From a virus, in IMG/VR virus record IMGVR_UViG_3300044996_000223, positions 1 through 43,236 of that record: a stretch of DNA of 43,236 bases; one strand, written 5' to 3'. The notes below the pieces were generated by a model. That model saw nothing but the letters and a program-made list of their open reading frames with translations, had not been told where the DNA came from and made no database searches. A program made the position numbers and the translations under genes. The first letter of the stretch is position 1, and the number at the start of each line of letters is the position of its first letter. Of the stretch, positions 1-43,236 are shown piece by piece.

Positions 1-253
1 TGCGCTCGAATATCTGGAAGCGCACGGCAGCGAATACGACCTGATACACGCCAGCCCGCCGTGTCAGGGCTACAGCAACCTCACACCAAGAAGCCACCGC
101 GACAAACACGCTCGAATGATACCAGCTGTGCGCGAACTACTGCAACGCCTCGGCAAGCCCTATGTGATCGAAAATGTCGCGGGGGCGCGGCACGAACTCA
201 GAAACCCGGTGATGCTGTGTGGAACGATGTTCGGGCTACGCACGCAGAGACAC
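1..253. repeat. left copy of 253-bp end overlap
   Basis: These bases recur at 42984-43236 with one difference (t127 versus g43110). Both versions encode alanine in the methyltransferase reading frame. The repeat lies inside a gene and stays in frame across the join. A circular or circularly permuted genome therefore explains it better than a functional terminal repeat. Confidence 0.95.
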
Positions 254-526
254 CGCTACTTCGAGACCAACTTCCAAGTGACCGCGCCGCGCCCATGTGA
301 CCACTCGACACTACCGCTACTGGTGACGACCGCCAGCAAATCGAGCCGCGCAAAACGGCACGCGCTCGGCATGAAACCGAAGTCCGTAAAAAACGCACCG
401 CTCGCATACGGCATCGGCTGGATGTCATGCGACGGGCTGAAAGAGGCGATACCGCCCGCCTACACTCAGCACATCGGAACTTGTGCGGCCAACGCTGCGG
501 CTTACCGACAGCCGCCTGAGAAATGA
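2..526 (+). CDS. DNA (cytosine-5) methyltransferase, C-terminal part
   Basis: This is the continuation of the gene that starts at 42778; across the circular join the protein is 243 aa. Visible motifs are the PPCQG catalytic loop with its nucleophilic cysteine, the ENV triad (motif VI), a QRHRYF motif (motif VIII), and a C-terminal IPPAYTQHIG segment typical of short phage-type enzymes. It would transfer a methyl group from S-adenosylmethionine to cytosine C5 and could protect phage DNA from restriction. No specificity subunit or partner nuclease is seen. The stop lies inside the loop of the attC-like site at 487-615, one base before the next start codon. The catalytic motifs look intact; target specificity cannot be read. 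Confidence 0.9.
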   Translation, partial: ALEYLEAHGSEYDLIHASPPCQGYSNLTPRSHRDKHARMIPAVRELLQRLGKPYVIENVAGARHELRNPVMLCGTMFGLRTQRHRYFETNFQVTAPRPCDHSTLPLLVTTASKSSRAKRHALGMKPKSVKNAPLAYGIGWMSCDGLKEAIPPAYTQHIGTCAANAAAYRQPPEK

Positions 527-615
527 CATGGCTACGCCACTGACAATCGAACCACAAGAAGCCACCACCGGAGCCGGTGAGCGGGCGGCTGTTGGTGTGC
601 AGCCGCTTGTTATCC
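487..615 (-). other. attC-like recombination site B
   Basis: The left core GGCCAAC (487-493) is followed by arm 497-516, a loop, arm 584-606 and the right core GTTATCC (609-615). The arms pair over about 20 bp, with extra bases only in the right arm. The left core is the exact complement of the right core of site A (GTTGGCC, 42853). The right core is the exact complement of the left core of site C (GGATAAC, 1106). The loop carries the stop of the upstream gene and the ATG at 528 of the next one. Confidence 0.87.
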
Positions 616-1214
616 ATCGGGTGTTCGCTCGCGCCTCACAGTGGACGTTCGAGATAAAGCCAGTGCGCGAACTACTGCAACGCTACGTCGGGGACGGGCG
701 TGGCTGGGCTGACCCGTATGCGGGAAAGAGCCGCCTTGCGGAATGGACGAACGACCTCAACCCAAACCAACAAACAACCCATCACCTCGAAGCTGCCGAC
801 TTCGCTGACGAACTGCCGGCAAATCTCAACGGCGTGCTATATGACCCGCCGTACTCATACCGACAGATTACTGAACACTACCGCGAATACGGAAGGACGG
901 CCACGGCGAAGGACACAAGCTACAACTTCTACCGCCGCGCCCAAATAAAACTCGCTCCCAAAATACGGACAGGCGGCATCGTCATCAGCTTCGGATGGAA
1001 CAGCAACGGGTTTGGGGTAGGGCTGGGCTTCGTGAAGCGCGAAATACTCCTCATCGCGCACGGACTACATCACAACGATACCATCTGCACTGTGGAGGAG
1101 AAGATGGATAACCGTGAAAGCTCACCTACGGGTGGGCGGAAAGGAACAGAATGGCAGAGAATAATCCCGCTGGCGTCCCTGACACCGGCAACATCACAAC
1201 CACCGGCGAGCTAG
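528..1214 (+). CDS. DPPY-type DNA methyltransferase
   Basis: The protein is 228 aa. It carries a DPPYSYRQ motif (the D/N-P-P-Y catalytic motif of N6-adenine or N4-cytosine amino-methyltransferases), an upstream DPYAGKSRLAEWTNDLNP segment and a downstream GGIVISFGWNSNG segment. These match a widespread family of small phage and mobile-element adenine-specific methyltransferases. Family homology begins about 35 residues in, near an in-frame GTG at 621. The first 27 codons are encoded by attC site B and are not part of the usual enzyme. The start at 528 is one base after the upstream stop and has only a weak ribosome site, so GTG 621 is an alternative. The 3' end runs into site C. Its likely role is anti-restriction; the exact base modified is uncertain. 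Confidence 0.85.
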   Translation: MATPLTIEPQEATTGAGERAAVGVQPLVIHRVFARASQWTFEIKPVRELLQRYVGDGRGWADPYAGKSRLAEWTNDLNPNQQTTHHLEAADFADELPANLNGVLYDPPYSYRQITEHYREYGRTATAKDTSYNFYRRAQIKLAPKIRTGGIVISFGWNSNGFGVGLGFVKREILLIAHGLHHNDTICTVEEKMDNRESSPTGGRKGTEWQRIIPLASLTPATSQPPAS

Positions 1215-1245
1215 CCCACCCGTTAGGTGCAGCGCCTTGTTCGGC
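1106..1245 (-). other. attC-like recombination site C
   Basis: Left core GGATAAC (1106-1112), arm 1120-1137, loop, arm 1214-1233, right core GTTCGGC (1239-1245). The left arm pairs completely with the right arm except for two extra right-arm bases (C and T on the + strand) separated by 6 bp. The unpaired spacers between core and arm are 7 and 5 nt. The loop carries a strong ribosome site and the ATG at 1151. The right core is the exact complement of the left core of site D. Confidence 0.9.
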
Positions 1246-1555
1246 ATTCGAGATGGTGGATGCAACTGACGATGAACAATACTTCCCCCTCGGCGTGTGG
1301 CTGACGCTCGAAGCTGCCATCGCCGCACTGGATGAATGCAAAGACCCGGACGATCTTGGCTCGGATGGGTGTCACGATGACTATGCAAAAGTGGAAATCC
1401 GGCAACGCGCCATCGGCTGGTCCGCCCATGGCAAGAAAGTCTACCAGCGCGAGTGGGCACAAAAGTATGACGAGGCCAAGGACGAATACGAGTGGCGTGT
1501 AATGCCGAACGCTCCGCTTGAGCTACAGGCTCAGCGGAAGAAAGGCAACGAATGA
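1151..1555 (+). CDS. cassette-encoded hypothetical protein, 134 aa
   Basis: I do not recognise this protein. It is acidic, with no membrane segment and no obvious motif. The start is preceded by GGAAAGGAACAG, a good ribosome site located in the attC loop. The first 30 codons are attC sequence. An internal ATG at 1253, just after the recombination core, could be the ancestral start but has a poor ribosome site. The gene overlaps the end of the upstream methyltransferase by 64 nt and the start of the next ORF by ATGA. Its function is unknown; being in the same cassette string as two methyltransferases is the only context. Confidence 0.65.
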   Translation: MAENNPAGVPDTGNITTTGELAHPLGAAPCSAFEMVDATDDEQYFPLGVWLTLEAAIAALDECKDPDDLGSDGCHDDYAKVEIRQRAIGWSAHGKKVYQREWAQKYDEAKDEYEWRVMPNAPLELQAQRKKGNE

Positions 1556-1606
1556 ACCAACCAACGTCACCCGCTGAGACTGTTAGCTCCGAGCGGTTTG
1601 TTCGGC
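1504..1606 (-). other. attC-like recombination site D
   Basis: Left core GCCGAAC (1504-1510), arm 1514-1537, loop, arm 1571-1596, right core GTTCGGC (1600-1606). The arms form a stem of about 24 bp with a T-G wobble next to the outer extra base and an extra T six pairs further in. The two cores of this site are complementary to each other and to those of both neighbours (C right, D2 left). The loop holds the ATGA overlap where one ORF stops and the next starts (1552). Confidence 0.9.
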
Positions 1607-1842
1607 GCTTCGTGTGTCGCGGATACCTGTGCATCTCCGCGCAAGGTGCATTCGAGGAGTACGGCGGGCCTCACAAACACGATGAGCACTGCAAAGTTGT
1701 CGAAGTCCAAGTACGAGAGTGCGACATCGAACCTGCGCCGAACGCCGAGATATGCCACGCCGACCCGACCAGCGGCGTGACCATGAAGAAAACCGCCAAC
1801 GGGTCGGCGTTGGCATCAGCGGATGGTTCGACCTCCGCGTGA
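1552..1842 (+). CDS. cassette-encoded hypothetical protein, 96 aa
   Basis: The family is unknown. Residues about 42-70 carry His and Cys (HKHDEHCK ... CDIE ... EICH) that could bind metal, but I cannot assign a fold. The ATG overlaps the upstream stop as ATGA within the loop of attC site D, with AAGAAAGG upstream. The last 33 codons run through attC site D2 and stop ten bases past its right core, so the C-terminal tail is recombination-site sequence rather than conserved protein. Confidence 0.55.
   Translation: MNQPTSPAETVSSERFVRRFVCRGYLCISAQGAFEEYGGPHKHDEHCKVVEVQVRECDIEPAPNAEICHADPTSGVTMKKTANGSALASADGSTSA
1737..1832 (-). other. attC-like recombination site D2
   Basis: Left core GCCGAAC (1737-1743), arm 1749-1767, arm 1800-1820, right core GTTCGAC (1826-1832). 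The arms pair throughout except for the same two extra right-arm bases at 6-bp spacing seen in the other sites, with 5-nt spacers on both sides. The left core is the exact complement of the right core of D. The right core is the exact complement of the left core of E. This site was found by predicting its core from its neighbours, which is independent support for the chain. Confidence 0.88.
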
Positions 1843-1850
1843 AAGGACAG

Positions 1851-2030
1851 ATGGACGACCACAGCAAGTTCCGGCTCGGTGTATTCGGGCTGGTGGCACT
1901 CACAATCTGCACGCTCATCATCTCGGTGAGTACGTGCGTTTACAAAATCAACAAGATTGCTTTCGAGAACGGATACGAAGCCGCCCAACAGCAAGGCAGT
2001 CACCAAACCTACTGGAAGAAATGCCGGTGA
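1851..2030 (+). CDS. small single-pass membrane protein, 59 aa
   Basis: The start follows GAAAGGACAG, a good ribosome site. Unlike the other cassette ORFs it begins after the recombination core rather than inside the attC loop. Residues about 9-29 form one hydrophobic segment (LGVFGLVALTICTLIISVST), followed by a short charged tail, so it is probably anchored in the inner membrane with the C-terminus in either compartment. I do not recognise a family. It is the sole ORF of its cassette, between sites D2 and E. Confidence 0.6.
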   Translation: MDDHSKFRLGVFGLVALTICTLIISVSTCVYKINKIAFENGYEAAQQQGSHQTYWKKCR

Positions 2031-2031
2031 G

Positions 2032-2095
2032 GTCGAACGCGGAGGTCAGCGATGGCGAGCGTTAGCGAGACATTCGCTGCACCGAATGGTTGTGC
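2032..2095 (-). other. attC-like recombination site E
   Basis: A short site: left core GTCGAAC (2032-2038), spacer of 5 nt, arm from 2044, arm 2071-2083, spacer of 5 nt, right core GTTGTGC (2089-2095). The outer arm GGT-CAGCGA pairs with its partner with the same C and T extra bases in the right arm. The ribosome site GGAGG and the ATG at 2052 lie within the left arm. The left core is an exact complement of the right core of D2. The right core has no matching partner downstream. Confidence 0.8.
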
Positions 2096-2645
2096 CTCTG
2101 TGCTCAGCCTCGGTGCAGGCGTACAAAGTAGCACGATGGCACTAATGGCGGCACACGGCGAGATAACGCCCATGCCACTGGCGGCAATCTTCGCGGATAC
2201 GCAGGCCGAACCAAAGGCCGTGTACGAGTGGCTAGACTGGCTCGAAAGGCAACTGCCGTATCCGGTAGTGCGCGTGACTCGCGGCTCGCTGAAAGACGCC
2301 ATGCTGAAAGTGCGGCTCTCGAAGAAAAGCGGACTGACCTACGAGAAGCACAGCATCCCCGCATACATCGCGCATCCAACACGCGGCGACGGCATCCTAG
2401 GGCGGCATTGCACGATAGATTACAAGATCACGCCGATAACGCGCTGGCTGCGGAAATACCGCAAGCAGGGCGTATCCCAGTGGATCGGGATAAGCCTCGA
2501 CGAATGCGACAGGATGAAGGCTAACCGGGAGACGTGGATAAAGAACCGATGGCCTCTCATCGAAAAAAACATGACACGGCAAGACTGCCTCGACTGGATG
2601 AAGGCGCACGTTCGGCGTGTGGCAAGGAACGGTGACAATCCGTGA
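2052..2645 (+). CDS. PP-loop / PAPS-reductase-like protein, 3'-truncated
   Basis: The protein is 197 aa and opens with VLSLGAGVQSSTMALMA, the PP-loop of the adenine-nucleotide alpha-hydrolase fold found in phage PAPS-reductase-family proteins. ISLDECDRMK and RWPLIEKNMTRQDCLDWM are further family landmarks. Relatives continue from the last of these into a proline-rich segment with a Cys-x2-Cys pair. Here homology ends after MKAH (residue 186) and an unrelated 11-residue tail follows. The break coincides with a GTTCGGC core at 2610. Members are predicted to activate or transfer sulfur using ATP, and their phage role is not settled. Start 2052 has GGAGG upstream inside attC site E; an in-frame GTG at the PP-loop is an alternative. 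It is probably inactive or altered. Confidence 0.75.
   Translation: MASVSETFAAPNGCASVLSLGAGVQSSTMALMAAHGEITPMPLAAIFADTQAEPKAVYEWLDWLERQLPYPVVRVTRGSLKDAMLKVRLSKKSGLTYEKHSIPAYIAHPTRGDGILGRHCTIDYKITPITRWLRKYRKQGVSQWIGISLDECDRMKANRETWIKNRWPLIEKNMTRQDCLDWMKAHVRRVARNGDNP
2610..2616. other. isolated attC core GTTCGGC at gene truncation point
   Basis: The heptamer is identical to the right cores of sites C and D and lies in frame at codon 187 of the PP-loop gene, exactly where family similarity stops. No folded arms flank it. It may be the scar of a cassette deletion or of recombination at a secondary site. A 7-mer alone could be chance; its position is what makes it notable. Confidence 0.5.
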
Positions 2646-2649
2646 AAGC

Positions 2650-2777
2650 CGCTAACGTCCGGGATGAGCGACATGGGCACTGAACCTGAGCAAGACCGTC
2701 ACACAGACGGTCAGAACCGGGGTGGACATGACCTGCCCGGAGAGAGTGCCCATGTTCGCTCCGTCCCGTGGTTCTGC
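2650..2777 (-). other. attC-like recombination site F
   Basis: Left core CGCTAAC (2650-2656), arm 2660-2680, arm 2746-2768, right core GTTCTGC (2771-2777). The arms pair over 21 bp with a T-G wobble and two extra right-arm bases at 6-bp spacing, as in the other sites. The loop contains a second perfect hairpin, GACCGTC (2694-2700) with GACGGTC (2706-2712). The right core matches the attI-like core at 3000 exactly. The left core does not match site E. Confidence 0.83.
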
Positions 2778-2906
2778 GCCGACTGCGGCTCACGCACCAT
2801 AGGACGGCACGGCATGGGATGCCGGACACTCCACGGAATAGAAAGGACGCTCAACAAGGCGTATCTCGAACGAGAGAACAGGAGGCGGAATGAATCACCG
2901 ATGTAA
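2664..2906 (+). CDS. cassette-encoded small Cys-containing protein, 80 aa
   Basis: I do not recognise this protein. Residues 1-36 are encoded by attC site F. The body begins with WFCADCGSRTIGRHGMGC, a CxxC followed by a further Cys that suggests a small zinc-binding knuckle. The C-terminus is basic and charged. The start at 2664 lies in the left arm of the site with no good ribosome sequence, so expression level is doubtful. It overlaps the next ORF by 17 nt. Confidence 0.5.
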   Translation: MSDMGTEPEQDRHTDGQNRGGHDLPGESAHVRSVPWFCADCGSRTIGRHGMGCRTLHGIERTLNKAYLERENRRRNESPM

Positions 2907-3012
2907 CTGGTACTGCTGGCTACGATGCCTGATAGGGCGTAACTCTTACATACGCGCTGGCGGAACTCGCTGGTGCGAGTGCTGCGAGAACCGTAAAGCG
3001 CAGAACCACTGA
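2890..3012 (+). CDS. Cys-rich micro-protein, 40 aa
   Basis: This short ORF has the best ribosome site of the region (AGGAGGCGG directly before the ATG). It encodes six cysteines in 40 residues, including a CNWYC pair and a CECC cluster, with several Trp and Arg. The spacing suggests a small zinc-ribbon-like or disulfide-rich peptide. Its stop is within the attI-like region. The family is unknown; the coding call rests on the ribosome site and composition. Confidence 0.5.
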   Translation: MNHRCNWYCWLRCLIGRNSYIRAGGTRWCECCENRKAQNH

Positions 3013-3033
3013 TTAGGCAAACAACGGTTAGCA
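3000..3033 (-). other. attI-like junction
   Basis: GCAGAAC (3000-3006) complements the right core of site F exactly and closes the last cassette. A second core, GTTAGCA, lies at 3027-3033. No hairpin arms connect them, which separates this from attC and resembles an attI simple site. It sits just upstream of the integron-integrase start codon, the canonical position. The assignment is by position and core sequence only. Confidence 0.5.
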
Positions 3034-3037
3034 TATT

Positions 3038-3172
3038 ATGAAACGAGAACAAGCCATTCAGAAACTACGGGACGTGATAAGGCGCAAGCACTTCTCATTA
3101 TCCACCGAGGAATCTTACGATTACCCAACAGCAACCGTCGGCAACCTCAACCCAACATCCTTGACCTCGTGA
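3038..3172 (+). pseudogene. intI: 5' fragment of an integron integrase gene
   Basis: The ATG at 3038 opens a 44-codon frame. Its first about 28 residues (LRDVIRRKHFSLSTEESY in the middle) match the N-terminal core-binding helix of integron integrases (pattern LRxxIRxxHxSLxTExxY). From about codon 28 the frame runs into the 3' end of the phage integrase gene, read from the other strand, and stops. The fusion point (about 3118-3121) coincides with the phage integrase stop codon. The tail is therefore not integrase and the fragment cannot be active. Its place next to the attI-like site, pointing away from the attC array as judged from attC polarity, is the normal integron layout. Confidence 0.65.
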
Positions 3173-4263
3173 TCCCACACCTTCGCATACTTGGCGGTTG
3201 TACTCAGTTGACCGTGACCCATCGCGCGCTGCACAATCGGCATCGGTGTATTTTGCTTGAAAAGCTCGTGGCAGTAGGTATGCCGGAAACGGTGAAACAA
3301 CTGCTCGCCTCGACCGCATGGCGCGCTCCCCAGCGTCTTGCGAATCCACGCGCACAAGTATTGACTCAACAATCCCGGCGTCAGCGCCCACTCGGCGCCG
3401 AAGTAGAAATCACTACCCACAGACGGAGCGCAATCCCTCAACGCTTCGAGCGCGTCCGCGTGCAACGTGAATTCAATGCTGTTGTTCGGATTGTCGTAAC
3501 TCCATTCTCCGCCAGCCTTCTTCCACACCTTGAACGATCCCGCGATCAAATCCACGTCTTGCGTTCGCAACCGCGCCACACTGCTCGTCCGAAGACCGTG
3601 GTAATATCCCAACGCCACTATCGCGCGCAACTGCTTGTCCGCGCGCGCCGACGCAAACAACTTCTCAAGTTCTACAACACTGTAATACGATGGCAATTTC
3701 TCGGCTGGCTTCGGGCGCTTAATCCCCTCCGCAACCGTGATGTCGTAAGGCAGGAAGAAATGCTTGCCCTCGCTCTGCCGCTCCTGCGACGCCCACCGAC
3801 ACAATGTTCGCAACACCTGAAACTCATTCAATATGGTTTTCTCCTTCGCCCCGCTGTCGCGCCGATGCTTCAAATACGCCTCCACGTCAACCGACTTCAA
3901 ATCACGGAAACACTTGGCTCGCGCTGGAAAAAATTCCTTGAAATGCCGGTAGATTGCGTGATACCTCATCCGTGTCAACGTGGAAACCTTGTTCAACAAA
4001 CCGATAGTGTCGAAAGCCGTGTTGCCGTCGAAGTATCCGGACAACACCGTGTCAACGCTTGCTGTTTCTGGATTGCGCTCCGTCGTAAGTTTGTCAACAA
4101 GCACGCGCTTCATCCGACGCGCCTCGATCTTCGCCGCCTCAAAACTATTTCCATCCCCGACGACCTTGCGCCGACGCTTCGAGTTTTCATCCAGGAAGTC
4201 AATACACCACCTCCCGAATTGGTTTTGCATCACCCTCACAGTCCTGCGTATTCCGTTGCTCAT
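3121..4263 (-). CDS. int: phage tyrosine integrase
   Basis: A 380-aa tyrosine recombinase. Catalytic residues are visible: Arg225 (GLRTSS), Lys in VWKK near 248, His324 and Arg327 in HRFRH, His350 (MGHG) and the nucleophile Tyr359 (TTAKYAKV). The N-terminal 60 residues resemble an arm-binding domain and residues about 75-180 a SAM-like core-binding domain. It lacks the extra insertion that marks integron integrases, so it is a phage-type enzyme that would integrate and excise the prophage. AAAGG precedes the ATG. Iterated TCACA motifs lie just upstream. Its stop abuts the integron-integrase fragment. A possible excisionase partner is at 40611. Confidence 0.93.
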   Translation of the reverse strand: MSNGIRRTVRVMQNQFGRWCIDFLDENSKRRRKVVGDGNSFEAAKIEARRMKRVLVDKLTTERNPETASVDTVLSGYFDGNTAFDTIGLLNKVSTLTRMRYHAIYRHFKEFFPARAKCFRDLKSVDVEAYLKHRRDSGAKEKTILNEFQVLRTLCRWASQERQSEGKHFFLPYDITVAEGIKRPKPAEKLPSYYSVVELEKLFASARADKQLRAIVALGYYHGLRTSSVARLRTQDVDLIAGSFKVWKKAGGEWSYDNPNNSIEFTLHADALEALRDCAPSVGSDFYFGAEWALTPGLLSQYLCAWIRKTLGSAPCGRGEQLFHRFRHTYCHELFKQNTPMPIVQRAMGHGQLSTTAKYAKVWDHEVKDVGLRLPTVAVG

Positions 4264-4296
4264 GTCTCGTGCCTTTCGTGGTTGGCGTTGCGACCG

Positions 4297-4366
4297 TCAC
4301 ACGTCAATCACACATTACTGTCACATGTTCAGTCACAACGCTGCACAATTTACCACAACATCACAT
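4297..4366. promoter_or_regulatory. iterated TCACA motifs, possible integrase arm sites
   Basis: TCACAC, TCACAC, TCACAT, TCACAA and TCACAT begin at 4297, 4308, 4321, 4333 and 4361. The first four are 11-13 bp apart, about one helical turn. They lie 34-104 bp upstream of the integrase start. Regular spacing next to int is typical of arm-type integrase sites or a small regulator's operators; which of these is not decidable here. Confidence 0.5.
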
Positions 4367-4419
4367 TACGTCAACTCTATTTTCTGCTCACGTTTGACAG
4401 GTTCAACGCCTGCAAGGTT

Positions 4420-4433
4420 GGGGGTGTAGCTCA
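4420..4433 (+). other. 14-bp tRNA 5'-end-like sequence, candidate attP core
   Basis: GGGGGTGTAGCTCA equals the usual 5' acceptor and D-stem start of many bacterial tRNA-Ala/Ile genes, but no tRNA follows. Phages often carry a piece of their tRNA target beside int, although more often the 3' end. The match is short and could be chance. Confidence 0.35.
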
Positions 4434-4481
4434 TTTTTTAGACTCATCTTCACAACTCTTTCACCACTTCACCGCGCTGTT

Positions 4482-4509
4482 GCCGCTGCTTTCTGTAGCG
4501 GCTTTTTTT
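4482..4509 (+). terminator. rho-independent terminator in leader
   Basis: Stem GCCGCT (4482-4487) pairs with AGCGGC (4497-4502) across a 9-nt loop and is followed by seven T residues. It points rightward and lies 26 nt before the first ATG of the early operon. It therefore sits in the leader of the genes it precedes unless their promoter overlaps it. Confidence 0.8.
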
Positions 4510-4534
4510 GTGCCAACCCAAAGGAGCCTATCTC

Positions 4535-4807
4535 ATGGAATCGCCTAGCCGAATCGTTGATGTCTTCCCGTCTGTTGAAGACCTTAAAATTGATCCCGCG
4601 CATCTTCGCGTGTGGCGGATCGCGTACAAATTCAAGACCGAACTACACGGCTGGCAGGACGGCCAACCGTTTGTTCTTACCAGACCAGCCAACAAACCAG
4701 TTGAAGGCATCGCCGTCGTCATGGCCGCTGCCGCGCACAAAAACTGCATCGGCATCGAACTCACATCTTGCCGCCTGCATTCACCCCTAACCTCGGAGCC
4801 ATCCTAA
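4535..4807 (+). CDS. hypothetical protein, first gene of left early operon
   Basis: A 90-aa soluble protein with no recognised motif. The start is chosen because AAAGGAG lies 8 nt upstream; a longer frame from 4508 would begin inside the terminator T-run. It ends directly before the ATG of the KTSC gene, so the two are translationally linked. Function unknown. Confidence 0.7.
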   Translation: MESPSRIVDVFPSVEDLKIDPAHLRVWRIAYKFKTELHGWQDGQPFVLTRPANKPVEGIAVVMAAAAHKNCIGIELTSCRLHSPLTSEPS

Positions 4808-5065
4808 ATGAAAATCCTCACAAGCGAGCCGATAGCAAGTAGCGACATCACATCGGTAGCATACGACAGCAAGCACGGTGTTCTGCAACTCGAATTCCGC
4901 GCCACGGGTTTCTACCACTACTACGGTGTTCCAACGACGATTTACAAAGGAATCAAAACATCACCGCACCACTGTAAGTTTTTTCTGAAACACATCAAAG
5001 GGAAATTCTCCTACGAAAAACTCAAGCCATCAGAACCGCCAACCGCGAAAGTACAATCACAATGA
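4808..5065 (+). CDS. KTSC domain protein
   Basis: An 85-aa protein. The pattern of a short strand with SSDI-like residues, YDSKHGVLQLEF, then FYHYYGVP and a following helix is the KTSC domain, a small fold common in phages and bacteria and sometimes fused to nucleic-acid enzymes. Here it stands alone. The family's biochemical role is not established; nucleic-acid association is suspected. The start follows the upstream TAA directly and the end overlaps the next gene by ATGA. Confidence 0.75.
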   Translation: MKILTSEPIASSDITSVAYDSKHGVLQLEFRATGFYHYYGVPTTIYKGIKTSPHHCKFFLKHIKGKFSYEKLKPSEPPTAKVQSQ

Positions 5066-5511
5066 AATCTCGTCGCAGAAAACCGCGCATTAACCATTAC
5101 AACAATTTTGACGACCAATCGGATCGCCACAAGCGGCTCGTTTCAGCCGTAATCGAGCAAGCCGTAAAGGATTATCTCTACTACGTGTCCGTTGGTCTCG
5201 CTTTTAATCTTCAACCCATAGATTCAGCATGGAGCACACAGACGACACTAAAAAAATGCACCGTCAAATACGCCAGCGAGCGCGGCAAGGCAACTCGCTA
5301 CGTCCTCACCTTAATCAACGGCGTGGAGATTGTACTACACGGCAAAGACCAAAACATATCACGCGCAGCCATTGAGCGAGTTTGTCATTTCCTTAAACAA
5401 AATGGAGGAATGGATCAATGGATAGATATTGCGGAGCTTCCAATAGCAGGCTGCCAAATCCGCAAAAAACTAACCCAACTACAATATGAAAAGGAAACAC
5501 ACAACACATGA
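5062..5511 (+). CDS. hypothetical protein, 149 aa
   Basis: I do not recognise the family. The N-terminus is strongly basic (KSRRRKPR) and the middle has alternating hydrophobic strands. The rest is soluble with no catalytic motif that I can see. It overlaps both neighbours by ATGA, placing it firmly in the early operon between the KTSC and JAMM-peptidase genes. Confidence 0.7.
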   Translation: MKSRRRKPRINHYNNFDDQSDRHKRLVSAVIEQAVKDYLYYVSVGLAFNLQPIDSAWSTQTTLKKCTVKYASERGKATRYVLTLINGVEIVLHGKDQNISRAAIERVCHFLKQNGGMDQWIDIAELPIAGCQIRKKLTQLQYEKETHNT

Positions 5512-5963
5512 TAACTGCGCTTACTCTCACCCACCCCGCCCGTGTTCGCATGGACAATCACGCCATCGCCGCATACCCGCGCGAATGCTGCGGATTGTTG
5601 CTTGGCACAAAACAAGGCACCATCATCGAGGCGGTACCCACCGAAAACACAATCCGCAAATCGCACGCTCACCACGCATTTGCGATCCCCCTCATCACTG
5701 TACTCATTATCCGCCGCATGGTACGGAAGCTCGTAAAACACGATCCGCGACTCAAAAACCTGCGGATGCTAGGGTTCTACCATTCCCACCCAAACGCTCG
5801 CCCAATCCCCTCGAAAGATGACATTGCGCTGGCTTGGCCGCGGCACGTCTATCTCATTGCGCGCACGCAACGCGGTACTGTCTGCCCGTGGCACGCATGG
5901 GTTCTTGACGATGAAACACCAGCCGAACTCCCTATGACCACCGAAGGAGACATTCCAGCGTGA
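5508..5963 (+). CDS. JAB/MPN (JAMM) metallopeptidase-like protein
   Basis: A 151-aa single-domain protein. It has Glu26 in PRECCGLLLG and the zinc motif H92-x-H94-x7-S102-x2-D105 (HSHPN ... PSKDD), the complete JAMM signature. Bacterial and phage members cleave isopeptide or C-terminal amide bonds, or process tail-assembly proteins. The usual phage version is fused to an NlpC/P60 tail gene in the late operon, whereas this one is free-standing among early genes. A role in removing protein modifications is therefore conceivable but unproven. ATGA at the start and GTGA at the end couple it to its neighbours. Confidence 0.85.
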   Translation: MITALTLTHPARVRMDNHAIAAYPRECCGLLLGTKQGTIIEAVPTENTIRKSHAHHAFAIPLITVLIIRRMVRKLVKHDPRLKNLRMLGFYHSHPNARPIPSKDDIALAWPRHVYLIARTQRGTVCPWHAWVLDDETPAELPMTTEGDIPA

Positions 5964-6205
5964 AAAACCGAACCTCGACCGCGCTCATGCAACCGATCTG
6001 CGAACTCGCCGCCGAATGGCACAACCTCATGGAACGCGCGGGACACGGCGAACGCATACCACGCCGCATCATCACTGCCATCGAAGACGCGCTTGATTCG
6101 CTTTGGGAGCAACGGCGACACCGCCTCGCCGCGCGCGACAAACGGCGTCCAGACCTTCTCCCCATCCTTGACAAAAAAGAAAAACTTGCACCAGCCCATG
6201 TATGA
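5960..6205 (+). CDS. hypothetical helical protein, 81 aa
   Basis: It starts at GTG, which overlaps the upstream stop as GTGA. It is predicted mostly alpha-helical, with a basic Arg-rich C-terminal half and no membrane segment. No family is recognised. It overlaps the next ORF by ATGA, so it belongs to the same polycistron. Confidence 0.65.
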   Translation: MKNRTSTALMQPICELAAEWHNLMERAGHGERIPRRIITAIEDALDSLWEQRRHRLAARDKRRPDLLPILDKKEKLAPAHV

Positions 6206-6525
6206 AACAAAAAACCGAATTGCCAGTTAATTTCAACGCGACCCACGAGCAACCGCTGGCCGATCTTTCGGAAAGCGCAGCCAAAGCTGCCGAGGCCGCC
6301 ATGCACACAACAAGTATGTGGGACGCTCGCCCTGCCGCCGACGCGCTGCCGAGCCGTCTTCACCCGATTGACGTTGCGATCTGGCTGCTCGTAAAAGCCC
6401 GCAAAGCGCGCGCCGTCAAATTTACCGATTCAGAGATTGCCGCCGCGTTCAACCTCGACGTTTCCCACGTCAAAAAAATCTACGCAACAACAGCCCAGCA
6501 CATCGCCCGACGAAAAATTGAGTAG
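6202..6525 (+). CDS. putative helix-turn-helix protein, 107 aa
   Basis: Residues about 75-105 (TDSEIAAAFNLDVSHVKKIY) fit a helix-turn-helix with the recognition helix near SHVKKIY. The N-terminal half is Ala-rich. Its place directly before the DnaB-type helicase suggests a DNA-binding role in replication start or regulation of the operon; this is inference. ATGA overlap upstream; 33 nt separate it from the helicase. Confidence 0.6.
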   Translation: MKQKTELPVNFNATHEQPLADLSESAAKAAEAAMHTTSMWDARPAADALPSRLHPIDVAIWLLVKARKARAVKFTDSEIAAAFNLDVSHVKKIYATTAQHIARRKIE

Positions 6526-6558
6526 CCAAAACTTCTCAACGCTACCACGACACTCCCC

Positions 6559-6594
6559 ATGAACAACACCATGAACAACACCATGAACAACACC
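6559..6594 (+). repeat. 12-nt tandem repeat carrying three in-frame start codons
   Basis: ATGAACAACACC occurs three times in a row at the 5' end of the helicase gene, giving MNNT three times and three equivalent ATGs. No ribosome site precedes the first. Slippage would change only the number of leading tetrapeptides. Confidence 0.9.
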
Positions 6595-7914
6595 CACCGC
6601 GACCGCGTTCTACCCAATGCACAAGACGCAGAAATGTGCATACTCGGCGCCGCGCTCCTCTCTCAAGAGTGCGCCGCCACGATCTTCGACACCATCAAGC
6701 TCGACGATTTCTACTACACCCACCACCAGATCATCTACCGCGAACTGCGCGCGCTCAAAACCGCCGACACTGTTCTCCTCACGCAACGCCTCGCCGACAT
6801 CGGCAAGCTCGAAGAAATCGGCGGCCCTGCCATGCTGTCTGATTGCATCGGCAAAGTACCTACCACCGAAAACGTCGAATACTACATCGAAACAGTTAAA
6901 GAGAGGGCGTCGCTCCGCAACCTCATTGGCGTCCTCGCCCGCAATCTCGACAAGGCCTATGACGTGAATTCAGATGTGCTTCAATTTCACGATCAAGTTG
7001 AAAGCGAAGTGCTCTCGATCACATCCGCATCCATGTTCGACACCGCCACGCCCACCATTGCCGACGGCTCGCGCAAATTCATCGAACGCCTCGCCGCCAG
7101 GCTCGACTCCAACAGTCACGGCGTTACCGGAATACCCACCGGGTTCGCCAAGCTCGACAAGTACACAACCGGCATCCACCCGCTTTATTATATTATCGCG
7201 GCGCGCCCAAGCGTCGGCAAGACGATGCTGATGATGAACATTGCCGAACACTTCGCAATCGCGCAAAAGAAACCCGTCGCGATCTTCTCGCTGGAAATGT
7301 CCATCGAAGAACTCACCGAACGACTCTACTCGTCCGTCACGCGCATCAATTCCATGTCCATCCGCACCGGCAACCTAAACAACGCAGAATGCAACCGCAT
7401 CCTGAACGCCATCAACGAGATTGACGCCTCCGGCATGATTATTGACGACACCACCGGACTCGACATCGCCGAACTACGACGACGCGCCCGCCGCTTCGTG
7501 CACAAGCACGGTGCCGCCGCGATATTCGTTGACTACCTCGGCCTCATCGAATCATCGTCGCGCCGCGCGCTCGACAACGATACCGTCCGCGTCAGCATTG
7601 TTTCGGCGGGACTCAAAAACCTACAGCGCGAGCTTAAGGTTCCCGTCATCGCGTGCTGCCAACTTAACAGAGACAAGGAAAAGCGCGGCGACGACGCTCG
7701 CCCAAAACTTTCCGATCTCCGACAATCCGGCTCCATCGAACAAGACGCCGACGTGGTTTTACTCCTCCATCGCAAACTTCACGACGAAGACCCAACGGAA
7801 GCCTGCAAAACCGTACTCGACATTGCCAAGCAACGACACGGCCCGATCGGTTTAATCCCGCTTACCCTCCTCAACACCTGTTACCGCTTTGAAAGCTCAA
7901 CCAACGCCACCTAA
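6559..7914 (+). CDS. dnaB: DnaB-type replicative helicase
   Basis: A 451-aa protein with the two DnaB domains. The N-terminal helical domain (residues about 18-120, starting LPNAQDAEMCILGAAL) is followed by the RecA-like ATPase with Walker A ARPSVGKT (215-222), EMS after the Walker A strand and a Walker B strand ending in VDYLGLI. Late motifs include ACCQLNRD and LRQSGSIEQDADVV. It unwinds DNA ahead of the phage fork as a hexamer. It is the best-supported replication gene in the genome; no loader or primase is recognised beside it. The start is uncertain among three tandem ATGs. Confidence 0.95.
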   Translation: MNNTMNNTMNNTHRDRVLPNAQDAEMCILGAALLSQECAATIFDTIKLDDFYYTHHQIIYRELRALKTADTVLLTQRLADIGKLEEIGGPAMLSDCIGKVPTTENVEYYIETVKERASLRNLIGVLARNLDKAYDVNSDVLQFHDQVESEVLSITSASMFDTATPTIADGSRKFIERLAARLDSNSHGVTGIPTGFAKLDKYTTGIHPLYYIIAARPSVGKTMLMMNIAEHFAIAQKKPVAIFSLEMSIEELTERLYSSVTRINSMSIRTGNLNNAECNRILNAINEIDASGMIIDDTTGLDIAELRRRARRFVHKHGAAAIFVDYLGLIESSSRRALDNDTVRVSIVSAGLKNLQRELKVPVIACCQLNRDKEKRGDDARPKLSDLRQSGSIEQDADVVLLLHRKLHDEDPTEACKTVLDIAKQRHGPIGLIPLTLLNTCYRFESSTNAT

Positions 7915-7924
7915 TAATCCAACC

Positions 7925-8074
7925 ATGACCACCACCGCGCCGCAAAACGGGAAGGGATCGCGCCCACGCCGCGTCAACGGCGAGCGCTATCGCCGCGAAC
8001 ACAGCCGCATATTCAGAAAGAATCCAAAGAAGAACCCAAAGAAGCGAAGGAAAATTTCAGAAGTAGCTACTTAA
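7925..8074 (+). CDS. small basic protein, 49 aa
   Basis: GKGSRPRRVNGERYRREH followed by a Lys/Arg-rich tail matches a short conserved phage protein type of unknown function that often sits near replication genes. The chosen start (MTTTAP) follows the helicase stop by 10 nt; an earlier in-frame ATG at 7889 lies inside the helicase gene. The 3' end overlaps the convergent late operon by 4 nt. Confidence 0.6.
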   Translation: MTTTAPQNGKGSRPRRVNGERYRREHSRIFRKNPKKNPKKRRKISEVAT

Positions 8075-11000
8075 CGCCGCGCCAATCGTGGCTGTTGTGA
8101 CGCTTCATTGCTTTCACGAAGCAATCGGAACAAGCCTGACAACAAGGCTTGCCGCGCCGCACGATCCTTTTTGTACTGCTCGCGCTGCTGGGCATTAAGT
8201 CCAGCGTAAAACTCATGCTCGAATTGTCGGCTACCGGTAAACGGCGCGTTCGCGTGATCCCTGTACCTCTCGCTGATCTTCTTCGGTGTATATCCGCTCT
8301 CGATCAACTCATTGTAGAGCACCTTCACGCGCTCCGCGTTATTCAACCTCACGGCCTCGTCAAGATCGCGGTACTTGCTTATCGTGCCAACCGGCTCTGA
8401 CTTGCGCCCCTTCCGCGCCATGAACCGACGTGCCGCCGTGCTCGTTGCTTCCCTGACGCGCTCCGAATACCCGAACGATTCGATTGGACGCTTGAACGTG
8501 CCTTCAATGAATTTCTGCGGTGCCGTCTGCCCGCCGCTGCCGAGTTTATTTGAAACCGCGCCGTACAACATCGGGTTCTGCTGTTCAAACGCCGCGCGCG
8601 CCTGCTCACCTACTTGTGAAAGCGTATAACCACGCCCCAAGTCCTTTGCCAGTCGCGGCGCCGGTCCGCCGCGCAAATCCAATCGGTTCCCGGTAATCGC
8701 CGCATACGCGCCACCAACGCCCGGTCCAAGCCACGGATGCAACGCCGTGCTGGTTATATCGGAAAACGCTTTGCCGCCGATCTCGTCAACCGTCTCCCCT
8801 TCAATCGCGCCATGTATGACTGCATCCAACCCATACCCGCGTAATCCGCGCCGCAACCCCGTCAACTGAAATACATCCAGCGTCCGGCGTTTTCCGTCAT
8901 CACCGTCACCCAAATCCACTTCACCAATCTTCGTGCCCGGTCTGCCAGTCGGGTTGTCCCATAAAAAATAATTCATCATCGCGGGCACAAGTGCCATCAT
9001 CGCCGTATTCGACAGATTCATTAAACGCGGCATAACTGTATTCGCTTCAAAACCGGGGCTACCAATCACCAGCCGACGACCAAACCGATTAAACGTCTGA
9101 CCCGCCACGATGAATGGACTCAACCCAACGTCGCGCGCCCACGCCGCCTCCGGCGACATCAAGCGGCGATTGTACTCGCCAAGCTGATTCACGAATTTCA
9201 CCCTGTTATCCAGCGTGTCAACCGCTCGCCCTGCCTCCACGTTCTTAGTAAACCAATCGTCCAATATCAACCGCGTCGCCGTATCGTTCTTGTGCAAAAA
9301 CTCCTGAACCGGAGCTGTAATCCTACCCAAGCCTACCGCTGGGTATTCCGGGCGGATCAACCCTAACTGCGCCAGTCTGGAAATCTGCGCCCGAATCTCC
9401 GGCGTGTCATTTGCCATTTCAATACGCTTCATCGTCAGTGCCCGCGCCGCTTCTTCTGTGCCAACAAACGGCAACCGCCGCAACTGTTCGAGCGCGTAGT
9501 TGTCGCCTCTCAACGAATTTATCAAAATGGAAATCTGGTTTTTCGTGTGCGCTGACGCATCTACGCCAGACAACATTTGCAACTGCGTGAACGCGCGTAG
9601 TATCGGATTGCTTCTCGGCCTCAACCCCGTGTTTAGCACCCGCAACACTTCATCCGCCATGCGTTCTGGCACCCACAAACTCTTTTCAATGTATTGCAGT
9701 TGGCCGCTCGGTAGTGTCTCTGGCGCTTTAATTGGTATCCTGACAGGTTTCTCGCCCATCACCACCGTCGGCGCATCCTCGCCATACTTAGTGATAACAC
9801 CGCCTGCCTCTACAATCGCATCATAGAACCGCTGCTTCGTCACCTCGTTCCACCGCCCCCCAATCGAATTCAGAATTACCGCATCCATGTCAGTCGAATA
9901 CTCGCCCGTGCCTTTTGCCAGCCGTGAAAATTTATCTCGCTTCACATTCGGGTTGCGATGATTCGAGTACATGATCTCCGGCACCGGCATACCGTTCTCA
10001 GCAAAGCCGCGCATTTCTTCCGCCTTGAAATCCGCCAACAGGTTCACCCGCATACCAAGCTCCGGGTATCTACCGCGCCCCTCGCGCGGCGTGTTCGGAT
10101 CAACCCGTAACATTTCGTTGTAAAGCGGATCCATCCACTTTTTCACCATTTCACGATTCCACGCCAGCGTTGTCGAAACCAACTCCGGATCGCCCTTCGC
10201 TCGACGCAACTCCGCGTCCATCGCATCAAGCCCACTCGTTCCTCCATGCGCCTCCTCAATATCACTAACCGCCTTCATTGCCTCATCAATATCAGACGGC
10301 TTTGCATTCGGGTCATCCAACAACCGCCGCACCCGTTCCCGCGCCTGATCGTAAATCCCTAGCACCTCGTTCTTGTTGATAACACCCATGACGCGCGCCT
10401 TAAACGCCTTGTCATGCAACCGGGTTTTCGGAAGCACGTTCCCAAGTACCTCGTCCTTGATATAACGCGGCGCGATCTTCGCCGCCGCGTGCTGACGTGC
10501 CGCAATCCCCAATCCTTCCCGCATCAAGTTCGGAATACCGGAACCCGGAAACTTGAACCGATCAATAAACGACTGCATCACCCTCCACGTCTCCCGCGTG
10601 CCGGGCGCGACGATACCTAGATTGCCAAACAAATTCCCCTGTTGTTTTTCCGCTTCCTCTTTGGCCTTCGCTTCCTCCGCTGCGACGCGATCCGCCTCGG
10701 CCTTTGCCGCCGCCTGCTTCGCTGTCTCATCCACTTCGCCGACCAACTTCATCGGCTCCGACTGCCCCTTCAACAAATCGCCAGTGCCCTTTTCGCCGCT
10801 CGCAAGACGCGGCGGCGCGCTCGATTGCAACCCGGCGCGCTCACGGACTTGTCGCACCTTGACGGGATCAAGCTGCCAGTTTTCCCATGACGCCAACTCG
10901 CGACCCGCCGCATCAGCCAATGCCGCTGTCTTGTTGCTCGCCTTCACCCCGACTGCGTTGGCCTCCTCTGCTCGTGTCGTCACGGATCGTCCAATTCTTG

Positions 11001-13146
11001 CCTTCGTCCGCAACTCGCCAACGATCTCTGCTGCCGACTTCGACATCTTCCGCATTTCCTCCATTGCGGTATCGTTGCTGCCAAACAAATCAACCTGCTT
11101 CGCGGAAGCGCCGCTGACGCCGCTGGCCTGCATTGCGCGCACCATCTGACGCGCTTCCTCCGGTGTCAGCTTCGGGTCTTTCAATACCTCTCCCAAAACC
11201 ATCCGCTGCACCGCATCATTCTTTGGCGCGGCGTCCGCTATCGCGGCTGCTTGGTCAGGCGTGACGCGCTCGTTGATGAAGCTGTCCCACAGACTATCGG
11301 CGGCAGAGAACCCAATGGACGCAGCTTTCTTGCCTGCAATGCCGTTTTGTCTTGCTCTTGCCAAAGCCTCATCCGCGCCGCGTGTTGCTGCCGTGTCTCT
11401 GAGGAATTTTGCTTGGTCATAAATTGTTCCTTTCCCATCCACGATGTTCTTCTCGGCGGCGATAATACGGGCATCCAAAGCCGTGTACCCGTCCGCCTCG
11501 CGCAATATCTGCGCGTTGTAGCTACTGACACCCCGCTCTCGTCCATAATTAAACCTACCGTGTCCATCCGCAACAATATACTTCTGGCTGCCAGTAAGTC
11601 CATGCTCTGATGGATTCTTCGGCTCCCACAACAAAAGGTTTCCACCCTTCACCGCATCCCAATCGCCGCCAATCGTTTCCCTGTGCGTCTCGCTCGCGCC
11701 GCTGCTGGTGTCCGACATTCGCTTGAACTGCATCAAGTCTGGACGCACCGCGATCTGATCCCCCGCAATCCCATGTACCGCGCCCACTCCGCCAACAGAT
11801 ACCCCGCTCGGAACTGGCGCAGACGACACCGGCCTCACGGCAGGCTCCACGGACACCGCGCTTGGCTCAGGAGCTACGCTCTCCACCGGTTTCGACTCAA
11901 CCACCGGCGGCTTCGCTAATCGCGGCTCCACGGGTCTGCTAGGCGGCGTCACTACTGGCGCGCCAGGAGCAACAACACTCGGCTTCGCTAATCGCGGCTC
12001 CACGGGCACGGCGGACGCGGGCGGAGAACCAAAGCGATTCACCGGTAATGCTCTCACACTCAATATGCCGCCTTGCGCCTCAATCATTTTCCCTAGCTCG
12101 TTCGGTGCGGCGCGATCCACCATCACGCCATTCGGAAGCGCCACAAACCTTGTCTGCGGATTCACTGTGGCAGCATTTTCCCACCACGGCACCGCCGACA
12201 ACGGCGCAAAACTCTGCGGCGCGGGCACAGCCGCCGCGTCACTCATCCGCTGGGGAAGACCTCGGTGGTGGTACTCATCAAACGCACGATCAAAGGTGCT
12301 GACGCCAACCGATAAATCAACAGGAGAGCTTGAAGCTGGCTTCGACTTTGGAGCAATCGGATTCTTAAACCCACGCACAGCATGACCAGCGGCCATTCCG
12401 CCCATCAATCCACTGACAATACCACCAACACCAAGCCGCGACGCCTCGCTATAATCACCGCGACGCCACGCATCATAAGCCGCCCCGATCTCTCTAGGAA
12501 CACCCTGCAACATCTCCTTGCCAAAATATCCAGACACCGCAGTTTGCGCGATCCTTGATCCACCAAACCCGCCAGCCATCGCGATATTTTGCGGCGTAGC
12601 AAACCCACGAACCACATCATAGATTCCCGCGCCAGCGCCCGACACGACATCACCGAAAGGCTTCGCTCCAGCCTTATCCGCGTAATAAGGCGCAAACGAT
12701 ACAAATGGCGTCACGAACGGCGACGCCAATACTGCGGCACCAACACCAAGCCCGTTACGCATCCAGTCCCGCATTACCGTTGCGCTCGACAAACTCGGAT
12801 CATTCCAAACACCACGCGGCGCGCCCGGTTTACCGCTCAATTCGGGCAGAAAACTCCAATCTTTTGCCGCCTTCAATTCATTGTAAATTTCACTCGGACT
12901 CACGCCAATCACGCCACCCGCAAGAGGCTCATTCCACCACGCCGACATCGCATGACTGTCGTTATCGCCGCTGATAGACCCGTACTTCTCGGCATCCGTC
13001 AAAGCGGGAACCTGATTGTTACCCGACGGCCTGACGCCATTCCGATAATCCAACAACGCAGAGTCAAACACAGATGACGACGGATTGATTGCCGTGCTGG
13101 ATTTCCCTCCGCTGTATTCACTGTATGCGTCGTCAAAAACACTCAT
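8071..13146 (-). CDS. giant internal virion / polyvalent protein with ParB-like domain
   Basis: 1691 aa, the last gene of the late operon. Residues about 130-260 contain hydrophobic glycine-rich stretches. Residues 380-450 are a Pro/Val/Glu-rich linker with repeats of EPRLAKP. Residues about 470-590 form a ParB-like domain (IVADGHGRFNYGRERG, then READGYTALDARIIAAEKN). Ala/Lys-rich coiled-coil segments follow and the C-terminal part is highly charged. Such large multidomain proteins are packed in the head and delivered with the DNA. The short motif F-D-x-A-x3-Y recurs at residues 3, 26 and 284. Start at 13146 (MSVFDD) rather than 13161 because GAGG lies 8 nt upstream. It is followed on the other strand by the convergent early operon. 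Confidence 0.8.
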   Translation of the reverse strand: MSVFDDAYSEYSGGKSSTAINPSSSVFDSALLDYRNGVRPSGNNQVPALTDAEKYGSISGDNDSHAMSAWWNEPLAGGVIGVSPSEIYNELKAAKDWSFLPELSGKPGAPRGVWNDPSLSSATVMRDWMRNGLGVGAAVLASPFVTPFVSFAPYYADKAGAKPFGDVVSGAGAGIYDVVRGFATPQNIAMAGGFGGSRIAQTAVSGYFGKEMLQGVPREIGAAYDAWRRGDYSEASRLGVGGIVSGLMGGMAAGHAVRGFKNPIAPKSKPASSSPVDLSVGVSTFDRAFDEYHHRGLPQRMSDAAAVPAPQSFAPLSAVPWWENAATVNPQTRFVALPNGVMVDRAAPNELGKMIEAQGGILSVRALPVNRFGSPPASAVPVEPRLAKPSVVAPGAPVVTPPSRPVEPRLAKPPVVESKPVESVAPEPSAVSVEPAVRPVSSAPVPSGVSVGGVGAVHGIAGDQIAVRPDLMQFKRMSDTSSGASETHRETIGGDWDAVKGGNLLLWEPKNPSEHGLTGSQKYIVADGHGRFNYGRERGVSSYNAQILREADGYTALDARIIAAEKNIVDGKGTIYDQAKFLRDTAATRGADEALARARQNGIAGKKAASIGFSAADSLWDSFINERVTPDQAAAIADAAPKNDAVQRMVLGEVLKDPKLTPEEARQMVRAMQASGVSGASAKQVDLFGSNDTAMEEMRKMSKSAAEIVGELRTKARIGRSVTTRAEEANAVGVKASNKTAALADAAGRELASWENWQLDPVKVRQVRERAGLQSSAPPRLASGEKGTGDLLKGQSEPMKLVGEVDETAKQAAAKAEADRVAAEEAKAKEEAEKQQGNLFGNLGIVAPGTRETWRVMQSFIDRFKFPGSGIPNLMREGLGIAARQHAAAKIAPRYIKDEVLGNVLPKTRLHDKAFKARVMGVINKNEVLGIYDQARERVRRLLDDPNAKPSDIDEAMKAVSDIEEAHGGTSGLDAMDAELRRAKGDPELVSTTLAWNREMVKKWMDPLYNEMLRVDPNTPREGRGRYPELGMRVNLLADFKAEEMRGFAENGMPVPEIMYSNHRNPNVKRDKFSRLAKGTGEYSTDMDAVILNSIGGRWNEVTKQRFYDAIVEAGGVITKYGEDAPTVVMGEKPVRIPIKAPETLPSGQLQYIEKSLWVPERMADEVLRVLNTGLRPRSNPILRAFTQLQMLSGVDASAHTKNQISILINSLRGDNYALEQLRRLPFVGTEEAARALTMKRIEMANDTPEIRAQISRLAQLGLIRPEYPAVGLGRITAPVQEFLHKNDTATRLILDDWFTKNVEAGRAVDTLDNRVKFVNQLGEYNRRLMSPEAAWARDVGLSPFIVAGQTFNRFGRRLVIGSPGFEANTVMPRLMNLSNTAMMALVPAMMNYFLWDNPTGRPGTKIGEVDLGDGDDGKRRTLDVFQLTGLRRGLRGYGLDAVIHGAIEGETVDEIGGKAFSDITSTALHPWLGPGVGGAYAAITGNRLDLRGGPAPRLAKDLGRGYTLSQVGEQARAAFEQQNPMLYGAVSNKLGSGGQTAPQKFIEGTFKRPIESFGYSERVREATSTAARRFMARKGRKSEPVGTISKYRDLDEAVRLNNAERVKVLYNELIESGYTPKKISERYRDHANAPFTGSRQFEHEFYAGLNAQQREQYKKDRAARQALLSGLFRLLRESNEASQQPRLARR

Positions 13147-13182
13147 AAACAAACCTCGCACATACTGTTGGACATGCTCTGT

Positions 13183-14181
13183 TTAGTACCGTGTGTCGTA
13201 CCCAGCCGCTTCTAAATTCCGCAACGCCGCGTCCCGATCACCGCCAGCTTCGTAAATCGCCTGCAACGCAATCTCGCGCGTCAGTTGACGCTTTCCAGAC
13301 GGCATCACCGGCTGTTGTGAAGTAGGTACTTGTGGTGAAGCCTGCTCAACTGGCTGCGATTGACCTGATTGACCCGATTGATCACCCGCAAACTGAAATG
13401 TCGGCATTGCGCCTCCTGCAAATCCCGTCATGCCGTCAGGCCCGATATTCTCGAACGGATCACCACCGCCGCCAACTCCAAAACCGACATTGCCAAAACC
13501 GACATTGTTGGCGCCGACGCCGCGCACCGCACGATCACGCTTGCTCTGTAAATCGCTGATTTTACTGTACGTTTCCCTCAACAGCCTGTCCCATTCGCTC
13601 AAATCGGAACCGGGATATTCAGAAGCTCGTTGCGCGCGGCGCATCCGGATCTCCATTAAATCCCGTTGTAACTGATTTAATTCTTTGTCTGAATTCGGCA
13701 CGAAGTTCGGATCGCGCGACGTAGTCTTCGTGTTCGGATCAATCCATAGACCCGTCGCGGCATTATAACTCGGCGCAAGTTTCCGCTCCGGTTTCGGCAC
13801 GAAGTTCGGATCGCGCTTCGTCGTCATCGTGTTCGGATCAATCCATAGACCCGTCGCGGCATCATACCTCGGCGCATGTTTCGGAGTATGCTTCTTCTGA
13901 CCAAACCGAATCGAGTACGCCATCGTCGTCGGATTGAAACTTTTTCCCGTAACGACCATGTTCGGATCGTTCGGCACCGCGCTTGCCAGATTAACCAGAT
14001 CGTTCATCCGCTTCTTTTTGTCCATCATCAGATCAATCTCGGCTTGGCGTTTCCGTGCCAGCCAGTACCGATCCGCCATCACCTGATTCAGGTTATCTTG
14101 GTAATCTTGTCGGTTCTGATCCCATACCTCTTGCGCCAGTCCACCCGGTATCGCGCCGCTGAATTGTGCTTGATAAGGCAT
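13183..14181 (-). CDS. internal virion protein with duplicated segment
   Basis: 332 aa, preceded by AAGGAG. Its N-terminal 60 residues are helical and charged. Residues about 105-170 are a tandem duplication of roughly 34 aa, each copy carrying AATGLWIDPNT and RDPNFVP. A second coiled-coil segment and a Gly/Gln-rich linker follow, then a conserved-looking C-terminus (EIALQAIYEAGGDRDAALRNLE, a UBA-like helical motif in appearance only). Its place between two other internal-protein candidates suggests an ejected or core protein. No family is recognised. Confidence 0.65.
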   Translation of the reverse strand: MPYQAQFSGAIPGGLAQEVWDQNRQDYQDNLNQVMADRYWLARKRQAEIDLMMDKKKRMNDLVNLASAVPNDPNMVVTGKSFNPTTMAYSIRFGQKKHTPKHAPRYDAATGLWIDPNTMTTKRDPNFVPKPERKLAPSYNAATGLWIDPNTKTTSRDPNFVPNSDKELNQLQRDLMEIRMRRAQRASEYPGSDLSEWDRLLRETYSKISDLQSKRDRAVRGVGANNVGFGNVGFGVGGGGDPFENIGPDGMTGFAGGAMPTFQFAGDQSGQSGQSQPVEQASPQVPTSQQPVMPSGKRQLTREIALQAIYEAGGDRDAALRNLEAAGYDTRY

Positions 14182-14206
14182 TGTCGTTTCTCCTTAGTTG
14201 GATATG

Positions 14207-15430
14207 TTACCCCATTTTTCGGCCATAAAACCCGCCGCTATTACGATACAACGATTGCAGGAAAGCCAACTCGCTCGGATCGGGTTGCAACTGCGTGTTG
14301 CTCAAAATCCTGTCCAACGCGCTCACGGTGTCACCCATTTGATTCACATACGACTGATCGGCTCCAAACCGCTTCGTCGCCGTGTCCATCATGCTCTCCC
14401 GCAAGTCCGCGTTCTCCTCCGTGGCCATCTGTTGACGCAACACCAACAACAACCGAGGATCAAGCTGCCTGCCAGCCGCCGCGTATTGTTGCTGCAACTG
14501 CGTCACCGCCGCGTTGTACTGACGCGCCCGCGCGTCACGCAACACACCGATTGCCTGCGCCTGATACTCCGGCCCGAACGGATTGCTGCCCAACCTCTGT
14601 TGCACCAACCGACGATGACCGTACGCCGCGCCGAGGGCTTGGTTGCGGTCTGCCATCGCCTGATTCCGCGCATCACGCTTCGCCTTGTTATTCGCCTCAA
14701 GTGCCGCCGCCGCCAAGTTGCCGCCGTTCTTCTCCGTCGGCCCGCCGTTTCCATCCCACGAATGAAACGAACTGCCGCGATTCAAAATATCACGCTGCAA
14801 TTCCGCCATCGGCTTCAACCCGCGCGTCGGCGAGACGACTTGCCCGGCGTTCGGATTCATCCGCAACGCCGCGCGATTCGCAAAATCCGACTGCGAATTC
14901 GCCAAGTCCTGCGCGCGCCGACGCGGATCAGCCCCAGTCAGCAAACCGTCCATCATGGATGGATTTAACGTCGGGTTTGCGGCGGGATTATACTGACCGC
15001 CTATTTCGTCGCCACCCCATCTAGCAGCAATCCTTCTCCGCTCCTCTGGCGTAAGCGGGTCAACAACAGGAGACCACGACGACAACACGGCAGATGGATG
15101 AAGCCCACCCTGACCACGATTATCCTGGTACGGAGAAAACAAATTCCACATCAACTCCGCGTTCGTCAAATCTCGATCTTCGCCAAGTTTCACACCCTCC
15201 GGATTAAACGTCGAGGGGTCTTGACGCGGCGGGTTGAAATCATCGAATCCATCAATATTGCTCCAATCTATTTCGTCATTACTCCAATCTATTTCGCCGC
15301 CACCATCTTCTTCGTCTTCACCCCAGCCTCCGCCAACAAACGGCATCAGGCCAACCGCCAGCGCCGCAAACCCGCTCGCCAACAACACGTCCGCAAGCCA
15401 CAACCGTAAATTAAACCATAAAGTTTTCAT
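14207..15430 (-). CDS. putative internal virion protein, 407 aa
   Basis: The start (MKTLWFNLRL) has AAGGAGAG upstream; a longer frame from 15499 lacks one. The first 35 residues are hydrophobic and resemble the N-terminus of the capsid gene product at 26354 (both contain WFNxRLxL). An acidic Asp/Gly/Trp linker and a long Ala/Gln/Arg-rich helical body follow, as in ejected core proteins of short-tailed phages. The hydrophobic N-terminus could insert into a membrane during DNA entry. No database family is recalled with confidence. Confidence 0.6.
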   Translation of the reverse strand: MKTLWFNLRLWLADVLLASGFAALAVGLMPFVGGGWGEDEEDGGGEIDWSNDEIDWSNIDGFDDFNPPRQDPSTFNPEGVKLGEDRDLTNAELMWNLFSPYQDNRGQGGLHPSAVLSSWSPVVDPLTPEERRRIAARWGGDEIGGQYNPAANPTLNPSMMDGLLTGADPRRRAQDLANSQSDFANRAALRMNPNAGQVVSPTRGLKPMAELQRDILNRGSSFHSWDGNGGPTEKNGGNLAAAALEANNKAKRDARNQAMADRNQALGAAYGHRRLVQQRLGSNPFGPEYQAQAIGVLRDARARQYNAAVTQLQQQYAAAGRQLDPRLLLVLRQQMATEENADLRESMMDTATKRFGADQSYVNQMGDTVSALDRILSNTQLQPDPSELAFLQSLYRNSGGFYGRKMG

Positions 15431-15444
15431 CTCGCATTCTCTCC

Positions 15445-17469
15445 TTATCTTGTCTCGCCGCCATTCACGCAGCGAACCGTTACCGTATCCAACTGCCACG
15501 GCTGCGCCGGTCTCGAAGTACCCACCTTCAACTGCATATCCTCACCGAAACACCCAAGCCTCACAACACTCTCGTCACGCAAAGCAACGGGCAACGGCGT
15601 GCGACCGCATACGCTCATCCTTCCGCGAGATGTCACGCTCTGCTCGCACTCCGGCTGCCCACCCAAATCCCGCGTACCAATCACAGCCTCTTGCCATCGT
15701 TTTTGCGTAGGCTCGGCCATTACCATCCTCGGCGTCTTCCAGTAACTCTCGTACCCGCCCACCATTACCAAGTCACCCACCGCTGGCAACGGATCGAACT
15801 TCCCGCCGTACAACGTCGTGTCCATGTTCAGCTTTGTCCCATCCGTCACGCTCGAAAGCAGTCTCCTCTGACCCTTCGCCGCCCCGCTCAAAATTGTCAC
15901 TACCGCGCCATCAGGTTTCGTGCCTCCGTCGGGATCACTGAAATACTCCGCCATGCAAACCAAGTAGCTACCGTCACTAGCCACTTCGGTTATCACGCCA
16001 AGCACGCTCGCCGCGTCAGCCATGCCGTCCACGTTGCCAACGTCAAACACCAAAATCTGGCCGTGATAATTCGATACCAACAACCGCGCCTCGTTGTCGG
16101 AAAACAATTCCACGCGCGAATTCATCGCGGGCAACCGCATCACCCACCATTTGCACGGCACACCCTCAAGGCTCTCGGAAAAATCGGCCACCAACAACAA
16201 ATCCGTCACGTCGCTCTGGTCAACCGCCGTCAACCAAAGCATATACCACTTGCGCGGCGCGTACCAACATGCGTGCGCCATGTGATCCCGCGCGTGATTC
16301 ACTTGCGTTCGCAAAAATTCCTCCAACTGACGACTGATATTCTCCGGTCGGTTCGTCGCAATCAGACTCTCTCCACCCTGCATCAAATAAACACCGCCAG
16401 CGCCGCCGTACCAAATCGCGTTGCCGCGCCCGTCCTGAACCATCGTGTGATGCGAAGCGCACCCGATCTGCGTGCTCACCGTCAACGGAGTCCATTGCGC
16501 GCCGTTGTTTGTCAAAAGATGCGTGCTCCGTTTCTTGCACGCGACAAAATGATCCCGACAAATCCCAAGCGCCGTAATCACGTCGCCATCGTCATACCCG
16601 ACACTGCAACTCGACAGCGCGCTCGTCGGATCGTATCCCTCGATGTTACCGGGCAACGGATTCGAGAAAAACACCGTGCCGCCATCCTGACCGATGATTC
16701 GATACGTCTCGCTGACATCAAAGCACGCCCTATCCAGCAACGCCACCTGCGTATTCTCCGTGAAATCCTTGATCGTGAACGTCTCGGCGGACGACCCAAA
16801 CACGATCCGCTTCCCAATGCAACCGCGCGTCAACCCGGCGTCAAAGAATGTTCGCCATATACCGGGGTTTCCTCCTCCGCCGCCGATTGCGCTCGTTCCC
16901 TTCGAGTACGTCACCGCGCCCGCCAGCGCGATCTGTAATTGGCTGGCGACTACAAACGGGCACGCCGGTAACGGCGCGTTCGCGTAGGATACTTCCGTCG
17001 CCGTCAACGAAGCGTCCGCAATCGAAATGTCAAACTCCGTTGACGTGTTGTCCGCAATCGAAGCACCCTCCGTCACGCGGTACAACTTGTTGCCGTCCGC
17101 CGCCGTCATGTAAACAACGCGCGCGTTCACCGCTGGATTCCCGCTCACCGGAACACTCCCCAACGAAATCTTCTTGACGCCATCATCCTCAACGTCCACC
17201 GCCTCTGTCAAAATCGGGTTTGATTCAACCGCGATCACGCCGCTCTCAATAATCGCGAACGTCACCGCGATTATGTGTTTTCCCTTTGTCACCGCGCCGC
17301 TATCGCTAACCGTCGCCGTCGGCGCGCTCAACGGTTCCTCAATCCCCAACATCCGTAACTCCGACGCCTTGCCGCGATTGCACAAGTTCGCGTTCACGCC
17401 ATCGCAGATAATCTCGCGCCCGCCAAGTCGCGCGCTCGACGGCAAACTATCTGTCACAATCAAATTCAT
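15445..17469 (-). CDS. tail tube/nozzle-like beta-propeller protein
   Basis: A 674-aa, strand-rich protein. Repeats such as GIWRTFFDAG, GICRDHFVACKKRSTHLL, GNAIWYGGAGGVYLMQGG and MLWLTAVDQ have the look of the stabilisation and tubular proteins of short-tailed phages (P22 gp10, T7 gp12 type). These close the portal and form the tail. The ATGA overlap with the preceding gene and GGAGG 9 nt upstream fix the start at 17469. The assignment rests on sequence appearance and gene order after the adaptor gene, not on a signature motif. Confidence 0.6.
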   Translation of the reverse strand: MNLIVTDSLPSSARLGGREIICDGVNANLCNRGKASELRMLGIEEPLSAPTATVSDSGAVTKGKHIIAVTFAIIESGVIAVESNPILTEAVDVEDDGVKKISLGSVPVSGNPAVNARVVYMTAADGNKLYRVTEGASIADNTSTEFDISIADASLTATEVSYANAPLPACPFVVASQLQIALAGAVTYSKGTSAIGGGGGNPGIWRTFFDAGLTRGCIGKRIVFGSSAETFTIKDFTENTQVALLDRACFDVSETYRIIGQDGGTVFFSNPLPGNIEGYDPTSALSSCSVGYDDGDVITALGICRDHFVACKKRSTHLLTNNGAQWTPLTVSTQIGCASHHTMVQDGRGNAIWYGGAGGVYLMQGGESLIATNRPENISRQLEEFLRTQVNHARDHMAHACWYAPRKWYMLWLTAVDQSDVTDLLLVADFSESLEGVPCKWWVMRLPAMNSRVELFSDNEARLLVSNYHGQILVFDVGNVDGMADAASVLGVITEVASDGSYLVCMAEYFSDPDGGTKPDGAVVTILSGAAKGQRRLLSSVTDGTKLNMDTTLYGGKFDPLPAVGDLVMVGGYESYWKTPRMVMAEPTQKRWQEAVIGTRDLGGQPECEQSVTSRGRMSVCGRTPLPVALRDESVVRLGCFGEDMQLKVGTSRPAQPWQLDTVTVRCVNGGETR

Positions 17470-17981
17470 CCGCAGCATCCTCCGCCGGTTTCCACCGATA
17501 CCAACGGCATCTCCGCGTCAGCCGCCGTCGGCGCTTCCTTCACTACGGCATCAATCGCATCCGCAGCAGCACTCGCTGTCCTCGCAAACACAATCACTTT
17601 TGGCCACCCGCTCAAACATAACTCGCACCGCACCGCCGCGTCATTAGCCTTGTCCCGCAGTACCTCTCGCACGCAACGCGCCAGTACCACCGCGTTCTTT
17701 GCTGCCACCACGCTGCGAGATGTGCCTACTGCTATCACCGCCAGCGGACTCGACGCGCGCAAAAGCCGCGCGCGATCCCCCAGTGCCGCCACCGCCGCCC
17801 CTACACGATCTCCGACACCAGCCATCCGATCTGTGTCGCTCCACTCCGAACCGATACCGCGATGCTGCGGCGCGCCCCACGGATAACCTTCAAGGCTTCC
17901 GTCTGCGTCCACAAACACCACGCCGCTCACGCGCTCCGCGCCAGCCAGCGTCTTTGTGTTGATCACTCCAATCGCCTTCAC
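17466..17981 (-). CDS. hypothetical tail-region protein, 171 aa
   Basis: The start is GTG at 17981, overlapping the upstream stop as GTGA with AGGAG 8 nt away; a GTG three codons earlier is less well placed. The protein is Ala/Val-rich with a possible Rossmann-like alternation (VVFVDADGS, AVIAVGTS, KVIVFARTA). It ends in a Gly-Cys-Cys tail. Its position between two virion genes suggests a structural or assembly role. No family is recognised. Confidence 0.55.
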   Translation of the reverse strand: MKAIGVINTKTLAGAERVSGVVFVDADGSLEGYPWGAPQHRGIGSEWSDTDRMAGVGDRVGAAVAALGDRARLLRASSPLAVIAVGTSRSVVAAKNAVVLARCVREVLRDKANDAAVRCELCLSGWPKVIVFARTASAAADAIDAVVKEAPTAADAEMPLVSVETGGGCCG

Positions 17982-19648
17982 GATGGACACTCCTGCGGCA
18001 CGTTTTCCAGTGCCTCCTGCTCGGTGTTATACGGCCCTGAAATCTTGCTGTACTTCGAGCCGTCAACACACGTGTTCCATTCGTAAGCCAATTCGTCACC
18101 TTCCATCGGAAACCGCATGATTGTCGGCGTTGACGTGAATTCCCCAACGCAGTCAGGCGACGCAAAATCATGTTTCCAGCAAACCACGTCCCACACCGGT
18201 AGCGGAGGCGGATACGTGTAGAAATCGCATTTCTCGCTCAACGCCTTATGGTCGCCGTCTTCCGCTGTTACGGTAAAAGCGTAATCCGTGTCGTCTTGCA
18301 ACAGGTTTTCCGGTAACGCAACGCTTGTCGTCGTTGATGTTCCTTGCCATATCGGTTCCTCGCCGAATCGTAGGTACAACCTGAACGTATATGATTTTGC
18401 CTTGTTGATAAGAAAACCAAACGATAACTCCGTTGGTTTCGGATTGTAACTATGCCCGGAGGGACGCAAATCTGTCGGCTTCTCCAACGGAACATAGACG
18501 CTGAACGCTTGCGCGTCGCTCGTGCGGCTTTCCAAACCGCGTACCGCCGTCACCGTGAACGTGTACTCCTCCAAATCCTCCATGTATCCCGCCGCCTCAG
18601 AGCACGAAGGCTCACTCAACTCGCCGCTCGTGTAGATCACCGCGCCGTTTTTATACAGCTTGAAAACATACCCCAGCGCGTTCGGCGTTTCATCGCACTC
18701 CAACGATACAATGTCCGTTTCGCCGCTCGGCCTCAAATTCGTCGGCGTGCCGACGTGCGGCAACGCCACGTTGAACGCTTGCGCCGCGCTCGTCGCGCTC
18801 GTCACCGCATTGCTCGCCTTCACCTTGAACGAATAACTCTTGCCGTCCTCAAGCAACCCGTTCGGCAACTGGAAACTCGGCTCCGCCTGCTCGTCGCTCG
18901 CGTAGATCGGGTTGCCATTGCTGTCATACACATAGAACGTGTACCCCGTCGCGCCGTTCACCGCGCCACAACTCAACGTCGGCGTCAATTCCGCTATCGC
19001 CGCGTTCGGCGCGAGATTCATGGGTGCCGTCAACCGCGTCGCGATCATCACGTTCGCAACGGACTTCACCACGTTGTTAATATACCCGCTCACGCGAATC
19101 ACATACGCCGTGCCGCCCACCATTTTTCCCGCGTCAACATTCTTGCTGAACATGTCCTTGCTAACCGCGCTCGACCACACTTCCGCACCGTTCATCGTAA
19201 GCACTTGAACCTTGTACCCAGTCGCTTCGCTGAATCCAGTCCATTCGACAGTGCAATCATCAGGATCAATATCGTTCGTGCCGCTTGTTGGCGCCGTGAT
19301 CGCAACGCGCCCGACACGCTGCTTCGCGCGCTTAATAATACGACGCGGCGACGGAGCCGACGCCAGATTCGTCAACGTGTTCACCGCGCCGCTCGCGGCA
19401 ATCGTCAGTAACCCAGCCTCCGCCAACGTCAACGGAGAAAAATAACTGAAATACTTGATCGGAACCGTGCCCGTATCAACCCAATGCCCGCACCCGTTCC
19501 GCGACAATATCGAGCCGCCAAGACCGAACACATTCAAGCAATCCGGTGAACGCATCGGCCCTTCAAGCTCCTGTAGCTTGCGCGGATTGGTTGTCAGGTC
19601 AATCCCGCCATCCAACCGCCGCCGCGTGCTGTTCAGTGTTCTCGACAT
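17978..19648 (-). CDS. tail-region protein with fibronectin-III-like repeats
   Basis: 556 aa. After an N-terminal segment (LDGGIDLTTNP, then SPDCLNVFGLGG) like that of phage tail-stabilisation proteins, residues about 115-490 show four repeats of 90-100 aa. Each has the pattern P-T-N-L/x-P-S-G, a GY(x)F(K/R)(L/V)Y strand and SYTFxVxA at the end. This is the fibronectin-III / Ig-like fold often used to bind surface glycans. The C-terminal 60 residues are Cys/Trp-rich. It probably contributes to the tail exterior or receptor binding. It overlaps its downstream neighbour by GTGA. Confidence 0.7.
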   Translation of the reverse strand: MSRTLNSTRRRLDGGIDLTTNPRKLQELEGPMRSPDCLNVFGLGGSILSRNGCGHWVDTGTVPIKYFSYFSPLTLAEAGLLTIAASGAVNTLTNLASAPSPRRIIKRAKQRVGRVAITAPTSGTNDIDPDDCTVEWTGFSEATGYKVQVLTMNGAEVWSSAVSKDMFSKNVDAGKMVGGTAYVIRVSGYINNVVKSVANVMIATRLTAPMNLAPNAAIAELTPTLSCGAVNGATGYTFYVYDSNGNPIYASDEQAEPSFQLPNGLLEDGKSYSFKVKASNAVTSATSAAQAFNVALPHVGTPTNLRPSGETDIVSLECDETPNALGYVFKLYKNGAVIYTSGELSEPSCSEAAGYMEDLEEYTFTVTAVRGLESRTSDAQAFSVYVPLEKPTDLRPSGHSYNPKPTELSFGFLINKAKSYTFRLYLRFGEEPIWQGTSTTTSVALPENLLQDDTDYAFTVTAEDGDHKALSEKCDFYTYPPPLPVWDVVCWKHDFASPDCVGEFTSTPTIMRFPMEGDELAYEWNTCVDGSKYSKISGPYNTEQEALENVPQECPS

Positions 19649-19651
19649 TGG

Positions 19652-20578
19652 TTAGTCTTCCACAATCACAATGCTCTCGTGCCCCATCTCGCGACCGCCA
19701 GCCATCCACGGCGCGCTGGCAACCTTGTATGCCGCATTGCCTTTCTCGTTGCAAAATTTCGCGCGCTCGCTATCCGCATCGCTCTGCGACAACAACGCAA
19801 ACGACGCCCACAACACCACCACGCGCTCAAAACCGTCCGCCTCCGGAACCGTCATCGCGTCAGCATCCGCCACCAGCTTGCTCGTCGCAAGGACACCGTA
19901 AAACCGCAACCCTTCCGACACGCTCACATCCGGAAACGTGTCCAACTCAATCTGCGACGGCGATACCACCGTGTACCTACCCGGCCTGCCTACCGGCTTT
20001 TGCACCGCTCCGTTGCCGCTGATCAACCACCACGGCCAAGCGTTCGACGGGTCTTTATGGAGAACGTCTATCTTGGACAGCTTGCAATACGATTCGCTCG
20101 CGCTCTGACGATGCTCGCCCACCTCGAACGCCAACAGCCCGCTCGGCAACGTCACCACGTCAACGCCAGCCTCAACGTCAGCCTCTATGCTCCCGTACAA
20201 CGCGCGCGGCGCCTCGCGCCACAACCGATTTTGCAACAACTCCAACGCATCCACTATCGCGCTGTCAACGTCCTCGTCAGTCCAGCCGCCTTGACGCGAC
20301 ACAAGAAAATGCGGCAGGTTGTTGTGCGCCGCGCCGCTGTCAAACACCTTGTTCACCGTCAACAACGTCGCCGACGCGATCCCTCGCACCGTCCTCACGA
20401 TCCCGTCAATGCTGATCTCGTCGCCAACCTGGTACTCATCCGAAAAGTAAGTGCCAATCCCAACAACCGCTTTTGAATTCTGATCAACTGTTACCGTGCC
20501 AGTCTTCGGCGTCGGGAAAAATCCGCGCTCGCGCAATTCACCGCGCACAGCCCACCGCAACTCGGCCAGCGTCTTCAT
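19652..20578 (-). CDS. head-tail adaptor (gp4-like) protein
   Basis: 308 aa from an ATG that overlaps the upstream stop as ATGA (20575-20578); a longer frame is excluded by that overlap. The N-terminal helix (MKTLAELRWAVRGELRERGFF) is followed by a small beta-barrel segment. Then come the helical WTDEDVDSAIVDALELLQNRLW and a C-terminal helical pair typical of phage adaptor proteins that bind under the portal ring and start the tail. The gene order adaptor, then propeller, supports this. No catalytic motif. Confidence 0.65.
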   Translation of the reverse strand: MKTLAELRWAVRGELRERGFFPTPKTGTVTVDQNSKAVVGIGTYFSDEYQVGDEISIDGIVRTVRGIASATLLTVNKVFDSGAAHNNLPHFLVSRQGGWTDEDVDSAIVDALELLQNRLWREAPRALYGSIEADVEAGVDVVTLPSGLLAFEVGEHRQSASESYCKLSKIDVLHKDPSNAWPWWLISGNGAVQKPVGRPGRYTVVSPSQIELDTFPDVSVSEGLRFYGVLATSKLVADADAMTVPEADGFERVVVLWASFALLSQSDADSERAKFCNEKGNAAYKVASAPWMAGGREMGHESIVIVED

Positions 20579-20952
20579 TCCGATTTTCCTTTCCACGCCA
20601 GCCATCCAAACCAGCGCACGTTCCGATAAATGATTTGCCGTTGCCACCACGACACGCCGCTTGCCACCATTGCCTCGCGAAACACGCCATCGCACCACGC
20701 GCGGTTTTCCGAGGATCGGTTCGGACTTGTACGGTACAACCAGTCATGCAACACCGCCGCCTGCGTGTACTTGCCAAACGGCGGAAGGATGTTCCAAAAA
20801 ATTCGCGGCACACTCGCGAGGTCAGTCTCAAAACCGGGTGGCACAAACAGCACCGTGCCGCCGTTCGTCTTGTACGAGAAACCCGACGCCACGCGCCATG
20901 TTTCGCCATCGCGCAGCGGCGTCAATTCAAGTTCGCTGTTGAATCGCCCCAT
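20575..20952 (-). CDS. DUF1353 family protein
   Basis: A 125-aa single-domain protein. The succession WRVASGFSYKTNGGTVLFVPPGFETDLASVPRIFW, in pieces, then LHDWLYR and a closing Trp-rich helix is diagnostic of DUF1353. These are small phage proteins usually located near lysis or tail genes. Their function is not established; conserved Asp, His and Ser suggest possible hydrolase or binding activity. Here it lies between a lipoprotein gene and the adaptor gene. Confidence 0.85.
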   Translation of the reverse strand: MGRFNSELELTPLRDGETWRVASGFSYKTNGGTVLFVPPGFETDLASVPRIFWNILPPFGKYTQAAVLHDWLYRTSPNRSSENRAWCDGVFREAMVASGVSWWQRQIIYRNVRWFGWLAWKGKSE

Positions 20953-20956
20953 GATG

Positions 20957-21379
20957 TCACCGGTTCGTTGTCGTCACGGACGGCATCGGCTCCGCAACAC
21001 TGCGTTGCGTAACCGCCGTCGAGCCGACTGAAAGAGACGTATTAACACGCCGCTTCATCCATCCCGCGTCTTCCGTTGTTGTTTGCTTGATGAGTTGCGC
21101 CTGTGACACGGCGTTGCTCGAACACAACACCAACTCGTGCCGAATCAATCCAATTCGCACCGAGGGCGCATTGCCTTCCGGCACGCTCGATACTTCAAGT
21201 CCAACTACTGTTGACGTGACAGACCGAATCCCGTTGTCCGTCACCGCGCATCCGCAAATAAACAGCAACCCCAGCACGGCGGCAACCCCGACAAGTAGCG
21301 ACCAAAACAACCACGCGATTGTAGAACCGCTCGGCGCGTCGTCATCGTGGAGATCACTTGGATTTGAAAAGTCGTTCAT
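20957..21379 (-). CDS. membrane-anchored lipoprotein-like protein, 140 aa
   Basis: The start at 21379 overlaps the upstream stop as ATGA and has GGAG upstream. A hydrophobic segment (residues about 22-45, IAWLFWSLLVGVAAVLGLL) ends in FICGC, which could be a lipobox (cleavage before Cys). A soluble Ser/Thr/Val-rich tail follows. Next to the holin candidate this could be a spanin-like or other lysis-related protein; the tail lacks the proline pattern of typical Rz1. The role is inferred from location. Confidence 0.5.
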   Translation of the reverse strand: MNDFSNPSDLHDDDAPSGSTIAWLFWSLLVGVAAVLGLLFICGCAVTDNGIRSVTSTVVGLEVSSVPEGNAPSVRIGLIRHELVLCSSNAVSQAQLIKQTTTEDAGWMKRRVNTSLSVGSTAVTQRSVAEPMPSVTTTNR

Positions 21380-21450
21380 GGCTCGCGCTCCGGTGGGATT
21401 GTCGGCGCAGGGGCAACTGGTTTTTGAAAGCAATCAATCTTTTGGTTCAT
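21376..21450 (-). CDS. proline-rich micro-protein, 24 aa
   Basis: The ATG follows the upstream TAA directly with AAGGAG ten bases before it, and its stop overlaps the next start as ATGA. Such tight spacing suggests real translation, if only to couple the neighbours. The peptide ends PVAPAPTIPPEREP. No function is assigned. Confidence 0.4.
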   Translation of the reverse strand: MNQKIDCFQKPVAPAPTIPPEREP

Positions 21451-21816
21451 TTATCTTTTCTCCTTCAATGCCTGCTCAACGACGCCGGTTAAATGCGAAA
21501 GCTCCCTGTGGATTCTGTCAAACTTTTGATCTATTTCCTTGTTTCGTTCATGCCGCTCCTGTTTTATTTCCGCGATGAAATTTGCCGTGACAGCGTGTTG
21601 CGCGGCGCAATCGCCCTTTTTCACAAACATATTGTTCAGCTTTCCAACTAACCACGCCCATACCAACCCGCTAAATATCGTAATTCCCGCAAGCACAATA
21701 GCTCCAATATCAAGATCAAGTGTCACCGCTCCAATCGCGCCAATGAAAGAACCAATGGTCGTTGAAAAAGTCAAAATCTTAGCCTCAGAAGCATGTTGTA
21801 CAAGCCACAAATTCAT
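21451..21816 (-). CDS. putative holin
   Basis: 121 aa with two hydrophobic segments (about 15-33 and 38-60) separated by a short Asp-containing turn. A long, highly charged helical tail (KQERHERNKEIDQKFDRIH) follows. Two membrane helices plus a charged cytoplasmic tail in a phage late operon is the usual holin layout. No endolysin is recognised beside it, so the identification is topological only. It overlaps its upstream neighbour by ATGA. Confidence 0.55.
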   Translation of the reverse strand: MNLWLVQHASEAKILTFSTTIGSFIGAIGAVTLDLDIGAIVLAGITIFSGLVWAWLVGKLNNMFVKKGDCAAQHAVTANFIAEIKQERHERNKEIDQKFDRIHRELSHLTGVVEQALKEKR

Positions 21817-22265
21817 CGCGTTGTCTCCGTCACTTTGTTCGATCCTTGATGGGCGAAATCAAAACCATACCCAGCCTCGCGCAACAACTGGCGCATCCAC
21901 ACCAGACGTTTCACGGCGCGCCATTGGACAACCTCGTCGGTGTTCGTCGGATTCGTGGCAATAATATCGGCATTCACAACGGGGTCGTTCGTTTCGTTGC
22001 CGCCCCAATCCGCCAACTCAACCCGATACTTCGCCGCCATGCTCATAGTTTCAGCATCAAGATATTCCGACACCTCTTCCAATTCGCCCGCCGCGTTCGT
22101 AGTGAAACTGGACGGCCACATTTTCAAAACCTGAGCGACGCTCAGTTGTTGCGTGACAACTTTTCCATCGGTTTGCGGACAAAGTTGTACCGGCGGAACG
22201 GCGAAAACGCAGAAGACAAAAAGTGCGCTAAAAACGGCGGAGATGATGAATGATAAGCGTTTCAT
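21813..22265 (-). CDS. secreted protein of unknown function, 150 aa
   Basis: A clear Sec signal peptide opens the protein (MKR, then SFIISAVFSALFVFCVFA, cleavage near VPP). The mature part is about 125 residues with TNPTNTDEVVQW and a helical C-terminus. No catalytic motif or family is recognised. It lies between the fibre-like gene and the holin candidate, so a lysis or envelope role is possible. The start is taken as the ATG that begins the signal peptide; one three codons earlier is possible. Confidence 0.55.
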   Translation of the reverse strand: MKRLSFIISAVFSALFVFCVFAVPPVQLCPQTDGKVVTQQLSVAQVLKMWPSSFTTNAAGELEEVSEYLDAETMSMAAKYRVELADWGGNETNDPVVNADIIATNPTNTDEVVQWRAVKRLVWMRQLLREAGYGFDFAHQGSNKVTETTR

Positions 22266-22266
22266 T

Positions 22267-24012
22267 TCAGTATCCATTCCCTCGCGGAACAACTCCGATT
22301 ACTTGAAGTTCCATGTTGGTCAAATTGCCGCTGTCCGCCTGAAAGACCATCCCCGTCATCGTTCCTGTCGCGAAAGCGTTCGTGGCAATGCAAACGTATG
22401 TCAGCGACGAACCAGCCCAGCCGCTGCCGTTGTTACACAACGTGACGTAAGTGTGTGACGGCGCGGCTTGAACGTATTTTACAAAATTGCTGTTCGCATC
22501 GGTTTCAACTTGAAAATCAAAAAAGCCGCGCTCACGAGTGTAACCTCCGTTGGTCAGGGTACACGCGATGGAACATATCCAGTTGTTCGGCGAATTTATT
22601 GCGGACACCGAGGACTGCCCTTGGTACGCGCCTTGGCTGAAGTAGGTGACGTTGGAGGCGCAAGCCGGAGCCGCGTACAGGTTCCGAACGCTGGGACCCA
22701 CAACATTTCCGCAACGGCCAGTGATGCGAAACACGCGCCAGCCGCCAACGACGGATGTAAGCGGGATATTAACGCTGGCGAAACTTGCGCCTGTGTTCGT
22801 GTAACCGTACAAGACGTTTTGCTGCATTGTCATTGGTATCGTGCCGAGTGTGACACCGTTGGTGATTGGCAGATTGTTGAAACTCGCACTGCCGTTGGTG
22901 AGAACATTGCCGCTCGTCGCAAACACTGCGCCAGCGACGGAAAGCGCGGTTGATGCCGTCGTTGCCGTGTCCGCGGAATCAGCTGTAAGTGCATGGGTAA
23001 CACTGCCAGTGACAGCGGAAAGCTCACCGAGTGAAATAACGCCACCAGCAAGCGTAGTATAGTTGGTCATACCGTTCAGTGAGATACCGATTTGCGTTGC
23101 CACAGCAGCGAACTGCCATCCATTAGTCGAGAACGTCAACACACCATTCGACAACGTAAATCCCGGTCCGCTTGCGTTCGTCACCGCATTCGCTAAACCA
23201 AACACCCAGTCGTTTGTTGGAGGATTTATCCAAGTCGCACCACCCCAGTCCCAAGCCCCAGTTGCCACTGCATTGCCTATTTTTGTATCTGATAAATGTG
23301 GAGTCCCAACCCAACTGGCATTCGTCGCGTTCCATGTACCATTGATATTAACATAAGTTGTTACGGAGTTTGTGACTACTGTATTTGTATAAACAACCTG
23401 TGTTTGCCAAATGGCCTGCGTTGTGTATAATGTATGGCCCACATATTGTGTACCCCCATATACTGTCACATATTCCGTAGTAATATAACGAACTGTCCCA
23501 TTCACAACCAAATCGCCAGTAATAGTTCCTCCGTTTAAGGGCAAGCACGACACCGCAGAGTTACTAGAGGCCAGCGCTATCAACTTTACGTCCATAATGG
23601 CGTTGCTATTGTTTGCCACATGAGCTGCCATAACAACATTAGATGCAAATAAGGTACCGTAAGCATTGCTCGCTAATGCCGCCACCGGCGACACGATCTC
23701 ATTGACAAGATTCGTTGTTTGGTCAGAACGAATATATCGGTTGGTTGCGATGTATCCAGCGCAAGCACCACGTATCGCCTCACCAGTCAGTCCGACAATG
23801 TTCGTGCCATTCGCCGTCGTCACGGTGACATACCCAGCGCCATCGTCGCGCAGCGACGCCCAGTTGCTCACGATGAAATTCAGGTTGCTCGTCGCGAGCG
23901 CTGACCCATAAGCACCCCCGCCAAAGCTGTTAATCCACACACCCGAAAAACAACTTGAGCACGCCACGAAGAATAGCAGTAAATGGCTCAGTAAATACTT
24001 CATTCTCGTCAT
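22267..24012 (-). CDS. Thr/Asn/Ser-rich fibre-like protein with signal-like N-terminus
   Basis: 581 aa from an ATG overlapping the upstream stop as ATGA. The N-terminus (MKYLLSHLLLFFVACSSC inside it) looks like a Sec signal. The body is rich in Gly, Thr, Asn and Ser with repeated short strands (NGTNIVGLTG, NSNAI, GTWNATNASW), as in phage fibres. Residues about 165-175 (LPLNGGTITGDLVVNG) match the short Gly-rich repeat common in tail-fibre proteins. The C-terminal about 150 residues contain paired Cys and could be a receptor-binding head. A signal peptide on a virion fibre is unusual. Confidence 0.6.
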   Translation of the reverse strand: MTRMKYLLSHLLLFFVACSSCFSGVWINSFGGGAYGSALATSNLNFIVSNWASLRDDGAGYVTVTTANGTNIVGLTGEAIRGACAGYIATNRYIRSDQTTNLVNEIVSPVAALASNAYGTLFASNVVMAAHVANNSNAIMDVKLIALASSNSAVSCLPLNGGTITGDLVVNGTVRYITTEYVTVYGGTQYVGHTLYTTQAIWQTQVVYTNTVVTNSVTTYVNINGTWNATNASWVGTPHLSDTKIGNAVATGAWDWGGATWINPPTNDWVFGLANAVTNASGPGFTLSNGVLTFSTNGWQFAAVATQIGISLNGMTNYTTLAGGVISLGELSAVTGSVTHALTADSADTATTASTALSVAGAVFATSGNVLTNGSASFNNLPITNGVTLGTIPMTMQQNVLYGYTNTGASFASVNIPLTSVVGGWRVFRITGRCGNVVGPSVRNLYAAPACASNVTYFSQGAYQGQSSVSAINSPNNWICSIACTLTNGGYTRERGFFDFQVETDANSNFVKYVQAAPSHTYVTLCNNGSGWAGSSLTYVCIATNAFATGTMTGMVFQADSGNLTNMELQVIGVVPRGNGY

Positions 24013-24407
24013 CGCCCCCACGCTTCGCTTACAACAACGCCGATCGCGGAGCCCCCACTCCTTGCGCTGTAATCACCATCGTCAATCGTCGGGTAACTCA
24101 CACCCCAGCTTTGACCAGGAGCCAACACCACCTGCGGAGCTACTGCGTTGGTTCCGGCGTACACCGTCACCGTTTCCACCGTGTTCGTATTCTGCACGCT
24201 CAACCACGCGCGCCGCAGCCCTTGTGCAAACAGGTTCGTCGTTACCAACGTGGGCGCTGCATTTGTGCTCGCCCCCACGGTAGCTACTTTACCGACGCGC
24301 ACCGTCACGCTGATCGCCGGTAAATTCTGAGCCACCACAACAGCGCATAGAGCCATCGCCGCCAGCGCGACGATTGCCGCGCACAAGCATTGTTTTAATG
24401 TTTTCAT
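24009..24407 (-). CDS. small secreted protein, 132 aa
   Basis: It has a Lys-rich start, then a hydrophobic stretch (CAAIVALAAMALCAVVVA) and a probable cleavage site before QNLP, so it is probably exported. The mature chain is beta-rich, with Thr/Asn/Val repeats (TNTVETVTVYAGTNAV) similar in composition to the fibre-like gene it overlaps. Lys-Thr near the N-terminus and AGTNAV suggest an immunoglobulin-like strand pattern. No family is recognised; it could be a fibre partner. Confidence 0.5.
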   Translation of the reverse strand: MKTLKQCLCAAIVALAAMALCAVVVAQNLPAISVTVRVGKVATVGASTNAAPTLVTTNLFAQGLRRAWLSVQNTNTVETVTVYAGTNAVAPQVVLAPGQSWGVSYPTIDDGDYSARSGGSAIGVVVSEAWGR

Positions 24408-24832
24408 GTGTAAATATCCTTTGCTTTTTTGTTACCAATCCGCTCGTTCTTCACGGCGCCAACCATCACGCTCTTGCCAGTATCACGCCTCACTGCCTTC
24501 ACGCCCTCCTGCCTCCAATCCCGTTCCGTGCTCAACAGATTCTTTTTCTTCGCCGCTTGCGCCGCGATATCCGGCGCCATTATTTCGTCGCGCCAGTAAT
24601 CCTTGAACCGCACGCCGCGACTGAACCACGCGCCCTTTGCGATCTTGTCGCACAACTGCCCCTGAATCTCCCGATGAGGCCACGTCAACTCCACCACCCA
24701 CCTATCCATCACACCGATCCGCTCGTTATGCTGAATCTGCCACACCAGCAAATCGTCATTCCATACAGCGCGACGGTCAGGGAAATGTTGCCTGAGCCAC
24801 TTCGCAAACCAACTTGGCAATGTTCTACTCAC
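24404..24832 (-). CDS. hypothetical protein, 142 aa
   Basis: A basic, tryptophan-rich soluble protein (WFAKWLRQHFP, VWQIQHNERIG, WHPHREI-like segment). It sits just downstream of the capsid gene, where head-completion proteins are often encoded, but no motif supports a specific role. It starts 30 nt after a strong hairpin that follows the capsid gene and ends in an ATGA overlap. Confidence 0.6.
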   Translation of the reverse strand: MSRTLPSWFAKWLRQHFPDRRAVWNDDLLVWQIQHNERIGVMDRWVVELTWPHREIQGQLCDKIAKGAWFSRGVRFKDYWRDEIMAPDIAAQAAKKKNLLSTERDWRQEGVKAVRRDTGKSVMVGAVKNERIGNKKAKDIYT

Positions 24833-24862
24833 CTACCTGCTGCCTTTCTTTCGAGGAGGATC

Positions 24863-24904
24863 GGGGTCGCGCCGCGTGCGCTATTGCGAGCGCAACGCGA
24901 CCCC
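24863..24904 (-). terminator. strong hairpin after the capsid gene
   Basis: GGGGTCGCG (24863-24871) pairs with CGCGACCCC (24896-24904), and an inner TGCGCT pairs with AGCGCA. There is no T-run on the late-operon strand, so it is not a standard rho-independent terminator. It could stabilise the capsid mRNA end or reduce read-through. Confidence 0.5.
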
Positions 24905-24917
24905 TCACCATGTTTGT

Positions 24918-26354
24918 TTAGGACTCCAATGCGTAGGCCGCGGTATTCAATCCGTAGATTTCACCACTGCGGTTAGGCATTTTGCATCCAAGTTCCAAGC
25001 GCGTAACGTGCATGGAAACCCAGCGGTCGTAGCCGGGCACTTGACGCAACACAAGACCATCAGGACTCCACAGAACGGGAGCAATACCGCCGTTCGGAGA
25101 GCCAAGACCCCAATCGTCAAGATTGAGGAAACGCATACGACCAACCGCCGCGTCAGCGTCGCCGATCATCGCGTAGCCTTCAGCTTCAATACCCTTCCAG
25201 CCACCCTTCAACTCCATGTCGTTGACGATGCGCTTCATGTTCATCAGCACGTCGCCGTAGGCATTTTTGTCCGGAATTGACGTGTAGATCGCAGCGCCTT
25301 CGTACACAGTTCCTTCGCGGGGTTGACCCTTGTCGGCACCCCACTGCTGTACCGTGCCAATCAGTCGCCGCATTAATTGCTGGCTGACCGATCCACCATT
25401 GGCGTTGATACGCACGGGACGGAATTTAGCATTGGCAGCAAGGCTGCGGTCAATACCCCAAACCGTGTTTGTGGTGGAACCAACCCACGCATCCAAACCG
25501 CTCACGCCGCGATTGTAGCTATTCGTGACGCCGCCAAGTATGCCAAGCCAAACGTAATCACCCGCTTGCGCGGTGTCAGCGTCAGCATCAACAACGATCT
25601 TGTTGTTCGTATGGTCAATACTCACAACTTGCAACCCCTTGAGCAACGCCCTCGGCACGCCAGACGCACTACCGATGTCAATGTACATGCTTTCCATGAT
25701 GTACTTGCAACGGTCGCCGCTGACCGTGTTCGACAACCCGGTGTTCGACAACGTGATGGTGCGTTTGTCGTTGTCAACGCTCGCCACAACACCCAAAGCC
25801 GAAGCCTTGTTGCGCTGCAACGCCTGATTCAACACCACGCCGCCCGTCTCTTGAACGCTTTCCATTCCACGACCCATCGCCGAAATGAACGCGCCCTTTT
25901 CGGACTGGCTCAACTGGATCGTCTCGTCATCCCACGCGCAAGTCTGGATCAACCGGCTATACATCGCTTCCGGTCGAATACCAGTGCTCCTGCCGCCGAC
26001 GGGCAACGCCGAGCCGCCCGAAGTAAACGCAAAACCGGTGTTGTGACCGGTAATAACGCTCATCACGAGCTTGCTGCCCTGAATGTCGAACATCTGGCCT
26101 TTGCCAGCCAGCCGATTATGAAGGTACGCCGCTGTACGCAACGCATTCTCCAATCCGCCGTATGTTTCCTTGAAAAACGCGGCAAAATCCGAATTCGCCG
26201 TGTCATTCAAATCCGTGACGTAACCCCCACGGGCATCCGTTCCACCGCACACCCGTAAGCCGATAAGCTCCAGCACTGAGAACAGACCGCACATAGCCGC
26301 CAGTTCACACAGCGCCAGCCGCGCATTAAACCACATATTACCAAACTGCTTCAT
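24918..26354 (-). CDS. major capsid protein (putative)
   Basis: 478 aa, start chosen for AAAGGAACA upstream. It lies immediately downstream of the scaffold gene and has the size and mixed alpha/beta character of an HK97-fold capsid protein. Segments such as GGVVLNQALQRNK, VPRALLKGLQVVSID and GMESVQETGG suit a capsid core domain and A-domain strands; the assignment is mainly by gene order. The first 35 residues are hydrophobic (NMWFNARLALCELAAMCGLF) and resemble the start of the protein at 15430. A hydrophobic leader is odd for a capsid subunit and may be removed or contact the scaffold. Confidence 0.7.
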   Translation of the reverse strand: MKQFGNMWFNARLALCELAAMCGLFSVLELIGLRVCGGTDARGGYVTDLNDTANSDFAAFFKETYGGLENALRTAAYLHNRLAGKGQMFDIQGSKLVMSVITGHNTGFAFTSGGSALPVGGRSTGIRPEAMYSRLIQTCAWDDETIQLSQSEKGAFISAMGRGMESVQETGGVVLNQALQRNKASALGVVASVDNDKRTITLSNTGLSNTVSGDRCKYIMESMYIDIGSASGVPRALLKGLQVVSIDHTNNKIVVDADADTAQAGDYVWLGILGGVTNSYNRGVSGLDAWVGSTTNTVWGIDRSLAANAKFRPVRINANGGSVSQQLMRRLIGTVQQWGADKGQPREGTVYEGAAIYTSIPDKNAYGDVLMNMKRIVNDMELKGGWKGIEAEGYAMIGDADAAVGRMRFLNLDDWGLGSPNGGIAPVLWSPDGLVLRQVPGYDRWVSMHVTRLELGCKMPNRSGEIYGLNTAAYALES

Positions 26355-26379
26355 TGTTCCTTTTCCGAACCAAAACCCC

Positions 26380-27252
26380 TTACGCTTGACCAGCAGCAAC
26401 GCGCATCTGACGCAACTTCTCGTCCCTGTACCGCTGCGTTGCTTCTTGCACGTTTCGCGGCGGTGGCAACGGGTTTGCCGTCGTGGGGCCGCTCGCGCCG
26501 CCCTGCGTCACCGCCGCTCCCGCTCCCGCGCCTGGCTGCGCTATCCGCGCACCCTGCACCAAGCCCTGCGCGACACTCGCGTCGTAATCCTGCTTCTCGG
26601 CGTTTAGCCGCATCGCAATCTCACCCGCGATCTCAAACGCATTCACGCGCACACCCGCCGCCTCATACCGCGCCAGTTCATCCTGCAATTCCGCCATCGC
26701 GCTTCTACCAAGAAGCGGATGCTTGAAAATCGGATTCTGCTCCGCGATCTGTTGCCGCATGGCTTGCGCCCGCTGCGTCCGTGCCGCCGCATCCTGTTCC
26801 TGCAATAACGCGCTCGTCCGCTGCGACGCTTCGAGCACCGGCCCGAAATGTTTCAGCATCCGCCGCTCCAACGCATCCAGAATCGGCTTGTCTTGCGGTG
26901 CAACCCCTTCCTCGTTGTCAGCCGCTACGCCATTCTGCTGTCCGACGCGAAACGACTGCATCTCCCTGAGAATTTGCTCGTTGATCACGCGCTGCTCACC
27001 AATCTGCGCTTCAAGGTTTCGGTTCTTTTGTCGCAACTCCGTCACCACGCTCAATGGCACCATTTGGCCCGATTGTGATTGTACCGGTGTTGCGTTGTTT
27101 CCTGACTGGTTCCCCCCGCCGTTTTGCGACGAGGCCGCTGTTTGCGCGCTGCCGGTGGGCACGCCATTTTGTTGCCCGGCTTCTACGGTCGCAGTGCCCG
27201 CACCGGCTTGTACCGTAGCCGTACCGTCTGCGTCGGTCTGTTGACCATTCAT
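26380..27252 (-). CDS. scaffolding protein (putative)
   Basis: 290 aa. The first 65 residues are a disordered Gly/Gln/Ser/Thr segment. A coiled coil follows (SVVTELRQKNRNLEAQIGEQR and on), then charged helices (LERRMLKHFGPVLEASQ) and a basic C-terminus (RYRDEKLRQMRV) of the kind that binds capsid in phage scaffolds. The position directly before the capsid gene supports the call. The start overlaps the upstream stop as ATGA. Confidence 0.75.
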   Translation of the reverse strand: MNGQQTDADGTATVQAGAGTATVEAGQQNGVPTGSAQTAASSQNGGGNQSGNNATPVQSQSGQMVPLSVVTELRQKNRNLEAQIGEQRVINEQILREMQSFRVGQQNGVAADNEEGVAPQDKPILDALERRMLKHFGPVLEASQRTSALLQEQDAAARTQRAQAMRQQIAEQNPIFKHPLLGRSAMAELQDELARYEAAGVRVNAFEIAGEIAMRLNAEKQDYDASVAQGLVQGARIAQPGAGAGAAVTQGGASGPTTANPLPPPRNVQEATQRYRDEKLRQMRVAAGQA

Positions 27253-27725
27253 GCTTTCGCTCCTTGTTGCTCACTGGACGCTGTTTCTTTTTCGCCCGTT
27301 ACGGTCGGCGGCACCGTTGCGCCCAGCAAATCAAAAATCTTCGTCGCCTTCACGATCTCATCCACTATCGCCTTCTTCGGCGTGCTCGCCTCGTCAACCA
27401 ACGGCGCGAACCCGACGACATCCGCTATCCGCATCAAAAGTTTCTTGTCCAACCGCAACAGGTTCTCGCGGTCGAACATCGCCAGCGGCACGCTCACCAC
27501 GCGCGGCGCGCTCGAAAATTTCGCGGCCCCGACAATCAGCGTCTTCGGCGGTTCCTTTGAAAATGGAACGCCGCTCTCATTCGCTGCCTTCAAAATTTCT
27601 TCCGCAAACAACGGCACCCTTTCGATCATCCCGCCGCCGCCAATCGTCGTCACATTCCCGCCCGACGTGATTACCGTTTTCTCGTCCTTGCTGTGATTCC
27701 AGATTGCAATGAAACGCTCGTTCAT
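27249..27725 (-). CDS. hypothetical head-region protein, 158 aa
   Basis: A soluble mixed-fold protein with GGGAGAG upstream of its ATG, located between portal and scaffold. No protease triad or other motif is evident, so I do not call it a prohead protease. The N-terminal part contains a Gly-rich turn (TTIGGGGMIERV). The last 25 residues are low-complexity. Its role is likely in head assembly by position only. Confidence 0.6.
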   Translation of the reverse strand: MNERFIAIWNHSKDEKTVITSGGNVTTIGGGGMIERVPLFAEEILKAANESGVPFSKEPPKTLIVGAAKFSSAPRVVSVPLAMFDRENLLRLDKKLLMRIADVVGFAPLVDEASTPKKAIVDEIVKATKIFDLLGATVPPTVTGEKETASSEQQGAKA

Positions 27726-27730
27726 GTTCT

Positions 27731-29800
27731 TTACTCTCCCGCTTGCTGCGGCGCGCGCGACCGCTGTTGCTCCAGCCGCGAATCCGCTTGTTGCCGTCGC
27801 GCGCCGTCATTCACTGCCGCGTGCAACCTGTCCCCCGTCGTCTTCGTGCCTTGCGACGCCATTTGCGGAACGCCCAGCATCGCCTGCATCGGAGGCATCG
27901 CCGCGCGCGCCATCATTACGTGATGCTGCATCTGGTGCATTTCCACCATCTTCTTGACAACGGGATTCGCTGTTGGATGCTTCTTCAACCACACGTCGCA
28001 GCGGTCGCTGTGGGAAATGTGATCGTCGTAGATTTCAGGCTCAACCCACCGGCCAGCCGACATCATCGCAAGCTCCGTGTCTTGACGGTCAACGTCAGCT
28101 TGGTTTGGCTTCTCGAACTTCACGCCGCCAAGATCAATCTGCTCGATAATCGCGTTCACCATCCGAATCGCCTCTGGCCCTCCACCCGCCGTCAACAGCG
28201 GCACCATCTGCGATAACATCTGGTTCCACGCCGCCATGTTCTTCGGCAGCGCGCTCCCCGCAACGACCGCTACATCCGTGTAAAGATTCTCGTTCCGAAC
28301 AATACCTACCGCGTACCCCTTCGTTTCGCCCACAATCCGCGTGATCTTCAAATCGCTGTACCACCGATTCACGCACCCCATCTTCAACCGCGTCAAATCC
28401 GCGTACCCCAATTCCGTGTCCCGCGCGATCAACCCGAACGGCTGGTTGGCCTGATCCAACAACAACTGCGCCTGCTCCGCGCTCCGCACTTGCGGCGCAT
28501 TCAAACCGCGCGCCACTTCGGGTCGCATCGAGGTCTCGCTCATCCCCGCCTTGATCTCCGCAATCTCCTTGTACGGCGCATCACCCAACTGTTGCGCGGG
28601 AACAACCGTGATCGGCGGCACGCCAGGACGCGGCGTGTAATGATAAACCCCGTCCGTCGCGTTCGTGATCTTGTCCACGCCGCTGCCGTCCGGAACAAAA
28701 ATCCGCGTCTTCAAATGCGCGCGACGATGTTTCCGCACGTCCGTCACCAACTCGTTCAACCGAATCTGCGGCGAGCGCATATCCTCAATCGCGCCACGCC
28801 CCCATACGCGACCCGGTACTTCGATGAACCGAAAACACACCCACCCCATTTTCAAGTAATTCGGCACTTCCTTTTCAAACATGTCCGCAAACTCGTTCGG
28901 CTCGTTCTGCACCAACAACCGATTCACCACAACCAGCTTGCGCCCTCGCGGATTCGCTTTTGTCGGCGCCTCAATGTGCTCGATCACCCGCGCCAAACCT
29001 TGATTCGCGCCGTACCCGCTCATCCCGTTCATCGGCGAATTCAACCACTCCACGCGGCGCTTGTTGTACTCATACGGCGTCAAGTCGTCGCTCGCGCTGA
29101 TCTGCTCCGCGAAGTCAGGCCACTTCTCTTTCGCTTCCTCAACCGGCATCGCCGTCACAAATTGTACGGCCACCACATCGTCAGGCGTCGGCGCGTTCGT
29201 CGGGAAAATATGCACGTCCCACGGCGAGAATACTTCCGCGCGCAACTCGCCCTCCTGAACCTCCACCTTGTCATCCGCGCCGGTCTCCGGATTGCGAACC
29301 GGTAAACTCAACTTCTCGCCAGCCTCCGGGTCAATCCACATCCGAATAAACGACGTGCCCAGCGTCGCCCGCCACAAATTCATCTCCTTCGTCTTCTTCT
29401 CAAACGCAATGACGTTATCCACGTAATCCAAACACGCCTGCGAAACTTCCGCCGCCCAAGCGTTCTCCATCGCGATATTTCGCGTCGGAACAAGACTCAT
29501 CAACGGCTTGCCGCTGTTCAGTAATTGAACAACACTCATCGTGTACGGCGTAATCAGATTCTCTGTGTGCCGAATCTCGCCACGCGGATTCTTCGCGTCG
29601 CGCAACTCCTGCTTGCTCCGATCCCACACCACCCATTGCTGATTCTGCAAAAACGCCTGGTTCAACATCCATTCGCCAGTCAACAACAACTTGTACAAAC
29701 ACGATTCCTGATGCTTCTGGTGAACCATCGAAACGATCTTGTCCGCCTCGCTCGCGTCCACGGGCAATCGCACTTGTCGTTGGTCTGCGGCTGCGCTCAT
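27731..29800 (-). CDS. portal protein
   Basis: 689 aa, the length typical of portals in P22-like and related short-tailed phages. Recognisable features include the early helical wing (LLLTGEWMLNQAFLQNQQWV), ENLITPYTMSVVQLL, a central FSPWDVHIFP strand, VCFRFIEVPGRVWGRGAIEDM and the long crown helix. A His/Met/Gln-rich C-terminal tail ends the protein. Twelve copies form the ring through which DNA enters and leaves the head. It lies two genes after large terminase. Confidence 0.85.
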   Translation of the reverse strand: MSAAADQRQVRLPVDASEADKIVSMVHQKHQESCLYKLLLTGEWMLNQAFLQNQQWVVWDRSKQELRDAKNPRGEIRHTENLITPYTMSVVQLLNSGKPLMSLVPTRNIAMENAWAAEVSQACLDYVDNVIAFEKKTKEMNLWRATLGTSFIRMWIDPEAGEKLSLPVRNPETGADDKVEVQEGELRAEVFSPWDVHIFPTNAPTPDDVVAVQFVTAMPVEEAKEKWPDFAEQISASDDLTPYEYNKRRVEWLNSPMNGMSGYGANQGLARVIEHIEAPTKANPRGRKLVVVNRLLVQNEPNEFADMFEKEVPNYLKMGWVCFRFIEVPGRVWGRGAIEDMRSPQIRLNELVTDVRKHRRAHLKTRIFVPDGSGVDKITNATDGVYHYTPRPGVPPITVVPAQQLGDAPYKEIAEIKAGMSETSMRPEVARGLNAPQVRSAEQAQLLLDQANQPFGLIARDTELGYADLTRLKMGCVNRWYSDLKITRIVGETKGYAVGIVRNENLYTDVAVVAGSALPKNMAAWNQMLSQMVPLLTAGGGPEAIRMVNAIIEQIDLGGVKFEKPNQADVDRQDTELAMMSAGRWVEPEIYDDHISHSDRCDVWLKKHPTANPVVKKMVEMHQMQHHVMMARAAMPPMQAMLGVPQMASQGTKTTGDRLHAAVNDGARRQQADSRLEQQRSRAPQQAGE

Positions 29801-29803
29801 CCG

Positions 29804-30163
29804 TTATCCCACCTGTGTACCCGGTATCTCTTGCGCCAACTCGTCACCCAACGGACTCTGCTCCGTCTGCGGTTTCGCCAGTTCACGAAACATTTGCGCC
29901 GTATCACGCAACATGGACGCATCCGCAATCCGCACGTTCGACACCTGCGACAACGCCTGCGTCGCCGTCAACGACATCACCCGGTCGTGCAAGGATTGAT
30001 TCTGAGCCACGATTTCATCTGTGTTGCGCTTCGACGACCGTTCGACGACCAAAAGAGCCTCCCGCGCCAGCGCAAGCGCAGCCACGCACGTTTTACAGCC
30101 ACTACCACAACGGGACTCCGCGCAGTCCGTTGATTTTTTGATTTCAATTCCAAATAGTTTCAT
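29804..30163 (-). CDS. small protein between terminase and portal, 119 aa
   Basis: AAAGGAAACG precedes the ATG. The N-terminus has five Cys within 16 residues (CAESRCGSGCKTC), suggesting a metal knuckle. A long predicted coiled coil follows (residues about 30-100). It could be a portal or terminase accessory protein, but I recognise no family. Confidence 0.6.
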   Translation of the reverse strand: MKLFGIEIKKSTDCAESRCGSGCKTCVAALALAREALLVVERSSKRNTDEIVAQNQSLHDRVMSLTATQALSQVSNVRIADASMLRDTAQMFRELAKPQTEQSPLGDELAQEIPGTQVG

Positions 30164-30183
30164 CGTTTCCTTTCGTGGTTGGT

Positions 30184-32031
30184 TCAGTCTTCCATTTCCG
30201 CAAGGGCAAGTGCCTCGCGTTCTTCTTCTTCACGCTCCGCCTCGGCCATTTGTTTCGACAACAAATTCCACGCCTCACGCTCGCTCGTGGGCATCGGAGC
30301 GCGGCTGATAGCTTTCTTTTCCGCCACCGGACACTCCGGCCACTTCGCAACCTCCACCACATCGCTCGCGGGATCAGCAATGTCGTCATTCGGTGCCTTG
30401 TCCCCGTACACAAGCTGATCCTCAAACTCCACCTGTCCGCGACGCAACTTCGCGCTCCCATCCTTGAACCACGGCAACAACCGCGAAATGCGCTTCTGCT
30501 TGTCGGCTTTGTGGATGCGCGCCTCAATCAATGGCAACGGAACACCATGCTCAAGCCGCGCTTTCTCGTAACTCGACATGTAAACATTCTCGATTACTTC
30601 CTTCTGCAACGTGATACCCATCACCGGCGACACATCCGAATACTTGAAAAACAACCGATAAACCTCATCCCAAAAACCGAACTGATCCACGCGCTTCTGA
30701 AACGCCTCAAGCGCGTGAAATTCCTTGCGCCAATTCCCCTTTTCGTCCTGCCCCCATGTGCATAACCACACCACAAACCCGTGAAAATCAGCCTTCTCTT
30801 TCGAGCTTGCCGCCGTGTCCAGATTCATAAACACGTACCCAGCGCGAATCTCGTCGTCGCTGTCGCTGTGGTACTGTATCGCCGCGCGGTCTAGTTGCTC
30901 GTTGACGGGCGTTGGCGTCTGCATCATCTGCGCCATGAATACCGCCTTTTGCACCGGCGTCCCGTGATCCAACACGTGCCGATAATCCGCCAACGCGCAC
31001 CCCGTCCGCTCCTCGAAAATGCTTTTCCCGTCCTCAATCGCCTGCCGCACCCACACCGCGAATTTCCCTCCGTTCTCGATGCTATCGCCGATCTTCTTCG
31101 AGTAGATGTCAGAAAAATGATACCGTGTCCCGCTCCACGTCTGCGGCGTCGCGCTCTGCTTTTTCAAAATGAAAACCGCGCTCTCAACCCATTGCTCAGT
31201 CGCCTCGATCAAGTCCCGCGTGTTCACGTCGTCGTAGTCAATCAAGTCGTCGGGACGAAACATATCGTAACTGCCGCCAGTCAAACTCGTTCCCGTGCTC
31301 GCCGCCGTCCACGTCGGCTCCTTCCGCGACTTGTCCGCGCGACACGGCACCGTGAACTGATCCACCGTGCCCCACTCCTTTTCACGGCTCACGTACTCCG
31401 GAAACAATTTACGAAACTCGTCACAAAACAAAATCTTGTTCTTCACTTCCAACGTCACCGCGCGCACCAGCTTTGCCGTCCCTGTTGCCATCAAAATCGC
31501 CACGTTGGGATCGCGCAACATGTCCTGTATCGAACCGCCAATCGTGCAAACCGAAGTCTTGAAATGCTTTCGCGGCAACAGCATCAACTTGTGCGGTATC
31601 CGCACATCCGCCGTCAGACACGCCAGCGGATAGTGCAAACGGAAAGACAAATCCCGGTACTCCAAAACTTCCTTGCACAGAAAATACAAATCCTCCATGC
31701 ACAGCCGACGATAAAAATTCCGCTCCCCAACAACCCCCTCCTCGCGCAACGCCTCCTTCGCGCGCGACGCTATCGTCGCGTAGTAAACCTTCTCGACATC
31801 ACACCAATTCCGTTCCCACGCCGCCCCGCAAAATCGCGCTTTGAACTCATTCCACGCGCCGACCGCCGAATTAGCAACCACGCCCACATTTTTTCCGGAA
31901 ATTTTTTCGCCGTTTTTTTCCGAAATTTTTTGAGCGTTAGCGTCAACTAAGCCATGCTTTAGAAAAGAGGGTAGCCCGCCGCTCGCCCCCATACCCCCCC
32001 AGCCAACGCAAAAATCGCGGCCTGCGGTCAT
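30184..32031 (-). CDS. terL: terminase large subunit
   Basis: 615 aa. The ATPase part has a variant Walker A in LLPRKHFKTS (residues about 151-160), a Walker B-type strand ending in DLIDYDD and an ATP-coupling segment nearby. The C-terminal part has the RNase-H-like nuclease start YVFMNLDTAASSK (first catalytic Asp), and the charged tail is Glu-rich. It powers packaging and cuts the concatemer. The start overlaps the small-subunit stop as ATGA. The 50 residues before the conserved region are low-complexity and unusual. Confidence 0.9.
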   Translation of the reverse strand: MTAGRDFCVGWGGMGASGGLPSFLKHGLVDANAQKISEKNGEKISGKNVGVVANSAVGAWNEFKARFCGAAWERNWCDVEKVYYATIASRAKEALREEGVVGERNFYRRLCMEDLYFLCKEVLEYRDLSFRLHYPLACLTADVRIPHKLMLLPRKHFKTSVCTIGGSIQDMLRDPNVAILMATGTAKLVRAVTLEVKNKILFCDEFRKLFPEYVSREKEWGTVDQFTVPCRADKSRKEPTWTAASTGTSLTGGSYDMFRPDDLIDYDDVNTRDLIEATEQWVESAVFILKKQSATPQTWSGTRYHFSDIYSKKIGDSIENGGKFAVWVRQAIEDGKSIFEERTGCALADYRHVLDHGTPVQKAVFMAQMMQTPTPVNEQLDRAAIQYHSDSDDEIRAGYVFMNLDTAASSKEKADFHGFVVWLCTWGQDEKGNWRKEFHALEAFQKRVDQFGFWDEVYRLFFKYSDVSPVMGITLQKEVIENVYMSSYEKARLEHGVPLPLIEARIHKADKQKRISRLLPWFKDGSAKLRRGQVEFEDQLVYGDKAPNDDIADPASDVVEVAKWPECPVAEKKAISRAPMPTSEREAWNLLSKQMAEAEREEEEREALALAEMED

Positions 32032-32684
32032 CGCACACCGCCTTGATCGTCGCCGCCAGGCGCGCCAATCGCGCTCGCGGTGGACGGCGATTCTGGATCA
32101 ATAATTGAGTCCGCAACTCTATTTTCCCCGCACGTTTCACGGTTCAAGGTAGCTACATCACGTGAAACCTTGAACAATTCCCCTTGTATTCCGCGCGCCA
32201 ATTCCTCGGCTCTCGACGCTATCCGATCCGTCAAACCGACGCCAGAAGTAGCCACTGCGACTGATAAACTTTGGGGGAGTTGCCGCGTGATCCCCGTCCA
32301 GTTGGCTACCCGATCCAGCCAAGCGCCATCGTCGGCGGTTAGCTTGCCCGCGCGCTCCAGCATCTCCGCCAACTTGGCCGAAATCAGCGCAAGTGCCTGT
32401 TGCCGTTGCATTCCTGAAAGATCAAACTCGCCAATTATCTGCCAGAATTCGGGGTTTCCGACCCACTTCGACACCGTAGTCTCGTCGCAATCCGCCATCC
32501 TCGCCAATTCCTTCCTCGACGCCCCGAAATTCAGCACAAACGCCTGACAAATGCGGACTTGCGTAGCCGTCAACCCCTTATGCCGTGCCGTCACCCGCCC
32601 CACAAATGCCAATAAATCAAACCCAACACCAGGTGGCGCGGGCAAGGAACCGTCGGCCTTAACTTCTAGGCTTTGCATCATCAT
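32028..32684 (-). CDS. terS: terminase small subunit (putative)
   Basis: 218 aa. Residues about 38-85 (LTATQVRICQAFV, SRKELARMADCDETTVSKWV) form a helix-turn-helix of the kind used by small terminases to bind pac DNA. A helical middle for oligomerisation and a disordered C-terminus follow. It is the first gene of the late operon and overlaps terL. Three consecutive ATGs (32684, 32681, 32678) could serve as start and none has a strong ribosome site. Confidence 0.8.
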   Translation of the reverse strand: MMMQSLEVKADGSLPAPPGVGFDLLAFVGRVTARHKGLTATQVRICQAFVLNFGASRKELARMADCDETTVSKWVGNPEFWQIIGEFDLSGMQRQQALALISAKLAEMLERAGKLTADDGAWLDRVANWTGITRQLPQSLSVAVATSGVGLTDRIASRAEELARGIQGELFKVSRDVATLNRETCGENRVADSIIDPESPSTASAIGAPGGDDQGGVR

Positions 32685-32808
32685 CTAAAGCGTCAAAATC
32701 TCACTTGATCCAACCATTCCGTCTGGAAAATCAGCAAACGCCCCCGAAATCACCACCAAAAACATTCAATGTTTTCTCTTTTTGATTACCTTTAATATAG
32801 GCACCTCT

Positions 32809-32936
32809 AGAACGGCCACAGTGTTTGGCTGTTCTCGGAACTAGAACGGCCACAGTGTTTGGCTGTTCTCGGAACCAGAACGGCCACAGTGTTTGGCTGT
32901 TTCAAAACGGAAGAACAGCCACAGTGTATGGCTTTT
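32809..32936. repeat. four 34-bp repeats with dyad symmetry
   Basis: Copies start at 32809, 32843, 32877 and 32912. Copies 1-3 carry AGAACGGCCA then TGGC(T)GTT around a 7-nt centre, an imperfect palindrome with 10-bp arms. Copy 3 has lost the last base of its right arm. Copy 4 has AGAACAGCCA and its right arm turns into a T-run (GGCTTTTT). Copy 1 abuts the leftward -10 candidate. These are either operators for a dimeric regulator or iterons. Confidence 0.85.
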
Positions 32937-33099
32937 TACAATTCCACCAATCACGACCTACACACCGCCGCCGACGCGCGCGAATTTTTCACGCGGCGTC
33001 CGTTTTCGAAATAAAAAAAACAAAAAAAGTTTTCAGCGAAAAAGATCAACCCGGCGTTGCTTTTTTACGCTTTCGCATTTTCTGAATAAAAAAAACACG

Positions 33100-33128
33100 T
33101 TGACAAAAAAACAAAGCACCAGTACCTT
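33100..33128 (+). promoter_or_regulatory. candidate rightward sigma-70-type promoter
   Basis: TTGACA (33100-33105), a 17-bp spacer and TACCTT (33123-33128) lie 64 bp before the first rightward gene. The -35 is consensus and the -10 is weak, as expected for an activated or regulated promoter. Confidence 0.5.
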
Positions 33129-33191
33129 GCGACACGTTAGAAAACGAAACATCAACAACCCGCGGCAAACGCCGCAGAAAGAAACGCGCAG

Positions 33192-33464
33192 ATGAAACAA
33201 GCAACTGTTCAACTCACGAAAGAGGGCGCGATGGCGCTCAAGGCCCACATGGTCGGTCGCTACGGATCGGCCGGAATCCAACACGGCCACGGCTCGCTGC
33301 TGGCCGCAAAAGAAGCGGCTCAGGAAAAGCCGGTGTCTGAATACGAAACTGTCGAGTGCTTCCTGCCCGAATGGGATGGCGACCTCAAAGAGCGCGCCGC
33401 CGTCGGCCTCGGCCTGCGAAAGAAATCGGCGCGCTTCATCGTCGCCGTGACCGTGCATGACTAA
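33192..33464 (+). CDS. hypothetical protein, 90 aa
   Basis: First gene of the long rightward operon, downstream of the promoter candidate. A soluble alpha/beta protein without a recognised motif. AGAAAG lies upstream of the ATG. It overlaps a small basic ORF at its 3' end. Function unknown. Confidence 0.6.
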   Translation: MKQATVQLTKEGAMALKAHMVGRYGSAGIQHGHGSLLAAKEAAQEKPVSEYETVECFLPEWDGDLKERAAVGLGLRKKSARFIVAVTVHD

Positions 33465-33636
33465 GACCTCGGAAAAACAACTCGCCTACGTGCGCGACTG
33501 GGAACGGCGAAATCCAGAGCGCGCCCAAGCCAGGAAAAACTCCTGGTGGAAAACCCCAAAAGGGAAAGCAGCCATCAAGCGCCGACGGAAAAAATTCAAC
33601 GCCTACAGAAAACGGTGGCGAGCGAGAAAACGTTAG
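33457..33636 (+). CDS. small Arg/Lys/Trp-rich protein, 59 aa
   Basis: Overlaps the upstream gene by 8 nt. The chain is strongly basic (for example TPKGKAAIKRRRKKFN and RKRWRARKR at the end), so it probably binds nucleic acid. The pattern YVRDWERRNPERAQAR resembles small phage proteins of the HNH-neighbour type, but no catalytic residues are present. The call rests on overlap spacing and composition. Confidence 0.5.
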   Translation: MTKTSEKQLAYVRDWERRNPERAQARKNSWWKTPKGKAAIKRRRKKFNAYRKRWRARKR

Positions 33637-33677
33637 ACAAAAAAACAAACGCGGCACCGCCGCAGAAGGAATAGAAA

Positions 33678-34358
33678 ATGCAAACCGCAACCGCAGAACC
33701 AATCGGCGAGAATATCGCCGAGATGAAACGCAACGCCCTTGTTGTCCACGTCGTAAAGAAATTCGGCAAGGACGCATCGGCCTGGGTGATGAAGTGCTCC
33801 AACGACCAACTGCGCGACGCCCTCACCAATGGCCGACTGCCCGCCGTCGCCGGAACTACCTACACAGCCCCGACGACGACGAACAACACCCCAGCCCCGG
33901 AACTACCTACCGCCGCCGCCGATCTCGGAGCAATCATAGCCGCCGCGTCGCCGAGCGACGCCGTCAAAGAATCAATCGGCTGGTATATCAGCCGAGATGA
34001 TCGCGGACCGGATGCCGAAGTCCGCAGCAGCGAAACGCTGGGCGCGTTCGTTGACGAGGCCGACGCGCGCGGCGAATGCGAGAAGATCAACCAAGCCAAT
34101 CGCCCCACTCCCACCCTTGTCATCTTTCCGCGCGGCGTAAAGTTCAACGGCTTTGAAGATTTCGGAACCGGTCACGGAACAGACCGCCTTTTCAAAGTGT
34201 TCGTCTCATTCGACGGCGAAGATTTCGCAGGGCGAGGCTGGGGCGAGACTAGCTACGGAAGATCCGGCGATGAAGGACTGTGGCGCGCAATGGAGGACGC
34301 GCTGCACGAAGCTGGCTTCCCCAACTGGACGATCAAGAACGCAACCGTGAAAGATTGA
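33678..34358 (+). CDS. hypothetical protein, 226 aa
   Basis: GAAGGAA lies upstream of the ATG. An N-terminal helical part (residues 1-50) is followed by a Thr/Pro/Ala-rich linker (about 55-80) and a C-terminal soluble domain with FDGEDFAGRGWGETSYG. No family is recognised. The domain-linker-domain layout suggests a binding protein. Confidence 0.6.
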   Translation: MQTATAEPIGENIAEMKRNALVVHVVKKFGKDASAWVMKCSNDQLRDALTNGRLPAVAGTTYTAPTTTNNTPAPELPTAAADLGAIIAAASPSDAVKESIGWYISRDDRGPDAEVRSSETLGAFVDEADARGECEKINQANRPTPTLVIFPRGVKFNGFEDFGTGHGTDRLFKVFVSFDGEDFAGRGWGETSYGRSGDEGLWRAMEDALHEAGFPNWTIKNATVKD

Positions 34359-34418
34359 ACTGATAGAAAAACTCAACATTAAAAACCCAGCTCGAAAGAG
34401 CAAGAAAGGACAGAACAC

Positions 34419-34904
34419 ATGACAACCGAAAAACTAGAGCTACTGCGCCGCATGGCGATATCCGAACACACCGGCGAGAATGTCGGTTTATTTGACGATG
34501 CGCCAGTTAACGGCGAGGAGATTGAACACAACGGCAAGAGTTACCTCGTGCTCACCGATGAGGAGGCCAATGATAAATGCGCGGAATATATCCGGGAAAG
34601 CCTTTGGGCTTTCAATACGGATTTTATCCTATCGCATTGTAAACTGCCGCTTGAACTTGAAAAGGCAATCCGCTCGTTTCAGGAGATGGAATGCGAGGGA
34701 GCAAATGACGCCATGCTCGCCCTTGTCGAGAAGTGCGGAGATTTCGACAAGTTCGTTGAGGATGCGATAAGCGCGGATGGACGCGGACATTTCCTCGCCG
34801 GTTATGACGGCAACGAAAACGAGATTACAGTTACAATGGCAAAAACCGATACGGATAAAACCAGTGACAACACGGAAACATTCTACATCTACCGCACAAA
34901 CTAA
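34419..34904 (+). CDS. hypothetical acidic protein, 161 aa
   Basis: AAGAAAGG precedes the ATG. A strongly acidic soluble protein containing LVLTDEEANDKCAEYIRESLW and ILSHCKLP. This segment recurs in phage early proteins of unknown function. No nuclease or binding motif is visible. Acidic small early proteins can be anti-restriction or inhibitor factors, but nothing here proves it. Confidence 0.6.
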   Translation: MTTEKLELLRRMAISEHTGENVGLFDDAPVNGEEIEHNGKSYLVLTDEEANDKCAEYIRESLWAFNTDFILSHCKLPLELEKAIRSFQEMECEGANDAMLALVEKCGDFDKFVEDAISADGRGHFLAGYDGNENEITVTMAKTDTDKTSDNTETFYIYRTN

Positions 34905-34963
34905 CCACACAAGCACAAACAAAACAAACCGGCTGCACGAAAGCGTAAAAGGAGATAAAACGT

Positions 34964-35386
34964 ATGAAATACAACAAGGTAGAGCAAACCGCATGTCTCT
35001 ATGTGGAACTGTGGAAGCTTGGCTTCAACCTCGACGAAATCAAGCAACTGATACGCATTGAGAAAACCCTGCAACGATGGGGAGAACTCGAATGTGGTAA
35101 TTTCAACAATCATCCATCATGGTATGTTGTGCGTGATGAGGAAACCGGAAAAACGTACATGGAGACACACCCGTATCAAGGCGAATTTTATCGCCGTCCT
35201 TATCCAGACCGCAAAACCGCCGCGCTAAAACGGCTGGCGAAAATCATGGAGCCGCGCAAGCGGCGGCTGATCGCCTATTATCAGAGCGACCCTCGCGGCT
35301 GTGCGCTCTGGATTGTCAGGAAGAAAGACATCAAAGGAATGGACGTGCAATGCTGTTACACACGCGGCATCGCCGTCTGCATCTAA
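34964..35386 (+). CDS. hypothetical protein, 140 aa
   Basis: AAAGGAGATAAAACGT before the ATG is a good ribosome site. The protein starts with a helical segment (VEQTACLYVELWKLGFNLDEI), then a WYVVRDEETGKTY strand pair and a basic Arg/Lys-rich region with two late Cys. No family is assigned. Confidence 0.65.
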   Translation: MKYNKVEQTACLYVELWKLGFNLDEIKQLIRIEKTLQRWGELECGNFNNHPSWYVVRDEETGKTYMETHPYQGEFYRRPYPDRKTAALKRLAKIMEPRKRRLIAYYQSDPRGCALWIVRKKDIKGMDVQCCYTRGIAVCI

Positions 35387-35411
35387 CCGCAACCCGAAAG
35401 GAGAAAGAATA

Positions 35412-35681
35412 ATGAATCAAACAAAACCGAAACATATAGACGCAGTTGAGTTCGAGATTACAGACCCGGCACGACAAAACACCAAACCAGAACGCGCCAC
35501 CGTGTACGAGCCATGCTGTTGCGGATGTGACACGAGAGATGGAAAACACACCGGATGGGCTGGATACGTCCGAGCCAGCAACGGAAAACGCGGCGTCAGC
35601 GTGTGGTTCAAGGATGAGAATCACCACAAGGAGGCAATTAAAGAAGTCGAAAGAATCCGCAAAGCATGGAGGAAACAATGA
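35412..35681 (+). CDS. hypothetical protein with Cys cluster, 89 aa
   Basis: The start is chosen for GAAAGGAG upstream; the longer frame from 35301 overlaps the previous gene without a ribosome site. CCCGCDTRDGKHTG in the middle could bind zinc. The C-terminus is a basic helix. ATGA overlap with the WGR gene. Confidence 0.6.
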   Translation: MNQTKPKHIDAVEFEITDPARQNTKPERATVYEPCCCGCDTRDGKHTGWAGYVRASNGKRGVSVWFKDENHHKEAIKEVERIRKAWRKQ

Positions 35682-35950
35682 ACCAAACAAAGAAACAGTG
35701 CCGCACGGCGGAGTTATACTTCCGTGACGGCAAATCCGATAAGGTGTACAAAGTCGGTATGCAGGAAACCACGGACGGACAGTACATCGTCGTCGCATCG
35801 TGGGGCAGACGCGGCCTGCGCGCTTGCCGATTGCCTGGAGTCAATAGGTATCCGATGCGAAATTTGGGCGGTGTCAAAATGCACGGACGACAAAGAAAAA
35901 ACGAGCCACGTCACAAAAATTCTATTGAAACGCGCCGAGGACGCCCTTGA
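35678..35950 (+). CDS. WGR-domain protein with disrupted C-terminus
   Basis: The first 45 residues (AELYFRDGKSDKVYKVGM, then IVVASWGRRG) are the N-terminal two-thirds of a WGR domain, a small fold seen in DNA-damage and phage proteins. After WGRRGL the frame gives a low-complexity basic tail unlike any WGR protein, while the +1 frame continues a different gene (see 35802). The domain's C-terminal helix is missing, so the protein is probably non-functional or reduced. Start by ATGA overlap. Confidence 0.6.
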   Translation: MNQTKKQCRTAELYFRDGKSDKVYKVGMQETTDGQYIVVASWGRRGLRACRLPGVNRYPMRNLGGVKMHGRQRKNEPRHKNSIETRRGRP

Positions 35951-36029
35951 ACTTGACCGCGTCGCGTTTATGCTGGCGCACCCGGCGGTGTCGTGTATTC
36001 CAAAACACACACCGAACACGACGCAATAA
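35802..36029 (+). pseudogene. fragment of a vWA-like phage protein
   Basis: In the frame shifted from the WGR gene the sequence reads ALADCLESIGIRCEIWAV and later LELDRVAFMLAHPA. These are the middle and end of the von Willebrand A-like (CobT-like) domain found in some phage early operons. The MIDAS-containing N-terminal half and any start codon are missing. The junction with the WGR frame is near 35802-35815, consistent with a deletion that joined two genes. Family recall is moderate. Confidence 0.45.
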
Positions 36030-36195
36030 ACATCCCCTCACTAGATCACGATACTTTTGCATTCTGGGAGCGTCCGACGCGAGTCATCAGTTGAATAACC
36101 GAAGCCTTGCGCTCTCAGGGGGTCACAATAGACACCACCAACAACAACCAACCCGCGACCGCCTAACCAGGCGCGACGCAGAAAGAACCAACCAA
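36030..36195 (+). other. gene-free gap before the methyltransferase
   Basis: 166 bases. I see no ORF with a ribosome site, no strong hairpin and no repeat. It may be residue of the same deletion that left the WGR/vWA remnants. Confidence 0.5.
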
Positions 36196-37827
36196 ATGAA
36201 CACAACAAACCAAATCGTTGAAACACTAAAAACCAACGGCGAAGATTTTGAATGGTATCCGACCACGGACGAAATCATAAAACGAATCGCCGACGACATA
36301 AGCGCCAACGAAGCCACACACTGCGGATCAATTCTCGACATAGGAGCCGGAAACGGGAAAGTGCTTGGCGCGATCCAAAAGTCAGAGAATTTTTCCGCGC
36401 TCTATGCCATCGAAAAAAGCCCGATCCTATGCCGACAAATGCCAAACGAAATCCTTGTAATCGGAACCGACTTTGCCCAACAGTCCCTACTCTCCAAACC
36501 CGTTGACGTTATTTTCTCCAACCCGCCCTATTCCGAGTTTGAGACATGGAGTGAGAAAGTAATCCGCGAAGCCGCCGCGTATGTGATCTACCTCGTGATA
36601 CCTGACCGCTGGCAACAATGCCAGCGCATCACCGACGCGATCAAATACCGCGACGCCGAAGCCGAAACACTCGGAACCTTCGACTTCGAGAACGCCGAAC
36701 GCGCCGCCCGCGCCCGCGTCAATATCGTAAAAATTAGCCTGCATCGCGGCGCGGATGACGCCTTTGAAAGGTTCTTCAACGAACAATTTGCCGAACTCAT
36801 CGCCAAATTCGCGCCATCCAAACAAGACCCAAACACCGCGCCAAGCAACGAACCAACTCCCGAAGATTTCAAGCCATACCACGCGCTAGTTATCGGCCCG
36901 AACTACATTGAGGCACTCGTTGAACTTTACAACTGCGAAATGACCACCGCACAACGCAACTACCAACTCGTCACACAACTAGACGTTGCGCTATTAAAGG
37001 AATTTGAAGTTGACCCCCGAAAAATAATGTCTTGCCTGCGCCAGCGCCTCGACGGTCTGCGTCGTGAATACTGGCACGAGCTTTTTGACCACCTCGGCGC
37101 TGTCACCGACCGCCTCACCGCCGCAAGCCGCACTGCACTCCTAAACAAACTACACGAACACATCCAAGTTGATTTCACCATCACCAACATCCTTGAGGTG
37201 CTTGCGTGGGTAATCAAAAACGCCGACGCCTACCTCGACACCCAGCTTGTTGCCGTGTACGAAAACATGGTTGCAAAATGCAACGTGAAACTATACAAAT
37301 CCAACACCCGCACATGGCAGGAAGAACGATGGCGGTATAATGGCGAGCAGTCTAAAAACACCCACTTTGCCCTTGATTACCGCATCATCACGCACCGCAT
37401 CGGCGGCATCAATTACCGATTACTTATCGGCGACGAACTCGACGCGCGCGCTGCCGATTTCCTCGGCGACCTCTGCACGCTCGCACGCAACCTCGGCTTT
37501 ATCCCACACGAACACCAGCGCAGCACACTCTACCACAACGAGCGCCGCAACTGGAAACGCGGCGAACTCTACACGTTCCACGCCAGCCACAACGGAAAAA
37601 TAATCGAACTGTTCGACGTGCGCGCTTACCAAAACGGAAACCTGCACCTACGACTAAACAAGGATTTCATCCTCGCGCTCAACGTCGAACATGGACGCTT
37701 GAGGGGGTGGATCAACACCCCCACACAAGCCGCCGAAGAACTCCAAGACGCCAACGCCGCCAAATACTTTGCCACATCCACGCGACTACTCGGATTTACC
37801 GACCCAACCAAACTCCTCGCCGCTTAA
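36196..37827 (+). CDS. SAM-dependent methyltransferase fused to a DUF4942-type domain
   Basis: 543 aa. Motif I is ILDIGAGNGKVL (residues about 47-58) and motif IV is FSNPPYSEF, the catalytic N-P-P-Y of N6-adenine or N4-cytosine DNA methyltransferases. From about residue 225 the protein continues with YHALVIGPNYIEALVELYN and a long C-terminal region that fits DUF4942, often fused to such methyltransferases in phages. It could modify phage DNA; the large C-terminal part may recognise DNA. Start at 36196 because upstream in-frame sequence is non-coding in look; the ribosome site is weak. Confidence 0.8.
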   Translation: MNTTNQIVETLKTNGEDFEWYPTTDEIIKRIADDISANEATHCGSILDIGAGNGKVLGAIQKSENFSALYAIEKSPILCRQMPNEILVIGTDFAQQSLLSKPVDVIFSNPPYSEFETWSEKVIREAAAYVIYLVIPDRWQQCQRITDAIKYRDAEAETLGTFDFENAERAARARVNIVKISLHRGADDAFERFFNEQFAELIAKFAPSKQDPNTAPSNEPTPEDFKPYHALVIGPNYIEALVELYNCEMTTAQRNYQLVTQLDVALLKEFEVDPRKIMSCLRQRLDGLRREYWHELFDHLGAVTDRLTAASRTALLNKLHEHIQVDFTITNILEVLAWVIKNADAYLDTQLVAVYENMVAKCNVKLYKSNTRTWQEERWRYNGEQSKNTHFALDYRIITHRIGGINYRLLIGDELDARAADFLGDLCTLARNLGFIPHEHQRSTLYHNERRNWKRGELYTFHASHNGKIIELFDVRAYQNGNLHLRLNKDFILALNVEHGRLRGWINTPTQAAEELQDANAAKYFATSTRLLGFTDPTKLLAA

Positions 37828-37868
37828 ACAACAACCGCAACCAACAAAAAGGAACAACCCCACGCCTT

Positions 37869-38105
37869 ATGAACTGGCAACAATCAAAACTCATCGCAAC
37901 CAAACTCCTCGAACGCATCCACGGCGACGTGCAAGGACGCACCATCTACCTAGTGGACGCTCCGGGGTTATCCTTCGGCGAACGCCGACAGGTCATGGAC
38001 GCCCTCGCGCGCGAACTCAGAAAACGCGGAGCCATCGTCCGCAACCTATGGGCTGAACTCTCCACAACCAACCCGCCGCAACACATAAAACCACCTAGCG
38101 ATTGA
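37869..38105 (+). CDS. hypothetical protein, 78 aa
   Basis: A small alpha/beta protein (GRTIYLVDAPGLSFGERRQVMDALARELRKRGA) whose strand-turn-helix resembles half of a nucleotide-binding fold but lacks a P-loop. It starts 41 nt after the methyltransferase with a poor ribosome site. Its stop lies just before a terminator for the opposite strand. Function unknown. Confidence 0.55.
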   Translation: MNWQQSKLIATKLLERIHGDVQGRTIYLVDAPGLSFGERRQVMDALARELRKRGAIVRNLWAELSTTNPPQHIKPPSD

Positions 38106-38112
38106 CGCGCAC

Positions 38113-38166
38113 AAAACAAAAAGCGAAAGCGCCCAACGCCGATCTGCTCGACGCTGGGCGCTTCGC
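38113..38166 (-). terminator. rho-independent terminator of the leftward RHH gene
   Basis: On the - strand, GCGAAGCGCCCA pairs with TGGGCGCTTTCGC (12 bp with one bulge) and is followed by TTTTTGTTTT. It lies 56 bp past the stop of the gene at 38222, as expected for a single-gene leftward transcript. Confidence 0.85.
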
Positions 38167-38221
38167 TTCGCGCTACTTCTTCACGCCGCGACCCGCGCCA
38201 CTTGCAGCCACGTCTTCATGC

Positions 38222-38446
38222 TCACTTCTTACCCTCCACATTCTTCACCGACGCGCCATACCGCGCCGCCGCCTCCGCTATCCGATTCGCCTCCAACTGC
38301 ACCAATACCGGACAAAACTGCTCGATCAACTCCTCCACAATGTCCGTTTTATCCCGCTTCAAGGTCTTCGACACCGCCTCCAACTTGCTTACCGCAGAAC
38401 TGCTTAAACGGTATCCCACAACTTTTTTTGTCGCCTCTGTTTTCAT
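38222..38446 (-). CDS. ribbon-helix-helix regulator (leftward)
   Basis: 74 aa. The sequence VVGYRLSSSAVSKLEAVSKT, then KTDIVEELIEQFC, has the short strand followed by two helices of the ribbon-helix-helix fold used by Arc/CopG-type repressors. It is transcribed alone, against the surrounding operon, with its own terminator and a dyad between it and its divergent partner. The start at MKTEAT is chosen over a longer frame because GGTGG lies upstream and the fold begins there. It is a candidate lysogeny regulator. Confidence 0.75.
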   Translation of the reverse strand: MKTEATKKVVGYRLSSSAVSKLEAVSKTLKRDKTDIVEELIEQFCPVLVQLEANRIAEAAARYGASVKNVEGKK

Positions 38447-38457
38447 AATATCCACCG

Positions 38458-38478
38458 ATACAATCGCCCTAATTGTAT
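38458..38478. promoter_or_regulatory. operator dyad ATACAAT-7-ATTGTAT
   Basis: A perfect 7-bp inverted repeat with a 7-nt centre (CGCCCTA), 12 bp upstream of the leftward RHH start. Suited to a dimeric RHH repressor acting on its own promoter. Confidence 0.6.
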
Positions 38479-38512
38479 AAACACGCAACAAATTAAATCT
38501 TGCATTTTTTTG

Positions 38513-38540
38513 TGCATGTTGATACATGTTGCAACATGCA
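38513..38540. promoter_or_regulatory. operator dyad TGCATGTTG / CAACATGCA
   Basis: A perfect 9-bp inverted repeat, with a third direct copy of the CATGTTG half-site inside the spacer. It overlaps the start codon of the rightward RHH gene (38536), so a bound protein would block its transcription or translation start. Confidence 0.6.
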
Positions 38541-38715
38541 AAAACGTACACGACGACGAACCAACGCGGACAACAAAATCTTCCGCGCGTTCCGCCTCCA
38601 CCCGCGCCTCTCCCGCACGCTCAATCGCACCGCCGCCCGACTCCACCGCACCAACACCTCTGTCATCGAACAGCTAATCTCCCAATACTGCACCACCAAA
38701 AACCTCCAACCATGA
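38536..38715 (+). CDS. ribbon-helix-helix regulator (rightward)
   Basis: 59 aa. FRLHPRLSRTLNRTAARLHR, then TSVIEQLISQYC, gives the same strand-helix-helix pattern as the divergent gene, after an Arg-rich N-terminal arm (QKRTRRRTN). The ATG lies inside an operator-like dyad and has no ribosome site, which suggests tightly controlled or leaderless translation. A TTG 12 codons earlier is an alternative start. With the leftward gene it forms a two-repressor switch layout. Confidence 0.65.
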   Translation: MQKRTRRRTNADNKIFRAFRLHPRLSRTLNRTAARLHRTNTSVIEQLISQYCTTKNLQP

Positions 38716-38876
38716 ACAAAAAAGAACCCATGCACACCCTCACAAAACTCATCGCCACCATCGCCACCGTGATCCTCTGCGCCATCGCCTTCATAGGACT
38801 CTGCGCCTCCCGACGATCCATCGCCGACGACGAACACGGCCCAGACCGCGACGCCGCCGAACCATTGCGCGCTTGA
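38712..38876 (+). CDS. small membrane protein, 54 aa
   Basis: ATGA overlap with the RHH gene. One hydrophobic helix (residues about 10-31, LIATIATVILCAIAFIGLCA) and an acidic tail (ADDEHGPDRDAAEP). A single-pass inner-membrane protein, possibly an exclusion-type early protein. No family recognised. Confidence 0.55.
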   Translation: MNKKEPMHTLTKLIATIATVILCAIAFIGLCASRRSIADDEHGPDRDAAEPLRA

Positions 38877-39112
38877 TGTCAGCCCCCGTAAAAATTGAGC
38901 ACCTGTCCGCGCTTTACCGAAGCGTGCATAAACCCGCCTGCACGATCCACCGCGCCCGCACCGCTTGCACCCGCATTGCCGCCCGCATCGTCCACGTCCC
39001 GCCAACCGGCGTGCTTCGTCATGCCTGTATGCCGTGCTTGCGCCGCTGGTGCAACCACCACGGCTACCTACCCCCCCGCAAAAACGCCACCGAACTTCTC
39101 CCCGCCAAATGA
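38876..39112 (+). CDS. basic Cys/His-rich protein, 78 aa
   Basis: Start by TGATG overlap. It contains several Cys and His (CMPCLRRWCNHHG near residue 55) in a basic chain, consistent with a small zinc-binding DNA-associated protein. ATGA overlap with the next gene. No family is recognised. Confidence 0.5.
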   Translation: MSAPVKIEHLSALYRSVHKPACTIHRARTACTRIAARIVHVPPTGVLRHACMPCLRRWCNHHGYLPPRKNATELLPAK

Positions 39113-40044
39113 TGAATACCAACGACATCATTGCCGCGCTCTGCGACGAACGCCTCGACGCCACGCTCTGCCGAGTTTACGGATCATGTCTTAATTACCA
39201 CGATAAAAAAACAAGAATCACCGACCTCGCTAAAATCGCACACACCCCCCAGCGAACCACCACGCGACACCTGCAATCACTCCGCATCGCGGGCGTCATC
39301 ACCACCACGCGACACCGAGGACAAATCCATATCCTGTGCCATCCGCCGAACCTATGGAAATCCAAAGCCGAACTAGAAATCGCAAAACTCACCGGCATCC
39401 ACGGCAACACAACAACCACCGACGCAGTAGCCACCAACACAAACGACCTCAACCCAACAAGTGCCGACACGTTCGACGCCAAGTCCGTTCTCCCAGCCGT
39501 CCTGCAACAACCATATCAGTCCGACTCAACCCATCGCTCATTCACCGAAGAACTCAAACTCCTCAACACACACCCAGCACTCAACAATCGAATCTCGGAA
39601 CGATGGATCGCCTATCTCGAACGCAAATACAGCCACCAGATCGCCGCGCAAAAAACCTCCCTCCTCGCGCTCTGCGACTCATTCGTGCACGAATTCTTGG
39701 GTAAATCCACCGGCGTCGCCGTCCGCAGACTCGCCGACCCAGCTACCGATTGGGAACGCACGCTTCAAGTACACGTCATGCGCGCCGTTGACCACGCCGA
39801 ATTTCGGCGCCGCGTCGCCATCCTCAACACCACCAACAACGCCAACCAAAAAAACAAACAACAACGCTTCAAATTCAAAAGCCAGCGCCGCGATGACGGT
39901 AAACCTCCCGCGCTACGCGGCCCCACTTCTCCTGGCGACCGCACATCCTCCGGCGCGACAACTCCAAGAGTCGCGGCGCTGGCAAACCCTCACCTTGCGC
40001 GCATCATCCAACAACAACACAGCAACACAAAAACGGAGCCATAA
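39109..40044 (+). CDS. winged-helix protein, possible replication initiator
   Basis: 311 aa. Residues about 30-65 (KTRITDLAKIAHTPQRTTTRHLQSL, in part, then AGVITTTRHRGQ) form a winged helix-turn-helix of the kind found at the N-terminus of phage O-like replication initiators. The C-terminal 60 residues are disordered and Gln/Ser/Pro-rich. The position before an excisionase-like gene in the rightward early operon suits a replication role, but the matching DnaB gene is in the other early operon. No origin repeats are seen inside the gene. Confidence 0.6.
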   Translation: MMNTNDIIAALCDERLDATLCRVYGSCLNYHDKKTRITDLAKIAHTPQRTTTRHLQSLRIAGVITTTRHRGQIHILCHPPNLWKSKAELEIAKLTGIHGNTTTTDAVATNTNDLNPTSADTFDAKSVLPAVLQQPYQSDSTHRSFTEELKLLNTHPALNNRISERWIAYLERKYSHQIAAQKTSLLALCDSFVHEFLGKSTGVAVRRLADPATDWERTLQVHVMRAVDHAEFRRRVAILNTTNNANQKNKQQRFKFKSQRRDDGKPPALRGPTSPGDRTSSGATTPRVAALANPHLARIIQQQHSNTKTEP

Positions 40045-40050
40045 CAACCA

Positions 40051-40614
40051 ATGGAATTTCACGAATTCATATCTGACGGCGCCAAATACATCGGCGGCCT
40101 TGATACCGGGATGGGACAAATCCTCAAATATCCAACCCTCGACGCGCCCGAAGACTGCGAAAAAGAAGAAGTCTTCTCTGGCACATCCCGACAATTCTGG
40201 TCATGGGTATTCCGCCTCATGGCATCCAACAAACGCCACGACTTCGGCTACCGCAAGCTCACCGCCACAACCACGGAAACACACACCAACATTCCACACC
40301 CACCCGACCCACCCACCCATCACGAAGTTCCCATCAACAAAGCCACCGGCGAAATCGGCCAACTCCTCGACTGCCCGCTGCCAGAAAACGCCGTCGTCAC
40401 TGTCGTACTACGCACCCCCAGCGGCCCGCCACCCAAAGCAACTCGCGATTGCCTCGTCGGTCAAGGCTTCCACTGGAACCCCGACGACGCGCGCGGCGAC
40501 AAAAACTACCCACAACGCGCATGGCTCAAACACCGCGTCGCCGCGCCCGATCTCCCTACCTACCGCACATTCGCCGCCAAACTCAAACTCGCCTTCGACT
40601 ACCATCCAAAATGA
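40051..40614 (+). CDS. hypothetical protein, 187 aa
   Basis: I recognise no family. The N-terminal half contains SRQFWSWVFRLMASNKRHDFG and a His/Pro/Thr-rich linker. The C-terminal half (GFHWNPDDARGDKNYPQRAW and a closing helix) looks like an independent small domain. ATGA overlap with the excisionase-like gene downstream. Confidence 0.6.
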   Translation: MEFHEFISDGAKYIGGLDTGMGQILKYPTLDAPEDCEKEEVFSGTSRQFWSWVFRLMASNKRHDFGYRKLTATTTETHTNIPHPPDPPTHHEVPINKATGEIGQLLDCPLPENAVVTVVLRTPSGPPPKATRDCLVGQGFHWNPDDARGDKNYPQRAWLKHRVAAPDLPTYRTFAAKLKLAFDYHPK

Positions 40615-40808
40615 AAACCACACAACCAACCGACCTCACCATCCCCGAAGCCGCCGCGGCGCTATCACTAAGCACATGGACGCTCCGCCGCCTCATCCGC
40701 GAATCCATCGTCAAGGACGTGATCTGCTACGGCCCGCGCACCCGCCGCATCACCATCAGCGACCTCGACAAAATCCGATCCACACTGAAACCACAACAAA
40801 AAGGATGA
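40611..40808 (+). CDS. excisionase-like helix-turn-helix protein
   Basis: 65 aa. LTIPEAAAALSLSTWTLRRLI, in part, then a short wing (CYGPRTRRI) and DLDKIRSTL, is the MerR/excisionase-type (HTH_17) DNA-binding domain. Small stand-alone members act as Xis, directing the integrase toward excision, or as local regulators. A phage integrase is present 5 kb away on the circle, which supports but does not prove the Xis role. Confidence 0.7.
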   Translation: MKTTQPTDLTIPEAAAALSLSTWTLRRLIRESIVKDVICYGPRTRRITISDLDKIRSTLKPQQKG

Positions 40809-40915
40809 CCATGACCGACAAATTTCCTGACTACCAGCAACCTTCGCTGTCGCCAAGCGCGACAAAGCTCACCTACTGGTGGGCGAGGAGAAACTATGAC
40901 AACACCCAAAGGTGA
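40805..40915 (+). CDS. short ORF at the phage-array border, 36 aa
   Basis: ATGA overlap with the excisionase-like gene; a second in-frame ATG is at 40811. The peptide ends KLTYWWARRNYDNTQR, which is encoded by the left arm of a degenerate attC-like site. It may be a translational coupler rather than a functional protein. Confidence 0.4.
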   Translation: MTMTDKFPDYQQPSLSPSATKLTYWWARRNYDNTQR

Positions 40916-40930
40916 AGCGGATTGTTCTGC
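40867..40930 (-). other. degenerate attC-like site G
   Basis: The left arm (40867-40884) is identical to the left arm of site C at 17 of 18 positions. The right half (40903-40930) aligns with that of site C and ends in the core GTTCTGC. The left core is missing (GCG in place of an AAC core), one of the two characteristic extra bases has been lost and inner pairing is weak. The loop still holds a strong ribosome site and the ATG at 40896. Probably the decayed outer end of the array. Confidence 0.55.
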
Positions 40931-41177
40931 GCCTGAGTACCGCATCGAAAAGGTGCAAGACTTCCTCAAAGTGCCAGCCGACCGGATGGAAGAATGCCTG
41001 ACAGAGTTCCGCGACTTCCTCACTACGGCGCGGAGCATAAAGAAGATGGCAGACGAACTCGGTAAGGTCATCGGAAGTCCGCCGCCCGAAACGCTGGTGG
41101 ATGCTTTCATATGGATTGATGATGGAGTACGCAAGGGAACAGTGCGCTTCACAGCGGAGAACCAAGATGGAGAATAG
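40896..41177 (+). CDS. hypothetical protein, 93 aa
   Basis: GAGGAGAAACT directly before the ATG is a strong ribosome site, located in the loop of attC-like site G. The protein is mainly helical (VQDFLKVPADRMEECLTEFRD, in part) and acidic. No family is recognised. Near its end GGAGAAC (41156) differs by one base from the expected partner of the GTTCTGC core. Confidence 0.6.
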   Translation: MTTPKGEADCSAPEYRIEKVQDFLKVPADRMEECLTEFRDFLTTARSIKKMADELGKVIGSPPPETLVDAFIWIDDGVRKGTVRFTAENQDGE

Positions 41178-41186
41178 GAGTACATC

Positions 41187-41885
41187 ATGTGTGAACAACT
41201 AACCTCAGTCGGAATCAACGTGCGAGAGCCGTACAAACTCGCAATCCACACCATCAACTCACACTCAGCAACTTGGCATGAGTTGAAGCTGGAAACTAGC
41301 GCAGACCGTTGCGACTGGCGCGAGATGGAGTGGCCTGAGAAAAACGACCAGCCAACAATCCGTTGGCGTAATGAAGATGATGAGGGAACGCAAGCGCGCG
41401 TCATGGATTGGGTACTGTCGAATTGGCCAACGAGAAACGAGATGATTTCTCATTGCCTGATGAACGCTGAGTACGTGTACGCCATCGGCGCAACGGGATT
41501 AACCACGCTCACATGCCCGAAAGCCAAGACTGTGGACGCCATCGGCGCAACGGGACTGACAGAGCTCATATGCCCGAACGCTGAGTACGTGTACGCCAGC
41601 GGCGCAACGGGATTGACAACGCTCACATGCCCGAACGCCAAGTACGTGGACGCCAGCGGCGCAACGGGATTAACCACGCTCACATGCCCGAAAGCTGAGT
41701 ACGTGGACGCCAGCGGCGCAACGGGATTAACCACGCTCACATGCCCGAAAGCTGAGTACGTGGACGCAATCGGCGCAACGGGACTGACAGAGCTCATATG
41801 CCCGAACGCTGAGTACGTGAACGCCATCGGCGCAACGGGATTGACAACGCTCACTTGCCCGAAAGATGCAACTGTATACCGGTGA
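41187..41885 (+). CDS. leucine-rich-repeat-like protein with seven 19-aa repeats
   Basis: 232 aa. After a non-repetitive N-terminal part (residues 1-93), seven near-identical units of 19 residues follow, of the form A-E-Y-V-x-A-x-G-A-T-G-L-T-x-L-x-C-P-x. They are consistent with a short bacterial leucine-rich-repeat solenoid. Such solenoids bind proteins. No signal peptide. The high DNA identity of the units indicates recent expansion. AGGAG lies upstream of the ATG. Confidence 0.7.
   Translation: MCEQLTSVGINVREPYKLAIHTINSHSATWHELKLETSADRCDWREMEWPEKNDQPTIRWRNEDDEGTQARVMDWVLSNWPTRNEMISHCLMNAEYVYAIGATGLTTLTCPKAKTVDAIGATGLTELICPNAEYVYASGATGLTTLTCPNAKYVDASGATGLTTLTCPKAEYVDASGATGLTTLTCPKAEYVDAIGATGLTELICPNAEYVNAIGATGLTTLTCPKDATVYR
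41466..41864 (+). repeat. seven 57-nt tandem repeats
   Basis: The units encode the 19-aa repeats of the gene at 41187. Variation is limited to a few codons, mostly alternating between TTLTCP and TELICP versions. The repeats keep the reading frame, so they are coding repeats and not a CRISPR array. Confidence 0.9.
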
Positions 41886-42013
41886 CGAAAACAATCTGTG
41901 GCGTGGACAATAGCAGGCACGACGCTCTCGGCTAATCCTGACAGCATGACGCCGTTACTACACGCCACAACAAACAACCAACCGCGCGAAAGCACACGAA
42001 AGGAAACTAAATT
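41886..42013 (+). other. gap with an inverted repeat
   Basis: 128 bases without a gene. TGTGGCGTG (41897-41905) is the exact reverse complement of CACGCCACA (41961-41969), with 55 nt between. No attC cores or T-run flank it, so it is neither a clear recombination site nor a terminator. Confidence 0.5.
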
Positions 42014-42133
42014 ATGGAATCACCAACGGCAAATCTTGTAGCCACGGCGCTCCGTCGCCGTGCGCCCCGGCAGAGCTTTCGCCATCACCCTCAAGAAGCA
42101 ACACTCTTTGCTACGCCCAACAGTAGAATATGA
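42014..42133 (+). CDS. short ORF, 39 aa
   Basis: AAAGGAAACTAAATT precedes the ATG and the stop overlaps the next start as ATGA, so translation is plausible. The peptide is basic with no recognised motif (ALRRRAPRQSFRHHPQ in the middle). Confidence 0.4.
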   Translation: MESPTANLVATALRRRAPRQSFRHHPQEATLFATPNSRI

Positions 42134-42345
42134 CGAACTCGAATTTCTATTTGGCGCAGAAGGCGCGTCGGTCGCGAGCGATGTGCCTACAAGTGCCACT
42201 CTGGACGTGGAAAATGTTTAGCAACCAGAAACCAACATATGAGATAAACGGAGTGAAGTACAAACTGGTCGGACGCAAATTGTGGCAAGACCAAGTGCGC
42301 TTCTACTTCGCGCCTCCGAACGTGAAAGAAGGTATGACACGATGA
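42130..42345 (+). CDS. hypothetical protein, 71 aa
   Basis: A small basic protein with an aromatic-rich second half (YEINGVKYKLVGRKLWQDQV). It overlaps both neighbours by ATGA. The pattern of short strands could be a small beta-barrel. No family is recognised. Confidence 0.5.
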   Translation: MTNSNFYLAQKARRSRAMCLQVPLWTWKMFSNQKPTYEINGVKYKLVGRKLWQDQVRFYFAPPNVKEGMTR

Positions 42346-42746
42346 CCGCGACCCCTAACGCAACGAACGCAAAAGTCAGCGATGGCGCTGGCGCGAAAAC
42401 CTCAACTCGTAAAATGGACTCTCAAATTTCAACTGAATGTGTAGCGCAGGGCGAAAGCACCATTCGCTGCGCTGTCGTGTTAGAGTGCGCTGAATTCCAA
42501 GAACACAAAGACTGGAAGAAGAAGCATCCGACCGGGCCAGTGACATGGGATGCGTGGTGCTCACTCTGCGGATTCCGTCTGGAAGATAAACAGTGGGCAA
42601 GCGGACTCGCCATCGAAGGCGAAGGAAGGCGGCTGGCGCATGTGGTGAGCGTCGCTGTAATCAGGGGCGAAGTGTTCAAATCAACCAAACGCAAAATCGT
42701 CTGCTCCAAATGCTGCCCTGTAATACTCGAACACCATGACGACTAA
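42342..42746 (+). CDS. cassette-encoded zinc-ribbon-like protein, 134 aa
   Basis: CSLCGFRLEDKQW and CSKCC provide two CxxC knuckles about 50 residues apart, consistent with a zinc ribbon. Residues 1-46 are encoded by attC site H. The ATG at 42342 overlaps the upstream stop as ATGA; a second in-frame ATG at 42414 lies inside the attC loop as in the other cassettes. The function is unknown; such folds usually bind nucleic acid or protein. Confidence 0.6.
   Translation: MTATPNATNAKVSDGAGAKTSTRKMDSQISTECVAQGESTIRCAVVLECAEFQEHKDWKKKHPTGPVTWDAWCSLCGFRLEDKQWASGLAIEGEGRRLAHVVSVAVIRGEVFKSTKRKIVCSKCCPVILEHHDD
42362..42485 (-). other. attC-like recombination site H
   Basis: Left core AACGAAC (42362-42368), 6-nt spacer, arm about 42375-42389, arm 42456-42472, 6-nt spacer, right core GTTAGAG (42479-42485). 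The arm CAGCGA-TGG pairs with its partner with the same two right-arm extra bases as the other sites. The right core is the exact complement of the left core of site A. The left core finds no clear partner. Confidence 0.72.
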
Positions 42747-42750
42747 GCAA

Positions 42751-42859
42751 CTCTAACGGTCGAGGTGAGGGACAGAGATGAGCGCCACAACCACTATCGA
42801 GCGAAGCGAGCCTCGGACGCCCGCCGCTGGTCGCTGTTCCGTCCAGCGTTTTGTTGGCC
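42751..42859 (-). other. attC-like recombination site A
   Basis: Left core CTCTAAC (42751-42757), 7-nt spacer, arm 42765-42785, arm 42823-42846, 6-nt spacer, right core GTTGGCC (42853-42859). Outer pairing GT-GAGGGA-CAG has one mismatch plus the two shared extra bases; the inner arm has four mismatches. Both cores match their neighbours exactly (H right, B left). GAGG and the ATG of the methyltransferase (42778) lie in the left arm. Confidence 0.82.
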
Positions 42860-43236
42860 GCTGCCTCGACCTCTACTGCGGCGAAGGCGGGGCGAGAATG
42901 GGATATGCGCTCGCGGGCTACCAAGTGACGGGCGTGGACATCAAACCGATGCCGAGATACCCGCACGCTTTCGTCTGCGGTGATGCGCTCGAATATCTGG
43001 AAGCGCACGGCAGCGAATACGACCTGATACACGCCAGCCCGCCGTGTCAGGGCTACAGCAACCTCACACCAAGAAGCCACCGCGACAAACACGCTCGAAT
43101 GATACCAGCGGTGCGCGAACTACTGCAACGCCTCGGCAAGCCCTATGTGATCGAAAATGTCGCGGGGGCGCGGCACGAACTCAGAAACCCGGTGATGCTG
43201 TGTGGAACGATGTTCGGGCTACGCACGCAGAGACAC
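42778..43236 (+). CDS. DNA (cytosine-5) methyltransferase, N-terminal part
   Basis: First 153 codons of the gene that continues at base 2. The SAM-binding motif I is LDLYCGEGGARMG, followed by VDIKP and the PPCQG catalytic loop. GAGGTGAGGG lies upstream of the ATG. The first 25 codons are encoded by attC site A; motif I begins only four residues after the recombination core. There is no in-frame start between the core and motif I, so the enzyme can only be made from a start codon supplied by attC sequence. Confidence 0.9.
   Translation, partial: MSATTTIERSEPRTPAAGRCSVQRFVGRCLDLYCGEGGARMGYALAGYQVTGVDIKPMPRYPHAFVCGDALEYLEAHGSEYDLIHASPPCQGYSNLTPRSHRDKHARMIPAVRELLQRLGKPYVIENVAGARHELRNPVMLCGTMFGLRTQRH
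42984..43236. repeat. right copy of 253-bp end overlap
   Basis: Same sequence as 1-253 except g43110 in place of t127. It marks the point where the circular genome was opened. Confidence 0.95.

Follow-up and report, generated by a model that had tools for sequence, protein, structure and literature searches.

The circular phage genome considered here, a 43,236-nt IMG/VR virus record (IMGVR_UViG_3300044996_000223, analysed over its full length and hereafter called the window), carries an array of integron cassettes in which the genes are very probably inverted relative to their attC sites. In integron theory, promoterless genes lie just behind the attI promoter, with an attC at the 3′ end of each; single exceptions to the usual layout (attC 3′ of the gene and of the same polarity) do exist, and the array in the window does not follow it. 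An earlier note on this DNA had described integron-type gene cassettes in a circular phage. The attC-type cassettes and the circle were both upheld, and a phage integrase gene is present; what had been missed is the inversion of the genes with respect to the attC.

Several features place the array within a phage genome. Firstly, the ends of the window overlap (1-253 = 42984-43236; 253 bp with one mismatch, arranged as 126+1+126 bases), leaving a circle of ~42,983 bp once the overlap is subtracted, so that the array can legitimately be read across the circular join. Secondly, terminase, major head, connector and tail protein families are present in the window and, together with an integrase (phrog_1, 1e-34), bear out the earlier description of a temperate phage, lysogeny being predicted from these genes. 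Since the record is metagenomic, as are all the virus sequences compared here, and the point of circular closure lies within the array, the possibility that the array is host integron DNA or a chimera of the assembly has to be considered; we regard either as very unlikely, given that the same architecture lies between phage genes in two other contigs (G006 and G018) and that the overlap has the form that a strain variant of a circular genome would produce. Searches of IMG/VR with the integrase, the terminase and the major head protein found no relatives of the backbone, nor did the terminase in GTDB genomes, and cassette exchange on the window's own backbone is therefore not observable. Rfam and tRNA scans of the window gave no matches.

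All nine attC-like sites previously proposed across the circular join are present in the sequence (Table 1), with R″ and R′ cores of the form NNNNAAC and GTTNNNN. The site placed at 40867 does indeed lack its left core (40864-40930) and shows no core pairing with site 2, for which a proposed start at 42362 is better moved to 42353, at CCCTAAC. Strong evidence against chance is given by the cassette-wise core rule: R′ of one site and R″ of the next are complementary at 7/7 bases at seven of the eight junctions, exactly as had been claimed, with p = 1e-16 for fixed cores and 5e-10 when nine core choices per junction are allowed. Cores within one site match each other at 3-7 of 7 bases and usually differ. 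The last cassette ends at a further left core, the tenth (GCAGAAC, position 3000).

Pairing of the arms, which had been asserted for every site, was recovered at four array sites by a scan between AAC and GTT with a stringent cut-off, at which a dinucleotide shuffle yields 0.07. Sites 2, 3, 7 and 8 lean more on their cores and on covariance models. Two such models were searched on both strands: R1, built from 40 attC of bacterial integrons, and R2, built from 29 phage attC with the window excluded. R2 matched 2032-2095 (E 3e-10) and 1186-1245 (E 6e-5), both on the minus strand, and matched further array sites weakly with the minus strand favoured. Several sites score weakly because the loop of the model is trimmed, and R1 overlooks attC with long loops even in Rctr41k, despite the clear arms and cores there; a weak model score therefore does not count against a site. 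With more permissive thresholds, paired arms exceed shuffles only modestly (10 against 3.4), as they might if these were hairpins between genes (terminators or small repeats, for instance) rather than attC; set against the cassette-wise complementarity of the cores, the covariance-model matches and an IntI beside the same architecture in G006, that reading is scarcely credible. At the level of sequence the identification as attC is shown and, with at least two attC and no functional intI nearby, the array falls within the definition of a CALIN.

Table 1. Positions and strands of attC sites, cassette genes and flanking features in the window
Feature	Position	Strand	Remarks
attC site 1	40864..40930	-	left array end; left core lost; right core GTTCTGC at 40924
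attC site 2	42353..42485	-	cores CCCTAAC/GTTAGAG; right arm has extra bases
attC site 3	42751..42859	-	cores CTCTAAC/GTTGGCC; contains C5 methyltransferase start codon; R2 11.7 bits on -
attC site 4	487..615	-	cores GGCCAAC/GTTATCC; arm score 39
attC site 5	1106..1245	-	cores GGATAAC/GTTCGGC; R2 24.9 bits, E 6e-5 on - against 8.1 bits on +
attC site 6	1504..1606	-	cores GCCGAAC/GTTCGGC; fold z ~ -5.6; R2 match on -
attC site 7	1737..1832	-	cores GCCGAAC/GTTCGAC; fold z ~ -5; R2 14.3 bits on -
attC site 8	2032..2095	-	R2 43.4 bits, E 3e-10 on -; R1 (bacterial attC) E 0.007 on -
attC site 9	2650..2777	-	cores CGCTAAC/GTTCTGC; arm score 48; right arm has extra bases
Cassette gene 1	40896..41177	+	93 aa, no assigned function; start within attC 1
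Cassette gene 2	42414..42746	+	110 aa, no assigned function; start within attC 2
Cassette gene 3, C5 DNA methyltransferase	42778..43236, through join to 526	+	243 aa; phrog_363 1e-34; start within attC 3
Cassette gene 4, DNA methyltransferase	528..1214	+	phrog_11619 2e-36; start within attC 4
Cassette gene 5	1151..1555	+	134 aa, no assigned function; start within attC 5
Cassette gene 6	1552..1842	+	96 aa, no assigned function; start within attC 6
Cassette gene 7	1752..2030	+	92 aa, hydrophobic stretch; start within attC 7
Cassette gene 8, PAPS-reductase-like	2052..2645	+	197 aa; phrog_424 6e-33; start within attC 8
Cassette gene 9	2664..2906	+	80 aa, no assigned function; start within attC 9
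Compact AAC...GTT site, attI candidate	3000..3033	-	intI-proximal end; GCAGAAC closes last cassette
intI 5′ remnant	3038..3124	+	~29 codons; ORF from 3038 = MKREQAIQKLRDVIRRKHFSLSTEESYDY
Phage tyrosine integrase P0001, not IntI	3121..4263	-	phrog_1 1e-34; 3′ end cuts into intI remnant

The polarity of the sites can be read from their secondary structure. Recombination at attC depends on an asymmetry of the folded site, in which one arm carries two extra-helical bases that, along with further unpaired features, target IntI to the bottom strand (PMC8946536). An L″/L′ stem with two extra-helical bases on one arm is seen as asymmetry in six of the eight bounded sites of the window, and at all six it is the right arm, seen in gene sense, that carries these bases, sites 1, 4 and 7 giving no polarity call individually. 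The same arm carries them at every asymmetric site of L057 (6/6), G006 (12/12), G007 (4/4), G017 (5/5) and G004 (3/3); in controls they lie on the left arm, both in contig L012 (3/3) and in a chromosomal integron of Anaerolineales (5/5). Extra-helical bases on the right arm imply that the attC is inverted relative to the genes, in which case a cassette consists of an attC followed by a gene and is cut between AA and C of the left cores. The covariance models point the same way, in that R1 matches virus arrays only on the strand opposite the genes, and matches L012 and phage TJE1 on the gene strand. Automatic calls on linked cassettes gave 26 inverted against 2 canonical in seven virus or MAG arrays, a biased sample found mainly via two cassette proteins, compared with 41 canonical against 2 inverted in 12 bacterial integron arrays drawn from two groups, Gammaproteobacteria and Chloroflexota; these counts leave out loci that repeat the array of L257. 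Both canonical calls in virus arrays, one of which lies in the window, probably arose where an overlapping ORF on the minus strand was picked. The inverted architecture also occurs in seven further virus or MAG contigs.

Every attC in the window contains an ATG with a frame that is open across the core into the following gene. In the C5 methyltransferase, the conserved motif LDLYCGEGG begins four codons past the core codon GTT, so that the start must lie inside attC 3. The phase of the reading frame at the core varies between sites, yet nearly always fits the following gene; were cassettes cut at their right cores, this variation would make free exchange impossible. On the same grounds we rejected a scheme in which each attC supplies the start codon for the gene of the following cassette, as a variable core phase would not survive exchange, whereas an inverted unit of attC plus gene explains it. 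Among inverted sites, 35 of 45 hold an in-frame ATG that is open through the core, compared with 19 of 90 in the other two frames (p 4e-10) and 6 of 40 bacterial attC (p 5e-9). These start codons lie mostly 47-88 nt ahead of the right core, and a Shine-Dalgarno-like motif, present at 11 of the 35, is not general; at site 1, the in-frame ATG at 40896 has AGGAG upstream. The recurrent cargo of inverted arrays comprises C5 methyltransferases, other DNA methyltransferases, MT-A70, RNA ligase and PAPS-reductase-like proteins, of which the methylation genes suggest a function in restriction evasion.

Two natural experiments speak to the boundaries of the mobile unit. The first is provided by L057 (a contig from the bin of a Ca. 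Uhrbacteria MAG), which contains a gene with 93% DNA identity to the C5 methyltransferase of the window over the larger part of its length. Homology begins at 42752, in the left core of attC 3, and goes no further than 490, in that of attC 4, and the upstream neighbours of the methyltransferase cassette differ between the two arrays; by its limits, the homology block corresponds to one inverted unit, attC 3 plus the methyltransferase. The second is found in G006. This phage contig encodes terminase, portal and head proteins alongside an intact IntI (329.8 bits, cut-off 265), and its intI faces the array with its 5′ end in the ordinary intI-attC geometry. Here the metagenome assembly contains a 236-bp duplication (100% identity) with AAC cores at both bounds, the second copy abutting the presumed attI just before intI, such that both the boundaries and the end of insertion agree with what the inverted unit would predict. 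The IntI of G006 shares <50% identity over its length with sampled bacterial IntI, although a single fragment of 222 residues reaches 50%, and no more than 43% with the IntI of known phages.

These observations bear directly on the possibility that the array is an ordinary CALIN, with genes in normal orientation, attC at their 3′ ends and frames that cross the attC by accident or through genome compactness. Core complementarity reads equally well in both directions, and single cassettes with genes against the array do occur (2 of 43 bacterial cassettes); an ordinary CALIN would nonetheless have to place the extra bases of every asymmetric site on the wrong arm, present its covariance-model matches on the strand opposite the genes, suit the next gene at nearly every core despite the shifting phase, and see both the G006 duplication and the window/L057 homology terminate at left cores. 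We consider it unlikely, and prefer inverted cassettes as the reading of the array.

The array is not simply integrase-less, since the stretch 3000-3124 retains a compact end site and the 5′ remnant of an intI. The remnant matches IntI N-termini, with 54% identity to one of them, a best E of 5e-5 among 34 and none of 500 shuffles as good, and is identical at 16 of 27 positions (E 1e-11) to the truncated IntI of phage contig G513, which TIGR02249 recognises at 1.7e-12; the remnant itself is too short for the NCBIfam HMM. Its homology breaks off at 3121, on reaching the 3′ end of the phage integrase gene. That integrase, P0001, was rejected as the cassette integrase, scoring 49 bits with TIGR02249 against a cut-off of 265 and facing the array with its 3′ end, and the record contains no functional intI, only the ~29 codons. 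L259 has an end site like that at 3000-3033 (0 of 2000 shuffles), G018 has one with a weaker resemblance, and a similar element occurs inside the array of G513; the pattern alone is unspecific, as it also matched L299, which is without an array. Remnants of intI lie at the corresponding array end in the window, in G018 (short, and similar to that of the window) and in G513, and L259 retains only both ends of IntI, flanking an unrelated ORF. Inverted arrays thus repeatedly adjoin decayed intI genes, with that of G006 intact.

Such decay raises the question of whether the array is now a dead relic of inverted cassettes, intI having been lost and the array surviving as an operon with hairpins between its genes, which would be a variant of the main reading rather than exclusive of it. 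The reduction of intI to 29 codons, a record without IntI, one mismatched junction and a site 1 without a core all lend this some weight; on the other side, the exact match persists at seven of eight junctions and the 93% DNA-identical methyltransferase cassette sits in another array among other neighbours, so any loss of activity is recent. We hold a dead relic to be possible, with rather less than an even chance of being correct.

Under the preferred reading of inverted cassettes, the attC top strand is the minus strand of the window, where the crossover point between G and TT corresponds to AA and C of the plus-strand left cores. One cassette then starts with the C of a left core, takes in the attC and the gene, and finishes with the AA of the left core that follows; with the ribosome start inside the gene's own attC, gene and start always move together. 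Polarity, cassette boundaries and start codons within attC are, like attC identity and the intI remnant, shown by the sequence, and recombination activity, read-through expression and a supply of IntI in trans are inferred. Cassette genes are co-directional with the phage operon on their left, so read-through transcription is likely; expression is predicted to come about by read-through from that operon, with the attC providing the translation start. Given IntI in trans, recombination would cut cassettes at the left cores and new ones would join at the right end beside intI, far from the promoter. As the intI of the window is cut to its first 29 codons, present movement would have to use IntI supplied in trans, by the host or a co-infecting phage. 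Beyond the window, we think it somewhat probable that phages possess an integron lineage of their own, marked by a divergent IntI, with every cassette gene inverted and starting within an attC, new genes joining the end of an operon, cassettes freely exchanged between unrelated phages and intI repeatedly lost.

It is worth noting that phage cassette arrays are less rare than the earlier note supposed: in 10,705 genomes, Qi et al. 2023 (PMC9892861) list 17 CALINs as well as four phages that bear an integrase, and five of six tested phage attC recombined with attI1 via IntI1. The phage CALINs described in that text resemble the window in being integrase-less attC arrays with methyltransferase cassettes. 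Of the examples in PMC9892861, phage TJE1 has canonical gene orientation in our analysis, unlike the window, and MW202573 looks inverted, like the window, an inversion that the available text does not mention; nor does that text report start codons within attC or an IntI of phage type next to inverted cassettes. Sedentary chromosomal and mobile integrons share the attC folding features and the core rule, and G006 shares their IntI/array geometry, but in the arrays described here nearly all genes are inverted, the start codon lies inside the attC, and the newest cassette would enter at the promoter-distal end. Spirochaete integrons with reversed intI (mentioned in PMC9668308) likewise have intI and genes on one strand; going by that description they differ from G006, in which the array flanks intI on its 5′ side, attC-intI polarity is ordinary and the genes are inverted. 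A parallel in translation is offered by ORF-11 in attI1 and short ORFs in attC, where a translation start in or beside the recombination site, as here, aids cassette expression (PMC8876359); those are separate short ORFs with re-initiation, whereas here the attC bears the gene's own start and first codons. A search of the open literature, which takes in neither subscription papers nor preprints, found that neither inverted arrays nor genes starting inside attC had been described, so novelty is provisional. Phage CALINs are already known, and the new part is the inverted-gene cassettes, apparently those of a phage integron lineage. Opposite gene polarity and start codons within attC alter how cassettes are expressed, where the newest cassette is positioned and how annotation tools ought to read the strand of an attC. 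They also point to a gene-swapping system of phages that is rich in methyltransferases and likely serves restriction evasion, and one that may offer a route linking phage and bacterial integrons.

The two ends of the window overlap by 126 bases, one mismatch and a further 126 bases, as expected of a circular genome when an assembler working at k=127 passes into a single-base difference between strains and out of it again; this variant is a synonymous change in the methyltransferase, the third cassette gene. The core match is lost at the junction of attC 1 and attC 2, and between these two sites lies a gene whose product carries tandem repeats of about 24 residues each (GATGLTTLTCPNA...). A phage gene close to the array's left end has a homologue in L057, a contig binned with a Ca. 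Uhrbacteria MAG, where it is fused in frame to the methyltransferase cassette.

Coordinates of features in the window and comparison sequences
Feature	Sequence	Position	Matching junctions
Terminal overlap	window	1-253 / 42984-43236	
Phage gene near array	window	40051-40614	
Repeat-protein gene	window	41187-41885	
Fused methyltransferase	L057	3504-4442	
Compact AAC element	L301	9017; 9856	
intI with replaced middle	L259	7966-8720	
CALIN	L248 (MW202573)	2069-3738	
IntI-like gene, then six attC	L298 (KX853513)	4680-10101	5/5

Within the L301 array, the compact AAC-TGATTAGGC-GGTTAGCA element occurs twice, so that its identity may not be confined to attI: a short attC and a copy of attI are also candidates. 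In L259, an unrelated ORF, HNH/AP2-like by eye, takes the place of the middle of intI, and the array flanks this gene on both sides.

Among named phages, MW202573 is a CALIN already on record (Qi et al. 2023, PMC9892861); its genes appear to run opposite to attC polarity, and their starts fall directly downstream of attC rather than within it. Virus Rctr41k (L298, KX853513), absent from Table 1 of that survey, has an array of canonical gene polarity, apparently a complete integron in a phage.
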